Shown here: piece after piece, positions 1 to 64,000 of the stretch | How the letters are laid out: every line of letters begins with the position of its first letter | Numbering within the stretch: position 1 is the stretch's first letter | Source of the DNA: Diphasiastrum complanatum | Lineage: Eukaryota; Streptophyta; Lycopodiopsida; Lycopodiales; Lycopodiaceae | NCBI GenBank assembly: GCA_029204225.1 | Contig: CM055102.1 | Location: 12,599,484 to 12,663,483, forward strand | Direction of reading: 5' to 3' | DNA: 64,000 nucleotides | Made by a program: the position numbers and the translations under genes | Notes under the pieces: model-generated | Told to the model about the DNA's origin: nothing | Database searches by the model: none | What the model saw: only the letters and a program-made list of their open reading frames with translations

Positions 1-480
1 TTAAGGTTTTATTTTAACCTTAAACCGATTTCATAATAATTTTGTGGATTTTTTATAAGATTAGTTTCAAACTTTTTAACACCAATGGTATCAAATCACC
101 CAAATAGCTCAACTACATTAGCTTACAAGTATCAAGGCAAAGCTAAAAGCGAGGGATAGTGTAACATTATGCTTGTAGGGAAAACATGAAACTTCTCCAC
201 ATGTCACTTGGGGAGGCTTCTAATCTTTCGTGGAATTGTATTATCACCTTCGATAGTTTCTTACTATTAGTAGCTGATATTTAAAATTGTTTCTACTGTC
301 GAGTCTCGAGTAGTCACTAGTGAGAAAGAATTGGCTATTAATTCTAAATATGTACATATGAGGATTTCCTTGACTCTTCACACTTGCTCCAGTCATCAAT
401 CATGGAACTAGTGACAGTTGCACCGACGATCTGATTTGCTGCATATATTATCAATATTAATCTGCATATTTAGAATTCTA
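1..480. repeat. Duplicated segment, copy 1 of the CKX upstream block
   Basis: Nearly identical to 23255-23735, with only scattered substitutions. It has no coding potential that I can see. In the second copy this block leads into the CKX promoter region and exon 1. Here it stops after a TTTAGAATTCT sequence and joins directly to DNA that matches the first intron of the other copy. This marks a deletion in copy 1 or, less likely, an insertion in copy 2. Confidence 0.85.
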
Positions 481-1524
481 CCCGGCATGGGGAGACTTAG
501 AAGGTGTTTACTAAGAGTCAAGATATTCTGCAAACACCATGATAATCCTTTTAGTAGCCACCCTTTATGAGTTATTTTGATAAGTTTGTGCTCATGCTAC
601 TATTCAATGTCACTAGGTATGTATATCAATTGTAATGAATACCTAGAATGAGTTACTTTTATGATTGTGTGCTAATGTCACAATATGCATATCATTTCTT
701 AATTGTAGCTTTGGCATAATATGCGAGGATAGAAAAAATGCTTGTTAGGCATAATGGATATCCTATATATAACTTGTTCATTGCGCAAGACATTTTATAA
801 ACAAGTTGTCCATTTTGCATGCAAAATTATTTATCTATAAATAAGTAATCTATTAATAGCCTTTTTTTTTTTTCATACTAATGGATAGCTTATAAACAAA
901 AGGGTGTAATCTTGGCCCATGACTGAAAATATATGCAGAGGCCACACCCTCATCTAATGGTGTAGCAAGTACCGATCAAACAAAAGAGAAGATTATGCAA
1001 CTGTTATACCTTGCTAAAGTATTTGATTAGGATGAGACCGTCCATGCAACCTCGAAGTCATGGTGAGTAAGAAGACCATCCATAAATAAAGTGTCCATTC
1101 TCCAATATGGTCTATAGATAAATTATGCATGTAACAGTTCCATATAGGAGGCCCCTTGCCTTGGGGCCTTCCCAACATAATAATTGTTGATTCTTTTTAA
1201 CAATTTATATATAGAAAGTTTGAAAGGCATTATCCATGCAAGCACTACTTGTCTGACTTTTTAAAAATAGGATGCAGTATCTTATGTTTTCGTAAAGTAA
1301 TTATGACTCTCTACTCAAAAAATAAAAAATCAAGTGAATGACTGTGCCATGTAATGGATGTCACTCAACCAAATACAAATGGAAAAAGAACTTATGATAG
1401 TGTTCATGTAGAGGGGAAGGCCCGAGGCCGAGACCCTTTCCCAACATAAAAGCATCACTAATTTTGGTATTATAGTAAATGTTATATTTTTAGACTTGTT
1501 TCATGGATCTTACATGATTAAGTA

Positions 1525-1559
1525 TAGGGGAAGGCCCAAGCCCCGAGGGCCTTCCCCTA
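1525..1559. repeat. Perfect 13-bp inverted repeat (hairpin)
   Basis: The arms TAGGGGAAGGCCC and GGGCCTTCCCCTA flank a 9-base loop. The partner segment near 28004-28040 keeps the same arms. Related GGAAGGCCC / GGGCCTTCC words occur nearby at about 1162, 1414 and 2382-2440. Confidence 0.85.
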
Positions 1560-2327
1560 CCGTGATAACCAACAGATTTTTTTTTCTTCTAAAAATAGTG
1601 AGTAGCATACCTATGACTTTCTAAAGATAAAAAGTTTGAGATATAAACGAGGCCAAATTTACTAAAAATAATGATAACTACATTATCACACTTTTTAAAA
1701 ATAGCAACTAAATTTTACAAAATTGTACAATGCTTTATGATTGTCTACAAATAGTAATAGTTCCTTACACATTTATTGCTGCATAAATTCATGCGATAAT
1801 GATTTCATATCTAATATTGTGCCATTTAAGGCTTCCTCAAACTACAATACGAAACAAAATTGGAGGTTGTTACGCAATCTTAATGCATTCTATTTATAAC
1901 AGGCAGACCTTGCACATTTGTAAAGTTATTTTCAGCAAGGCATTTTTGTGCACTTAAGAGTTCTGGATGTAAAGAAAAAAATTCAGTGATGCTTTAGGCA
2001 TGCAATTGATAAACTTTTTATTCATAATAAATAAATCTCTTGAACTATGCAATAAACCAGCCTGGCCATTCTATAGTACAAATTCTTCCTCTTATCGTAA
2101 TGCCTTGTGCTCAGGTGTCCTTTGTATTTTGGGACCACCTCCAGGAGCATAATGTCCATCCAATTTTCTCTCTCCTAGTAATCTGTCATTCTCTCTCCTC
2201 TCTCCGATGAAAATCACGTTCTCTGTCCGGTGGAATGCACGTTCTCTCTCCTCTCTCCGGTGGAATGTGTATGTGCTATGTGGCAGCTCGTCTTTGGCTG
2301 TCCACATCCACATTCCCCCACAAACGT

Positions 2328-2353
2328 AAAAAAAAAAAAAAAAAAAAAAAAAA
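2328..2353. repeat. Poly-A tract
   Basis: A run of 26 A. In the second copy (about 28809-28829) the tract is shorter and interrupted by GG. It could be the tail of an old retroposed insert or simple slippage. Confidence 0.8.
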
Positions 2354-2397
2354 CCTTAGCACAATGGTATTACGTAGGGGGGAGGCCCGAAGCCCTT

Positions 2398-2440
2398 GGG
2401 CCTTCCTTGCTGGTCCGGGCTGCCTAAGCAAGGAAGGCCC
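2398..2440. repeat. Perfect 14-bp inverted repeat (hairpin)
   Basis: The arms GGGCCTTCCTTGCT and AGCAAGGAAGGCCC flank a 15-base GC-rich loop. It is kept in the second copy at about 28876-28918. It lies ~70 bases before the putative CKX exon 2, inside intron 1. Confidence 0.85.
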
Positions 2441-2506
2441 TCAGGTGGGCCCCCCCTCCCTTCACTACAACCTTACATGCCTAGTTTCATATTAACTTTC
2501 TTTTAG

Positions 2507-2701
2507 AACAAGAGATAGTAATAGAGAAGTAAAATGGACGATACCTGAATTATATATGGAATTGGCAAGAATAGGAGAGATAGTGATATGCTCCAAACAC
2601 CAACATGCAGATCTCTTCTACTCGGTGTTAGGAGGTCTGGGACAATTCGCTATCATAACTAAAGCCAAAATCCGCCTCCATCATGTTCCTCCTAAGGTAG
2701 T

Positions 2702-2785
<84 letters not shown>

Positions 2786-4036
2786 CTCATATCTCATAAA
2801 ATCTTATATGTCTTTCTACACCTTGAATATGGCTGCTTATTTCTAGGTGAAATGGGTTCGAGCTTACTACTCAGATTTTTTGGCTTTTACGAAAGATCAG
2901 GAGATGCTGATTTCACAAGGAAAGGAGAATTCTTTTGATTATATCGAAGGGTCCGTGTTGGTTAAAGGCAAAGATGTGAATAGCTGGAAGATGGAGTCCC
3001 ATACATTAGAAGATGTGAATTCCAATGTCACGATAGAATCAGATGCTCCAGTCCTTTATTGTCTGGAGCTCACCAAGGCCTATTCTGAGCGTGAATCAAA
3101 CTTGATAGGCAAGGTAATCTGTTGTCATTATCACGTTTAATACAATGATAAGTGTTATTATATTGCAATCACGTTAAGATAAATAACTTTTGATTATTGC
3201 TCCAGTTACAAGCTCTATTCATTTTACGAAAATTTTTAATTCGCTTGTGATCTGCTTAAGCTTCGAGTGACTTGAAATTTTCTTTTGTGCCACGCAGAAG
3301 TTAAATTCATTGTTAGAGCTGCTTCATTATCTTCCATCCGAAATCAGCATCATAGATGCTTCGTATTTGGGCTTTCTCAACAGGGTCCACGACAAGTCAA
3401 GAGATCTCTGAAAGTCAGGTCTCTGGTACACTCCTCACCCGTCATTGAACCTATTCATTCCCAAGAGCCGGATTATAGAGTTTGATGCATGCGTTTTTAA
3501 GCAAAAGTTGAGCGGAGGCATAAACGGACCGATGCTTGTCTATCCCCTGAACCGTAACCAGTAAGTCCTCCATTCAACTATTGTCTTCATTTCTGCATGT
3601 TCTTACTGGGAAATTAAAATTAAATGCAACAAAAGACGAGTCGAGACTGAGATCCAAACATTATCATACTCGTTGATGACAACTAGTGATTGCAGCCCTT
3701 CCTTTGCCACTGTTGTATAGATGGGATTCCCGGATGTCTGCGGTGACACCTAGCGAAGACATCTTCTACGCGGTAGGACTGCTTAGATATGCATCACCAC
3801 ACTCAGCTCCAACAGCAGAAACATTAATGGATCAAAATAGCAAGATTTTATATCTATGCAAAACAAAATCCATCGAGTACAAACAATATCTTCCACACTA
3901 CGTCAATCATGACGAATGGAGAACCCATTTTGACCGTTTGTGGCCTAGATTTCATGAAAGAAAATTGAGGTACGATCCCAAAGCCATTATGTCTCCTGGT
4001 CAACGAATTTTTTGGAGGAGCAAAACTCTTTCCTAA
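2507..4036 (+). pseudogene. CKX: Cytokinin oxidase/dehydrogenase pseudogene, copy A (exons 2-5 only)
   Basis: CKX enzymes are FAD proteins that cleave the side chain of cytokinins. Four exons are visible: 2507-2696 (5' edge uncertain), 2847-3113, 3298-3560 and 3721-4036, all with GT-AG borders and compatible phases. Family signatures in order are VLGGLGQFAIITKAKI, VKWVRAYYSDF, LYCLELTKAY, LNLFIPKSRIIEFDA, GPMLVYPLNRNQWDSRMSAV, YKQYLPHYV, and YDPKAIMSPGQRIF close to the C-terminus. Exon 1, with the FAD-linking GHS motif and signal peptide, is absent from the upstream 2.5 kb. A TGA at 3409-3411 replaces the CGA seen in copy B. The missing exon 1 and the nonsense codon make this a pseudogene. 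The exon 4/5 junction splits a codon (CA|A). Confidence 0.9.
2706..2781. repeat. (TC)38 microsatellite in CKX intron 2
   Basis: A pure TC run starts nine bases after the 5' splice site (AAG|GTAGTG) of the 150-base intron between exons 2 and 3. It is also the pyrimidine-rich part of the intron. The orthologous run in copy B has about 100 TC units. Confidence 0.95.
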
Positions 4037-5990
4037 AGTAGATAATGGTTCACCTCAAAGAAATGATGTGCACAAGTCGGGCTGTTGAGTCTTCTGTTGG
4101 GAAGCATAAGACTTAAATAAATGGTGAGCCTGAAACTGTGAATAGTTGATATTTGATAGGATACTCTGAAATAATGAGAACAGCATTAAGATGAACCTGT
4201 AAAGTTAGTCTGCGAGCTCCGATCAGTCTTTGTTCCTCCAAAGTTATGGGACAAATCCTGGAGCATTGATGCATTCTCTAGGTTGTCTGCAAACTCACAT
4301 GCAAGTACCATTTGTCATAAATGCAAAGGCTTATATAATATTCTTTCCCGTGAAGGGTAAAATGTGAAGTGTAAACTTACATGGGTGCCAATTGAGCTGG
4401 GTAAGAGACAGTGTTTTGTCACTCTCACATGTGTTCAACACGTTGGGTAACTGTGTCTTGTCACTCATACATAGCTTGACTTGTTGACATCTTGGAGTCA
4501 TGTGCTCTATGACGATTAAACTCGATCACTTATTACTCAATGTACACCATATATTTGTGCATAAAAAATGTCAGCACAAGTAACAAGGAACCTACGTAAC
4601 CATATCACTATCTATAAAAGATACTGGTACAAGTAGCAAGGTTGCTACTTAATTAATATGCTCCATGACTATAAGAAAAAAGCATTGAAGCTTGGTGCAT
4701 AGTTGAATATAATACGTATTTTATAGTGATATACCATATAGTTAACGTATTATATGGATAAGTATAATACAACGTATTATACATATTTGATCACTATATT
4801 CTAATTTTCAATAGTTTTACTCAAGAACAAAAATGAGATTATTTTATCTTAGCGTTCATCCTTTCAAACATAAACATAAGAAGCAAATTCTAAAGAAAAC
4901 CGTGGATCACATATGAATTATTTGATAAAAACTTGTCAATTGTCAAAAGGTACAGGTAGGGCTATCTATTAGCTATATGTATTTTTTAGCCAAAAAAAAG
5001 TACAATACACATATTATATGGCACCGTATTATATGCTTGTATTATACGATGCAACTATGGTTTGGTGAAGCAACTAACTAGCAAATTGGAGTCAAACTCT
5101 AGAGCATAACTTATAAGTAGAACAAAGAAAGTACCCTCCACCTCACCACTTATTGGAAGACAAATCTTAGGAAATTTTTATGATAGGGCATTCAATAAAA
5201 GAGTTGACATCACTAGGGCTACTATCTCAAAGACCTTGAACATGGAATTTTCAAACAAAACATTGGAGAGTTGCTCACCACCCATCTATGAATATCATAG
5301 TGACTTGTTGTATCCAACTTTCTCCCCTGAGCTAGACGAAGCAAAATCAGAAAGAGCAAACGATGCAGGGGTCTTCCTTGCAAGCTGGCTTAGACGAAGA
5401 AGAAAATGTGCTCAATGAATGTTTATGATGCTCTCAAAATTATCAACTCCAACAAAAGTTCTTACTAAGCTAGAACAATTATTTTTCACCTTTCATCAAT
5501 GCAATGGCTGGATCTATGGTGTGCTTGTGCCACTGTAAATAGCACCTTCCTAACTTTGTTAAAGTAAAAGCAAAAGGTTATATACTCCATTTACCATGTA
5601 TAAAGTCCTTGCACAATTCATTTTCAAGTCTTCTATGCCCAATTAATGCTTGTACCTAATTGGTCCCTCAATTAAACCTATATCGAGCTAGGCCAAATAA
5701 TCTAAACATTGCATATTATGTAGCTCTTTAACCTTAAGGGTGTACCATAATCTCTTTCAACTACAACCTCCCTTGTTGAGTAGGATTAGCTTACAACTAA
5801 CCTTGCATTAGGGAGTCTAGTTAGTAATAGGCAATTGCTTGAATGAAACTCAAGATAACTTTGCATAGTTAATTGTTCAATTATAGCTTTAGCTAGTCCA
5901 TGAAAAATTAAAAATCAATGGACATGATGCATGAGAGTAGATTGCACCAAACTATCACTAAGTAGCTAAGGTTTATGATCACGTCAAGCA
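4037..5990. repeat. CKX 3' flank block, copy 1
   Basis: Non-coding DNA downstream of the CKX stop. It recurs at 30634-32430, 33033-34440 (second part), 35108-37060, 42776-44610 and, in part, 44740-45110. It contains GTATAATAC palindromes (4762-4782) and the degenerate reading frame described separately at 5065-5418. Nothing else coding is seen. Confidence 0.8.
5065..5418 (+). pseudogene. Degenerate conserved frame in the CKX 3' flank
   Basis: A frame reading SKLESNSRA, then a TAA, then LISRTKKVPSTSPLIGRQIL and onward to a TFSPELDEAKSERA-like end. Related frames occur at 31668-31850 (internal deletion), 33532-33842, 36144-36455 and 43683-44009. Only the last is open throughout, with TAT where this copy has TAA. 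I do not recognise the protein. The copies are close enough that shared openness may only reflect recent duplication. It may be an exon of an unrelated gene carried by the duplicated block. Confidence 0.3.
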
Positions 5991-6740
5991 CATCCGCGCG
6001 CACACACACACACACACACACACAAACTAGCGAATTGGTTACATTGACTAATGCTCCTAGGTACTATCTTGGGATCATGACCACAGATGATACATCAACT
6101 TACAACATATGGGAAGATTACGACGACAAATTAAAAATATATTAGTTGTTAACTTTTGAAAAACTCAAGATAATTCATAGTTTAACTATAACTTGAATTG
6201 GAGTCCATGCAAAAAATTGCTAGTGAGGACATTATGCATGAGAGTAGAATACACCTACCTATTACTTATAGGTAGACAAGGGATCACTACAACACTCGCC
6301 ATTATCTCCAATGTGAAATCGCACATTTAGGTTTTTTGAAAATACAAAGGTGCCACAAAACATGTCACAACAGGGTCGTCGAATTTTGACAACTATGAAA
6401 TGTATCGCAAAATGATGCCTATGCCAACTAGCTCTGCAGGAGCCATCAGTAGGACACTGATCAAGGATGTCCACATGAACGTCACAATCTGAAGCCCATG
6501 TGGACGTTGCTATTCGACGTCCTTGTGGTCGTCACAATCCAGCAGCCAACTGTACATCGCATTCGACTACCAAAACCTAACGTGGAAGTCCATGTGCACG
6601 AGTTAGTTCAACGTGTTTTTGGTGTCTTGGACGTCAAAAAGTGACATGCAATACCAGTGTCAATTTTGACGTCTATTACAGTTTTTGACGGATAAACAGA
6701 GTAGCACACCATGTGCTACTATTTTGTTGGAGCATGCATA
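5991..6740. repeat. CA-microsatellite and GACGTC-rich block, copy 1
   Basis: Starts with a CG/CA run (about 5994-6023) and continues through a stretch rich in ACGTC words. It ends near a short hairpin with arms AGTAGCACA and TGTGCTACT (6700-6720). Other copies are at 34441-34725 (truncated), 37065-37810, 39030-39380 (3' part) and 45115-45860. No gene is seen. Copy 1 lacks about 250 bases present after this block in the other copies (37811-38050 and 39380-39635). Confidence 0.75.
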
Positions 6741-7171
6741 GAAGAACCTCTTTAGTGGGGAGTCATTCGGCATCTATCCATACAATTTAGGACTAACACA
6801 AAAACCACTATTTTGAGACTATTCATGATTTTAAATAGAAATTCTCCTCTTATAACTCATCTATTGAATATTAAGAATGTATAACTAATAAGGTTAAAAC
6901 TAATGTTGTTATCACATGATAATAATATATACTTAGAGACAATGAATCTACATTCTATTTGGTTAAGAAGTCTCTAAATATATGAATTTACCTGAGAAGT
7001 ATCAAAATATGACTGTAGTCTCAATTTAGTTGAATTTGTGTTAACTTGAAGTTTAGGGTTGAGGCCCCCTTGAAAGTCAAGATGCATATTAGAAAAAAAA
7101 TATGGCCTATCGAATTATATTGGAAGGACAAGCTATTATAAAGAGAAATATCAATTTGTTTAGTTCTATCT

Positions 7172-7417
7172 TTGTACGCCATTCTCCTCGCTTTTTCAAT
7201 AAGTGACTCTAACAATGGCCATTCAATAAATCATGCTAGAAAGCTCATGGTCTTTAAGTGCAAGGCTATAGGAAATGATTATTTTTATTTCAATAAGGAC
7301 ACAAAAATAAGAATTGATCATGATGAGAACTTTGTGTGGCAATATAACTCTTACCATCAAGAGTTGACCCCATCTACACAGGCTTCGCTTTATGGCATGC
7401 GTGCTCAAATTTCCTAA
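7172..7417 (+). other. Short conserved ORF in a duplicated module
   Basis: An 81-codon frame ending KDTKIRIDHDENFVWQYNSY then HQELTPSTQASLYGMRAQIS. Copies lie at 26570-26790 (damaged), 38212-38400 (open, slightly shorter) and 40080-40300 (damaged). The first part of the module (AAGAGAAATATCGATTTG onward) also occurs inside the retroelement array at about 14110-14215 and 19325-19430. I recognise no family. It could be a gene-exon fragment or an accidental ORF. Confidence 0.25.
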
Positions 7418-7589
7418 AGATGTTGGGCAAAGAACTTCATGTTATGTGTACACATCATTAAACCATTAACATTGTCAAATCAAAAAGATTTTATGTTCTC
7501 AAGAATATTGCCCAAGAACAGATCCAAAGGGATGTAAAGCTCTAGTCATTAGAGTTTACCTGATGTAAAGACCTAAATTGAAGGTGTTC

Positions 7590-8132
7590 TACCCTCCATG
7601 GGGAGGCTTAGAAGGTGTTTACTAAGAGTCAAGATATTCTGCAAACACCATGATAATCCTTTTAGTAGCCACCCTTTATGAGTTATTTTGATAAGTTTGT
7701 GCTCATGCTACTATTCAATGTCACTAGGTATGCATATCATTTGTAATGAATACCTGGAATGAGTTACTTTTATGATTGTGTGCTAATGTCACAATATGCA
7801 TATCATTTCTTAATTGTAGCTTTGGCATAATATGCTAAAATAGAAAAAATGCTTGTTAGGCATAATGGATATCCTATATATAACTTGTCCATTGCGCAAG
7901 ACATTTTATAAATAAGTTGTCCATTTTGCATGCAAAATTATTTATCTAGAAATAGGTAATCTATTAATAGCCTTTTTTTCATACTAATGGATAGCCTATA
8001 AATAAAAGGGTGTATTCTTGGCCCATGACTGAAAATATATGCAGAGGCTCCACTCTCATCTCATGGTGTACCAAGTACCGATCAAACAAAAGAGAAGATT
8101 ATACAATTGTTATACCTTGCTATTGGATAAAA
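7590..8132. repeat. Intron-1 module, isolated copy next to DNA element T1
   Basis: Same sequence as 481-1015 up to CCTTGCTA. There the two diverge: at 1 kb the module continues AAGTATTTGATTAGG, whereas here the terminal inverted repeat of the DNA element begins within a few bases. This gives an empty-site comparison for the left edge of the element. Confidence 0.7.
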
Positions 8133-8265
8133 TTTCAGCTATGGTGATATTCTGTTAACTATCTGTTTTTTTTTGCAGATCTGCATTAGTAGCTCCTCGG
8201 AATATTAAAGACAATGCTTCACTAGGAACGCCATTGTTCACAATATTGACATACAAATCCACTGA
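8133..8265 (+). repeat. Left terminal inverted repeat of DNA element T1
   Basis: 133 bases starting TTTCAGCTATGGTGATATT and ending AAATCCACTGA. They match the reverse complement of 51501-51633 with about 10 mismatches by eye and no length change. The same left end occurs at 41002-41134. A poly-T tract plus GCAG inside it looks like a 3' splice site. No target-site duplication could be identified. Confidence 0.85.
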
Positions 8266-8348
8266 CCGTATCGTGATGAACAATAGGATTTCAAATGTAA
8301 AGTGTAAAATAGCAGAGTCTTTGATGGTGGACATTCAAAAAAATTTAG

Positions 8349-10056
8349 ATAAGCCTTATAGTTCAGGGTGCTTGTGATTTTGCGGGTATTAGCAGGGAAG
8401 CATATGCAACAATATTTAAAGTAATTAGAAAAGCTTTTAAGCAAGTTCAAATTAGAAAAGTCCTAATCCCTAGGACATATCACTTGAAGAAAGAGGGGGA
8501 TACATTAAACATAGGTATGCATAAGATCACTGGAACTCCATTTCATATTGAGGAGGTGTATGAAATTGATGGAAGATCGATATTCTATAATTCATCAAAC
8601 AATTTATTTGTTGATCTAAATTACTTACTGAGATACATCGTCACATTCTATGATATAACCTGTGAAAAGGTGAATGGCAAAATAATCATAGTACTTAAGT
8701 TAGACGAGTCTGAAACTGTGAAAGGGCATAAGATGGAGAGGGTCAGTATAACTCTCATGAATGGTGTTCTATCACAAACAGAGAACCAAGAAGATTTCAT
8801 ATTCAGTGTCCAGTCAGAAAATGGTATATGGTGGTTGGCAGCGTTTCAGGTAACTAGCCTCATTATTACATTACATTCATTGAATAGTATTAATACATTG
8901 TAAACTAAGTCTGATTAATTCTTCGGATAGGTGTTGAAAGAGGATCATGAGATATTATCACGAATATTCTCAAGGACATCTTATCCTAGGATTATCAAGG
9001 ACCATATGGATGGAGGACTTCTCAATGTTCCAGGAGTTGGAGACTTCAATATTGAATGGCACTTAGCAGGTGATTTGAAAACATTGAAATGTATGTATAA
9101 TGTCTCTCACGGTGCTACATCTAAAACCCTTGTTTGTACTGCATGAAAATGGCAAAAGATGTAACTAGGAGTACAGTAATCAATAGAGAATATGCAGATC
9201 CAAACTGGAAGCCTGTGCTGCCTATCCCCTTAAAAAATGTGCATGTTTGCACTCTTCATGCAGAAATTAGATTAATAGAAAAGATCATTTATCTTCATAT
9301 AGTTTTTGATTGGAATACTAAGCAAGCATCATTAGCAAAGGAAGCTATCTCTCGATTAGAAGATATTTTATCAATAACCGAACTCCATAAAGGACATGTC
9401 AAAATTCAGAAAGATGAAAAGCTTTCAGGAAAGAATGGGAACATGCCAACTAAGCCAAGCATAAGAGGAGCAAAAGCACATCATTTCCTATAATAGCATA
9501 CGGGTGAGGCTTCTAATATTCAACACTCAGTCTGGACAGATATTTTTGCTGCCACTCACGACTTCGAGAAAGACGGCAAAACCAGAGTACTAAAAGTTGA
9601 TGTATGGAAAAAATTTGAAAGTATGATCGCTATTTTAAGAAAAGAAAAATAGTCTGATATTGATAAGAAAGCTGTCCAGAGGACTTGTGTCGAGTTTCTT
9701 AATGCAGTATCAAAAGCATGGGGAGAAGATCAAATCACCCATTACATGGTTAGTATAAAATTTCTAAAATGCTTTCAAATTTTCGTATATATTTAGATCC
9801 AAACATAAGACTAACATTATGATTTTGACATATGCAGCACATACTAAGAGATCATACAGCATTTTTTGCAAATACATATGGAAGCTTGAGTGTATGGTCA
9901 TCACAAGGGATGGAAAAGTCACACCGTCAAGCACGAGCAGCATTTCATTGAAATACACAACATGGAGGAACCAATGAGAAACGAAACTACATTTGTCAAT
10001 TGTTTCAGTGGTTCCACCGTAAAGTTCAGATTCGACAGATAACAAAGTCCACATAA
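8349..10056 (+). pseudogene. Transposase-like gene of DNA element, copy T1
   Basis: At least three exons: 8349-8849, 8931-9748 and 9838-10056, with GT-AG introns in phase. Features in order: AGISREAYATIFKVIRKAF; an acidic strand IIVLKLDESETVKG; WHLAGDLKTLKCMYNVSHGA followed by a CxxC (intact in the other copies); HVCTLHAEIRLIEKI; and in the last exon FFANTYGSLSVWSSQGMEKS. This order resembles, from memory, uncharacterised repeat proteins of cnidarians and other animals with GGDxKFL...CxWC, DxLHxxLR and QQGxEKxN. The role as a transposase is inferred from the terminal inverted repeats. Lesions: a 1-base deletion near 9125, stops at 9491 and 9650-9652, and a TGA in the last exon. Confidence 0.6.
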
Positions 10057-10244
10057 TACAACAAGTTTAGAAAAACATGCAAGTTCATACAAGAAGAGAA
10101 AGTTAGATGATTGTTGAGTAGAAGGTCATCATTGTCATCAAATCATGACATGTTCAGAATTGCATTGCAAATTCATTGAACAAGAGAGGAAAAATACTGA
10201 ATGTAAATGTATTGATTGTATTATACCAAAATACAAAGTGTCAA

Positions 10245-10520
10245 CTATTCATCATAATATTTTGTGTCAAATTCTATGGCAGTATTGTCACGAAGAAATT
10301 TTCTGCTAGCGTATGCATCTAATAGATGTGCATTATCCTTATTTCCACTAAGCTCAATATAAGTTGAATACATTGAATAATGGGAGCTCCTTAAAGGAAT
10401 ATTACCATCAAGAAATCCTAAAATGTTCAAAACATAAGATCTTTTGACAAAAATGATCTTATTTGTCTTAACAAATTTATGTCCTCCTAGGTAAAATGAT
10501 AAAGCTTTAACTGCCATTAT
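10245..10520 (-). pseudogene. Second gene of DNA element, 3' end only (copy T1)
   Basis: A 92-residue open C-terminal segment reads MAVKALSFYLGGHKFVKTNK and ends DTKYYDE before TAG (10245-10247). It matches the last exon of the minus-strand gene in copy T3 (49908 upward), where a small frameshift lies after LNIL. It ends abruptly at about 10520, where Gag sequence of the retroelement array begins. The stop codons of the two convergent genes are about 190 bases apart in both T1 and T3. Confidence 0.6.
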
Positions 10521-10524
10521 CAAA

Positions 10525-11637
10525 ATGGAGAACCACGTAAGACTTATTCAAGAGAAGGTTGACAAGATGAATTTCACACGAGCTGCTAATAAACAAGAAA
10601 AAGCCATCCAAGAGTCCCAAAGGCAATTGGAGGAAACAACGAAGGACCTACAAGAAGTTTTGGACAAAGTGAACCAACTATGGAATACTGCGTGCAAGGC
10701 CCAAGCAGGAAATTTTGAGCGACAACCAAAGGACAAAGATGGAGATGATGACGTTGCAGCACACGACGAATCAATGTACCAGTTGGATGGTAGTTTGGGA
10801 TCGGATGGGAAGGAGACCAAAGCCGCTTTTGAAAGTGATCTCTCAACCCCCCCAACCTAGCTATAGAACTTCTCATTTTTCAATGTTGAAATTCTTCAAA
10901 CCTTCGTGCCCACGCACCATGTTCCCGAGCCATCACTCCCCCATCCCTACCTGAGTCAACCCTTGAGACCACACAAAGGACCTCTTGAGATGTACAAAGC
11001 CCGAGAGACGAGTTTATTAAAAAAATTAGCTCTCCCGATTCCATGTATAACCTCATCAAGAACCCTATCCTTGGACAACCCACCAAATTCATGCCATCCT
11101 CACCCGATCACAACCCACCTAACCTACCCAAAACCAATGTTGACACTGAAGAGTTTGATGACCCCCAAGTTATGATACCAACTTCTAGAAGCTTACGCTG
11201 CCACCTACTGGTTTCAATGCAAGTGAAATTGAGCCCTCAACTAGTGAAAGGAATAGAAAGGAAGACAAATGTATCAAGACCCTTGATGAATATTTGGCAA
11301 GACTCCCACTAAAGCTAAAGGCGACCTAGCAGATCGAGCCCAAATCCAAGATGGCCGATACCATAAGTCCGAGAAATTCGGAAGGAAATACTCTTGAAGC
11401 ATGAGGGGCGAGAAATATGACCTGGACCAAAGCAAGTATTCCTCAAGGTTAGACACTATTGCAGTCCATCAGCCGCAGCCAGAATGGAAAAACAAAATCC
11501 TAAAGGACAATAGGAGGCTACAAGAATACCTATGGGACCATCCTGGAAAAGAGTCAATCCATTCTACATGCCCATCGAAAGAAGAGATCCATGGCCAACA
11601 AAGCGACCAAGGGACAAAGCGATCAATTGGCCAGTAA
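10525..11637 (+). pseudogene. Ty3/gypsy-type Gag remnant, unit 1
   Basis: Opens with MENHVRLIQEKVDKMNF and a long coiled-coil stretch rich in Q, E and K (to about residue 60), then an acidic DKDGDDD patch. A frame change follows into a proline-rich part (PEPSLPHPYLSQPLRPHKGP) and MYKAR. Downstream frames include LDQSKYSSRLD. This matches the disordered and coiled-coil layout of plant gypsy Gag. It has no start of its own because the unit is cut at the array border; units 2 and 3 show ~1.2 kb more of the N-terminal part. Several frameshifts make it non-functional. Confidence 0.5.
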
Positions 11638-11639
11638 TT

Positions 11640-12370
11640 CTAGGGATTTCATAAAACTCATCGTATAATGAGTTGACGCTGCAGCTACTAGACTTTGGAG
11701 TCTAGTGATGACATATGCATTCGAGAGAGTGCTGATTATTGCCGATCCTTGGCATTTCTTATGAATCAGTAATGCTTTTGGGATCGTGGCTTACATCCTA
11801 TCGTGGCTTACATCCACATAGGTAGCCCTCTTGCTTATTTAAGAGCTCCCCTCTTTTGTGAGGGAGCTTTTTATGTATTGTCTCTACTCCTGATTGAATA
11901 GAAAATCCTCCACGAGTATTGGCAATTCTTGAGCTTCTTAATCATAGTGGCTTCTTGTGTGTTGTTTTTTATAATCTTGCACTTCCATTCTCCATGTGTG
12001 GTTGTGGATTTAGATTAGTTTCTTGCTTTCTTCCAAATGCATTGTGGATTAGAGTGGATTAGCTTTCTTGTTTGCAGAATAGTGTAGAATCAAGCATTCA
12101 AGTAAACTAAATAGGTTGAAATTGTGGCATAGATCTTGCAGATTCCTTTACATTTTAGTTCTTGATGTTCTTGGGTTGTCCAAGAATGAAGACATGAGTG
12201 TTTCTTGATCCTTGAACATTCATAATGCTTTCTATTCAGTTTCTTGTTTCTTGTTGTTGATTTGTAGGATGCATGTAGATTAGTTTTCAGCTTTCAAGAT
12301 CTTTTTCCAATTAATTTTTACAACAAGTAAAAGTAGGAATCTGATAGGTGTTCAATCGAGCTGCATTCTG
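11640..12370 (+). other. LTR-like non-coding stretch (unit 1 only)
   Basis: No coding signal. A TATA-like TTATTTAAG is followed by a hairpin (AGCTCCC ... GGGAGCT, about 11845-11872) and a pyrimidine-rich tail, as in LTR promoter and R regions. Units 2 and 3 lack about 690 bases of it and resume at GTGTTTCTTGATCC (about 17414 and 22627). LTR ends were not found, so the call is tentative. Confidence 0.3.
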
Positions 12371-12373
12371 ATC

Positions 12374-12682
12374 CTAGTTGAGCATCATGACTTGCATGTT
12401 TGAAGCAATGTGAGTACAGTTCAAGCGTGAACGAAGTCCGTGTATCCACTGACAAGCTAGATAATCTATACTACAATGCCAAACCTTCTGCCTGATTGGG
12501 AAATGAACCAAGAAGAATAACTCATTGATACCCGTGAAGCTTGGTAATTGGCAGAAATTGAAACGCGAAGTAACAAGGTGCCAAACTGTAATAGTTAAGT
12601 AGGGATTTACTGACTGATAAAGAGAATCAGTGAACACTTTAGGGATGTCATATAATTTTCTAGTCAAACATCTTGGTGTCAC
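12374..12682 (-). other. Antisense ORF, unit 1 (also in units 2 and 3)
   Basis: A 102-codon minus-strand frame starting MTPRCLTRKLYDIPKVF, repeated at 17618-17899 and 22831-23112. I recognise no domain. The three copies are recent duplicates, so conservation says little about selection. It may be part of an older reverse-oriented insertion. Confidence 0.2.
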
Positions 12683-12763
12683 TAGTTGATAGGGCCAATT
12701 TTGGCATTAGAGGTCAAATAGTCACAGCCCAATTATTGAAATTCATTTTTTAACACTTCAGTT

Positions 12764-13114
12764 CTATTGACCTCCCGAGGTAGTCTTAAACTCCAAAATT
12801 TTTGCTTTCCAATAAGATTTGTAGGTCATTTTTGCTCTTTTCTTTTGTCGATTTGATGATGGATGCAACAATACCCATGAGTTCTTCGTACATTTTGTTG
12901 GCTTCCAGTTATCAGCTTCATCTTTCTCATTGTAAAGAATCACAGACTCGATTGTAGATCTGGATCTCCTTGCCATTGCTATTTTCAAAGCTTGGGCGCC
13001 AAAAATCTCTCTGATATGATACTTAATTTCAATTTTTCGTATCACATTTAATCTAATGTGAATGCCAACATAGTCACAGTTACTGCGTATACCATATTTT
13101 ATGTAATTGTACAT
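12764..13114 (-). other. Antisense ORF starting MARRSRS, unit 1
   Basis: A 116-codon minus-strand frame, identical in unit 2 (17981-18331) and lost at the array border in unit 3. An internal Met begins MARRSRSTIESVILYNEKDE, and the basic end ends KAKILEFKTTSGGQ. About 30 bases upstream of that Met is TATCAGAG (minus strand, 13009-13016), which resembles part of the initiator-tRNA primer-binding site of copia elements. It could be the start of a reversed copia-like element. No known Gag motif is seen. Confidence 0.25.
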
Positions 13115-13464
13115 ACTATATTTCTATAACTGTAACTAGTATAGTTAGAAAATTTCATTATACTAACCAGCATAGTCAAGTAAATTTAACTTGAGGTATT
13201 GACGTCGGGCAGATTAGCATGTGTCGGGTAGAAAGAAAAAACCAATGGGATACGTCCATGCTGCCCGAACACAAATTTCAAAGTTTTCTATATTGCATTT
13301 TTTATTTCTTAGTTAATTTGAACCATGTTACATAGATTTCAAATCTGTGCATTTTGATTGGGCCTGGTGACGGTCGAAACTAAAGAAAAAAATAAAAGTA
13401 TCTTTACAAAGAGTCTTTTTGATATTGATAACTCCTCTAATGCGAGTTTGATTCGCTTATTAAA

Positions 13465-14080
13465 AACAATACATGGTCACTGATGTCACTTCCAAGCAAC
13501 AAGAAGGTTGTTGGTTGTAAATGTCTCTTTAAACAAAAGTTTAAAGTAGATGGTTCATTAGATCGATATAAAGCTCGATTAGTGGCCAAAGGATATTCAC
13601 AAGTTGAAGGCATCGATTATAATGATACATTCTCACCGGTTGTCAAGATGAATTACATCATAACCTTACGTGCAATTTCTACAGCTAAGGACATGTTTAT
13701 ACATCAGATGGATGTAAAAACAACCTTTCTGAATGGAAGATTAGAAGAAGGGATTTATATACAACAACCGGAATGATACATTAAGCTTGGGAATGAGAGT
13801 CTAGTGTGTAAACTACACAAGACTATTTATGGACTTAAACAATCACCTAGAGCTTGGTATCAGCATATAGATGTTTATCTAAAGTCAGAAGGCTTTAGTG
13901 ATGGGTATGCAGATTCGAATATCTATGATGAAGAATCCTCGATTCCATGCTCGGATGAAACATATTGAGATCCACTTTGTTCGACATGAAGTTGCAGATG
14001 GCAAAGTAGAATTGGATTATTGTGCTATAGAGGATATGGTGGCCGACATATTCACCACACCACATTCTCTCTCTCTCTCT
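13465..14080 (+). pseudogene. Ty1/copia reverse-transcriptase/RNase H stub, unit 1
   Basis: Starts with NNTWSLMSLPSNKK and continues VGCKCLFKQKFKVDGSLDRY, KARLVAKGYSQVEGIDYNDT and FSPVVKM, the N-terminal fingers of copia reverse transcriptase, then HQMDVKTTFLNGRLEEGIY. A TGA follows at about 13774. The frame resumes with LHKTIYGLKQSPRAWYQ, then jumps (from about 13915) to ARMKHIEIHFVRHEV and EDMVADIFTTP, the end of copia RNase H. The YVDD active-site region and most of RNase H are missing, so this is an internal-deletion derivative. It is followed by a short CT repeat. Confidence 0.85.
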
Positions 14081-14099
14081 CTCTCAAACATATGTGCAC

Positions 14100-14257
14100 A
14101 CATGCACTTATAAAGAGAAATATCGATTTGTTTAGTTCTATCTTTGTACGCCGTTCTCCTCGCTTTTTCAATAAGTGCAACTAACAATGGCCATTCAATA
14201 AATCATGCTAAATACCTCACTACTGGCCAAATGGATCCCAATCTACCTAAACCAGCT
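14100..14257. repeat. Fragment of the genomic duplicated module inside the array, unit 1
   Basis: The stretch from AAGAGAAATATCGATTTG to AATAAATCATGCTA matches the module at 7138-7232, 26505-26607 and 40027-40122. Its presence between the copia stub and the gypsy integrase shows that the array block was assembled from local DNA or recombined with it. The same piece is at about 19318-19470 in unit 2. Confidence 0.7.
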
Positions 14258-15290
14258 TAGCGAGCTTTGATTTATAAATTTGCTCCCTACTCCCTCATTG
14301 CTGGACAACTATATAAAAAGAGAATGGATGGAATTATTTGTCGATGTCTCACCAGGGCGAAACAACCCCCATCATTTTCCTAACCCATGAAGGAAGTGGC
14401 GGTGGACATTTCTCATCTGAGATGACATCACAAAAAATATTGTTGGCCAGATTCTGGTGGCCAACCTTATTTAAAGATACACATCAATTTGTAATGGCAT
14501 GCGATGTATGTCAATGTGCAAAACGACCCCAATTCAAGGATTTCATGCAATTAAATCCCATATTGTCCAAACAAGCATTTTTCAAATGGGTAATTGACTA
14601 TGTGGGATCGATTAGCCTGGCCGCTAGATTTACACAATCTTGATATATTATAGTAGCCACCGACTATTGCACCAAGTGGGCCAAAGCTCGGGCTATTAAA
14701 TCTCCAGATGCAAAATCCACTATTAAATTCCTTTATGAGTAGGTTATAGTACGTTTTGGATGCCCATTAAAAATCATTAGTGATAGGAGAACACACTTCT
14801 TAAATGTTGTGATTGAACACTTACTATCCACCTTCTTAGTGGTCCATAGGAAAAGTGCCTCTTATTACCCGCGATGCAATGGACAAGCTGAGTCCACAAT
14901 AAAATCTTATGCGAAATCCTCACTAAGACCGTAGAGGCCAGTACGTATGATTGGGAACTAAAGTACACGCCGCACTTTGGGCTTGTCGCACAATTCCTAA
15001 GAAATCTACTGGATCTACCCCTTTTCAGTTGACTTATGGCCAGGAAGCCATTATGCCAGTTGAATTTTATAATCCATCTTTACGTCGGGCCTATGACCTG
15101 CAATAGCCAATCACCTATTTCATCTTGAAAAGCTCTGTGAAACCAGTACCATCAGTGTCCATGCACAACAGGTTCACAAACGTAGACAAAAAGATTGGCA
15201 TGATCGTTTAATTAAGCTCAAGGAGTTTAAAGAGGAGGATAAGGTCCTCCTATATCAAGCAAAAGCACATAAAGGAAAGCTGAAATTCAC
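14258..15290 (+). pseudogene. Ty3/gypsy integrase pseudogene, unit 1
   Basis: Begins ALIYKFAPYSLIAGQLYKKR, with a frame change near 14360. The HHCC zinc-binding domain follows (HEGSGGGHF ... CDVCQ), then the catalytic core with all three acidic residues recognisable: D in KWVIDYVGSI, D in IISDRRTHF and E in CNGQAEST. Next come the TPFQLTYGQEAIMPVEF segment and a basic C-terminal part (QKDWHDRLIKLKEFKEEDKV). Stops at about 14641 (TGA) and 14742 (TAG), plus a frame change after the glutamate, inactivate it. Unit 2 (19471-20503) carries the same lesions, so decay preceded amplification. Confidence 0.9.
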
Positions 15291-15302
15291 TGAGCAATCA
15301 AA

Positions 15303-17415
15303 ATGCAAGCAAAGCGACAAGCTTTCCCAGATGAGATGGAATCCGATGGTACAAAGTCGAAAGGAGAAAAGCTCCTACGAAAGCCCAGATCCAAGAAAGC
15401 AGCCACACAAACAAACTACATCTGGGTCAGAAAATTCACAAGATGAGAGCTCTTGATCAGATACGGCATCACAATAGCACTCCTCACCACCTCATGGCAC
15501 TGATGTTGTAGTCACATCCATGGCTACCTACACAACAACTGAATCCCAAGTTATTCCACCAGCCTCAGTTGCAACTGCACTGGTGCTAGATAATATGCCA
15601 ACAATGCCACATTCACCAGCAACACAAACAATACAAGTAAATCATTTGGTAACTAGTGTAGAGAAGCCAATCAACTTGACAATGTCCCAAGAAGCGGTTG
15701 TGCAGCTCCTACCACAATCCCCACAAGCAACAGGTTTGGGAGGGGAGACGATGACAACCGAAACACCACAATAGCAGGAAATGGCAGGTCCACATTATTA
15801 CAGACGATTCAACCTATTTGGATGCCAAATACCTATTAGAAATAAATGACGACATCGATGCAGGAAAGGAATACCAGTTGGGGGAAGCCAACTCATACCA
15901 GATACCATTGCCACTTCCACCCATTTTGCCACTCCATCCATCACCCTCACACCCACTACCACATTTCCATTCCTCCGTCATTCCCACTACCACCTCCACC
16001 CTCTCTAACATTCTTCTTTGGACTAACGCTACCCAGCCACAAATCCGTCAAATACCCCATCCTCACCAATCCCGAAGAACTCTCATAGGTGGCCAAGCGA
16101 TCCATACTGAGGCTATCCGAGACCAGCTACCATCTACACTGGTTAGTGATTAGCATAGAGAAATGAAAATTACAGTCAAGCAGTAGGAACAAGTCATACC
16201 AGAGCAGTAGAGGCAAATAAAAAAGAAAGAAGTTGACACTGAGGAGAATAAAATATCAATTATGGAGTTGCGAGCCACCATGGGCAAGCAAGCTCAAGAG
16301 CTCAATGAAGTCCAAGATCAACTAAAGCAACAGATCAACCAAATTCATGATGGGTCATCTGGAGTAATGATAGTTGATCTCCCTCCAATGCAGCCGAAAG
16401 ATATTCTTGTGTAGCCCCCTAAAGCTCCAACAATCAAAATGGAAAATCACGTAAGACTTATTCAAGAGAAGGTTGACAAGATGAATTTTAAACGAGCCGC
16501 TAATAAACAAGAAAAAGCCATCCAAGAGTCCCAAAGGCAATTGGAGCAAATGTCGAAGGACCTACAAAAAGTTTTGGACAAAGTGAACCAACTATGGAAC
16601 ACTGCGTGCAAGGCCCAAGCAATAAATTCTGAAAAAAGGACAAAGATGGAGATGATGACATTGCAGGACACGACGAATCAATGTACCAGTTGGATGGTAG
16701 TTTGGGATCGGAGGGGAAGGAGACCAAAGCCGCTATTGAAAGTGATCTCTCAACCCCCCAACCTAGCTATAGAACTTCTCATTTTTCAATGTTGGAATCC
16801 TCTCAAACCTTCGTGCCCACGCACCATGTTCCCCAGCCATCACTCCCCCATCCCTACCTCAATCAACCCTTGAGACCACACGAAGGACCTCTTGAGATGT
16901 ACAAAGCCCGATGAGACGAGTTCATTAAAAAACTTAGCTCTCCCGATGCCATGTATAACCTCGTCAAGAATCCTATCCTTGGACAACCCACCAAATTCAT
17001 GCCATCCTCACCCAATCACAACCCACCTGACCTACCCAAAACCACACCGAAGAGTTTGATGACCCCCAAGTTATGATACGAACTTCTAGAAGCTTACGCC
17101 GCCACCTACAGGTTTGAATGCAAGTGAAGTTGAGCCCTCAACTAGTGAAAGGAATAGAAAGGAAGACAAATGTACCAAGGCCCTTCATGAATGTTTGGCA
17201 AGACTCCCACTAAAGCTAAAGGCGACCTAGCAGATCGAGCCAAAAATCCAAGATGGCCGATACTATAGAGTTCGAAAAATTTGGAAAGAAATACCCTCGA
17301 AGCATGAGGGGAAGAAAATATGACCTGGACCAGAGCAAGTATTCCTCAAGGTTAGACATTATTGCAGTCCAGCAGCCGCAGCCAGAATGGAAAAACAAAA
17401 TCCTAAAGGACAATG
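15303..17415 (+). pseudogene. Ty3/gypsy-type Gag remnant, unit 2
   Basis: Follows directly on the integrase of unit 1. It begins MQAKRQAFPDEMESDG, passes through a Ser/Thr/Pro-rich frame (MATYTTTESQVIPPASVATA at 15520) and a Pro/His-rich stretch (15818-16150), then the coiled coil MGKQAQELNEVQDQLKQQIN and MENHVRLIQEKVDKMNF (16439). It has several in-frame stops and frame changes. The Gag segment lies after pol in the block, so the tandem repeat runs head to tail without visible LTRs at this junction. Confidence 0.5.
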
Positions 17416-18681
17416 TGTTTCTTGATCCTTCAACATTCATAATGCTTCCTATTCAGTTTCTTGTTTCTTGTTGTTGATTTGTAGGATGTATGTAGATTAG
17501 TTTTTAGCTTTCAAGATCTTTTTCCAATTAATTTTTACAACAAGTAGAGTATGAATCTGATAGGTGTTCAATCGGGCTGCATTCTGATCCTAGTTGAGCA
17601 TCATGACTTGCATGTCTTCAAGCAACGTGAGTATAGTTCAAGCATGAAGGAGGTCCGTGTATCCACTGACAAGCTAGATAATCTATACTACAACGCCAAA
17701 CCTTCTGCCTGATTGGGTAATGAACCAAGAATAATAAGTCATTGATACCCGTGAAGCCTGGTAATGGGCAGACATTGAAACGCCAAGTAACAAGGTGCCA
17801 AACTGTAATAGTTAAGTAAGGATTTACTGACTGATAAAGAGAATCAGTGAACACTTTAGGGATGTCATATAGTTTTCTAGTCAAGCATCTTGGTGTCACT
17901 AGTTGATAGGGCCAATTTTGGCATTAGAGGTCAAATAGTCACAGCCCAATTATTGAAATTCATTTTTTAACACTTCAGTTCTATTGACCTCCCGAGGTAG
18001 TCTTAAACTCCAAAATTTTTGCTTTCCAATAAGATTTGTAGGTCATTTTTGCTCTTTTCTTTTGTCGATTTGATGATGGATGCAACAATACCCATGAGTT
18101 CTTCGTACATTTTGTTGGCTTCCAGTTATCAGCTTCATCTTTCTCATTGTAAAGAATCACAGACTCGATTGTAGATCTGGATCTCCTTGCCATTGCTATT
18201 TTCAAAGCTTGGGCGCCAAAAATCTCTCTGATATGATACTTAATTTCAATTTTTCGTATCACATTTAATCTAATGTGAATGCCAACATAGTCACAGTTAC
18301 TGCGTATACCATATTTTATGTAATTGTACATACTATATTTCTATAATTGTAACTAGTATAGTTAGAAAATTTCATTATACTAACCAGCATAGTCAAGTAA
18401 ATTTAACTTGAGGTATTGACGTCGGGCAGATTAGCATGTGTCGGGTAGAAAGAAAAAACCAATGGGATACGTCCATGCTGCCCGAACACAAATTTCAAAG
18501 TTTTCTATATTGCATTTTTTATTTCTTAGTTAATTTGAACCATGTTACATAGATTTCAAATCTGTGCATTTTGATTGGGCCTGGTGACGGTCGAAACTAA
18601 AGAAAAAAATAAAAGTATCTTTACAAAGGGTCTTTTTGATATTGAGAACTCCTCTAATGCGAGTTTGATTCGCTTATTAAA

Positions 18682-19290
18682 AACAATACATGGTCACTGA
18701 TGTCACTTCCAAGCAGCAAGAAGGTTGTTGGTTGTAAATGGCTCTTTAAACAAAAGTTTAAAGTAGATGGTTCATTAGATCGATATAAACCTCGATTAGT
18801 GGCCAAAGGATATTCACAAGTTGAAGGCATCGATTATAATGATACATTCTCACCAGTTGTCAAGATGAATTACATCAGAACCTTACGTGCAATTTCTACA
18901 GCTAACGACATGTTTATACATCAGATGGATGTAAAAACAACCTTTCTGAATGGAAGATTAGAAGAAGGGATTTATATACAACAACCGGAATGATACATTA
19001 AGCTTGGGAATGAGAGTCTAGTGTGTAAACTACACAAGACTATTTATGGACTTAAACAGTCACCTAGAGCTTGGTATCAGCATATAGATGTTTATCTAAA
19101 GTCAGAAGGCTTTAGTGATGGGTATGCAGATTCGAATATCTATGACGAAGAATCCTCGATTCCATGCTCGGATGAAACATATTGAGATCCACTTTGTTCG
19201 ACATGAAGTTGCAGATGGCAAAGTAGAATTGGATTATTGTGCTATAGAGGATATGGTGGCTGACATATTCACCACACCACATTCTCTCTC
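18682..19290 (+). pseudogene. Ty1/copia reverse-transcriptase/RNase H stub, unit 2
   Basis: Duplicate of the stub at 13465 with a few substitutions, including VGCKWLFK, which keeps the family Trp that unit 1 has as Cys. Same TGA after IYIQQPE and same internal deletion. The CT repeat after it is four bases shorter than in unit 1, which explains the 5217/5213 spacing change. Confidence 0.85.
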
Positions 19291-19470
19291 TCTCTCTCAA
19301 ACATATGTGCACACATGCACTTATAAAGAGAAATATCGATTTGTTTAGTTCTATCTTTGTACGCCGTTCTCCTCGCTTTTTCAATAAGTGCAACTAACAA
19401 TGGCCATTCAATAAATCATGCTAAATACCTCACTACTGGCCAAATGGATCCCAATCTACCTAAACCAGCT

Positions 19471-20503
19471 TAGCGAGCTTTGATTTATAAATTTGCTCCC
19501 TACTCCCTCATTGCTGGACAACTATATAAAAAGAGAATGGATGGAATTATTTGTCGATGTCTCACCAGGGCGAAACAACCCCCATCATTTTCCTAACCCA
19601 TGAAGGAAGTGGCGGTGGACATTTCTCATCTGAGATGACATCACAAAAAATATTGTTGGCCAGATTCTGGTGGCCAACCTTATTTAAAGATACACATCAA
19701 TTTGTAATGGCATGCGATGTATGTCAATGTGCAAAACGACCCCAATTCAAGGATTTCATGCAATTAAATCCCATATTGTCCAAACAAGCATTTTTCAAAT
19801 GGGTAATTGACTATGTGGGATCGATTAGCCTGGCCGCTAGATTTACACAATCTTGATATATTATAGTAGCCACCGACTATTGCACCAAGTGGGCCAAAGC
19901 TCGGGCTATTAAATCTCCAGATGCAAAATCCACTATTAAATTCCTTTATGAGTAGGTTATAGTACGTTTTGGATGCCCATTAAAAATCATTAGTGATAGG
20001 AGAACACACTTCTTAAATGTTGTGATTGAACACTTACTATCCACCTTCTTAGTGGTCCATAGGAAAAGTGCCTCTTATTACCCGCGATGCAATGGACAAG
20101 CTGAGTCCACAATAAAATCTTATGCGAAATCCTCACTAAGACCGTAGAGGCCAGTACGTATGATTGGGAACTAAAGTACACGCCGCACTTTGGGCTTGTC
20201 GCACAATTCCTAAGAAATCTACTGGATCTACCCCTTTTCAGTTGACTTATGGCCAGGAAGCCATTATGCCAGTTGAATTTTATAATCCATCTTTACGTCG
20301 GGCCTATGACCTGCAATAGCCAATCACCTATTTCATCTTGAAAAGCTCTGTGAAACCAGTACCATCAGTGTCCATGCACAACAGGTTCACAAACGTAGAC
20401 AAAAAGATTGGCATGATCGTTTAATTAAGCTCAAGGAGTTTAAAGAGGAGGATAAGGTCCTCCTATATCAAGCAAAAGCACATAAAGGAAAGCTGAAATT
20501 CAC
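19471..20503 (+). pseudogene. Ty3/gypsy integrase pseudogene, unit 2
   Basis: Near-identical duplicate of the integrase at 14258-15290, with the same zinc-binding and DDE residues and the same stops. See that entry. Confidence 0.9.
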
Positions 20504-20515
20504 TGAGCAATCAAA

Positions 20516-22628
20516 ATGCAAGCAAAGCGACAAGCTTTCCCAGATGAGATGGAATCCGATGGTACAAAGTCGAAAGGAGAAAAGCTCCTACGAAAGCCCA
20601 GATCCAAGAAAGCAGCCACACAAACAAACTACATCTGGGTCAGAAAATTCACAAGATGAGAGCTCTTGATCAGATACGGCATCACAATAGCACTCCTCAC
20701 CACCTCATGGCACTGATGTTGTAGTCACATCCATGGCTACCTACACAACAACTGAATCCCAAGTTATTCCACCAGCCTCAGTTGCAACTGCACTGGTGCT
20801 AGATAATATGCCAACAATGCCACATTCACCAGCAACACAAACAATACAAGTAAATCATTTGGTAACTAGTGTAGAGAAGCCAATCAACTTGACAATGTCC
20901 CAAGAAGCGGTTGTGCAGCTCCTACCACAATCCCCACAAGCAATAGGTTTGGGAGGGGAGACGATGACAACCGAAACACCACAATAGCAGGAAATGGCAG
21001 GTCCACATTATTACAGACGATTCAACCTATTTGGATGCCAAATACCTATTAGAAATAAATGACGACATCGATGCAGGAAAGGAATACCAGTTGGGGGAAG
21101 CCAACTCATACCAGATACCATTGCCACTTCCACCCATTTTGCCACTCCATCCATCACCCTCACACCCACTACCACATTTCCATTCCTCCGTCATTCCCAC
21201 TACCACCTCCACCCTCTCTAACATTCTTCTTTGGACTAACGCTACCCAGCCACAACTCCGTCAAATACCCCATCCTCACCAATCCCGAAGAACTCTCAGA
21301 GGTGGCCAAGCGATCCATACTGAGGCTATCCGAGACCAGCTACCATCTACACTGGTTAGTGATTAGCATAGAGAACTGAAAATTACAGTCAAGCAGTAGG
21401 AACAAGTCATACCAGAGCAGTAGAGGCAAATCAAAAAGAAAGAAGTTGACACTGAGGAGAATAAAATATCAATTATGGAGTTGCGACCCACCATGGGCAA
21501 GCAAGCTCAAGAGCTCAATGAAGTCCAAGATCAACTAAAGCGACAGATTGACCAAATTCATGATGGGTCATCTGGAGTAATGATAGTTGATCTCCCTCCA
21601 ATGCAGCCGAAAGATATTCTTGTGTAGCCCCCTAAAGCTCCAACAATCAAAAATGGAGAATCACGTAAGACTTATTCAAGAGAAGGTTGACAAGATGAAT
21701 TTTAAACGAGCCGCTAATAAACAAGAAAAAGCCATCCAAGAGTCCCAAAGGCAATTGGAGCAAATGTCGAAGGACCTACAAAAAGTTTTGGATAAAGTGA
21801 ACCAACTATGGAACACTGCGTGCAAGGCCCAAGCAATAAATTCTGAAAAAAGGACAAAGATGGAGATGATGACATTGCAGGACACGACGAATCAATGTAC
21901 CAGTTGGATGGTAGTTTGGGATCGGAGGGGAAGGAGACCAAAGCCGCTATTGAAAGTGATCTCTCAACCCCCCAACCTAGCTATAGAACTTCTCATTTTT
22001 CAATGTTGGAATCCTCTCAAACCTTCGTGCCCACGCACCATGTTCCCCAGCCATCACTCCCCCATCCCTACCTCAATCAACCCTTGAGACCACACGAAGG
22101 ACCTCCTGAGATGTACAAAGCCCGACGAGACGAGTTCATTAAAAAACTTAGCTCTCCCGATGCATGTATAACCTCGTCAAGAATCCTATCCTTGGACAAC
22201 CCACCAAATTCATGCCATCCTCACCCAATCACAACCCACCTGACCTACCCAAAACCACACCGAAGAGTTTGATGACCGCCAAGTTATGATACGAACTTCT
22301 AGAAGCTTACGCCGCCACCTACAGGTTTGAATGCAAGTGAAGTTGAGCCCTCAACTAGTGAAAGGAATAGAAAGGAAGACAAATGTACCAAGGCCCTTCA
22401 TGAATGTTTGGCAAGACTCCCACTAAAGCTAAAGGCGACCTAGCAGATCGAGCCAAAAATCCAAGATGGCCGATACTATAGAGTTCGAAAAATTTGGAAA
22501 GAAATACCCTCGAAGCATGAGGGGCAGAAAATATGACCTGGACCAGAGCAAGTATTCCTCAAGGTCAGACATTATTGCAGCCCAGCAGCCGCAGCCAGAA
22601 TGGAAAAACAAAATCCTAAAGGACAATG
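20516..22628 (+). pseudogene. Ty3/gypsy-type Gag remnant, unit 3
   Basis: Duplicate of the unit 2 Gag. A 1-base insertion before MENHVRLIQ (21653) merges the reading frame with the preceding MISLQCSRKIFLCSP peptide, giving a 166-codon frame. The proline-rich part (21895-22272) reads further here because CGATGA in unit 2 is CGACGA. A single-base loss near 22164 then shifts the frame. Confidence 0.5.
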
Positions 22629-23188
22629 TGTTTCTTGATCCTTCAACATTCATAATGCTTCCTATTCAGTTTCTTGTTTCTTGTTGTTGATTTGTAGGAT
22701 GTATGTAGATTAGTTTTCAGCTTTCAAGATCTTTTTCCAATTAATTTTTACAACAAGTAGAGTATGAATCTGATAGGTGTTCAATCGAGCTGCATTCTGA
22801 TCCTAGTTGAGCATCATGACTTGCATGTCTTCAAGCAACGTGAGTATAGTTCAAGCATGAAGGAGGTCCGTGTATCCACTGACAAGCTAGATAATCTATA
22901 CTACAACGCCAAACCTTCTGCCTGATTGGGTAATGAACCAAGAATAATAAGTCATTGATACCCGTGAAGCCTGGTAATGGGCAGAAATTGAAATGCCAAG
23001 TAACAAGGTGCCAAACTGTAATAGTTAAGTAAGGATTTACTGACTGATAAAGAGAATCAGTGAACACTTTAGGGATGTCATATAGTTTTCTAGTCAAGCA
23101 TCTTGGTGTCACTAGTTGATAGGGCCAATTTTGGCATTAGAGGTCAAATAGTCACAGCCCAATTATTGAAATTCATTTTTTAACACTT

Positions 23189-24695
23189 CATTTTAACTTT
23201 ATAGGTTTTTTATGTGACTCAAAATCAATTGAGTTTAGTTATAAATTTGAGAGTTTAAGGTTTTATTTTAACCTTTTAACGATTTCATAATAATTTTGTG
23301 GATTTTTTAAAAGATTAGTTTCAAACTTTTTAACACCAATGGTATCAAATCACCCCAATAGCTCAACTACATTAGCTTACAAGTATCAAGGCAACGCTAA
23401 AAGCGAGGGATAGCGTAACATTATGCTTGTAGGGAAAACAGGAAACTTCTCCACATGTCACTTGGGGAGGCTTCTAATCTTTCGTGGAATTGTATTATCA
23501 CCTTGGATAGTTTCTTACTATTAATAGCTCATATTTAAAATTGTTTCTACTGTCGAGTCTCGAGTAGTCACTAGTGATAAAGAATTGGCTATTAATTCTA
23601 AATATGTACATATTGCGGATTGCTTTGACTCTTCACACTTGCAGTCATCAATCATGGAACTAGTGACAGTTGCACCGACGATCCGATTTGCTGCATATAT
23701 TATCACTATTAATCTGCATATTTAGAATTCTTTTGCCTCTCGAGTCGTGATAAAGAATTGGTGCATTGTCAATTACAGGTGACGCATTCGCTATTAATTT
23801 TAAATATGTACGTATGAGGATTTCTTTGACTCTTCACACTTGCTCCAGTCATCAATAATGGAAATAGTGACCTGACGATCTGATTTGCTGCATAAGCTCT
23901 GCTTTGATTGTAGGCCGGCTGGAGCAGCCTTCAAAGTTCAAAGGATTGTCTAAATCTTGCTTGCTCCTGTCATCAATGGATTTGATACAAGTTGCAGTGT
24001 CTAAATCTTGCTTGCTCCTGTCGTCAATGGATTAAAGATTTGATACAAGTTGCAGTTTCCCATGATGATGCAGCTCTATGCGTGCATCGTAGGCTCGTAG
24101 CTGCACGGAAATTGAAATAGCCGGGCTTAGAAATTAGTGTTTGCTCGGTCTCCATCACGGATTACAAGTTTCTGAGGTTCTCATGTGTGTCAGAGGCCGG
24201 GACTTTCAGGATTAGTATCTTTTGATGTTGAGGGTGGAGATTGGGTATAGCTGGGAACTTTAGAAGTTGGAAATTTGAACATTGAATCTCCACATCGATC
24301 TTGGAAGCTACGGCCTGCTGGTTAAGGCGTGCACTCCATGTGCACCTGCACTCCCGGCCCTACTCCATCCAGTGATAGCCCTACTGCATCCAATGATAAT
24401 ATATGGCATTAAGAAAAAAACAAAAGATATATTTCCTTGGATGTAATGGGGCCTGTGCGACAGAGGCAGTCTCTAATGAGATCCCAGCCAGGTGCACTTG
24501 CTGTGCACTCTCTAATGAGATCCCAGCCGGCCAGGTCCATGCGTGGTAGGCCCTCGAATATTCCAATTTCGCAGTGCTCCATTAAAGTCCACCAAAGACT
24601 ACAGTTCAGTGTCCTCTATATATCTTGCTGAAGTGTTGCGATCCTTAACACTACCAACGGAATATGTGTTTGAGGAGAGAGCGAGATCGAGATCG

Positions 24696-24739
<44 letters not shown>

Positions 24740-25342
24740 CGCCGCAGCTGATCTTTGGCTTAGTTTAAGCTTTCACTGTGATACACAGTTCGATTGTACT
24801 AGTTGGGATCGTTTATATGCATAGTACATATAAAACCACTTCTCCTATGTCAGAATTGAATGTGCTGATCATTTTTCTTATTTCTAGAAAGCTCAAAGAT
24901 GTGGCCAAACTTGTAATCTCTACATAGTAAACTCTCTAGCTACTTCTTTACAAGACATTTGCTCCTGAACTATCCCCATTTGAAAATGTTGCAGTTTCCT
25001 TGTGTGCATCTCAGTTAGGATTCTCTTGAGATATTAAGATAAAGAGATTGCATTATAATTTGAATAACCTCACAATTGATTTTGCGTAATTAACATCATT
25101 GTTTTGAACAGCTTCTAGTGGTTACTTCCCCAATACGAGTAGAGAGGTCTGACCAACACTGCTATAGAATGTCCTCAAGCCAATTGAATAACGCTTCTCG
25201 TAGATGGGATTGATCAGCTCAATGTAGTCAAAGCTATCGATGCATGATAGGACTTTCGACACATAGAGTAGCGCTTTGCAGCATCGGTCCAGAATTAGTA
25301 TAACCCAACAGTTGTTCCGTATTCGATCAATCGAAAGGAGCT
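23189..25342. repeat. Upstream region of CKX copy B
   Basis: 23255-23735 repeats bases 1-480. The rest is unique in this window: a partial internal repeat of the CTTCACACTTGC...CATCAAT segment near 23630 and 23840, a ~54-bp tandem duplication (about 23948-24057), a short direct repeat of CTCTAATGAGATCCCAGCC (24472 and 24509) and a GA microsatellite (about 24700-24732). It would contain the CKX promoter, but no specific promoter element could be assigned. Confidence 0.6.
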
Positions 25343-25831
25343 ATGACATCTAGACGCACTTCGACCACAATTCTCGCTTGGGTTATATTTACTCTCCTTT
25401 ATGCGTTCTTTCCCCGATTTCATCGTCACAGCTGCCACCCCATCCTGCTCTTTATCCAAAGAAAATTGCAGGGAACTTGCTGCATTGAATCTCAACCTAA
25501 ATATTTCCTTCTCGAACACCGCGAAGGCATCTCAAGGCTTCGGCCACATGTATCACGACCGCCCATCTGCAATTCTATACGCATCTTCAGCACAGGACAT
25601 CGTTGCAATAGTGAAGCTTGTATACTTCTCACCAAACCATCTAACCATAGCTGCAAAAGCAGCAGGTCATTCTATCTACGGCCAAGCACAAGCTCTGCAT
25701 GGGATTGTAATCGAAATGTCTAGTCTGAAAGGCATCGAGGTGGGCGTGCATGGATTTGGAGAAGCTGCAGTTCCGTTTGATCGACGTGGTGAAGGAGGCA
25801 TTGAAGAAGGGAATGGCGCCGAGATCTCTAA

Positions 25832-28989
<3,158 letters not shown>

Positions 28990-29184
28990 AACAAGAGATA
29001 GTAATAGAGAAGTAAAATGGACGATACCTGAATTATATATGGAATTGGCAGGAAAAGAAGAGATAGTGATATGCTCCGAACACCAACATGCAGATCTCTT
29101 CTACTCGGTGTTAGGAGGTCTGGGACAATTCGCTATCATAACTAAAGCCAAAATCCGCCTCCATCATGTTCCTCCTAAGGTAGT

Positions 29185-29392
<208 letters not shown>

Positions 29393-30633
29393 CTCATATT
29401 ATCTTATATGTCTTTCTGCACTTTCAATATGGCTGCTTATTTCTAGGTGAAATGGGTTGGAGCTTACTACTCAGATTTTTCGGCTTTACGAAAGATCAGG
29501 AGATGCTGATTTCACAAGGAAAAGAGAATTCTTTTGATTATATCGAAGGGTCCTTGTTGGTTAAAGGTAAAGATCTGAATAGCTGGAAGATGGAGTCCCA
29601 TACATTAGAAGACGTGAATTCCAATGTCACGATAGAATCAGATGTTCCAGTCCTTTATTGTTTGGAGCTCACCAAGGCCTATTTTGAGCGTGAATCAAAC
29701 TTGATAGGCAAGGTAGTCTGTTGTCATTATCACGTTTAATACAATGATAAGTGTTATTATATTGCAGTCACGTTAAGATAAATAACTTCTGATTATGGCT
29801 CCAGTTACAAGCTCTGCTCATTTTACAAAAATTTTTAATTCGCTTGTGATCTGCTGAAGCTTTGAGTGACTTGAAATTTTCTTTTGTGCCACGCAGAAGT
29901 TAAATTCATTGTTAGAACCGCTTCATTATCTTCCATCCGAAATCAGCATCATAGATGCTGATTATTTGGGCTTTCTCGACAGGGTCCACAACAAGGAAAG
30001 AGATATCCGAAAGTCAGGTCTCTGGTACACTCCTCACTCGTGGTTGAACTTATTCATTCCCAAGAGCCGGATTATAGAGTTTGATGCTTGGGTTTTTAAG
30101 CAAAAGTTGAGCGGAGACATAAACGGACCGATGCTTGTCTATCCCCTCAACCATAACAAGTAAGTCCTCTATTCAACTATTGTCTTCATTTCTGCATGTT
30201 CTTACTGGGAAATTAAAATTAAATGCAACAAAAGATGAGTCCAGACTGAGATCCAAAGATTATCATACTCGTTGATGACAACTAGTGATTGCAACCCTTC
30301 CTTTGCCACAGTTGTATAGATGGGATTCCCGGAGGTCTGCGGTGACACCTAGCGAAGACATCTTCTACGAAGTAGGACAACTCGGATATGCATCACCACG
30401 CTCAGCTCCAACAACAGAAACGTTAATGGATCAAAATAGCAAGATATTATATTTCTGCAGAACAAAATCCATCGAGTACAAACAATATCTTCCACACTAC
30501 GTCAATCAGGACAAATGGAGAACCGATTTTTACCGTTTTTCCTTGATTTCGTGAATGAAAACTGAGGTACGATCCCAAAGCCATTTTGTCTCCTGGTCAA
30601 AGAATTTTTCGGAGGAGCAAAACTCTTTCCTAA

Positions 30634-33600
30634 AGCAGATAATGGTTCACCTCAAAGAAGTGATGTCAACAAGACGGGATGCTGAGTCTTCTATTGGGAA
30701 GCATAAGACTTAAATAAATGGTGAGCCTAAAACTGTGAATAGTTGATATTTGATAGGATACTCTTAAATCATGAGAACAGGATTATGATGTACCTGTAAA
30801 GTTAGTCTGCGAGCTCGGATCAGTCTTTGCTCCTCCAGAGTTATGGGAAGAAGCCTGGAGCATTGATGCATTCTCCAGGTTGTCTGCAAACTCACTTGCA
30901 AGCACCATTTGTCATAAATGCAAAGGCTTATATAATATTCTTTCCTATGAAGGGTAAAATGTGAAGTGTAAACTTACATGGGTGCCAATTGAGCTGGGTA
31001 AGAGACAATGTTTTGTCACTCTCACACGTGTTCAACACGTTGGGTAACTGTGTCTTGTCACTCATACATAGCTTAACTTGTTGACATCTTGGAGTCATGT
31101 GCTCTATGACGATTAAACTCGATCACTTATTACTCAATGTACACCATATATTTGTGCATAAAATATGTCAGCACAAGTAACAATGAAGCTACATAACCAT
31201 ATCACTATCTATAAAAGATGCGGGTACAAGTAGCAAGGTTGCTACTTAATCAATATGCTCCATGACTATAAAAAAAAAGCATTGAAGCTTGGTGGATAGT
31301 TGCATATAATTCGTATTTTATAGTAATATACCATATAACAAACGTAGTATATAAATATGTACAATACAACATATTATACATTTTTGATCACTATATTATC
31401 ATTTTCAATAGTTTAACTCAAGAACAAAAATGAGATTATTTTATCTTAGTATTCATCCCTTCAAACATAAACATAAGAACAAAATTCTAAAGAAAACCGT
31501 GGATCACATATGAATTATTAGATAAAAACTTGTCAATTGTGAAAAGGTACAGGTATGGCTATCTATTAGCTATACGTATTTTTTAGCCAAAAGAAGTATA
31601 CTACACGTATTAATGGCACCGTATTATATGCTTGTATTGTACAATGCAACTATGGTTTGGTGAAGCAACTACATAGCAAATTGGAGTCAAACTCTAGAGC
31701 ATAACTTATAAGTAGAACAAAGAAAGTACCCTCCACCTCACCACTTATTGGAAGACAAATCTTAGGAAATCCAACTTTCTCCCCTGAGCTAGACGAAGCA
31801 AAATTAGAAAGAGCAAATGATGTAGGGGTCTTCCATGCAAGCTAGCTTAGACGAAGAAGAAAATGTGCTCAATGAATGTTTATGATGCTCTCAAAATTAT
31901 CAACTCCAACAAAACTTCTTACTAAGCTAGAACAATTCTTTTTCATTTTTCATCAATGCAATGGCTGGATCTATGGTGTGCTTGTGCCACTGTAAATAGC
32001 ACCTTTCTAACTTTGTTAAAGTAAAAGCAAAAGGTTATATACTCCCTTTACCATGTATAATGTCCTTGCACAAATCATTTTCAAGTCTTCTATGCCCAAT
32101 TAATGCTTGTACCTAATTGGTCCCTCAGTTAAACCTATATCGTGCTAGGCCAAATAAACTAAACATTGCATATTATGTAGCTCTTTAACCTTAAGGGTGT
32201 ACCATAATCTCTTTCAACTACAACCTCCCTTGTTGAGTAGGATTAGCCTACAACTAACCTTGCATTAGGCGATTCTAGTTGGTAATAGGCAATTGCTTGA
32301 ATGAAACTCGAGATAACTTTGCATCGTTAATTGTTCAATTATAGCTTTAGCTAGTCCATGAAAAATTAAAAATCAATGGACATGATGCATGAGAGTAGAT
32401 TGCACCAAACTATCACTAAGTAGCTAAGGTTTATGATCAAATTTAAAAGATTTTATGTTCTCAAGGATATTGCCCAAGAACAGATCCAAAGGGATGTAAA
32501 ACTCTAGTCATTAGAGTTTACCTTATGTAAAGACCTAAATTGAAGGTGTTCTACCCTGCATGGGGAGGCTTAGAAGGTGTTTACTAAGAGTCAAGATATT
32601 CTGCAAACACCATGATAATCCTTTTAGTAGCCACCCTTTATGAGTTATTTTGATAAGCTTGTGCTCATGCTACTATTCAATGTCACTAGGTATGTATATC
32701 ATTTGTAATGAATGCCTAGAATGAGTTACTTTTATGATTGTGTGCTAATGTCACAATATGCATATCATTTCTTAATTGTAGCTCTGGCATAATATGCTAG
32801 AATAGAAAAAATGCTTGTTAGGCATAATGGATATCCTATAGATAACTTGTCCATTGCGCAAGACATTTTATAAATAAGTTGTCCATTTTGCATGCAGAAT
32901 TATTTATCTATAAATAAGTAATCTATTAATAGCCTTTTTTTTTAATACTAATGGATAGCCTATAAATAAAAGGGTGTATTCTTGGCCCATGACTGAAAAT
33001 ATATGCAGAGGCCCCATTCTCATCTAATGGGGCACAATTAACAAGGAAGCTACATAACCATATCACTATCTATAAAAGATGCGGGTACAAGTAGCAAGGT
33101 TGCTACTTAATCAATATGCTTCATGACTATAAAAAAAAGCATTGAAGCTTGGTGCATAGTTGCATATAATACGTATTTTATAGTAATATACCATATAATT
33201 AACGTATTATATAAATATGTATAATACAACGTATTATACATATTTGATCACTATATTATAATTTTCAATAGTTTTACTCAAGAACAAAAATGAGATTATT
33301 TTATCTTAGTGTTCATCCCTTCAAACATAAACATAAGAACAAAATTCCAAAGAAAATCGTGGATCACATATGAATTATTTGATAAAAACTTGTCAATTGT
33401 CAAAAGGTACAGGTACGGCTATCTATTAGCTATACGTATTTTTTAGCCAAAAAAATATAATACACATATTATATGGCACCGTATTATATGCTTGTATTAT
33501 ACGATGCAAGTATGGTTTGGTGAAGCAACTAACTAGCAAAGTGGAGTCAAACTCTAGAGCATAACTTATAAGTAGAACAAAGAAAGTACCCTCCACCTCA

Positions 33601-34725
33601 CCACTTATTGGAAGACAAATCTTAGGAAATTTTTATGATAGGGCATTCAATAAAAGAGTTGACATCACTAGGACTACTATCTCAAAGACCTTGAACATGG
33701 AATTTTCAAACAAAACATTGGAGAGTTGCTCACCACCCAAATATGAATATCATAGTGACTTGTTGTATCCAACTTTCTCCCCTGAGCTAGACGAAGCAAA
33801 ATCAGAAAGAGCAAACGATGTAGGGGTCTTCCATGCAAGCTAGCTTAGACGAAAAAGAAAATGTGCTCAATGAATGTTTATGATGCTCTCAAAATTATCA
33901 ACTCCAATAAAACTTCTTACTAAGCTAGAACAATTCTTTTTCATCTTTCACAAATGCAATGGCTGGATCTATGGTGTGCTTGTGCCACTATAAATAGCAC
34001 CTTCCTAACTTTGTTAAAGTAAAAGCAAAAGGTTATATACTCCATTTACCATGTATAACGTCCTTGCACAAATCAGTTTCAAGTCTTCTATGCCCAATTA
34101 ATGCTTGTACCTAATTGGTCCCTCAATTAAACCTATATCGAGCTAGGCCAAATAATCTAAACATTGCATATTATGTAGCTCTTTAACCTTAAGGGTGTAC
34201 CGTAATCTCTTTCAACTACAACCTCCCTTGTTGAGTAGGATTAGCCTACAACTAACCTTGCATTAGACGAATCTAGTTGGTAATAGGCAATTACTTGAAT
34301 GAAACTCAAGATAACTTTGCATAGTTAATTGTTCAATTATAGCTTTAGCTAGTCCATGAAAAATTAAAAATCAATGGACATGATGCATGAGAGTAGATTG
34401 CACCAAACTATCACTAAGTAGCTAAGGTTTATGATCACCTCAAGCACATTCGGGTGCGCACACACACACACACACACACAAACCAGGGAATTGGTTACAT
34501 TGACTAATGCTCCTAGGTACTATCTTGGGATCATGACCACAGATGATACATCAACTTACAACATATGGGAAGATTACGACGACAAATTAAAAATATATTA
34601 GTTGTTAACTTTTGAAAAACTCAAGATAATTCATAGTTTAACTATAACTTGAATTGGAGTCCATGCAAAAAATTGCTAGTGAGGACATTATGCATGAGAG
34701 TAGAATACACCTACCTATTACTTAT
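30634..34725. repeat. CKX 3' flank blocks, copies 2 and 3
   Basis: 30634-32430 repeats 4037-5980 with an internal deletion near 31770. At about 32435 it joins the intron-1 module (to 33030). A second copy of the flank (33033-34440) and a truncated CA-repeat block (34441-34725) follow. All non-coding apart from damaged copies of the conserved frame (31668-31850; 33532-33842). The module junctions are abrupt, as in a rearranged duplication. Confidence 0.75.
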
Positions 34726-34791
34726 CCAAACATTATCATACTCGTTGATGACAATTATTGATTGCAACCCTTCCTTTGCACTGTTATATAG

Positions 34792-35107
34792 ATGGGATTC
34801 CCGGATGTCTGCGGTGACACCTAGCGAAGACATCTTCTACGCAGTAGGACTAGTCGGATATGCATCACCAAGCTCAGCTCCAACAGCAGAAATGTTAATG
34901 GATCAAAATAGCAAGATATTATATTTCTGTACAACAAAAACCATCAAGTACAAACAATATCTTCCACACTACGTCAATCAGGACGAATGGAGAACCCATT
35001 TTGACCGTTTGTGGTTTAGATTTTGTGGAAGAAAACTGAGGTACGATCCCAAAGCCATTCTCTCTCCTGGTCAAAGAATTTTTTGGAGGAGCAAAACTCT
35101 TTCCTAA
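34792..35107 (+). pseudogene. CKX: Isolated CKX last exon, copy C
   Basis: A 316-base exon 5 with its acceptor (TATATAG) and about 60 bases of the preceding intron. It is open from KW-equivalent DSRMSAVTPSEDIFYAVG to GQRIFWRSKTLS and TAA. Exons 1-4 are absent: the upstream DNA is the truncated CA-repeat block. It cannot encode an enzyme. It is the least damaged exon 5 in the window, which suggests a relatively recent rearrangement. Confidence 0.9.
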
Positions 35108-38100
35108 AGCAGAAAATCGTTCACCTCAAAGAAGTGATGTGAACAAGACGGGCTGCTGAGTCTTCTGTTGGGAAGCATAAGACTTAAATAAATGGTGAGC
35201 CTGAAATTGTGAATAGTTGATATTTGATAGGATACTCTTAAATAATGAGAACAGGATTATGATGTACCTGTAAAGTTAGTCTGCGAGCTCCAATCAGTCT
35301 ATGCTTCTCCAGAGTTATGGGAAGAAGCCTGGAGCATTGATGCATTCTCCAGGTTGTCTGCAAACTCACATGCAAGCACCATTTGTCATAAATGCAAAGG
35401 CTTATATAATATTCTTTCCTGTGAAGGGTAAAATGTGAAGTGTAAACTTACATGGGTGCCAATTGAGCTGGGTAAGAGACAATGTTTTGTCACTCTCACA
35501 CGTGTTCAACACGTTGGGTAACTGTGTCTTGTCACTCATACATAGCTTAACTTGTTGACATCTTGGAGTCATGTGCTCTATGACGATTAAACTCGATCAC
35601 TTATTACTCAATGTACACCATGTATTTGTGCATAAAAAATGTCAGCACAAGTAACAATGAAGCTACATAACCATATCACTATCTATAAAAGATGCGGGTA
35701 CAAGTAGCAAGGTTGCTACTTAATCAATATGCTCCATGACTATAAAAAAAAACCATTGAAGCTTGGTGCATAGTTGCATATAATTCGTATTTTATAGTAA
35801 TATACCATATAAGAAACGTAGTATATAAATATGTACAATACAACATATTATACATTTTTGATCACTATATTATCATTTTCAATAGTTTAACTCAAGAACA
35901 AAAATGAGATTATTTTATCTTAGTATTCATCCCTTCAAACATAAACATAAGAACAAAATTCTAAAGAAAACCGTGGATCACATATGAATTATTTGATAAA
36001 AACTTGTCAATTGTCAAAAGGTACAGGTATGGCTATCTATTAGCTATACGTATTTTTTAGCCAAAAGATGTATAATACACGTATTAATGGCACCGTATTA
36101 TATGCTTGTATTGTACGATGCAACTATGGTTTGGTGAAGCAACAACCTAGCAAATTGGAGTCAAACTCTAGAGCATAACTTATAAGTAGAACAAAGAAAG
36201 TACCCTCCACCTCACCACTTATTGGAAGACAAATCTTAGGAAATTCTTATGATAGGGCATTCAATAAAAGAGTTGACATCACTAGGACTACTATCTCAAA
36301 GACCTTGAACATGGAATTTTCAAACAAAACATTGGAGAGTTGCTCACCACCCATCTATGAATATCATAGTGACTTGTTGTATCCAACATTCTCCCCTGAG
36401 CTAGACGAAGCAAAATCAGAAAGAGCAAACGATGTAGGGGTCTTCCATGCAAGCTAGCTTAGACGAAGAAGAAAATGTGCTCAATGAATGTTTATGATGC
36501 TCTCAAAATTATCAACTCCATCAAAACTTCTTACTAAGCTAGAACAATTCTTTTTCATCTTTCATCAATGCAATGGCTGGATCTATGGTGTGCTTGTGCC
36601 ACTGTAAATAGCACCTTTCTAACTTTGTTAAAGTAAAAGCAAAAGGTTATATACTCCATTTACCATGTATAACGTCCTTGCACAAATCATTTTCAAGTCT
36701 TCTATGCCCAATTAATGCTTGTACCTAATTGGTCCCTCAATTAAACCTATATCGAGCTAGGCCAAATAATCTAAACATTGCATATTATGTAGCTCTTTAA
36801 CCTTAAGGGTGTACCATAATCTCTTTCAACTACAACCTCCCTTGTTGAGTAGGATTATCTTACAACTAACCTTGCATTAGGGAGTCTAGTTAGTAATAGG
36901 CAATTGCTTGAATGAAACTCAAGATAACTTTGCATAGTTAATTGTTCAATTATAGCTTTAGCTAGTCCATGAAAAATTAAAAATCAATGGACATGATGCA
37001 TGAGAGTAGATTGCACCTAACTATCACTAAGTAGCTAAGGTTTACGATCACCTCAAGCACATGCGCGCGCGCACACACACACACACACACAAACTAGGGA
37101 ATTTGTTACATTGACTAATGCTTCTAGGTACTATCTTGGAATCATGACCACAGATGATACATCAACTTACAACATATGGGAAGATTACGACGACAAGTTA
37201 AAAATATATTAGTTGTTAACTTTAGAAAAACTCAAGATAATTCATAGTTTAACTATAACTTGAATTGGAGTCCATGCAAAAAATTGCTAGTGAGGACATT
37301 ATGCATGAGAGTAGAATACACCTACTTATTACTTATAAGTAGACAAGGGATCACTACAACACTCGCCATGATTTCCAATGTGAAATCACACATTTAGATT
37401 TTTTGAATCTACAAAGGTGCCACAAAACATGTCACAACAGGGTCGTCGAATTTTGACAACTATAAAACGTGTCGCAAAATGATGCCTACGCCAACTAGCT
37501 CCGTAGGAGCCATCAGTAGGACACTGATCAAGGTTGTCCACATGAACATCACATTCTGAGGCCCATGTGGACGTTGCTATTCAACGTCCATGTGGACGTC
37601 ACAATCCAACATCCAACTGTACATCGCATTCGACTACCAAAACCTAACGTGGAAGTCCATATGCATGAGTTAGTTCAACGTGTTTTTAGTGTCTTGGACG
37701 TCAGAAAGTGACATGCAATAGTAGTGTCAATTTTGACATCTATTACAGTTTTTGACGGATAAAAAGAGTAGCACACCATGTGCTACTATTTTGTTGGAGC
37801 ATGGATAGAAGAAACTCACAAAATTTGCAAAAAATTTACTCTCAAAATATCAAAACCCATCTCGATGCCCGTTCTGCATGAACATATCAAAACAATACAA
37901 GAATTAACGGTTAGGATTTAGGTTGAGTACATTCTCTATATTTATAGTGAACAACAAGTTTATATGTTTCAAAAGAATTGACTATGGAGGATGACCCTCC
38001 CTTTTCAATTTATCGACTACTGGATCAAAGGATTTTCTAAATGCAAAGTCATATACCTCTTTAGTGGGGAGTCAATCGGCATCTATCCATACAATTTAGG

Positions 38101-41001
38101 ACTAACACAAAAACCACTATTTTAAGACTATTCATGTTTTTAAATAGAAACTCTCCTCTTATAACTCATCTATTGAATATTAAGAATGTATAACTAATAA
38201 GGTTAAAACTAATGTTGTTATCACATGATAATAATATATACTTCGAGACTATAGGAAATGATTATTTTTATTCCAATAAGGACACAAAAATAAAAATTGA
38301 TCATGATGAGAACCTTATGTGGCAATATAATTCTTACCATCAAGAGTTGACCCTATCTACACAGGCTTCGCTTTATGGTATGCGTGCTCAGATTTCCTAA
38401 AGATGTTGGGCAAAGAACTTCATGCTATGTGTACACATCATTAAACCAATAACATTGTCAAATTTAAAAGATTTTATGTTCTCAAGGATATTGCCCAAAT
38501 ACAGATCCAAAGGGATGTAAAGCTCTAGTCATTAGAGTTTACCTGATGTAAAGACCTAAATTGAAGGTGTTCTACCCTCCATGGGGTGGCTTAGAAGGTG
38601 TTTACTAAGAGTCAAGATATTCTGCAAACACCATGATAATCCTTTTAGTAGCCACCCTTTATGAGTTATTTTGATAAGCTTGTGCTCATGCTACTTTTCA
38701 ATGTCACTAGGTATGGATATCATTTGTAATGAATACCTAGAATGAGTTACTTTTATGATTGTGTGCTAATGTCACAATATGCATATCATTTCTTAATTGT
38801 AGCTTTGGCATAATATGCTAGAATAGAAAAAATGCTTGTTAGTCATAATGGATATCCTATATATAACTTGTCCATTACGCAAGACATTTTATAAATAAGT
38901 TGTCCATTTTGCATGCAAAATTGTTTATCAAAAAATAAGTAATCTATTAATAGCCTTTTTTTTCATACTAATGGATAGCCTATAAATAAAAGGGTGTATT
39001 CTTAGCCCATGACTGAAAATATATGCAGTCATCTAACTATAAAATGTGTCGCAAAAATGATGCCTACGCCAACTAGCTCCGCAGGATCCATCAGTAGGAC
39101 ACTGATCGAGGTTGTCCACATGAACGTCACATTATGGCGCCCATGTGGACGTTGCTATTCGACCGCCATGTGGACGTCACAATCCAGCATCCAACTGTAC
39201 ATTGCATTCGACTACCAAAACCTAACGTGGAACTCCATGTGCACAAGCTAGTTCAACGTGTTTTTGGTGTCTTGGACGTCAAAAAGTGACATGCAATACC
39301 AGTGTCAATTTTGACACCTATTACAGTTTTTGACCGATAAACAGAGTAGCACACCATGTGCTACTATTTTGTTGGAACATGGATAGAAGAAACTCGCAAA
39401 ATTTGCAAAAAATTTACTCTGAAAATATCAAAACCCATCTCGATGCCCATTCTGCATGAACATAAACAAACAATACAAGAATTAACGGTTAGGATTTAAG
39501 TTGAGTACATTCTCTATATTTATAGTGAACAAAAAGTTTATATGTTTCAAAAGAATTGACTATGGAGGATGACCCTCCCTTTTCAATTTATCGACTACTG
39601 GATCAAAGGATTTTCTAAATGCAAAGTCATATACCTCTTTAGTGGGGAGTCATTCGGCATCTATCCATACAATTTAGGACTAACACAAAAACCACTATTT
39701 TGAGACTATTCATGTTTTTAAATAGAAACTCTCCTCTTTTAACTCATCTATTGAATATTAAGAATGTATAACTAATAAGGTTAAAACTAATGTTGTTATC
39801 ACATGATAATAATATATACTTCGAGACAATGAATCTACATTCAATCTGGTTAAGAAGTCTCAAAATATGAATTTACTTAAGAAGTATCAAAATATGACTG
39901 TAGTCTCAATTTAGTTGAATTTGTGCTAACTTCAAGTTTAGGGTTGGAGGTCCCCTTGAAAATCAAGATGCATATTAGAAAAAAAAAATGGCCTATCAAA
40001 TAATATTGGAAGGACAAGCTATTATATAGAGAAATATCGATTTGTTTAGTTCTATCTTTGTACGCCATTCTCCTTGCTTTTTCAATAAGTGCAACTAACA
40101 ATGGCCATTCAATAAATCATGCTAGAAAGCTCATGGGCTGTAAGTGCAAGGCTATAGGAAATGATTATTTTTATTCCAATAAGGACACACAAATAAAAAT
40201 TGATCATGATGCGACAATATATGTGGCAATATAACTCTTACCATCAAGAGTTGACCCTGTCTACACTGGCTTCGCTTTATGGCATGCATGCTCAAATTTC
40301 CTAAAGATGTTCGGCAAAGAACTTCATGCTACGTGTACACATCATTAAACCATTAACATTGTCAAATTTAAAAGATTTTATGTTCTCAAGGATATTGCCC
40401 AAGAACAGATCCAAAGGGATGTAAAACTCTAGTCATTAGAGTTTACCTGATGTAAAGACCTAAATTGAAGGTGTTCTACCCTACATGGGGAGGCTTAGAA
40501 GGTGTTTACTAAGAGTCAAGATATTCTGCAAACACCATGATAATCCTTTTAGTAGCCACCCTTTATGAGTTATTTTGATAAGTTTGTGCTCATGCTACTA
40601 TTCAATGTCACTAGGTATGTATATCAATTGTAATGAATACCTAGAATGAGTTACTTTTATGATTGTGTGCTAATGTCACAATATGCATATCATTTCTTAA
40701 TTGTAGCTTTGGCATAATATGATAGAATAGGAAAAATGCTTGTTAGGCATAATGGATATCCTATATATAACTTGTCCATTGCATAAGACATTTTACAAAT
40801 AAGTTGTCCATTTTATAAATAAGTAATCTATTAATAGCCTTTTATTTTCATACTAATGGATAGCCTATAAATAAAAGGGTGTATTCTTGGCCCATGACTG
40901 AAAATATATGCAGAGGCTCCACTCTCATCTAATGGTATAGCAAGTACCGATCAAACAAAAGAGAAGATTATGCAACTGTTATACCTTGCTATTGGATTTT
41001 A
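35108..41001. repeat. Further duplicated flank and module DNA
   Basis: 35108-37060 is the CKX 3' flank again. 37065-37810 is the CA/GACGTC block, 37811-38050 a stretch missing from copy 1, 38050-38570 the module with the 38212-38400 frame, and 38575-39030 the intron-1 module. 39030-39380 is part of the GACGTC block, 39640-40475 the module again and 40479-41001 the intron-1 module leading to element T2. No genes beyond the short frames already listed. Confidence 0.75.
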
Positions 41002-41134
41002 TTTCAGCTATTCTGATATTCTGTTAACTATCTGTTTTTTTTTGTAGATCTGCATTAGTAGCTCCTCGGAATATTAAAGACAATGCTTCACTAGAAATGT
41101 CATTGGCCACAATATTGACATGCAAAACCACTGA
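41002..41134 (+). repeat. Left terminal inverted repeat of DNA element T2
   Basis: 133 bases matching the left end of T1, with the same upstream sequence (CCTTGCTATTGGAT). T1 and T2 therefore share one insertion event that was later duplicated with its flank. Confidence 0.8.
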
Positions 41135-41214
41135 GCATATCATGATGAACAATATGATTTCAAATGTAAAGTGTAAAATAGCAAAGTCTTTGATGGTGGA
41201 CATTCAAGAACTTT

Positions 41215-42617
41215 TAGATAAGCCTTATAGTTCAGGGTGCTTGTGATTTTGCGGGTATTAGCAGAGAAGCATATGCAACAATATTTAAACTAATTAGAGA
41301 AGCTTTTAAGCAAGTTCAAATTAGAAAAGTCCTAATCCCTAGGACATATCACTTGAAGAAAGAGAGGGATACATTAAACATAGGTATGCATAAGATCACT
41401 GGAACTCCATTTCATATTGAGGAGGTGTATGAAAGTGATGGAAGATCGATATTCTATAATTTATCAAACAATTTATTTGTTGATCTAAATTACTTGCTGA
41501 GATACATCGTCACATTCTATGATATAACCTACAAAAAGGTGAATGGCAAAATAATCATAGTACTTAAGTTAGATGAGTCAGAAACTGTGAAAGGGCAGAA
41601 GATGGAGAGGGTTAGTATAACTCTCATGAATGGTGCTCTATCACAAAAAGAGAACCAAGAAGATTTCAAATTCAGTGTCCAGTCAGAAAATGGTATATGG
41701 TGGTTGGCAGCGTTTCAGGTAACTAGCCTCATTATTACATTACATTCATTGAATAGTATTAATACATTGTAAACTAAGTCTGATTAATTCTTTGGATAGG
41801 TGCTGAAAGAGGATCATGATATATTATCATGGATATTCTCAAGGACATCTTATCCTAGGATCATCAATGAGCATATGGATGGAGGACTTCTCAATGTTCC
41901 ATGAGTTAGAGACTTCAATGTTGAATGGCACCTAGCAGGTGATTTGAAAACATTGAAATGTATGTATAATGTCTCTCACGGTGCTGCATCTAAACACCCT
42001 TGTTTGTACTGCATGAAAATGGCAAAAGATGTAACTAGGAGTACAAGAATTAATAGAGAATATGCAGATCCAAACTGGAAGCCTGTGCTGCCTATCCCCT
42101 TAAAAAATGTGCATGTTTGCACTCTTCATGCAGAAGTTAGATTAATAGAAAAGATCAATATCTTCATGTAGTTTTTGTTTGGAATACTAAGCCAACATCA
42201 TTAGCAAAGGAAGCTATCTCTCGATTAGAAGATGTTTTATCAAAAGCAGGACTCCAAAAAGGACATGTCAAAATTCAAAAAGATGAAAAGCTTTCAAGAA
42301 AGAATGGGAACATGCCAACTAAGCCAAGCATAGGAGGAGCAAAAGCACATCATTTCCTATCAAATCATACGGGTAAGGCTTCTAATATTCGACAGTCAGT
42401 CTGGACAGATATTATTGCTGCCACTCAGGACTTCAAGAAAGACGGCAAAACCAGAGTACTAAAAGTTGATGTATGGAAAACGCTTGATAGTATGATTGCT
42501 ATTTTAAAAAAAGAAAAATAGTCTGATATTGATAAGAAAGCTGTCCAAAGGACTTGTGTCGAGTTTGTTAATGCAGTATCAAAAGCATGGGGAGAAGATC
42601 ACATCACTCATTACATG
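41215..42617 (+). pseudogene. Transposase-like gene of DNA element, copy T2
   Basis: Same gene as at 8349. Exon borders are at 41718/41800 and 42617. The CxxC segment is intact here (SKHPCLYCMKM). The frame is broken by a TGA after LLNVP (about 41903), a frameshift near 42159 and the shared TAG after KKEK (42519-42521). The last exon and the second gene are missing, because the copy ends at about 42658, joined to a CKX exon 5 fragment. Confidence 0.6.
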
Positions 42618-42658
42618 GTTAGTATAAAATTTCTAAAATTCTTTTCATATATATTTAG

Positions 42659-42775
<117 letters not shown>

Positions 42776-45700
42776 AGCAGATAATCGTTCACTTCAAAGA
42801 AGTGATGTGAACAAGACGAGCTGCTGAGCCTTCTATTGGAAAGCATAAGACTTAAATAAATGGTGAGCCTGAAACTGTGAATAGTTGATATTTGATAGGA
42901 TACTCTTAAATAATGTGAACAGGATTATGACGTACTTGTAAAGTTAGTCTGCGAGCTCCGATCAGTCTTTGTTCCTCCAGAGTTATGGGACAAAGCCTAG
43001 AGCATTGATGCATTCTCCAAGTTGTCTGCAACCTCACATGCAAGCACCATTTGTCATAAATGCAAAGGCTTATATAATATTCTTGGGTAACTGTCTTGTC
43101 ACTCATACATAGCTTGACTTGTTGACATCTTGGAGTCATGTGCTCTATGACGATTAAACTCATCACTTATTACTCAATGTACACCATATATTTGTGCATA
43201 AAAACTGTCAGCACAAGTAACAAGGAAGCTACATAACCATATCACTATCTATAAAAGATGCAAGTACAAGTAGCAAGGTTGCTACTTAATCAATATGCTC
43301 CATGACTATAAAAAAAAAGCATTGAAGCTTGGTGCATAGTTGCATATAATACGTATTTTATAGTAATATACCATATAATTAACGTGTTATATAAATATGT
43401 ATAATCCAACGTATTATACATATTTGATCACTATATTATAATTTTCAATAGTTTTACTCAAAAACAAAAATGAGATTATTTTATCTTAGTGTTCATCCCT
43501 TCAAACATAAACATAAGAACAAAATTCTAAAGAAAACCGTGGATCACATATGAATTATTTGATAAAAACTTGTCAATTGTCAAAAGGTACAGGTAGGGCT
43601 ATCTATCAGCTATACGTATTTTTTAGCCAAAGAAAGTATAATACACGTATTATATGCTTGTATTATACGATGCAACTATGGTTTGGTGAAGCAACTAACT
43701 AGCAAATTGGAGTCAAACTCTAGAGCATATCTTATAAGTAGAACAAAGAAAGTACCCTCCACCTCACCACTTATTGGAAGACAAATCTTAGGAAATTTTT
43801 ATGATAGGGCATTTAATAAAAGAGTTGACATCACTAGGGCTACTATCTCAAAGACCTTGAACATGGAATTTTCAAACAAAACATTGGAGAGTTGCTCACC
43901 ACCCATCTATGAATATCATAGTGACATGTTGTATCCAACTTTCTCCCCTGAGCTAGACGAAGCAAAATCAGAAAGAGCACACGATGTAGGGGCCTTCCAT
44001 GCAAGCTAGCTTAGACGAAGAAGAAAATGTGCTCAATGAATGTTTATGATGCTCTCAAAATTATCAACTCCAACAAAACTTCTTACTAAGATAGAACAAT
44101 TCTTTTTCATCTTTCATCAATGCAATGGTTGGATCTATGGTGTGCTTGTGCCATTGTAAATAGCACCTTCCTAACTTTGTTAAAGTAAAAGCAAAAGGTT
44201 ATATACTCCATTTACCATGTATAACATCCTTGGACAGTTCATTTCAATTCTTCTATGCCCAATTAATGCTTGTACCTAATTGGTCCCTCAATTAAACCTA
44301 TATCGAGCTAGGCCAAAGAATCTAAACAGTGCATATTATGTAGCTCCTTAACCTTAAGGGTGTACCATAATCTCTTTCAACTACAACCTCCCTTGTTGAG
44401 TAGGATTAGCCTACAACTAACCTTGCATTAGACGAGTCTAGTTGGTAATAGGCAATTGCTTGAATGAAACTCGAGATAACTTTGCATAGTTAATTGTTCA
44501 ATTATAGCTTTAGCTAGTCCATGAAAAATTAAAATCAATGGACATGATGCATGAGAGTAAATTGCACCTAACTATCACGAAGTAGCTAGGGTTTATGATC
44601 ACCTCAAGCACATGCGCACGCACACACGCACACACACACAAACTAGGGAATTGGTTACATTGACTAATGCTCCTAGGTACTATTTTGGGATCATGACCAC
44701 AGATGCTACATCAACTTACAACATATGGGCAGATTACGATGACAATTCATTTTCAAGTCTTCTATGCCCAATTGATGCTTGTACCTAATTGGTCCCTCAG
44801 TTAAACCTATATCGAGCTAGGCCAAATAATCTAAACATTGCATATTATGTAGCTCTTTAACCTTAAGGGTGTACAATAATCTCGTTCAACTACAACCTCC
44901 CTTGTTGAGTAGGATTAGCCTACAACTAACCTTGCATTAGACGAGTCTAGTTAGTAATAGGCAATTGCTTGAATGAAACTCAAGATAACTTTGCATAGTT
45001 AATTGTTCAATTATAGCTTTAGCTAGTCCATGAAAAATTAAAAATCAATGGACATGATGCATGAGAGTAGATTAACTATCACTAAGTAGCTAAGGTTTAT
45101 GGTCACCTCAAGCACATGCGCGCGCGCACACACACACACACACACAAACTAGGGAATTGGTTACATTGACTAATGCTCCTAGGTACTATCTTGGGATCAT
45201 GACCACAGATGCTACATCAACTTACAACATATGGGCAGATTACGATGACAAATAAAAAATATATTAGTTGTTAACTTTAGAAAAACTCAAGATAATTCAT
45301 AGTTTAACTATAACTTGAATTGGAGTCCATGCAAAAAATTGCTAGTGAGGACATTATGCATGAGAGTAATATACACCTACCTATTACTTATAGGTAGACA
45401 AGGGATCACTACAACACTCACCATGATTTCCAATGTGAAATCACATAGTTAGGTTTTTTGAATCTACAAAGGTGCCACAAAACATGTCACAACAGGGTTG
45501 TCGAATTTTGACAACTATAAAACGTGTCGCAAAATGATGCCTACACCAACTAGCTCCGCAGGAGCTATCATTAGGAAACTGATCAAGGTTGTCCACATGA
45601 ACGTCACATTCTGACGCCCATGTGGATGTTGCTATTCGACGTCCATGTGGACGTCACAATCCAACATCGAACTGTACATCGCATTCGACTACCAAAACCT

Positions 45701-46430
45701 AAGGTGGATGTCCATGTGCACGAGTAAGTTCAACGTGTTTTTGGTGTCTTGGACGTCGAAAAGTGACATGCAATACCAGTGTCAATTTTTGACGTCTATT
45801 ACAGTTTTTGATGGATAAACATAGTAGCACACCATGTGCTACTATTTTGGTGGATCATGGATAGAAGAAACTTGCAAAATTTGCAAAAAATTTACTCTCA
45901 AAATATCAAAACCTATCTCGATGCCCATTCTGCATGAACATAAACAAACAATACAAGAATTAACAGTTAGGATTTAAGTTGAGTACATTCTCTATATTTA
46001 TAGTGAACAAAAAGTTTATATGTTTCAAAAGAATTGACTATGGAGGATGACCCTCCCTTTTCAATTTATCGACTACTGGATCAAAGGATTTTCTAAATGC
46101 AAAGTCATATACCTCTTTAGTGGGGAGTCATTCGGCATCTATCCATACAATTTAGGACTAACACAAAAACCACTATTTTGAGACTATTCATGTTTTTAGA
46201 TAGAAAATCTCCTCTTTTAACTCATCTATTGAATATTAAGAATGTATAACTAATAAGGTTGAAACTAATGTTGTTATCACATGATAATAATACTTAGAGA
46301 CAATGAAAGTACATTCAATTTGGTTAAGAAGTCTCAAAATATGAATTTACTTAAGAAGTATCAAAATATGACTGTAGTCTCAATTTAGTTGAATTTGTGT
46401 TGACTTGAAGTTTGATAGAGATGAGGCCAA
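42776..46430. repeat. CKX 3' flank and CA/GACGTC blocks, last copies
   Basis: 42776-44610 is the flank again, with a ~65-base loss near 43080. 44740-45110 is a partial tandem repeat of its end. 45115-45860 is the CA/GACGTC block and 45860-46410 the following module. Non-coding apart from the frame at 43683-44009. Confidence 0.75.
43683..44009 (+). other. Open copy of the conserved flank frame (108 codons)
   Basis: The only uninterrupted copy of the frame described at 5065. It starts GTG (MVKQLTSKLESNSRAYLISR in the alternative-start reading) and contains RQILGNFYDRAFNKRVDI, NMEFSNKTLESCSPPIYEY and TFSPELDEAKSERA. There is no recognisable domain. With no known flanking exons it may be a single exon of a captured gene. 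Confidence 0.3.
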
Positions 46431-47284
46431 AAGCAAAATTGATCTACTCTTTGCATATAATATGATGGAATGTTCGTATCTTGATTATGATTCTATAAAA
46501 ATTAAGATCTTGCATTTTCATTTCATAATTGACCTCGTTTTAATTTGCATTTTCAAATTTGAAAAAACATAAAAGCAAAATTTATACCCAACTTCAAGTT
46601 CTTCCTTATTTTAATAGTTTAAGGGAAGAGGATTTGAACCTCTACAAGATTAAGCCTTGTCTTCCAAATCCTTAATCCTATACAAATGAGTGGTTAATCT
46701 AATAAAAGATGGAACATCTTACTCAACCAAGAAGCTGGAAACATCAGTACATTATCTACAACAATACTAACTATTAATCTAAGGGAGAGCAGAATGACAA
46801 TAAACCTGAACTTTGCAAAAAGCAATCACAGCAACTACAAGAACAAGACATATAGCATCAATAAAAAGCTACAAAAGGAGCCCACATTGCTAAAACTTCC
46901 TTACAAAGCTCCTCAAAGTCATTCTCAGGACGACTCACAAGTATTCGACAAGCTGACATGCAAATTAGTGTGACAACATGACTGGAGAAATCTAAAAGGC
47001 TAGAGGTTCTATTTATGTAAAACTTCAATCCTTTACACATGAAATTTTGAAGAGAATTTTCTCCCACTTGTGGCATGTGCTTTGTTTCTTGGCAGCGTGC
47101 TTTGTTTCATGTGCACTATTCATATACTTCAAAAAATGAGCCAGCCACATAACTTAGACGACGGGCAGCACCAGAAACTAAGAAAACGAGAAAAAAATCC
47201 GGTCATTTTATCATTCTCTCTCTAACATTCTCTTACTAAGGCACAATTTCTTATACGGCCCTTTTAGAATCGAAAACCCCTCTA
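46431..47284. other. Stretch without an identified gene
   Basis: Unique in this window. A minus-strand 72-codon frame (46858-47076) has no known match. A minus-strand tRNA-like T-arm plus variable-arm fold lies at 46627-46660. No other signal was found. Confidence 0.4.
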
Positions 47285-47550
47285 ATGATTGCTGATCCTC
47301 CAGCTAGATCTTCTGCAAGTTCTCCTACATTGAGAAGATCTACTAGAGAAAAGAGACCATCCATAAAGGCCTTGGAGTTAGGATGGAGGTCTTATTTTGC
47401 CTTAAGTGCATCAATTGATTCAGAGCCTCAAACTTTCAAACAAGCACTTAAAAGTTCACATGCTGAAGAGTGGAAAAAGGCATTAGGCACCATTAGAGGA
47501 GTTCTCAATATCAAAAAGACCCTTCAAGGAATGCCATTTAGGATATAGAA
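47285..47550 (+). pseudogene. Ty1/copia fragment (integrase C-terminus to start of reverse transcriptase)
   Basis: Reads RRSTREKRPSIKALE, then EPQTFKQALKSSHAEEWKKA. This is the linker typical of copia polyproteins: an Arg/Ser-rich end of integrase followed by the E/D-P-x-x-(F/Y)-x-x-A-L...W motif that precedes reverse transcriptase. No further pol sequence follows, and the frame ends at TAG (about 47546-47548). Confidence 0.7.
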
Positions 47551-48216
47551 AAATATTAAAATTAAAAAAACAATATTGTTTATTTGCTTGCCCACACCAC
47601 TCCCAAGGCCTCCCCAACTCCCAATGATCTAACCACAGTGTCTATAGTCCCAGTTAAGAACTGTTAACAGTTCGCAGTATAACTTGACTAAATTCAAAAA
47701 TATTCTCTCCATTGGTTACAAAAAGGGCAGTATTTTCATTAGATCTAGAATATGACCACCATCCCCAAATTCGAATCAGGAAAGAATGCAAAATGTTTAC
47801 ATATGCATTCCTTCCACGAGAATGGAAATATGAGCGCCAACTACCTATTGGAATAAAAAAAATGAGCGGCATTTCCAACTTTGAACCAAGCATACAAGCA
47901 TGGAGATTGGATTGATCGTACATATTATATAATATAATCAAAGATGAGAATTTTATTTTGCTTCATAGAATCTGGTCATAGTACTTTGATGCAACTAATT
48001 ACTCTATTATTTTTTTGATGATGACATTGTATCATCTACATGTGGATATCCCTATGATTTGGCACCTTTGCAGAGAAGAGGAGGCAAAGGAATTCAAATA
48101 TTTGTTGAGGATCGTTCTCGTTACAGGGCAGAAGGAAAAAAAAAACTTGGATTTGTGGATAGATGGAACATTATATCCACAAGATCCAAGCACTTTGACA
48201 CATCCCACATTCTCTT
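47551..48216. other. Stretch without an identified gene, upstream of element T3
   Basis: Contains a 67-codon plus-strand frame (47712-47915) and a ~190-base open lead-in (48015-48216) to the T3 gene. Neither has a recognised family. This sequence does not match the 5' part of T1 and T2, so T3 is truncated or rearranged on its left side. Confidence 0.35.
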
Positions 48217-49718
48217 CAATAACTCATATTGAGGAGGTGTATGAAACTGATGGAAGATCGATATTCTATAATTCATCAAACAATTTATTTGTTGATCTAA
48301 ATTACTTGCTGAGATACATTGTCACATTCTATGATATAACCTATGAAAAGGTGAATGGCAAAATAATCATAGTACTTAAGTTAGATGAGTCAGAAATTGT
48401 GAAAGGGCAAAAGATGGAGAGGGTTAGTATAACTCTCATGAATGGTGCTCTATCACAAACAAAGAACCAAGAAGATTTTAGATTCAGTGTCCAGTCAGAA
48501 AATGGTATATGGTGGTTGGCAGTGTTTCAGGTAACTAGCTTCATTATTACATTACATTCATTGGACAGGTGCTGATTTATTCTTTGGACAGGTGCTGAAA
48601 GAGGATCATGATATATTATCATGGATATTCTCGAGGACATTTTATCATAGGATCATCAAGGACCATATGGATGGAGGACTTCTCAATGTTCCAGGAGTTG
48701 GAGACTTCAGTGTTGAATGGCACTTAGCAGGTGATTTAAAAACATTAAAATGTATGTATAATGTCTCTCATGGTGCTACATCTAAACACCCTTGTTTGTA
48801 CTGCATGAAAATGGCAAAAGATGTAACTAGGAGTACAATAATTAATAGAGAATATGCATATCCAAACTGGAAGCCTGTGCTGTCTATTCCCTAAAAAAAT
48901 GTGCATGTTTGCACTCCTCATGCAGAAGTTAGATTAATAGAAAAGATCATATATCTTCATATAGTTTTTGCTTGGAATACTAAACAAGCATCTTTGGCAA
49001 AAGAAGCTATCTCTCGATTAGAAGATGTTTTCTCAAAAGCAGGACTCCATAAAGGACATGTTAAAATTCAAAAAGATGAAAAGATTTCAGGAAAGAATGG
49101 GAACATGCCAACTAAGCCAAGCATAGGAGGAGCAAAGGCACGTCATTTCCTATCAAATCATACAAGTAAGGCTTCTAACATTCAACACTCAGTCTGGACA
49201 GATATTATTGCTGCCACTCAGGACTTCGAGAAAGACGATAAAACCACAGTACTAAAAGTTGATGTATGGAAAAAGCTTGATAGTATGATTGCTATTTTAA
49301 GAAAAGAAAAATAGTCTGATATTGATAAGAAAGTTGTCCAAAGGGCTTGTGTCGAGTTTGTTAATGTAGTATCAAAAGCATGGGGAGAAGATCACATCAC
49401 TCATTACATGGTTAGTATAAAATTTCTAAAATGCTTTCAAATTTTCATATATATTTAGATCCAAACATAAGACTAACATTATGATTTTGTCATATGCAGC
49501 ACATACTAAGATATCATATAGCATTTTTTGCAAATACATATGGAAGGTTGAGTGTATGGTCATCACTAGGGATGGAGAAGTCACACTGGCAAGCATGAGC
49601 AGCATTTCATCAAAATCCACAACATGGAGGAACCAATGAGAAATCAAACTACACTTTTCAATTGTTTCAGTGGTTCCACCACAGAGTTCAGATTTGACAT
49701 ATAACAAAGTCCACATAA
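48217..49718 (+). pseudogene. Transposase-like gene of DNA element, copy T3
   Basis: Exons at 48217-48530, 48592-49410 and 49500-49718, with the same GT-AG introns as T1. The intron at 48531-48591 is shorter (61 bases against 81). The CxxC segment is intact (HPCLYC). Lesions: TTA to TAA at 48892-48894, the shared TAG at 49312-49314 and a TGA in the last exon (about 49597). The last exon keeps FFANTYGRLSVWSS and AAFHQNPQHGGTNEK. The 5' third (AGISREAY region) and the left terminal repeat are missing. Confidence 0.6.
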
Positions 49719-49907
49719 TACAACAAGTTTAGAAAAGCATGCAAGTTCATACAAGAAGAGAAAGTTAGATAATTGTTGAGTAGAAGATCATCATTGTCAT
49801 CAAATCATGACATGTTCAGAATTGCTTTGCAAATTCATTGAACAAGAGACGAAAAATACTCAATGTAAATGTATTGATTATATTATACCAAAATACAAAG
49901 TGTCAAC

Positions 49908-51410
49908 TATTCATCATAAGATCTTGTGTCAAATTCTATGGCAGTATTGTCACAAAGAAATTCTCTGCTAGCGTATGCATCTAATAGATGTGCATTATCC
50001 TTATTTCCACTAAGCTCAATATAAGTGGAATACATTGAATAATGGGAGCTCCTTAAAGGAACATTCCATTAGTAAAGTCTAAAATGTTCAAAACATAAGA
50101 TCTTTTGACAAAAATGATCTTATTTGTCTTGACAAATTTATGTCCTCCTAGGTAAAATGATAAAGCTTTAACTGCCATTATAAGACTCTCCCCGACTGGG
50201 CTCAGCTTGGAATGAGCAATACAGATCTCATTCCTCGGGAAAGGCCTAAAATAGTGGCCTAGTCCACTATCCCTCTGGAACGAGGATGCGTGTTGTCTGA
50301 AACCACCTCGTCTCGCAGCAAAATCATCTATTATGAGAGAATCTTGCAATAGGAAATATGCTAGCAAAAACACATTCAGTGATTTAAAACATTCTAATGC
50401 AAGAAAGTTTAAAAACTTACAGATTTTTCATCATCATCAGCAACTAGATCAGGATGATCAATATAATGACCACGTACTGAAGTGGAATCATCAGTGAAAT
50501 GCATTAATGATGGACGAGGGCAATTTTTCTGGGATTGAAATGTTGTGAATTCTTCATCGGATGGTCTGCCTCACCCATCCTCATCTATATTTGATAAAGT
50601 CTTAGTCAGGCATTCTTCACCGGTCATAAGTCCCTCCTCATCATCAAAACCAATACTAGCAACAAGGTCATCTGTTTCAAAATCTACAAAGTCGGAGAAT
50701 TCAAAAATTGTGCCAGATAATAAACTTAGAACCTCGTCTTCATGATAGTCAGCAAATTTACATAAATCAACAGTAGTAAAATATACATCGTTAGTAATAT
50801 AATGTACAAAAAAATTGAAAAGACATTTCGACTCCTCTATAGGGTTGGATTCATGATCAGATGTATTTTGGCCAACAAAAGAATCCCGGAGAACATCAGT
50901 ATTTACATCAATAAAGTCACTTTCCTTATCAGGAGTGTCGATAAGAAAGTGACTGATATCCTTAATAGTTGACTGAACAGAGGATGATGCAAAAGGAAGG
51001 TCAACAACAGAAACCTCCTCATCATCTGGGATCTGAACTAGCAGGAAAAGTATGAAACCACTCTGATATTCAACCAATTGACATTTCTTGTTGCAATACG
51101 GACACATTGAACTGCTTTTGAAAAGATCAAACAATTTGGTGAACATTCTATCCAGTCTATGTCGGAAATGAACAAGATCAGTATAATGCATGTACTGGAG
51201 TGGACCTATGGAGAAAACAAGCTTACTAAAGATATCTCTAAATCTAACATAATGTTCATAAAATACGTTAGAATTTGGTTGTGCAGTACTCAAAACATGT
51301 CGATATGGCCTGAATAGGCTGTGGAAGTAGTCTAGGTTTTCAGTAGTCCCAAATTCACTAAGAAATGATCTCAAGCCTGAATCTCATGAGGATCCTAGGG
51401 AAGAGGCCAT
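49908..51410 (-). pseudogene. Second gene of DNA element, copy T3
   Basis: The minus-strand gene starts at ATG 51410 (MASSLGSS, then TGA at 51384-51386, then DSGLRSFLSEFGT). The first exon runs to a donor at 50420/50421 (330 codons, two internal TGA codons, the second at 50571-50573). It holds FHSLFRPYRHVLSTAQPNSN, a CPYCNKKC cysteine motif (residues ~103-110) and a long acidic middle. The second exon (about 50370 down to 49908; acceptor not assigned) reads RDSGLGHYFRPFPRNEICIA and MAVKALSFYLGGHKFV, with a frameshift after LNIL. I recognise no family. The gene faces the transposase-like gene tail to tail and starts near the right terminal repeat, so it is probably an accessory protein of the element. 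Confidence 0.55.
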
Positions 51411-51500
51411 GGCAGTAACGTGAATATCACACTTGTGTGCGAGGGATAACTGAAAAAAAACTAACTATCAAGATGGCGCACAAGAGGGATATGTATACAC

Positions 51501-51633
51501 TCAGTGGATTTGCAAGTCAATATTGTGCCCAATGACATTCCTAGTGAAGCATTGTCTTTAATATTCTGAGGAGCTACTAATGCAGATCTGCAAAACAAAA
51601 CAAATAGTTAACAAAATATCACCATAGCTGAAA
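51501..51633 (-). repeat. Right terminal inverted repeat of DNA element T3
   Basis: The reverse complement matches the left ends at 8133-8265 and 41002-41134 along their full 133 bases. Most of the differences are transitions. Read on the minus strand it ends ~90 bases upstream of the ATG of the second gene. Confidence 0.85.
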
Positions 51634-51674
51634 GAAAGGGCAAAGGAAGAGTGACTCTTGGGAAGATTCAAGGC

Positions 51675-52400
51675 ATGGATCTTACATCTCTTCATCAACT
51701 CAAAGGATGCTATGATTGTGGTGGAGAGTTCATGCATGATCAAGATGGCAAAAGGTTGGATGAAGAAGACTACATGGAGCAACTCAAGTGGCAATTTCTT
51801 CAAGGCAAGGAAGATCTCATTGGTGAGCTCATTGAGGTTTGGTTTGAACTCAAATGGGCTGGTTTGATTAGGTTTGATACTCAACTTCATCTACTCTACT
51901 TCATGTTGGATAGAATTGTAGAAATCTATCTTTTGGTTTATGATGGTGACATTGTTTTCACTAACTATAGTGAAAGGTTGAAATCAAGCAATGATGAGAT
52001 CTTGTGGGATGTTAATTATGTGTTTGAGAGAGAGTATCTTCAGAGGTTCAGATCTGAAGATGTTTATAGATGCAAAGTCCTTGATGTTTTATTGAAAGAT
52101 CAAGATGTTGATCTTCATCAACACCAAGAGGCAAGTAACAATTGGAAGCTCGTCAAAAGCATCAAAGGGGAGCCACATGGGCAAAGCATTTTGGATATGT
52201 TTTTACAGGTTCTTGAAGGTTCAAGTAAGGTCCTTGGAGCAACAAGAAAGTGTCCTTTTACTCTACCTTACTTGTTTAATCTCATGTATGAACATTGTCA
52301 TGTCAATGTGTTGGAATTGTCAAAATTCAATGAAACTAGTTCCATAGTTTTGCATCCTTTGGATCTTGGAGATGGAATAGTTATCATTGCTGGTTTTTAA
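51675..52400 (+). CDS. ORF of unknown family, ~241 codons, upstream of an LTR-like region
   Basis: The first ATG in the open frame is 51675; the frame is open from at least 51651, only 18 bases after element T3. The protein is acidic. It starts MDLTSLHQLKGCYDCGGEF (a CxxC) and contains QLKWQFLQGKEDLIGELIEV and ILWDVNYVFEREYLQRF, ending near HPLDLGDGIVIIAGF. No domain is recognised and there is no signal peptide. It is the longest undisrupted non-transposon-core frame in the window. A likely 3' LTR begins 490 bases downstream, so it may be an extra ORF near the 3' end of an LTR retrotransposon whose upstream part is missing. It could also be the surviving part of a longer protein. Confidence 0.4.
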   Translation: MDLTSLHQLKGCYDCGGEFMHDQDGKRLDEEDYMEQLKWQFLQGKEDLIGELIEVWFELKWAGLIRFDTQLHLLYFMLDRIVEIYLLVYDGDIVFTNYSERLKSSNDEILWDVNYVFEREYLQRFRSEDVYRCKVLDVLLKDQDVDLHQHQEASNNWKLVKSIKGEPHGQSILDMFLQVLEGSSKVLGATRKCPFTLPYLFNLMYEHCHVNVLELSKFNETSSIVLHPLDLGDGIVIIAGF

Positions 52401-52887
52401 AATCAAGTAAATGCATTGATTCAAATCTTGAAAGATATTGAAGTGGTCAGTATGTTTATTTTTTAGCAAAGTTCAAGATCTAGCATTCTAGTGTTGGCAA
52501 ATTGGCAAATTGTTGACAATGTAGGATCAAGGGTTGAATGCAAATCTTGTGGAGATACTTCAAGTATTTCAAGTTCATGTTTTGCTCATTAAAATGGAGC
52601 AGAGAACACATCATTTTGGCATTCATTCATTCAAGGGATTTCATGGATTGGAGATCTACAAAGGCAAGGTGGTGATGGAGGTTCATTCATGGAGATACAT
52701 GGTACATTCACTATGGGCATAGTGGAATGTGGAGGAGGCATGCAAACACTTGTTGGTTACTTTCAATTACAGCTCGTTTGTTGCTGTTTTACAGAGAATT
52801 CAAAGGTGGATACATGGAGGAATCCTTTCATTATGATTCTATGTTCTTTTACATGTATCTTGTTCACCATTCTATGGAGGGAGATAA

Positions 52888-53700
52888 TGTTAGCAACTGT
52901 GCTAACACACAGAAAATAAAAATAAAATAAAATAAAACTCCGTGGCATGTGTTTTATAAGACCACGTATGAGTATCCGTCAATAAACTTCAGCCATGGCA
53001 TGTGTTTTGTAAGTCCATGAGTAGAAGCTTAAATAATAATAAAATAGCTTAAATTTAGATTTAAAACTTAGACTTAGAAAACTTAAGATTAGAAATATTT
53101 TGATTAAGTTTTCCTAAGTTAAGAAATTTGAAGTTCTAAATCCTAAGTTAAAAGTTCTAGAAAGGCTAGAAACATATTAGTCCCATAAGTTAGTAGACAC
53201 TTATGGAAGGCCCTCCTTGCCATAAAAGGAGAGGTATTTGCATTGTAAACAACACTTTTGAGATTAAGCTATCTTGCTCTCTATTTTGGAGAATTATCAT
53301 TCTATTTCATTTGTGTTCCCCTTGGAAAGGTGCATAGCTTGAGGGAAGGTGCTCGGACCTCCTCTTGCCTCCTTTTCATCGGTTTTATTGTGGCATGTTC
53401 ATTATTGCTTATTTGCTTAGTATTGGCCGCAATCTCATTTTATTACCCTTTGGGTGTTAATCTAGGATTTAGTTTAATCACCTTGCTAGTTGGGTAAGCC
53501 TTAGTAAGGTTTTGTATTTTTTCATCTTAGTTAATCTCATTTCTATTTTGAGCACTAGTTGGGTAAGCCTTAGTGCTTCATCATTGTTTTATTTTCGCAC
53601 TCCGTCTAAAGCTTGGTAAAAAAAACTTAGAAAGCAGACGATCCTCTCTATACTACACCACATCGTGAGTAGATGTAGCCAAACATTGACAAACCAAATT
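52888..53700 (+). other. Probable LTR (3' LTR of an unknown retrotransposon)
   Basis: A purine-rich GGAGGGAGATAA is followed by TGTTAGCAACTGTGCTAACA, a usual LTR start with a short palindrome. A TATA-like CATAAAAGGAGAGG lies at about 53221, then a pyrimidine-rich leader. The 3' end is not defined, and no second copy was found. The frames within it (such as 53258-53497) are taken as chance. The interval 52401-52887 shows nothing recognisable. Confidence 0.35.
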
Positions 53701-54264
53701 TACTTCCAACAAGAAATAAGCTATCTGTGGATTATAAGTGGATCAAATCAAGGCTGATTTGATCCAGCGGAGCTTTGTACGGACAGAGAGCTCACACGTG
53801 TGAAATCAGTCCTCATTAATGAGTGCTACTTCTCAAGGAATGATCCAAATTTGATGTTCAATAGCTTGTTGGATAGGTATTGAAGAGTAGAATGTGTTGT
53901 TCTTGTTTCTAAATCAATTTGATTTGTTTTTAGAAGAGTTTTAGGCAATCAGAGAGTTTGAGAGGGTACTCAACTCGTGGGTTATGCCAAAGTGAGCACA
54001 CATCAGTCTTTTTCACCATTTTTCATCAATTTTCACTGTCAATCAAGTAGAATTGGATAGAAGTGAGTGTTCTGAGGTCTTAGACTTTTCATTTCACACA
54101 TATTATTGTGTTTGAGTTGAAACTCGTAGGAGAGATGGACTTCTTGCTTGCATGTGCTTCTTTTTTGTGACTGAAGCAAGATCCAAATTCAAGATAGATT
54201 GATTTTCTGTGTTGAGAATTTGTTCTCACATCTATTGCTAGATTTCATAGGGTGGATCAACATC
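53701..54264. other. Leader region before the copia element
   Basis: No genes. A perfect 10-bp inverted repeat (GGATCAAATC / GATTTGATCC, 53740-53765, 6-base loop) and a CACACGTGTG palindrome (about 53793) are present. The 5' LTR of the copia element should lie here, but I see no clear match to its 3' LTR. Confidence 0.4.
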
Positions 54265-54276
54265 TGTATTAGATCC
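54265..54276 (+). promoter_or_regulatory. Degenerate primer-binding site of the copia element
   Basis: TGTATTAGATCC followed by CTAGATTGAG resembles TGGTATCAGAGCC, the initiator-tRNA-Met primer site of copia elements. It lies about 70 bases before the Gag ATG, as expected. Several mismatches make the call weak. Confidence 0.35.
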
Positions 54277-54347
54277 TAGATTGAGATAGCAAGCAACATT
54301 ATTTCAGCTCCATTTTTTTATCATTACTAGAATTTCTCATAGAGAAG

Positions 54348-55263
54348 ATGTCTTCATCTGGTTCACATTTCCTAGAGCATAGTGAGAGATTAACATCTTC
54401 CAATTATGCAATGTGGAAGATCAAAATGGAATCATTATTGATTCTATAGGATGTAATGGATATTGTGAGTGGAGCTGAAGAAGAACCTGCTACACCTAAT
54501 GAAGTTGTAGCATTTCACAAAAGAACCAGAATTGTCCTTCATTCTATAAAAATGAATGTTACCAATGAAGTGTTAAAAGAGATCAGTACATGCACCACTG
54601 CCAAGGCGGCTTGGGATACTCTAAAAATAATCTATGAAATCAAGAATACTTCTAGATTGCTTACACTTAGAAACCAAATCTTTCTAAGTTATCAAAGAGT
54701 AGATGAGAGTGCTTCATCATATGTCATCAGAGTTAAGAATCTTCATCAAGAGTTAAGTGGTATTAGTGATGGTCTTAAGAACACTGAACTTGTTCAAGTA
54801 GTCCTAAATGGACTTAGAGATGAGTATGACAATATTGTGCAGACTTATGTTGTCAAGGAGGATCTTCCATCCTTGGAGACACTGCAAGGTGTTCTCATTG
54901 CTGAAGAAAGCAGGCAAGAGAACAAGATGTTGAGGATCAATAGACTTTCATTGAAAGATGGTGGAGATGACAAAACACTCTTCATCAGAGACAAGTCAAG
55001 AGGCAAGGACAAAGTACAACAACACTTTAGGAAAGACAAAGCCAAAGAAGGTGGTGAGGATCAGTCCTCACAAGCTGCAACATCCAGTGGCAAGAAGACT
55101 GTCAAAGATCAAGTGTTTTTTTTGTGGCAAGAAAGGACACTATGCATCAAATTGTTTCAAGAAGAAGAACCAATCTAAGCAAGCTAACCTTACTAATGAG
55201 GAAGAGTGTGAGGGTGTTGAGAGTGAAAGAGAGGATTCATTAATGATGTCTACTTTTTCATAA
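54348..55263 (+). pseudogene. Ty1/copia Gag
   Basis: The ATG at 54348 begins MSSSGSHFLEHSERLTSSNY then AMWKIKME, the usual copia Gag start. A TAG at 54447-54449 interrupts it. The frame continues with STCTTAKAAWDTLKIIYE, YVIRVKNLHQEL and VLNGLRDEYDNIV (the gag-polypeptide domain). A frame change near 55095-55105 is needed to reach the zinc knuckle CFFCGKKGHYASNC (CX2CX4HX4C). It ends at TAA 55261-55263. Capsid-forming function is lost. Confidence 0.9.
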
Positions 55264-56851
55264 TTTTCTTTTAAGAATGAGGAAGTCTGGTGGATAAATA
55301 GTGGATCTAGTTCCCGTATGTCTAGTTCTAGGAACTCTTACACTAATCTCATGCCATATCTAGGTGTAAAAAGATCAATCTATATTGCTTATGATGTAGA
55401 GTGTAGGATTGAAGGAATAGGTAGTATTCCACTGCATGCATCATCATCAAAATCTCTTTGCTTACATGATGTACTGTATGTACCTAGATTGACCAAGAAT
55501 CTCATCAGTGTAGGACAGTTGTTTGATAGTGGATTGGATGTCAAGTTTCAAGTTGACAAGTGTATAACCTCAAGAGAAAATGAATTTATTGCTAGAGGGT
55601 CTAGAATTGGTAAGTTGTACAAACTAGATTCTAGAGAGAGTGCTAACATTTTAGATATTGCTTATGAGACCGAGGTTCTATAGGAAGATCTGTGGCACAA
55701 GAGATTGGGACATCCCAATTTCAAAGCCATGCAATCTATGGTCAAAGAAGGAAAAGTTGTTGGACTTCCACACTGTGTAAGGAGATTCTACCTTGTGAAG
55801 CTTGTGTGCTGGCAAAATCACACAGAAGGCCTTTTCCTAGATCAAGTATAAAGACAAAGCAACCATTTAAACTTGTACACTCTGATGTTCATTTCTCATC
55901 AACTAAGAGCAAAGGAGGAGCAAACTGCTTTGTCTCTTTTGTAGATGATTATACAAGATATTCTTGGATCTATATGCTATCTTCAAAAGCCATGGTCTAT
56001 GATGTTTTTCTTACTTTCAAAGCTTATGTAAAAAAGTAGTTTCCTTTCAAGTTGAAAGCTTTGAGAAGTGATAGTGGAGGAGAATACACTTCTAATAAGT
56101 TTAAAGACTTTTGTGAGAGAGAGGGGTATTCAAAGAGAGTTTTCTTGTTCATATACTCCTCAGCAAAATAGAGTTGCTGAGAGAAACAATAGAACTTTGT
56201 ATGAATGTGCAAAAGCCATTAGGCTAGAAGCTTTTCTGCCTAAAGAATTTTGGGGAGAGGCAGTTGCATGTGCAAACTATCTTTGTAATATGCTTTCAAA
56301 TCTTGCAATAGGAGGAAAGACACCATTTGAGATGTTGTATAAGAAAAAGCCTAAGGTAGATCATCTTAGGATTTTTGGATGTGTATGCTTTGTGCATGTG
56401 CCTCTAGAAACTAGGAAGAAGGAAGATCCTAGTGCAGTAAAAGGAATTTTTGTAGGATATGCATCTACCAAAAAAGCATATAAAGTTTATTTACTCTCTA
56501 CCAACAAGAATGTTGTTAGTAGAGATGTGATCTTCCATGAAGATCAAAAGTTTAACTTGGGTGATGCACAGGTCAAGGAGTCTCATGCAAGATCAATCAT
56601 CAATCTTGATGTTGTTAAAGAAGAGGTGAGGCCGAGGCTTGAGGAGGAGCAAATTCAAGCTACCACACCAAGAAGATCTACACGAGCAAGATCTGAGCCA
56701 AGCAGGCTCACATATGATGCTGAAGGAAGGCAAGTGGAAGGTGAAACTTCCTATCATGCACTTTTTATATCATATGAAGAGCCTAAAGATGTCCAAGAAG
56801 CAATTCAATTCAAAGAGTGGGTTAAAGCAATGACCCAAGAGTTGAAGCCTT
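55264..56851 (+). pseudogene. Ty1/copia protease and integrase
   Basis: The protease motif reads WWINSGSSSRM, so the catalytic Asp of the usual DSGAS is Asn (55297-55299). It is followed by LHDVLYVPRLTKNLISVGQL. The integrase zinc region LWHKRLGHPNFKAM ... CEACVLAKSHR is split by a frameshift after a TAG at 55681. The catalytic core shows D in LVHSDVHF, D in LRSDSGGEY and E in QQNRVAERNNR. A stop at 56037 and a further frame change separate the first two from the third. FWGEAVACANYL, FEMLYKKKPKVDHLRIFGC and GIFVGYASTKKAY follow as in the family, up to TGA at about 56851. Confidence 0.92.
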
Positions 56852-58311
56852 GATGTCAAACAACACATGGGAGCCTGTGGAGCCACCAAACAACATGCAT
56901 GTGATTGGATGTAAGTCAGTATCTAGAATCAAGTATAATCACGATGGATCTATCAATAAGTATAAAGCAAGACTTTGTGCCAAAGGCTACTCACAAATCA
57001 AAGGTCTTGATTATGAAGACACCTTTGCACCAGTTGCAAATATGATAACAATTCGAATACCCATATCTCTTGCATGTTTTCACAAATGGAGTATGTTCCA
57101 GCTTGATGTTTCTAATACATTTATCAATGGTTACCTTGAGGAGGAGATTTACATGGAGCAGCCTCCAAGTTTTGTGAAGGAAGGTAATGAATCAAAAGTT
57201 TGTCTTGTGCTCAAAAGTCTGTATGGACTGAAATAGGCACCAAGGTCTTGGTATGCAAGGCTCAACTCATGTCTCATATCACTTTGATTTTGTCTAAGTG
57301 AATATGGCCCTTCTTTGATTATAAGTTTGTAGATAACTTTGTAATTCTACTTCTCATATATGTAGATGATATCATTCTTTGTGGAAATAATGAGAAGTTA
57401 GTTGAAGTCTAAACTAAGAATGCACTTGGTATTGAGTTTAAGATGCAGGACTTAGGAGTTCTTCACTATATTCTAGGCCTTGAAATAGGTTTTTGGAAAG
57501 GTCATGCATTTATAAGCCAAAGTAGATATGCACTTTCCATGCTCTAAAATTCCATATGGAAAACTTTAAAGGCATAGATACACCTATGGAGCACACTATA
57601 AAAGTTCCTATAAAAGATGATAAAAAATCCTTTGTGGACATCACTCTTTATAGGAGTCTTATTGGCTCACTTATTTGGTTAACAGTGACTAGCCTGATCT
57701 AAGCTTTTGTGTTCATAATCTAAGTCAAAACATGCAGGATCCAAAGTTATATCATTGGAAGTTGGCTAAAAGAGTCTTGAGGTATATATCTTCTACCTTG
57801 GATTATGGATTATTCTACGAAGGAGACGATCTGACTTTGATTGCTTTTTCAGATTTAGATTTTGCAAAAGACAGGTTGGATAGGAAATCCACAAGTGCTT
57901 ACACTATATTTTTTGGAGGGAACTTGGTTTCTTGGCTATCAAAGAAACAGACAACTATTTCCTTATCATCCTATGAAGCTGAATACAAATCTCTTACAAC
58001 CACAACAAAGGAGGTTATATGGATCAAAAGGCTACTTTTGGAGCTAAAGTGTTATGCAGATGAAGATCTTCCAATTATCAAGAAATGATAACATTTCTGC
58101 TCAAGCTCTTGCAAATAATCCAATCTCGTGCAAGGAGCAAGCATATTGAAGTGGCTCATTATTTTGTATGAGAAAAAGTCATTACGAGAGAGATCTCATT
58201 GGAACATGTTGCATCTTCAGATTGTGTTGCAGATCTTCTCACCAAGCCTCTTTATGAAGATGAGGTCAAACTTTGGCCTAATTTCGAAGTCTATGTTGAT
58301 AGGAATATAAA
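56852..58311 (+). pseudogene. Ty1/copia reverse transcriptase and RNase H
   Basis: The RT begins NNTWEPVEPPNNMHVIGCKS and has KARLCAKGYSQIKGLDYEDT, FQLDVSNTFINGYLEEEIY and LKSLYGLK, then a TAG (57234-57236). The active-site strand LLIYVDDIILCG is kept at about 57349-57384. Frameshifts and stops fill 57240-57720. RNase H is better preserved: KLAKRVLRYISSTLDYG, FSDLDFAKDRLDRKSTSAY and TTISLSSYEAEYKSL. Out-of-frame remnants give the REKVITREISLEHV and VADLLTKPL end. It is non-functional. Confidence 0.92.
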
Positions 58312-58314
58312 TTT

Positions 58315-58324
58315 TAAGGAGGAG
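58315..58324 (+). promoter_or_regulatory. Polypurine tract of the copia element
   Basis: TAAGGAGGAG sits immediately before a TGTGAAG that starts the 3' LTR, just after the end of the RNase H frame. This is the standard position for plus-strand priming. Confidence 0.7.
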
Positions 58325-59000
58325 TGTGAAGATTATTAAAATATTATCTTCCTATCTCGAGTTTGGGGCCTTGTCCGTGGTGATTTCCACTAAATTTCAT
58401 GTTGTACATAAAAGGAGTGTGAATTGAGCAGATATCCTTCTAGTGTAGCTCGGATTTAAGTTAGATAGGTTCAATTTTGATGACATGCAGTAGTTTAGAT
58501 AACATGCAAAGTCATACTGTATGCATGCAAGCCACATGCAATCAGTGCATGCAACATGCAAAGTAGTTTTTGTGATCTACACATGTCTAGGCAGTTTTAT
58601 GAGTTGACATGCAGTACATGCAGTTACACATGTGGATCTCTGGTAGGTGAATTAGTTCAGTTAAGTGGACTTTCCATGCAACTCCACTGTAGGAATTCGA
58701 GTCTCTCTCATGTAGGAAAAGCTGGGCATGTTTTGCCATATTGTGAATATTGAGATTTTGGTGTTTTGGACTCATTCTCTCTCTATCCGAGTTTTCTATG
58801 CTTGATTATCTCTCTCTACCCTAGAGCAGCCTCTTTTTCCAATACTGAACACTTAAAATTATTTCTGACATTCATCTCTCATAGTGAAGAGTTAGATTTT
58901 TTCATCAGATGTATGTCATTGTGCTCTTGTCTTAGATTTTTTAAGCATACTGTTCTTTGATCAATCTTGTGCAATCACAACACCTCAATAAGATCCTGTA
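58325..59000 (+). other. 3' LTR of the copia element (end approximate)
   Basis: Begins TGTGAAGATTATTAAAATAT, the usual start for plant copia LTRs. It contains many CATGCA / ACATGCA words between 58480 and 58680, then pyrimidine-rich DNA (58770-58830). The 3' boundary is a guess near 59000 because no second LTR was found for comparison. Confidence 0.5.
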
Positions 59001-60170
59001 GGGTGTGTGGTGAAGTTCACACGTGCTAAAAACTTCACACTCACTTCATATGCCAAATCATCATAATAATTCTTCCAAGCTAATACACATCACCCATTCA
59101 CTCTCTCTAGCTAATGCACCTCATCCATGCACTCCACTTCACCCTAAGTCCAATTGGAGTCTTCCTCACACCTCATGCACTTGAACTTGACATCTCACTC
59201 ATTTTGGAAGGACTCTCCACTCTCTATATAAGTGGAAATGCACCCCACTACCAAGAGGATTGAAGGATGATGCATCCAAGCTCTGCCCATTTGTTATTTG
59301 TTGTGTACATGTGCTTTGGAGAAGATGATTGAGGCATTACCTCAAGGAGACTATGCTATTTTGTGGATTGCAAAATTTTTGGAGCTCGGACCCTCTCGGA
59401 TTTCTATCTCTCTTTCACATCACACACACAAATACACTCTCTCTCTTCTAAAGCTTGCATGTCAGATTTGAAGCTTGCATGTCACACCATGCATTGCCTA
59501 ATGACCATGCATGTCACTTCAGACAGTTGCATGTCAAGAATCTACAAACCCTCATGATTGCATGTCAAGAATCTAAGAACCATCATGATTGCATGTCAAG
59601 AATCTAAGATCCATTTTGATTGCATCAAGAGTCTAAGATCCAACATGATTGCATGTCGGAAGGATTAAGACTTATGAAGAAATTTCTATGCTTATGTTAA
59701 GCTAAATATGGAATTAAAATCATGGAAAGGAACTAAGTCTAACTTAAGTTGATGTTCCTATTTAGAGACACCTATTGGAATCCATTGTATATGTAATTGG
59801 CATTGGCCAATTGGATTTACATAATGACAAGAAAAGAATCCTTCGGGGAGGGGGGGTCCCCATCTTGACCCCTCAGTGCTTCTGTTGTTATGTGAATGAA
59901 TTTATGTGATGCAATGTTTTTGAGCTTTGATTTAAAGTCTTATTCGATTTTCATTTAAGTTTGATTCGAGACTAGCTTTATGTGAATGATAAGCCAATAA
60001 ATCTCTTGGCCTTTAAGAACTTAGGACTGGCCTTCACCCTTGAGTTCACAATCTAGTAACTCACCATTTATTGGCTCATCAGATGGTTCACAATTGGGTC
60101 ATCGTGAAAAATAATCAGCCAAAAATGTTGTGATCCCTTTCGAATAACCACTCAAAAGTTGAATTCTAAA
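59001..60170. other. Stretch without an identified gene; possible LTR
   Basis: A TATA-like CTCTATATAAGTGG is at about 59221, and a 29-31-bp minisatellite (GATTGCATGTCAAGAATCTA core) at 59526-59660. A G-run followed by C-rich DNA is at about 59847-59870. This could be an LTR of another element. No coding sequence is seen. Confidence 0.35.
59526..59660. repeat. Minisatellite, about 4 units of 29-31 bp
   Basis: Units follow the pattern GATTGCATGTCAAGAATCTA plus about 11 more bases, with substitutions and one 2-base loss. They fade at GATTGCATGTCGGAAGG. Confidence 0.85.
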
Positions 60171-60216
60171 AGTATCAACAGCCATCGTGCAATTCATCCT
60201 ATTTTGCATGGTTTAT

Positions 60217-61448
60217 TCAATAGATAAAGAAGAACATGATGGTCAGCAAGCCTAGCAAATAATGACAAAATTGTTGAACAACATAGACCATTGCTAATGC
60301 TTCTATGTCTGTAGTGGAATAGTTAGCTTCAACTAGAACCAGCTGACGGCTTAAAAAACAGATTGGGAAATCCTTTCCGAATTCTTTGGGTTGTATTAAA
60401 ATAGCACCAATGGCATACTTACTGGCATCCATATGCACATGGAACTCCTTATTATAATCAGGCATGTGAAGAATAGGTGTAATGACTAAAGTCTGTTTGA
60501 GATCTTTGAAGGCTTTAATCTGTTCTTTTGTCCACCTTGGATCAATAACAATTTTGTATACTAACCATGCTTTATCGATGTAGTGTATTATAAAAATATG
60601 ATAATAACATGTGTGGCCTAGAAAGACATAAATTTTCTTCACTGTATATGGTAGAGGCATTTCTAAAATCGCCCTGATCTTTTCAAGATCAGTGGCGATA
60701 CCATTTCAAGAGATGATATGGCCCAGTACCACACATGGGTAACCCAGATTTGACACTTTTCGGAATTCAATGAAATTTTGAACCTTTGACAACGAATAAA
60801 AACTTGTCCAGGGCATCAAGATGCTTGTCTACAGACGAATATACACCAAGATCATCGAGATAAATCTCTATATTCTTGTGTAACAGATCCTTGAAAGCTT
60901 GTTGCATCACCCTTTGGAATGTAGATGGGGCATTTCATAGACCGAATGGCATAACTTTATATGCAAATGTGCCAAAGTCTATAACAAAGGCCATTTTGAA
61001 ACAACCTTGAGGAGCAATTTCGACTAAGAAATAGCCACTAAAACTGTTCAGGAAGCTAAAAGCTTCTGCTCCTGCCATATCTTTGAGGATTTGTGTGGTC
61101 AAAGGTATTGGAAAGTGATTTTTCTCTATTTTATCATTAAGTTTCTTTAAATCTACATAGATACAAAGTTTACCATTTTTCTTTGGTACCACCACAATGG
61201 CGATACCCAACTTGTGTGCTCAATTTCATAAATGAAACCAGCATCTAGAAGCTTCTAAATATCTTCTCTTATTTTCTCTCGATAGGTAGGATTGGTGCGA
61301 TAAGGTTTGGCTCACATAGGTATTGCACCATCCTGTAGTGGGATTGTATGCACTACAATGTCAGGAGGGACCCCCTTCATTTCTTTATAGCTCCACACAA
61401 ACACGTCTTTGTATTTGCACAATAACTTTTCCAAATCTCGTAATTGGG
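60217..61448 (-). pseudogene. Ty3/gypsy reverse transcriptase and RNase H
   Basis: On the minus strand: LCKYKDVFVWSYKEMKGVPP, KPYRTNPTYREKIREDI, KLLDAGFIYEIEHTSW, a 1-base frame change, VVVPKKNGKLCIYVDLKKLN and FSFLNSFSGYF. Here the first catalytic Asp of FLDxxSGY is Asn (61046-61048). VMPFGL and the active-site YLDD (60851-60862) follow. The RNase H region has HVHMDASKYAIGAILIQ, PICFLSRQL and NYSTTDIEALA. In-frame stops and frameshifts occur throughout. Integrase is not present to the left. Confidence 0.9.
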
Positions 61449-62220
61449 GTTGGATTCAGATGGGCTCCTACATGCATGCATGGTATGTGTCTTCATCACT
61501 ATCCTTCAGATTTAGAGGTATGGTCTTTGCAGGTCCCTCAAATGAAGTTGATGGTGGTTGAGGTTCCCATTTTGGCTTTACCATATTGATGATCACATCA
61601 TCAGTTGTGTAATCTTTAAAGTGTTGTGGAACATCATACAATGGATCATCAACTATCTCTAGTGGGATTTTAGAAATGTCCTCTACAAGTCTGCTTGTAG
61701 ATGCTGAAGTTTGACTAGGATTTTTTGGGTTTTAAATCAAAGATTTGATCGGCTGTTTCAGCTTTTTGCACATTTGGAATTGCTTGTCAGTCAATCGTAC
61801 ATCAACCTTTGATTTGTTTTTCAGCACACGAGATGTTTGTGTATTCTTAGTAGTAGGCATGCATGGATTTTTTTGTGTTTTTTTTTAACTAGGTCTTTGT
61901 CAATAGTACTTAAGATTTCATCATTGTGTATGTCTCATTGATAGACTTTTAATTTTGATCTGTATACAGAGTGTTTATTGATTCTGGATGTTGCACACAA
62001 GAGATCGGAAAGAACCTCTATTCGTCATGGTGGTTACCTTGAATAGGTAACTGGGCATATGGTGAAGTAGAAATCCTATCTTCAGCTCTATCAAACTCAT
62101 CTCAGAATTTATGGTATTGCCTTTGAGCTTCTATAGGGTCAGGGTATGACTATGGAATCATGGAAGTATTAGCACTAGGTGGTGGTTGTGCTAGGTCCTT
62201 ATTCTAATCTAAGGCTCTAT
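61449..62220 (-). pseudogene. Degraded Gag-Pol linker of the gypsy element
   Basis: This is where the protease should lie between Gag and reverse transcriptase. Only short fragments such as KPKWEPQPPSTSFEGPAKTI can be read, with many stops. No aspartic-protease DTG/DSG motif could be identified. Confidence 0.4.
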
Positions 62221-63217
62221 GTTGCGCTCATATCACAGCAAGCAACGGCTCTTCAGATACCCTATGCACTGGAACTGTCTTTTTGTTTTGGTTAGGGCAA
62301 TATTTATAGCAATGCCTTCTGATACAATCAGCACATTTAGCAACAAATTGATATCACAATCTACATTCACTTTGAAAGTGAGTGGTTTCTCCGCATACAA
62401 AGCATCTCTTCTAAAGTGTTGAAGGGAAAATGACATAACCATTTTGGTCAACTTGAATAGGTTGCTCCTCCAGATAATATTGCTCATTTGGATAAGAGGT
62501 CGATGCCTCATCTACGTATGTGTTATTAGTACCTTCATCATAAGTAGATTCATAGGCTGGGGTGTCATAAGAGAAGTTCTAGACCACGTTGGCCTATACG
62601 TGAGTTCTGGACCACATTGGCATGTACATGAGGTCGATTTGTTGGTTTGGCCTGTTTGGTTGTGATCAGATCCTCTTGGACCTAGGAGTGCCAATCTTTG
62701 TTGTTGTGCATGGTTGTTGTCTTGGCAACTTCTGAACTTGACTCATATAATGTGGGTTATATGGTGCTTGTGGTTGTCCTCAGGGTGGATATTGTTGTGG
62801 CTTAGAATATTGCATGTTGTGTGGATTGTACCTATAGCTTGATGTGGTATGAGTGGTCGTGTCACAAAGTATACAATGTTGCATTTCGTAAGGTCTGTGT
62901 GATGAACACCCATTACGGGTATGTGCTCCACGACATTGTGGGCACCATGTGTCTTCCCACTTATGGATAACGTTACCAGAGGACAATTGCCCTGGCAGCT
63001 GACTTCGAATTGACTTTAAAGTTTGTTGAAACTCTTTGTTGAGTTTCTCCATCTATTGTTGATGTTGTTGATTCATCAACTTGAATTGAGATTTCCAAAC
63101 TTGGTCTAAATCTCTTTGCTCACTTGGATGATTTTCATTGGAAACACGGTGAGCTCTTTTCTCTTTATGGTCCTCATCATTGGACCCTTCATCTTCTTCA
63201 CGAATGGCATCAGACAT
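62221..63217 (-). pseudogene. Ty3/gypsy Gag with CCHC zinc knuckle
   Basis: Starts at ATG 63217 (MSDAIREEDEGSNDEDHKEK), with a charged N-terminus and a Q-rich stretch. A TAG at 63053-63055 is followed at once by MEKLNKEFQQTLKSIRSQLP. Cys pairs CPQC and CILC and a Tyr/Pro/Gln-rich part follow. A canonical zinc knuckle CFVCGETTHFQSEC (CX2CX4HX4C) lies at 62363-62404, then CADCIRRHCYKYC. Several in-frame stops are present. Frames on the opposite strand here are shadows. Confidence 0.75.
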
Positions 63218-64000
63218 AGCAAATTTAAGAGTATGATATGTTAAAATATCACTGCCAACTTGTTGTATCTTGTAGATCTCAAGTTATTTGAGCTTGATAG
63301 GATCTCACACGTGTGGAGTCTATTCCCACGTGTGAAATAATTTACATAAGTCATTTTTATTAAGTTACATTGGTTTTAGCTTGATCTACACTAGTGTGAA
63401 ATTGACCTTTGAGTAGAATTTGAAAATGGTCAAATGGTCAAACTTTTTGTAAATAGATTGGACTTCCATGTGAATGAGTTATTACTCACACATGTCAAGA
63501 TATCATTAACATGTGTGGATAAGCTTCTAGAGATAAGATAGAAGATTGCACTAGATCCTATTTTATAGGGAATATTCCTATGAATGTGGAAGGACTAACT
63601 TATTTTTTCTAGCCAAAGAGAATAGTCAGCTTTGGGAAATGAGCACATATGGCTCCAGTGGTGGATCTGGATGACTAGGCACTCTTCACATGTGTGAAGG
63701 CCCTTCTGGGACAGTACACAGCTCGTGGATGTACTTGATCTATAAAGATATCAACCAAATACAAAATAACAAGTTGATGTGACATTGGCAAATTCTAGTT
63801 TTTGTTGAGATTTCCACATTGTCTTGAGTTCTGATGAATGAAATGCCAATTGTAAGTTAATGTACTTTTACTCTCTGTAACAGCCGTACAGGTACTGTCC
63901 TCCACATGTGTGAGCCGTCCTATCCATGTGTTTGATCATTTGATCCATTGCTCTTGCTTTAAGCATAGTGTAAAGCATCTACATCAAGATCTAACATCTA
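63218..64000. other. 5' flank of the gypsy element, possible LTR
   Basis: No genes are seen. It contains a series of CACACGTGTG / CACATGTGTG-type palindromic words (about 63306, 63329, 63487, 63510, 63685, 63901). As the region upstream of the minus-strand Gag, it should contain the primer-binding site and 5' LTR. No clear primer site was found. Confidence 0.4.

Follow-up and report, generated by a model that had tools for sequence, protein, structure and literature searches.

The 64,000-nucleotide stretch of the Diphasiastrum complanatum genome analysed here (the window) contains damaged copies of a DNA element, and the question is from which element they derive, where it really ends and what it encodes. 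An earlier note had outlined an element of ~3.8 kb with two genes and 133-bp terminal inverted repeats. That the element is repeated is borne out by the genomic copies of the 133-bp sequence found in a search of the host genome. In several other respects our analysis leads to a different picture: with good confidence, the damaged copies derive from a plant DNA transposon of ~8.8–9.0 kb that is present in high copy number and has 35-bp terminal inverted repeats and four genes including a candidate DDE transposase. Its ends, its gene order in three extended copies and its copy pattern are direct observations, and it is probably a hitherto undescribed family of plant transposons that carries a histone gene.

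The true terminal inverted repeats are 35 bp long (CATTAGAGGAGTTCTCAATATCAAAAAGACCCTTT), and the termini read CATTAG. On the left, the homology edge begins with CATTAGAGG at 16 of 20 sites, preceded by dissimilar host sequence; by reading of the alignments, 12 of the left-edge sites are distinct insertion sites and the remainder are duplicates. On the right, the genomic copies E16 and E22 are both closed by an inverted copy of the 35-bp end, and the two copies that were measured have lengths of 8763 and 9013 bp, more than double the ~3.8 kb proposed before. The right terminal repeat is present in 5/10 copies whose right side was inspected, and was not found within the part inspected in E19, L025, L020, L026 and L023. 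The right repeat of L018 matches at 29/35 positions, whereas in E22 the right repeat matches at 33 and the left one at 30.

No consistent target-site duplication was found in 5 two-ended copies, where four of the five end pairs were read by eye and the right flank of L021 comprises four bases only; a 2-bp match (CC) occurs in 1/5 end pairs (L021/L038), and is not consistent. The insertion host of E22 is a tandem array with a 72-bp period, and here the empty site can be compared: when joined, the flanks form a gapless alignment of 142 nt (95%) with a different segment of the array. There is no duplicated target in this one testable insertion.

Between the ends there are at least four genes rather than two, namely the transposase candidate (+), a second gene (-), a histone H3-like gene (+) and a fourth gene (-), where both minus-strand genes have no known function. 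Their order is the same in the extended copies E16, E19 and E22, and in E16 and E22 the gene set is enclosed by the same pair of ends. None of the copies in the window includes the histone H3-like gene. The two convergent, intron-containing genes described before are confirmed: the plus-strand gene has GT-AG introns and the minus-strand gene converges on it, while the spacing of their stop codons is 211 bases and not ~190. ORF2 is probably split by an intron that starts near 50420. The 5' exon of the transposase candidate, reading ..LWTDGTLYP.DPSTLTHPTFSS.TH, also occurs in an E16 open frame from -709 to -272. The features of the window are collected in Table 1.

Table 1. Features of the element in the window; positions within the element are E16 coordinates, with genomic copy E16 as reference.
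Feature	Position	Strand	Remarks
Copy A, internal part	8123..10520	+	E16 -10..+2323; left cut at -10
Right-end part	12763..13442	+	E16 +6875..+7563; true right terminal repeat 13408-13442 (33/35)
Second copy of right end, tandem-duplicated	17980..18659	+	terminal repeat 18625-18659 (35/35)
Copy B	40992..42659	+	E16 -10..+1605
Copy C	47491..51495	+	true left end to break at E16 +3653
Copy C, true left terminal inverted repeat	47491..47525	+	34/35 bases
Copy C, left block	47491-48227	+	E16 -1199..-464, 93.4%
Copy C, internal deletion	48224-48227		E16 -464 to +397 missing
Copy C, right block	48224-51495	+	E16 397..3653, 89.1%
Reported 'right end'	51495..51633	-	inverted internal piece, E16 0..+137, 97.1%
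Transposase candidate, 5' exon region	47982..48227	+	copy C; deletion joins it to later exon
Exon, first catalytic Asp candidate (KLDES)	48224..48530	+	
Exon, second Asp candidate (GDLK) and CxxC	48592..49410	+	in-frame stops TAA (IP*KN), TAG (EK*SD)
Exon, HxxxxH and Glu candidate (GMEKSH)	49500..49841	+	stop codon 49839-49841; in-frame stops
ORF2, minus-strand gene	50053..51410	-	ATG 51410, stop 50053-50055; in-frame TGA stops

The protein of the histone H3-like gene has the H3 fold by sequence, as it matches Pfam Histone PF00125 (2.4e-23) and, in the PDB, canonical H3 best (2.5e-19) and fission yeast CENP-A (cnp1) at 5e-19. Since only 46/90 aligned columns of the fold equal H3.1, the fold is much changed yet still a recognisable histone. 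It shares the histone fold with CENH3, and the run LLIPRASFYRVVRNIT resembles the plant CENH3 pattern LLIPAASF.R.VR.IT. Loop 1 is one residue longer than in H3, while the H3 and CENP-A E-values are nearly equal, in a comparison that included no plant CENH3 record. Unlike CENH3, the present gene rides on a transposon, its product has a long C-terminal tail, and its best PDB matches are canonical H3.

We have found 7174 candidates for this gene in the host genome, which may include ordinary histones, and the 150 that were scored all have E<1e-85; by our own count, 114 of these 150 carry stops and 36 are stop-free. A sample of 20 was taken from the latter, and thus selected for the lack of stops; its dN/dS of the fold is 0.24 (0.15–0.38) in frame vs 0.71 and 0.96 off frame. 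The differences between L015 and L023 fall 7/7/17 on the three codon positions (p=0.011). The gene is also present in 10/10 distinct copies whose fetched sequence spans the region. Overall, the core of the histone seems to be under natural selection.

On the other hand, the histone may be a captured passenger without a role in the element, with the constraint coming from its past as a host gene or from the choice of stop-free copies. We consider this reading less probable, but it has to be taken seriously. Fungal DNA transposons have captured H3, reported as a case of gene capture and amplification (PMC6710886). The high share of scored copies with stops points the same way, and E19, L026, L014 and L020 carry one common stop and therefore have spread with a broken histone gene. 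The tail shows no constraint, either in the deeper pairs or in the 20 stop-free copies. Actually, in 10 unselected copies dN/dS of the histone region was 0.58 vs 0.40 and 0.58 off frame, with no in-frame signal; the fold alone gave 0.40, with no fold-only control, and this test was set aside; the signal of selection comes from the deeper pairs and the stop-free sample. Against the passenger stand the fold dN/dS, far under both off-frame controls, the codon-position differences of L015 and L023, a fold greatly changed but recognisable, and the presence of the gene in all ten spanning copies.

If the fold indeed stays under purifying selection during multiplication, one component of the nucleosome would be provided by a mobile element itself. 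The element would make a histone-like protein that enters nucleosomes, where it may help the element by evading silencing or by steering insertion. A further and rather unlikely extension is that the element belongs to a plant superfamily whose transposase is of RAG1 type and whose histone is a centromere-type variant of H3 maintained by selection, which would mark the element's DNA or its target chromatin, so that the element escapes silencing or settles in privileged (e.g. centromeric) chromatin. Host-gene capture by transposons is already known; a histone kept under purifying selection on a multiplying element would offer a direct handle on the interplay of transposons and chromatin, including silencing and centromere identity.

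The nearest precedent that we found is the hAT elements with captured H3 in Dothideomycetes. Full-length elements are ~9.5 kb in P. fijiensis, with an H3-like gene in tens or hundreds of copies, a hAT transposase domain, 8-bp target duplications and 18–20-bp ends, and RIP has inactivated the captured H3 copies in all but P. tritici-repentis (PMC6710886). Both systems are DNA transposons with an amplified H3-like gene, whereas the present element lives in a plant, matches no hAT family, shows no consistent duplication of its target and has a histone fold that is apparently selected. Among the open-licence papers listed in our literature search, no plant transposon carrying a histone was found.

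The transposase candidate carries the motif D119-96-D215-20-C235xxC238-203-H441xxxxH446-20-E466. The corresponding RAG1 residues are D600, D708, C727/C730, H937/H942 and E962 (PMC4914335), so the order of D, D, CxxC, HxxxxH and E is alike, and so is the spacing, 96/20/203/5/20 vs 108/19/207/5/20 in RAG1. Across the copies, with gaps left out, the residues are kept in 14/15 (first D), 13/14 (second D), 15/15 (first C), only 11/15 (second C), 12/12 and 11/12 (the two H) and 11/11 (E). In 15 copies, dN/dS of exon 2 is 0.37 (0.29–0.47) in frame, and the off-frame controls give 0.74 and 0.94, so there are signs of selection on part of the candidate. Selection is not clear for exon 3 (0.53; 0.30–1.03) and ORF4 (0.71; 0.42–1.43), and the values for ORF2 (0.50) and the transposase 5' exon (0.44) have no off-frame control. 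Nor do the counts by codon position show selection clearly everywhere: the first-Asp exon has 23/22/31 variable columns, the later part of exon 2 has 43/38/41, and L023 differs from ten other copies at 75/82/58 positions in exon 2.

It is possible, though doubtful, that the plus-strand gene encodes another element protein and that its RAG1-like spacing arose by chance. A Pfam search with E up to 10 returned sub-threshold, unrelated names only, the PDB sequence search gave one chance match (E 0.46) and the profile search none, and no RAG1/Transib chain was matched in the PDB searches with E up to 10. No transposase family matched, so the order and spacing of the motifs are the basis for calling it a DDE enzyme. 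Relatives were not found in viral contigs or prokaryote genomes either, which says little because both collections are without plant genomes. Against chance stand the conserved candidate residues and the rarity of the pattern in shuffled sequences: with 15% tolerance, which fits D119, it appears in just 2/20,000 shuffles. The proportion is 0/20,000 at 5% and 1/20,000 at 10%, two rows that cannot fit D119 (96 vs 108) and are met by another Asp, and 20/20,000 at 25%, all for a pattern chosen after looking at the sequence. As a DDE enzyme, the candidate would bind the 35-bp ends, cut and join through an RNase H-type active site with a RAG1-like split C2H2 zinc site, and may have moved damaged copies in trans.

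Like the earlier note, we have matched no named superfamily. Mutator, hAT, CACTA/CMC (Transposase_21 type) and KDZ (Kyakuja-Dileera-Zisupton) all lack a Pfam match here. The expected target duplications are 4–10 bp for IS256/MuDR (PMC10045372), 8 bp or in some groups 5–7 bp for hAT (PMC12730594), 2–3 bp with CAC... termini for CACTA/CMC (PMC12730594, PMC1636069) and 8 bp for KDZ (PMC12730594); none is consistently seen in the five two-ended copies, and the termini here are CATTAG. A hAT-like CAG end at the start of the 133-bp sequence was dropped, since that edge is internal. IS3EU/GingerRoot was considered because of TATGG near the outer edge of the 133-bp sequence and was rejected because that edge is internal and the IS3EU transposase is integrase-like; neither this enzyme nor the TA..TA termini and 6-bp duplication of this group (PMC10045372) were found. 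RAG1/Transib makes a 5-bp duplication (PMC8355894), unlike the present element, with its CATTAG ends and no such duplication in 5 two-ended copies. Maize MuDR also has two convergent genes, of which one encodes a transposase and the other has no known function (PMC3440606). Its ends are about 215 bp vs 35 bp, and the present element has four genes. Spy (PHIS superfamily) is described as lacking target-site duplication (PMC12730594, PMC10045372), which resembles the E22 empty site and four more pairs by eye, while here no Pfam transposase family, PHIS type included, matched and a histone gene is present. The candidate, unrecognised by Pfam and PDB sequence searches, may represent a superfamily that has no name so far, RAG1-like in its catalytic layout and making no target duplication.

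Another alternative, improbable in our view, is that a transposase-bearing element is nested or recombined with an independent histone-bearing one, the 9-kb unit being a common composite. The histone candidates (ordinary histones perhaps included) outnumber the 133-bp candidates, most transposase exons are missing from L039 and L041, the histone region of L015/L023 (DNA identity to the other copies 87.5% in the fold, 83.9% in the tail) diverges more from the others than ORF4, and that of L023 diverges more than its transposase exon 2 (95%). However, L039 and L041 derive from the same element by internal deletion, and the identical gene order in three copies, two of them between the same ends, argues for a single transposon.

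The 133-bp match itself is real. Positions 8133-8271 and 40998-41140 are the inverse of 51495-51637 at 90–91% identity, and the ~10 mismatches over 133 bases agree with our counts of 10 for copies A/C and 11 for B/C. In the host genome (1.74 Gb), a first look gives 1433 candidates for the sequence, and the 40 that were scored all match at 96–100%. A genome alignment asking whether the inverted ends are the boundaries of the repeat unit went against the earlier model. The ~3.8-kb, two-gene element with 133-bp ends can practically be dismissed: its inverted match is genuine and two genes do sit between, but homology runs 1.1–1.2 kb or more farther outward at 18/20 fetched genomic sites, at none of the 20 is there a second copy in inverted orientation within about 5 kb, and the true ends carry the common 35-bp inverted repeat.

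The copies in the window are consistent with the longer transposon. Copies A and B are not independent, since one truncated insertion was multiplied by host duplication together with its flank (flank 95.4% and element 94.8% identical), and the starts at 8133 and 41002 therefore do not mark separate insertions. The right-end part at 12763..13442 is probably the continuation of copy A. As a side observation, a match of GAGTTTGATT was seen between copy A's right flank and the empty host site. Copy C begins at 47491, with the true left end, and not at 48217; its internal deletion lies at 48224-48227. The stretch E16 0..+137 is absent from its proper place there and sits displaced and inverted at the right: copy C has lost an internal stretch, and part of this now lies in reverse orientation where the copy is broken off on the right. 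The 133-bp inverted repeat thus arose by accident, and it shows that a fragment from inside an element, once inverted, can be mistaken for a terminal inverted repeat.

We have searched the genome (1,744,706,496 bases, 5176 contigs) with the 133-bp sequence that the earlier note took for the inverted end of the element. The first look gave 1433 candidates; 40 of them were scored, all being 96–100% identical, and the best 20 of these other than the window's own were fetched with ~5 kb on either side. The inverted match itself is real, as 8133–8271 and 40998–41140 match 51495–51637 at 90–91% (10 and 11 of the 133 bases differ). However, it does not mark the end of the element. In 18 of the 20 sites, homology to one fetched copy, L016, goes outward beyond TTTCAG (position 0), mostly to about -1199, and none of the 20 carries an inverted second copy within ~5 kb. 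Some of the 18 are duplicates down to their flanks (L011 and L017 of L016, L013 of L019, L027 of L012), which leaves 14 different sites. The remaining two show the locus of copy C (from 47491) again, almost unchanged, one on a small contig (L009, G000:C449; 99.99% over 9.9 kb) and one ~377 kb off on the same large contig (L010, G000:C11:13023600; 99.87%); either the segment was duplicated recently or the assembly contains it twice.

The left ends noted at 8133 and 41002 do match inversely, but they represent one insertion rather than two: copies A (from 8123) and B (from 40992) belong to a duplicated block whose flank is 95.4% and whose element is 94.8% identical between the two, so a single insertion was copied together with its host sequence. 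Both match the family from -10 inward and are thus truncated there.

The left edge of the family is CATTAGAGGAGTTCTCAATATCAAAAAGACCCTTT, found in 16 of 20 loci and preceded by host sequence that differs between sites. Three copies, E19, E16 and E22, were extended further. E16 (8763 bp) and E22 (9013 bp) close with the same end inverted (35/35 and 33/35; the left end of E22 matches at 30/35). In copy C, the reversed piece at 51633–51495 is part of the stretch lost in its deletion, and this displaced inverted piece is what had been reported as a terminal repeat. Beside copy C, 47253–47287 resembles the right terminal repeat in degenerate form (25/35) and may belong to an older related element; between it and the left end of copy C lies a short copia-like gene fragment.

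Genes and ends of the element, with the make-up of copy C (window positions unless stated)
Feature	Position	Strand	Remark
Transposase candidate	open frames from about -709	+	relative to TTTCAG = 0
ORF2	2429-2842 and 2932-3963 in E19	-	open frames
Histone H3-like gene	5061-5774 in E19	+	open frame; fold starts upstream at 4875
ORF4	7058-7699 in E19	-	
Left terminal repeat, copy C	47491		34/35
Right terminal repeats in window	13408 and 18625		33/35 and 35/35
Copy C	47491-48227, deletion, 48224-51495, then E16 0..+137 reversed at 51633-51495		

Of ten copies in which a right end was sought, five showed one. Read by eye, the direct repeats flush with both junctions measure 0 bases in E16, 1 in E22, 1 in L014/L035, 2 in L021/L038 (where only four bases of right flank entered the comparison) and 0 in L018/L032, so that these five two-ended copies show no consistent target duplication. 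E22 (L022/L031) is inserted within a 72-bp-period array encoding leucine-rich repeats on the reverse strand, which offers a natural empty-site test. The joined flanks align without gaps to another part of the array (142 nt, 95%); this insertion therefore came with no gain or loss of target bases, unless whole units of the array were involved. At 13443–13453, the right flank of copy A starts CGAGTTTGATT and resembles the empty host site, AGAGTTTGATT, at ~27497, diverging afterwards.

Of the two genes described earlier as intron-containing, the plus-strand gene indeed has exons joined by GT-AG introns, while the minus-strand gene is present (start 51410) with a probable intron split. For ORF2, ORF4 and the transposase candidate, no Pfam family scored above cut-off, and PDB searches gave nothing convincing. 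The candidate acids and metal-binding residues of the plus-strand protein (alignment A3 numbering: D119, D215, C235/C238, H441/H446, E466) are laid out as in mouse RAG1 (D600, D708, C727/C730, H937/H942, E962, in the available text of PMC4914335), which is the sole likeness to RAG1; the protein has one CxxC only. Such a pattern arose in 2 of 20,000 shuffled sequences at 15% tolerance, a figure weakened because the pattern was picked after the sequence was seen. Across copies, the residues are kept in 14/15 (D), 13/14 (D), 15/15 (C), 11/15 (C), 12/12 (H), 11/12 (H) and 11/11 (E), with gaps left out and with A and B, where both appear, counting twice for one insertion.

For exon 2, dN/dS is 0.37 (0.29–0.47) in frame versus 0.74 and 0.94 off frame (15 copies). 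Differences by codon position show a selection pattern in the part with the second Asp (71/54/101, p=0.00025), little in the first-Asp exon (23/22/31) or the later part of exon 2 (43/38/41), and none between L023 and ten other copies (75/82/58). In addition, copies A, B and C share an in-frame stop, EK*SD, where E16 and E22 have Tyr. This suggests that the three probably descend from an already broken source and were presumably moved by the enzyme of another copy.

The H3-like protein matches Pfam Histone (2.4e-23), H3 in PDB (2.5e-19) and fission yeast CENP-A (cnp1, 5e-19), and is identical to H3.1 in 46 of 90 aligned columns. Its loop 1 is one residue longer, and it carries the run LLIP.ASF..VR.IT, which resembles the plant CENH3 pattern. 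These features may hint at a CENH3 origin, but the PDB matches, with nearly equal E-values, do not separate CENH3 from H3. In the window copies, tblastn (E up to 1e-3) found no histone gene. The genome gave 7174 first-look candidates, ordinary histones possibly among them; 150 were scored, all 81–93% identical to the query (E <1e-85), and 36 of these have no internal stop. In two internally deleted elements, L039 and L041, the start of the transposase is fused in frame to the histone, with 416 and 415 open codons.

In the first 10 copies, the in-frame dN/dS of the histone (0.58) was no lower than in false frames (0.40, 0.58). For the most diverged pair, L015 and L023, the fold differs by 7/7/17 over codon positions (p=0.011), with amino-acid identity of 0.87 in frame versus 0.72 and 0.77 off frame; the tail has no such pattern (18/13/12; 0.66 versus 0.80 and 0.67). 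A further test took 20 copies from the 36 without stops (DNA identities of sampled pairs, 0.83–0.95). Over the 86 codons of the fold, dN/dS is 0.24 (0.15–0.38) in frame versus 0.71 and 0.96 off frame, whereas the tail gives no constraint signal (0.73 versus 0.48 and 0.50). Thus the fold, but not the tail, looks to have been kept by selection; choosing stop-free copies may lower dN slightly, and should not make the difference between frames.

We suggest that the plus-strand candidate enzyme would bind the 35-bp ends and insert them into target DNA with no resulting duplication, cut-and-paste being the simplest reading. Selection on the histone suggests that the element benefits from it, and the gain might come from supplying an H3 variant that acts on chromatin in trans. 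As noted earlier, the element matches no named superfamily; it lacks the hAT, Mutator, CACTA, IS3EU and KDZ features that were tested. Spy elements, in the available text of PMC12730594 and PMC10045372, insert without target duplication, as proposed here. Certain fungal hAT elements took up histone H3 and multiplied it to tens or hundreds of copies, but these are marked by a hAT domain and 8-bp target duplications (available text of PMC6710886), neither of which was found here; among the papers listed in our literature search for plant transposons with a histone gene, the fungal cases alone were relevant. In MuDR, two genes converge as well, but its ends are ~215 bp (available text of PMC3440606) rather than 35 bp.

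The host sequence at 1–46413 consists of tandemly repeated units of a cytokinin dehydrogenase-like gene (Pfam Cytokin-bind 1e-35; FAD-binding match sub-threshold), many of them 92–97% identical, with deletions; Ty1/copia and RT-RNase H fragments are also present in the window. A 262-codon open frame (51612–52400) adjoins the inverted fragment of copy C and has no Pfam match. Copy A is bordered by a ~1-kb repeat (10519–11511, 16433–17414, 21646–22627) with a coiled-coil-like reading frame (MENHVRLIQEKVDKMNF..), for which Pfam gave nothing above cut-off. Two array units (from 2706 and from 29189) differ in the length of a CT microsatellite. The region 12198–23190 contains a 5.2-kb tandem duplication (12198–17977 versus 17415–23190, 98.9% identity) that is younger than the remaining array and accounts for the second copy of the element's right end.
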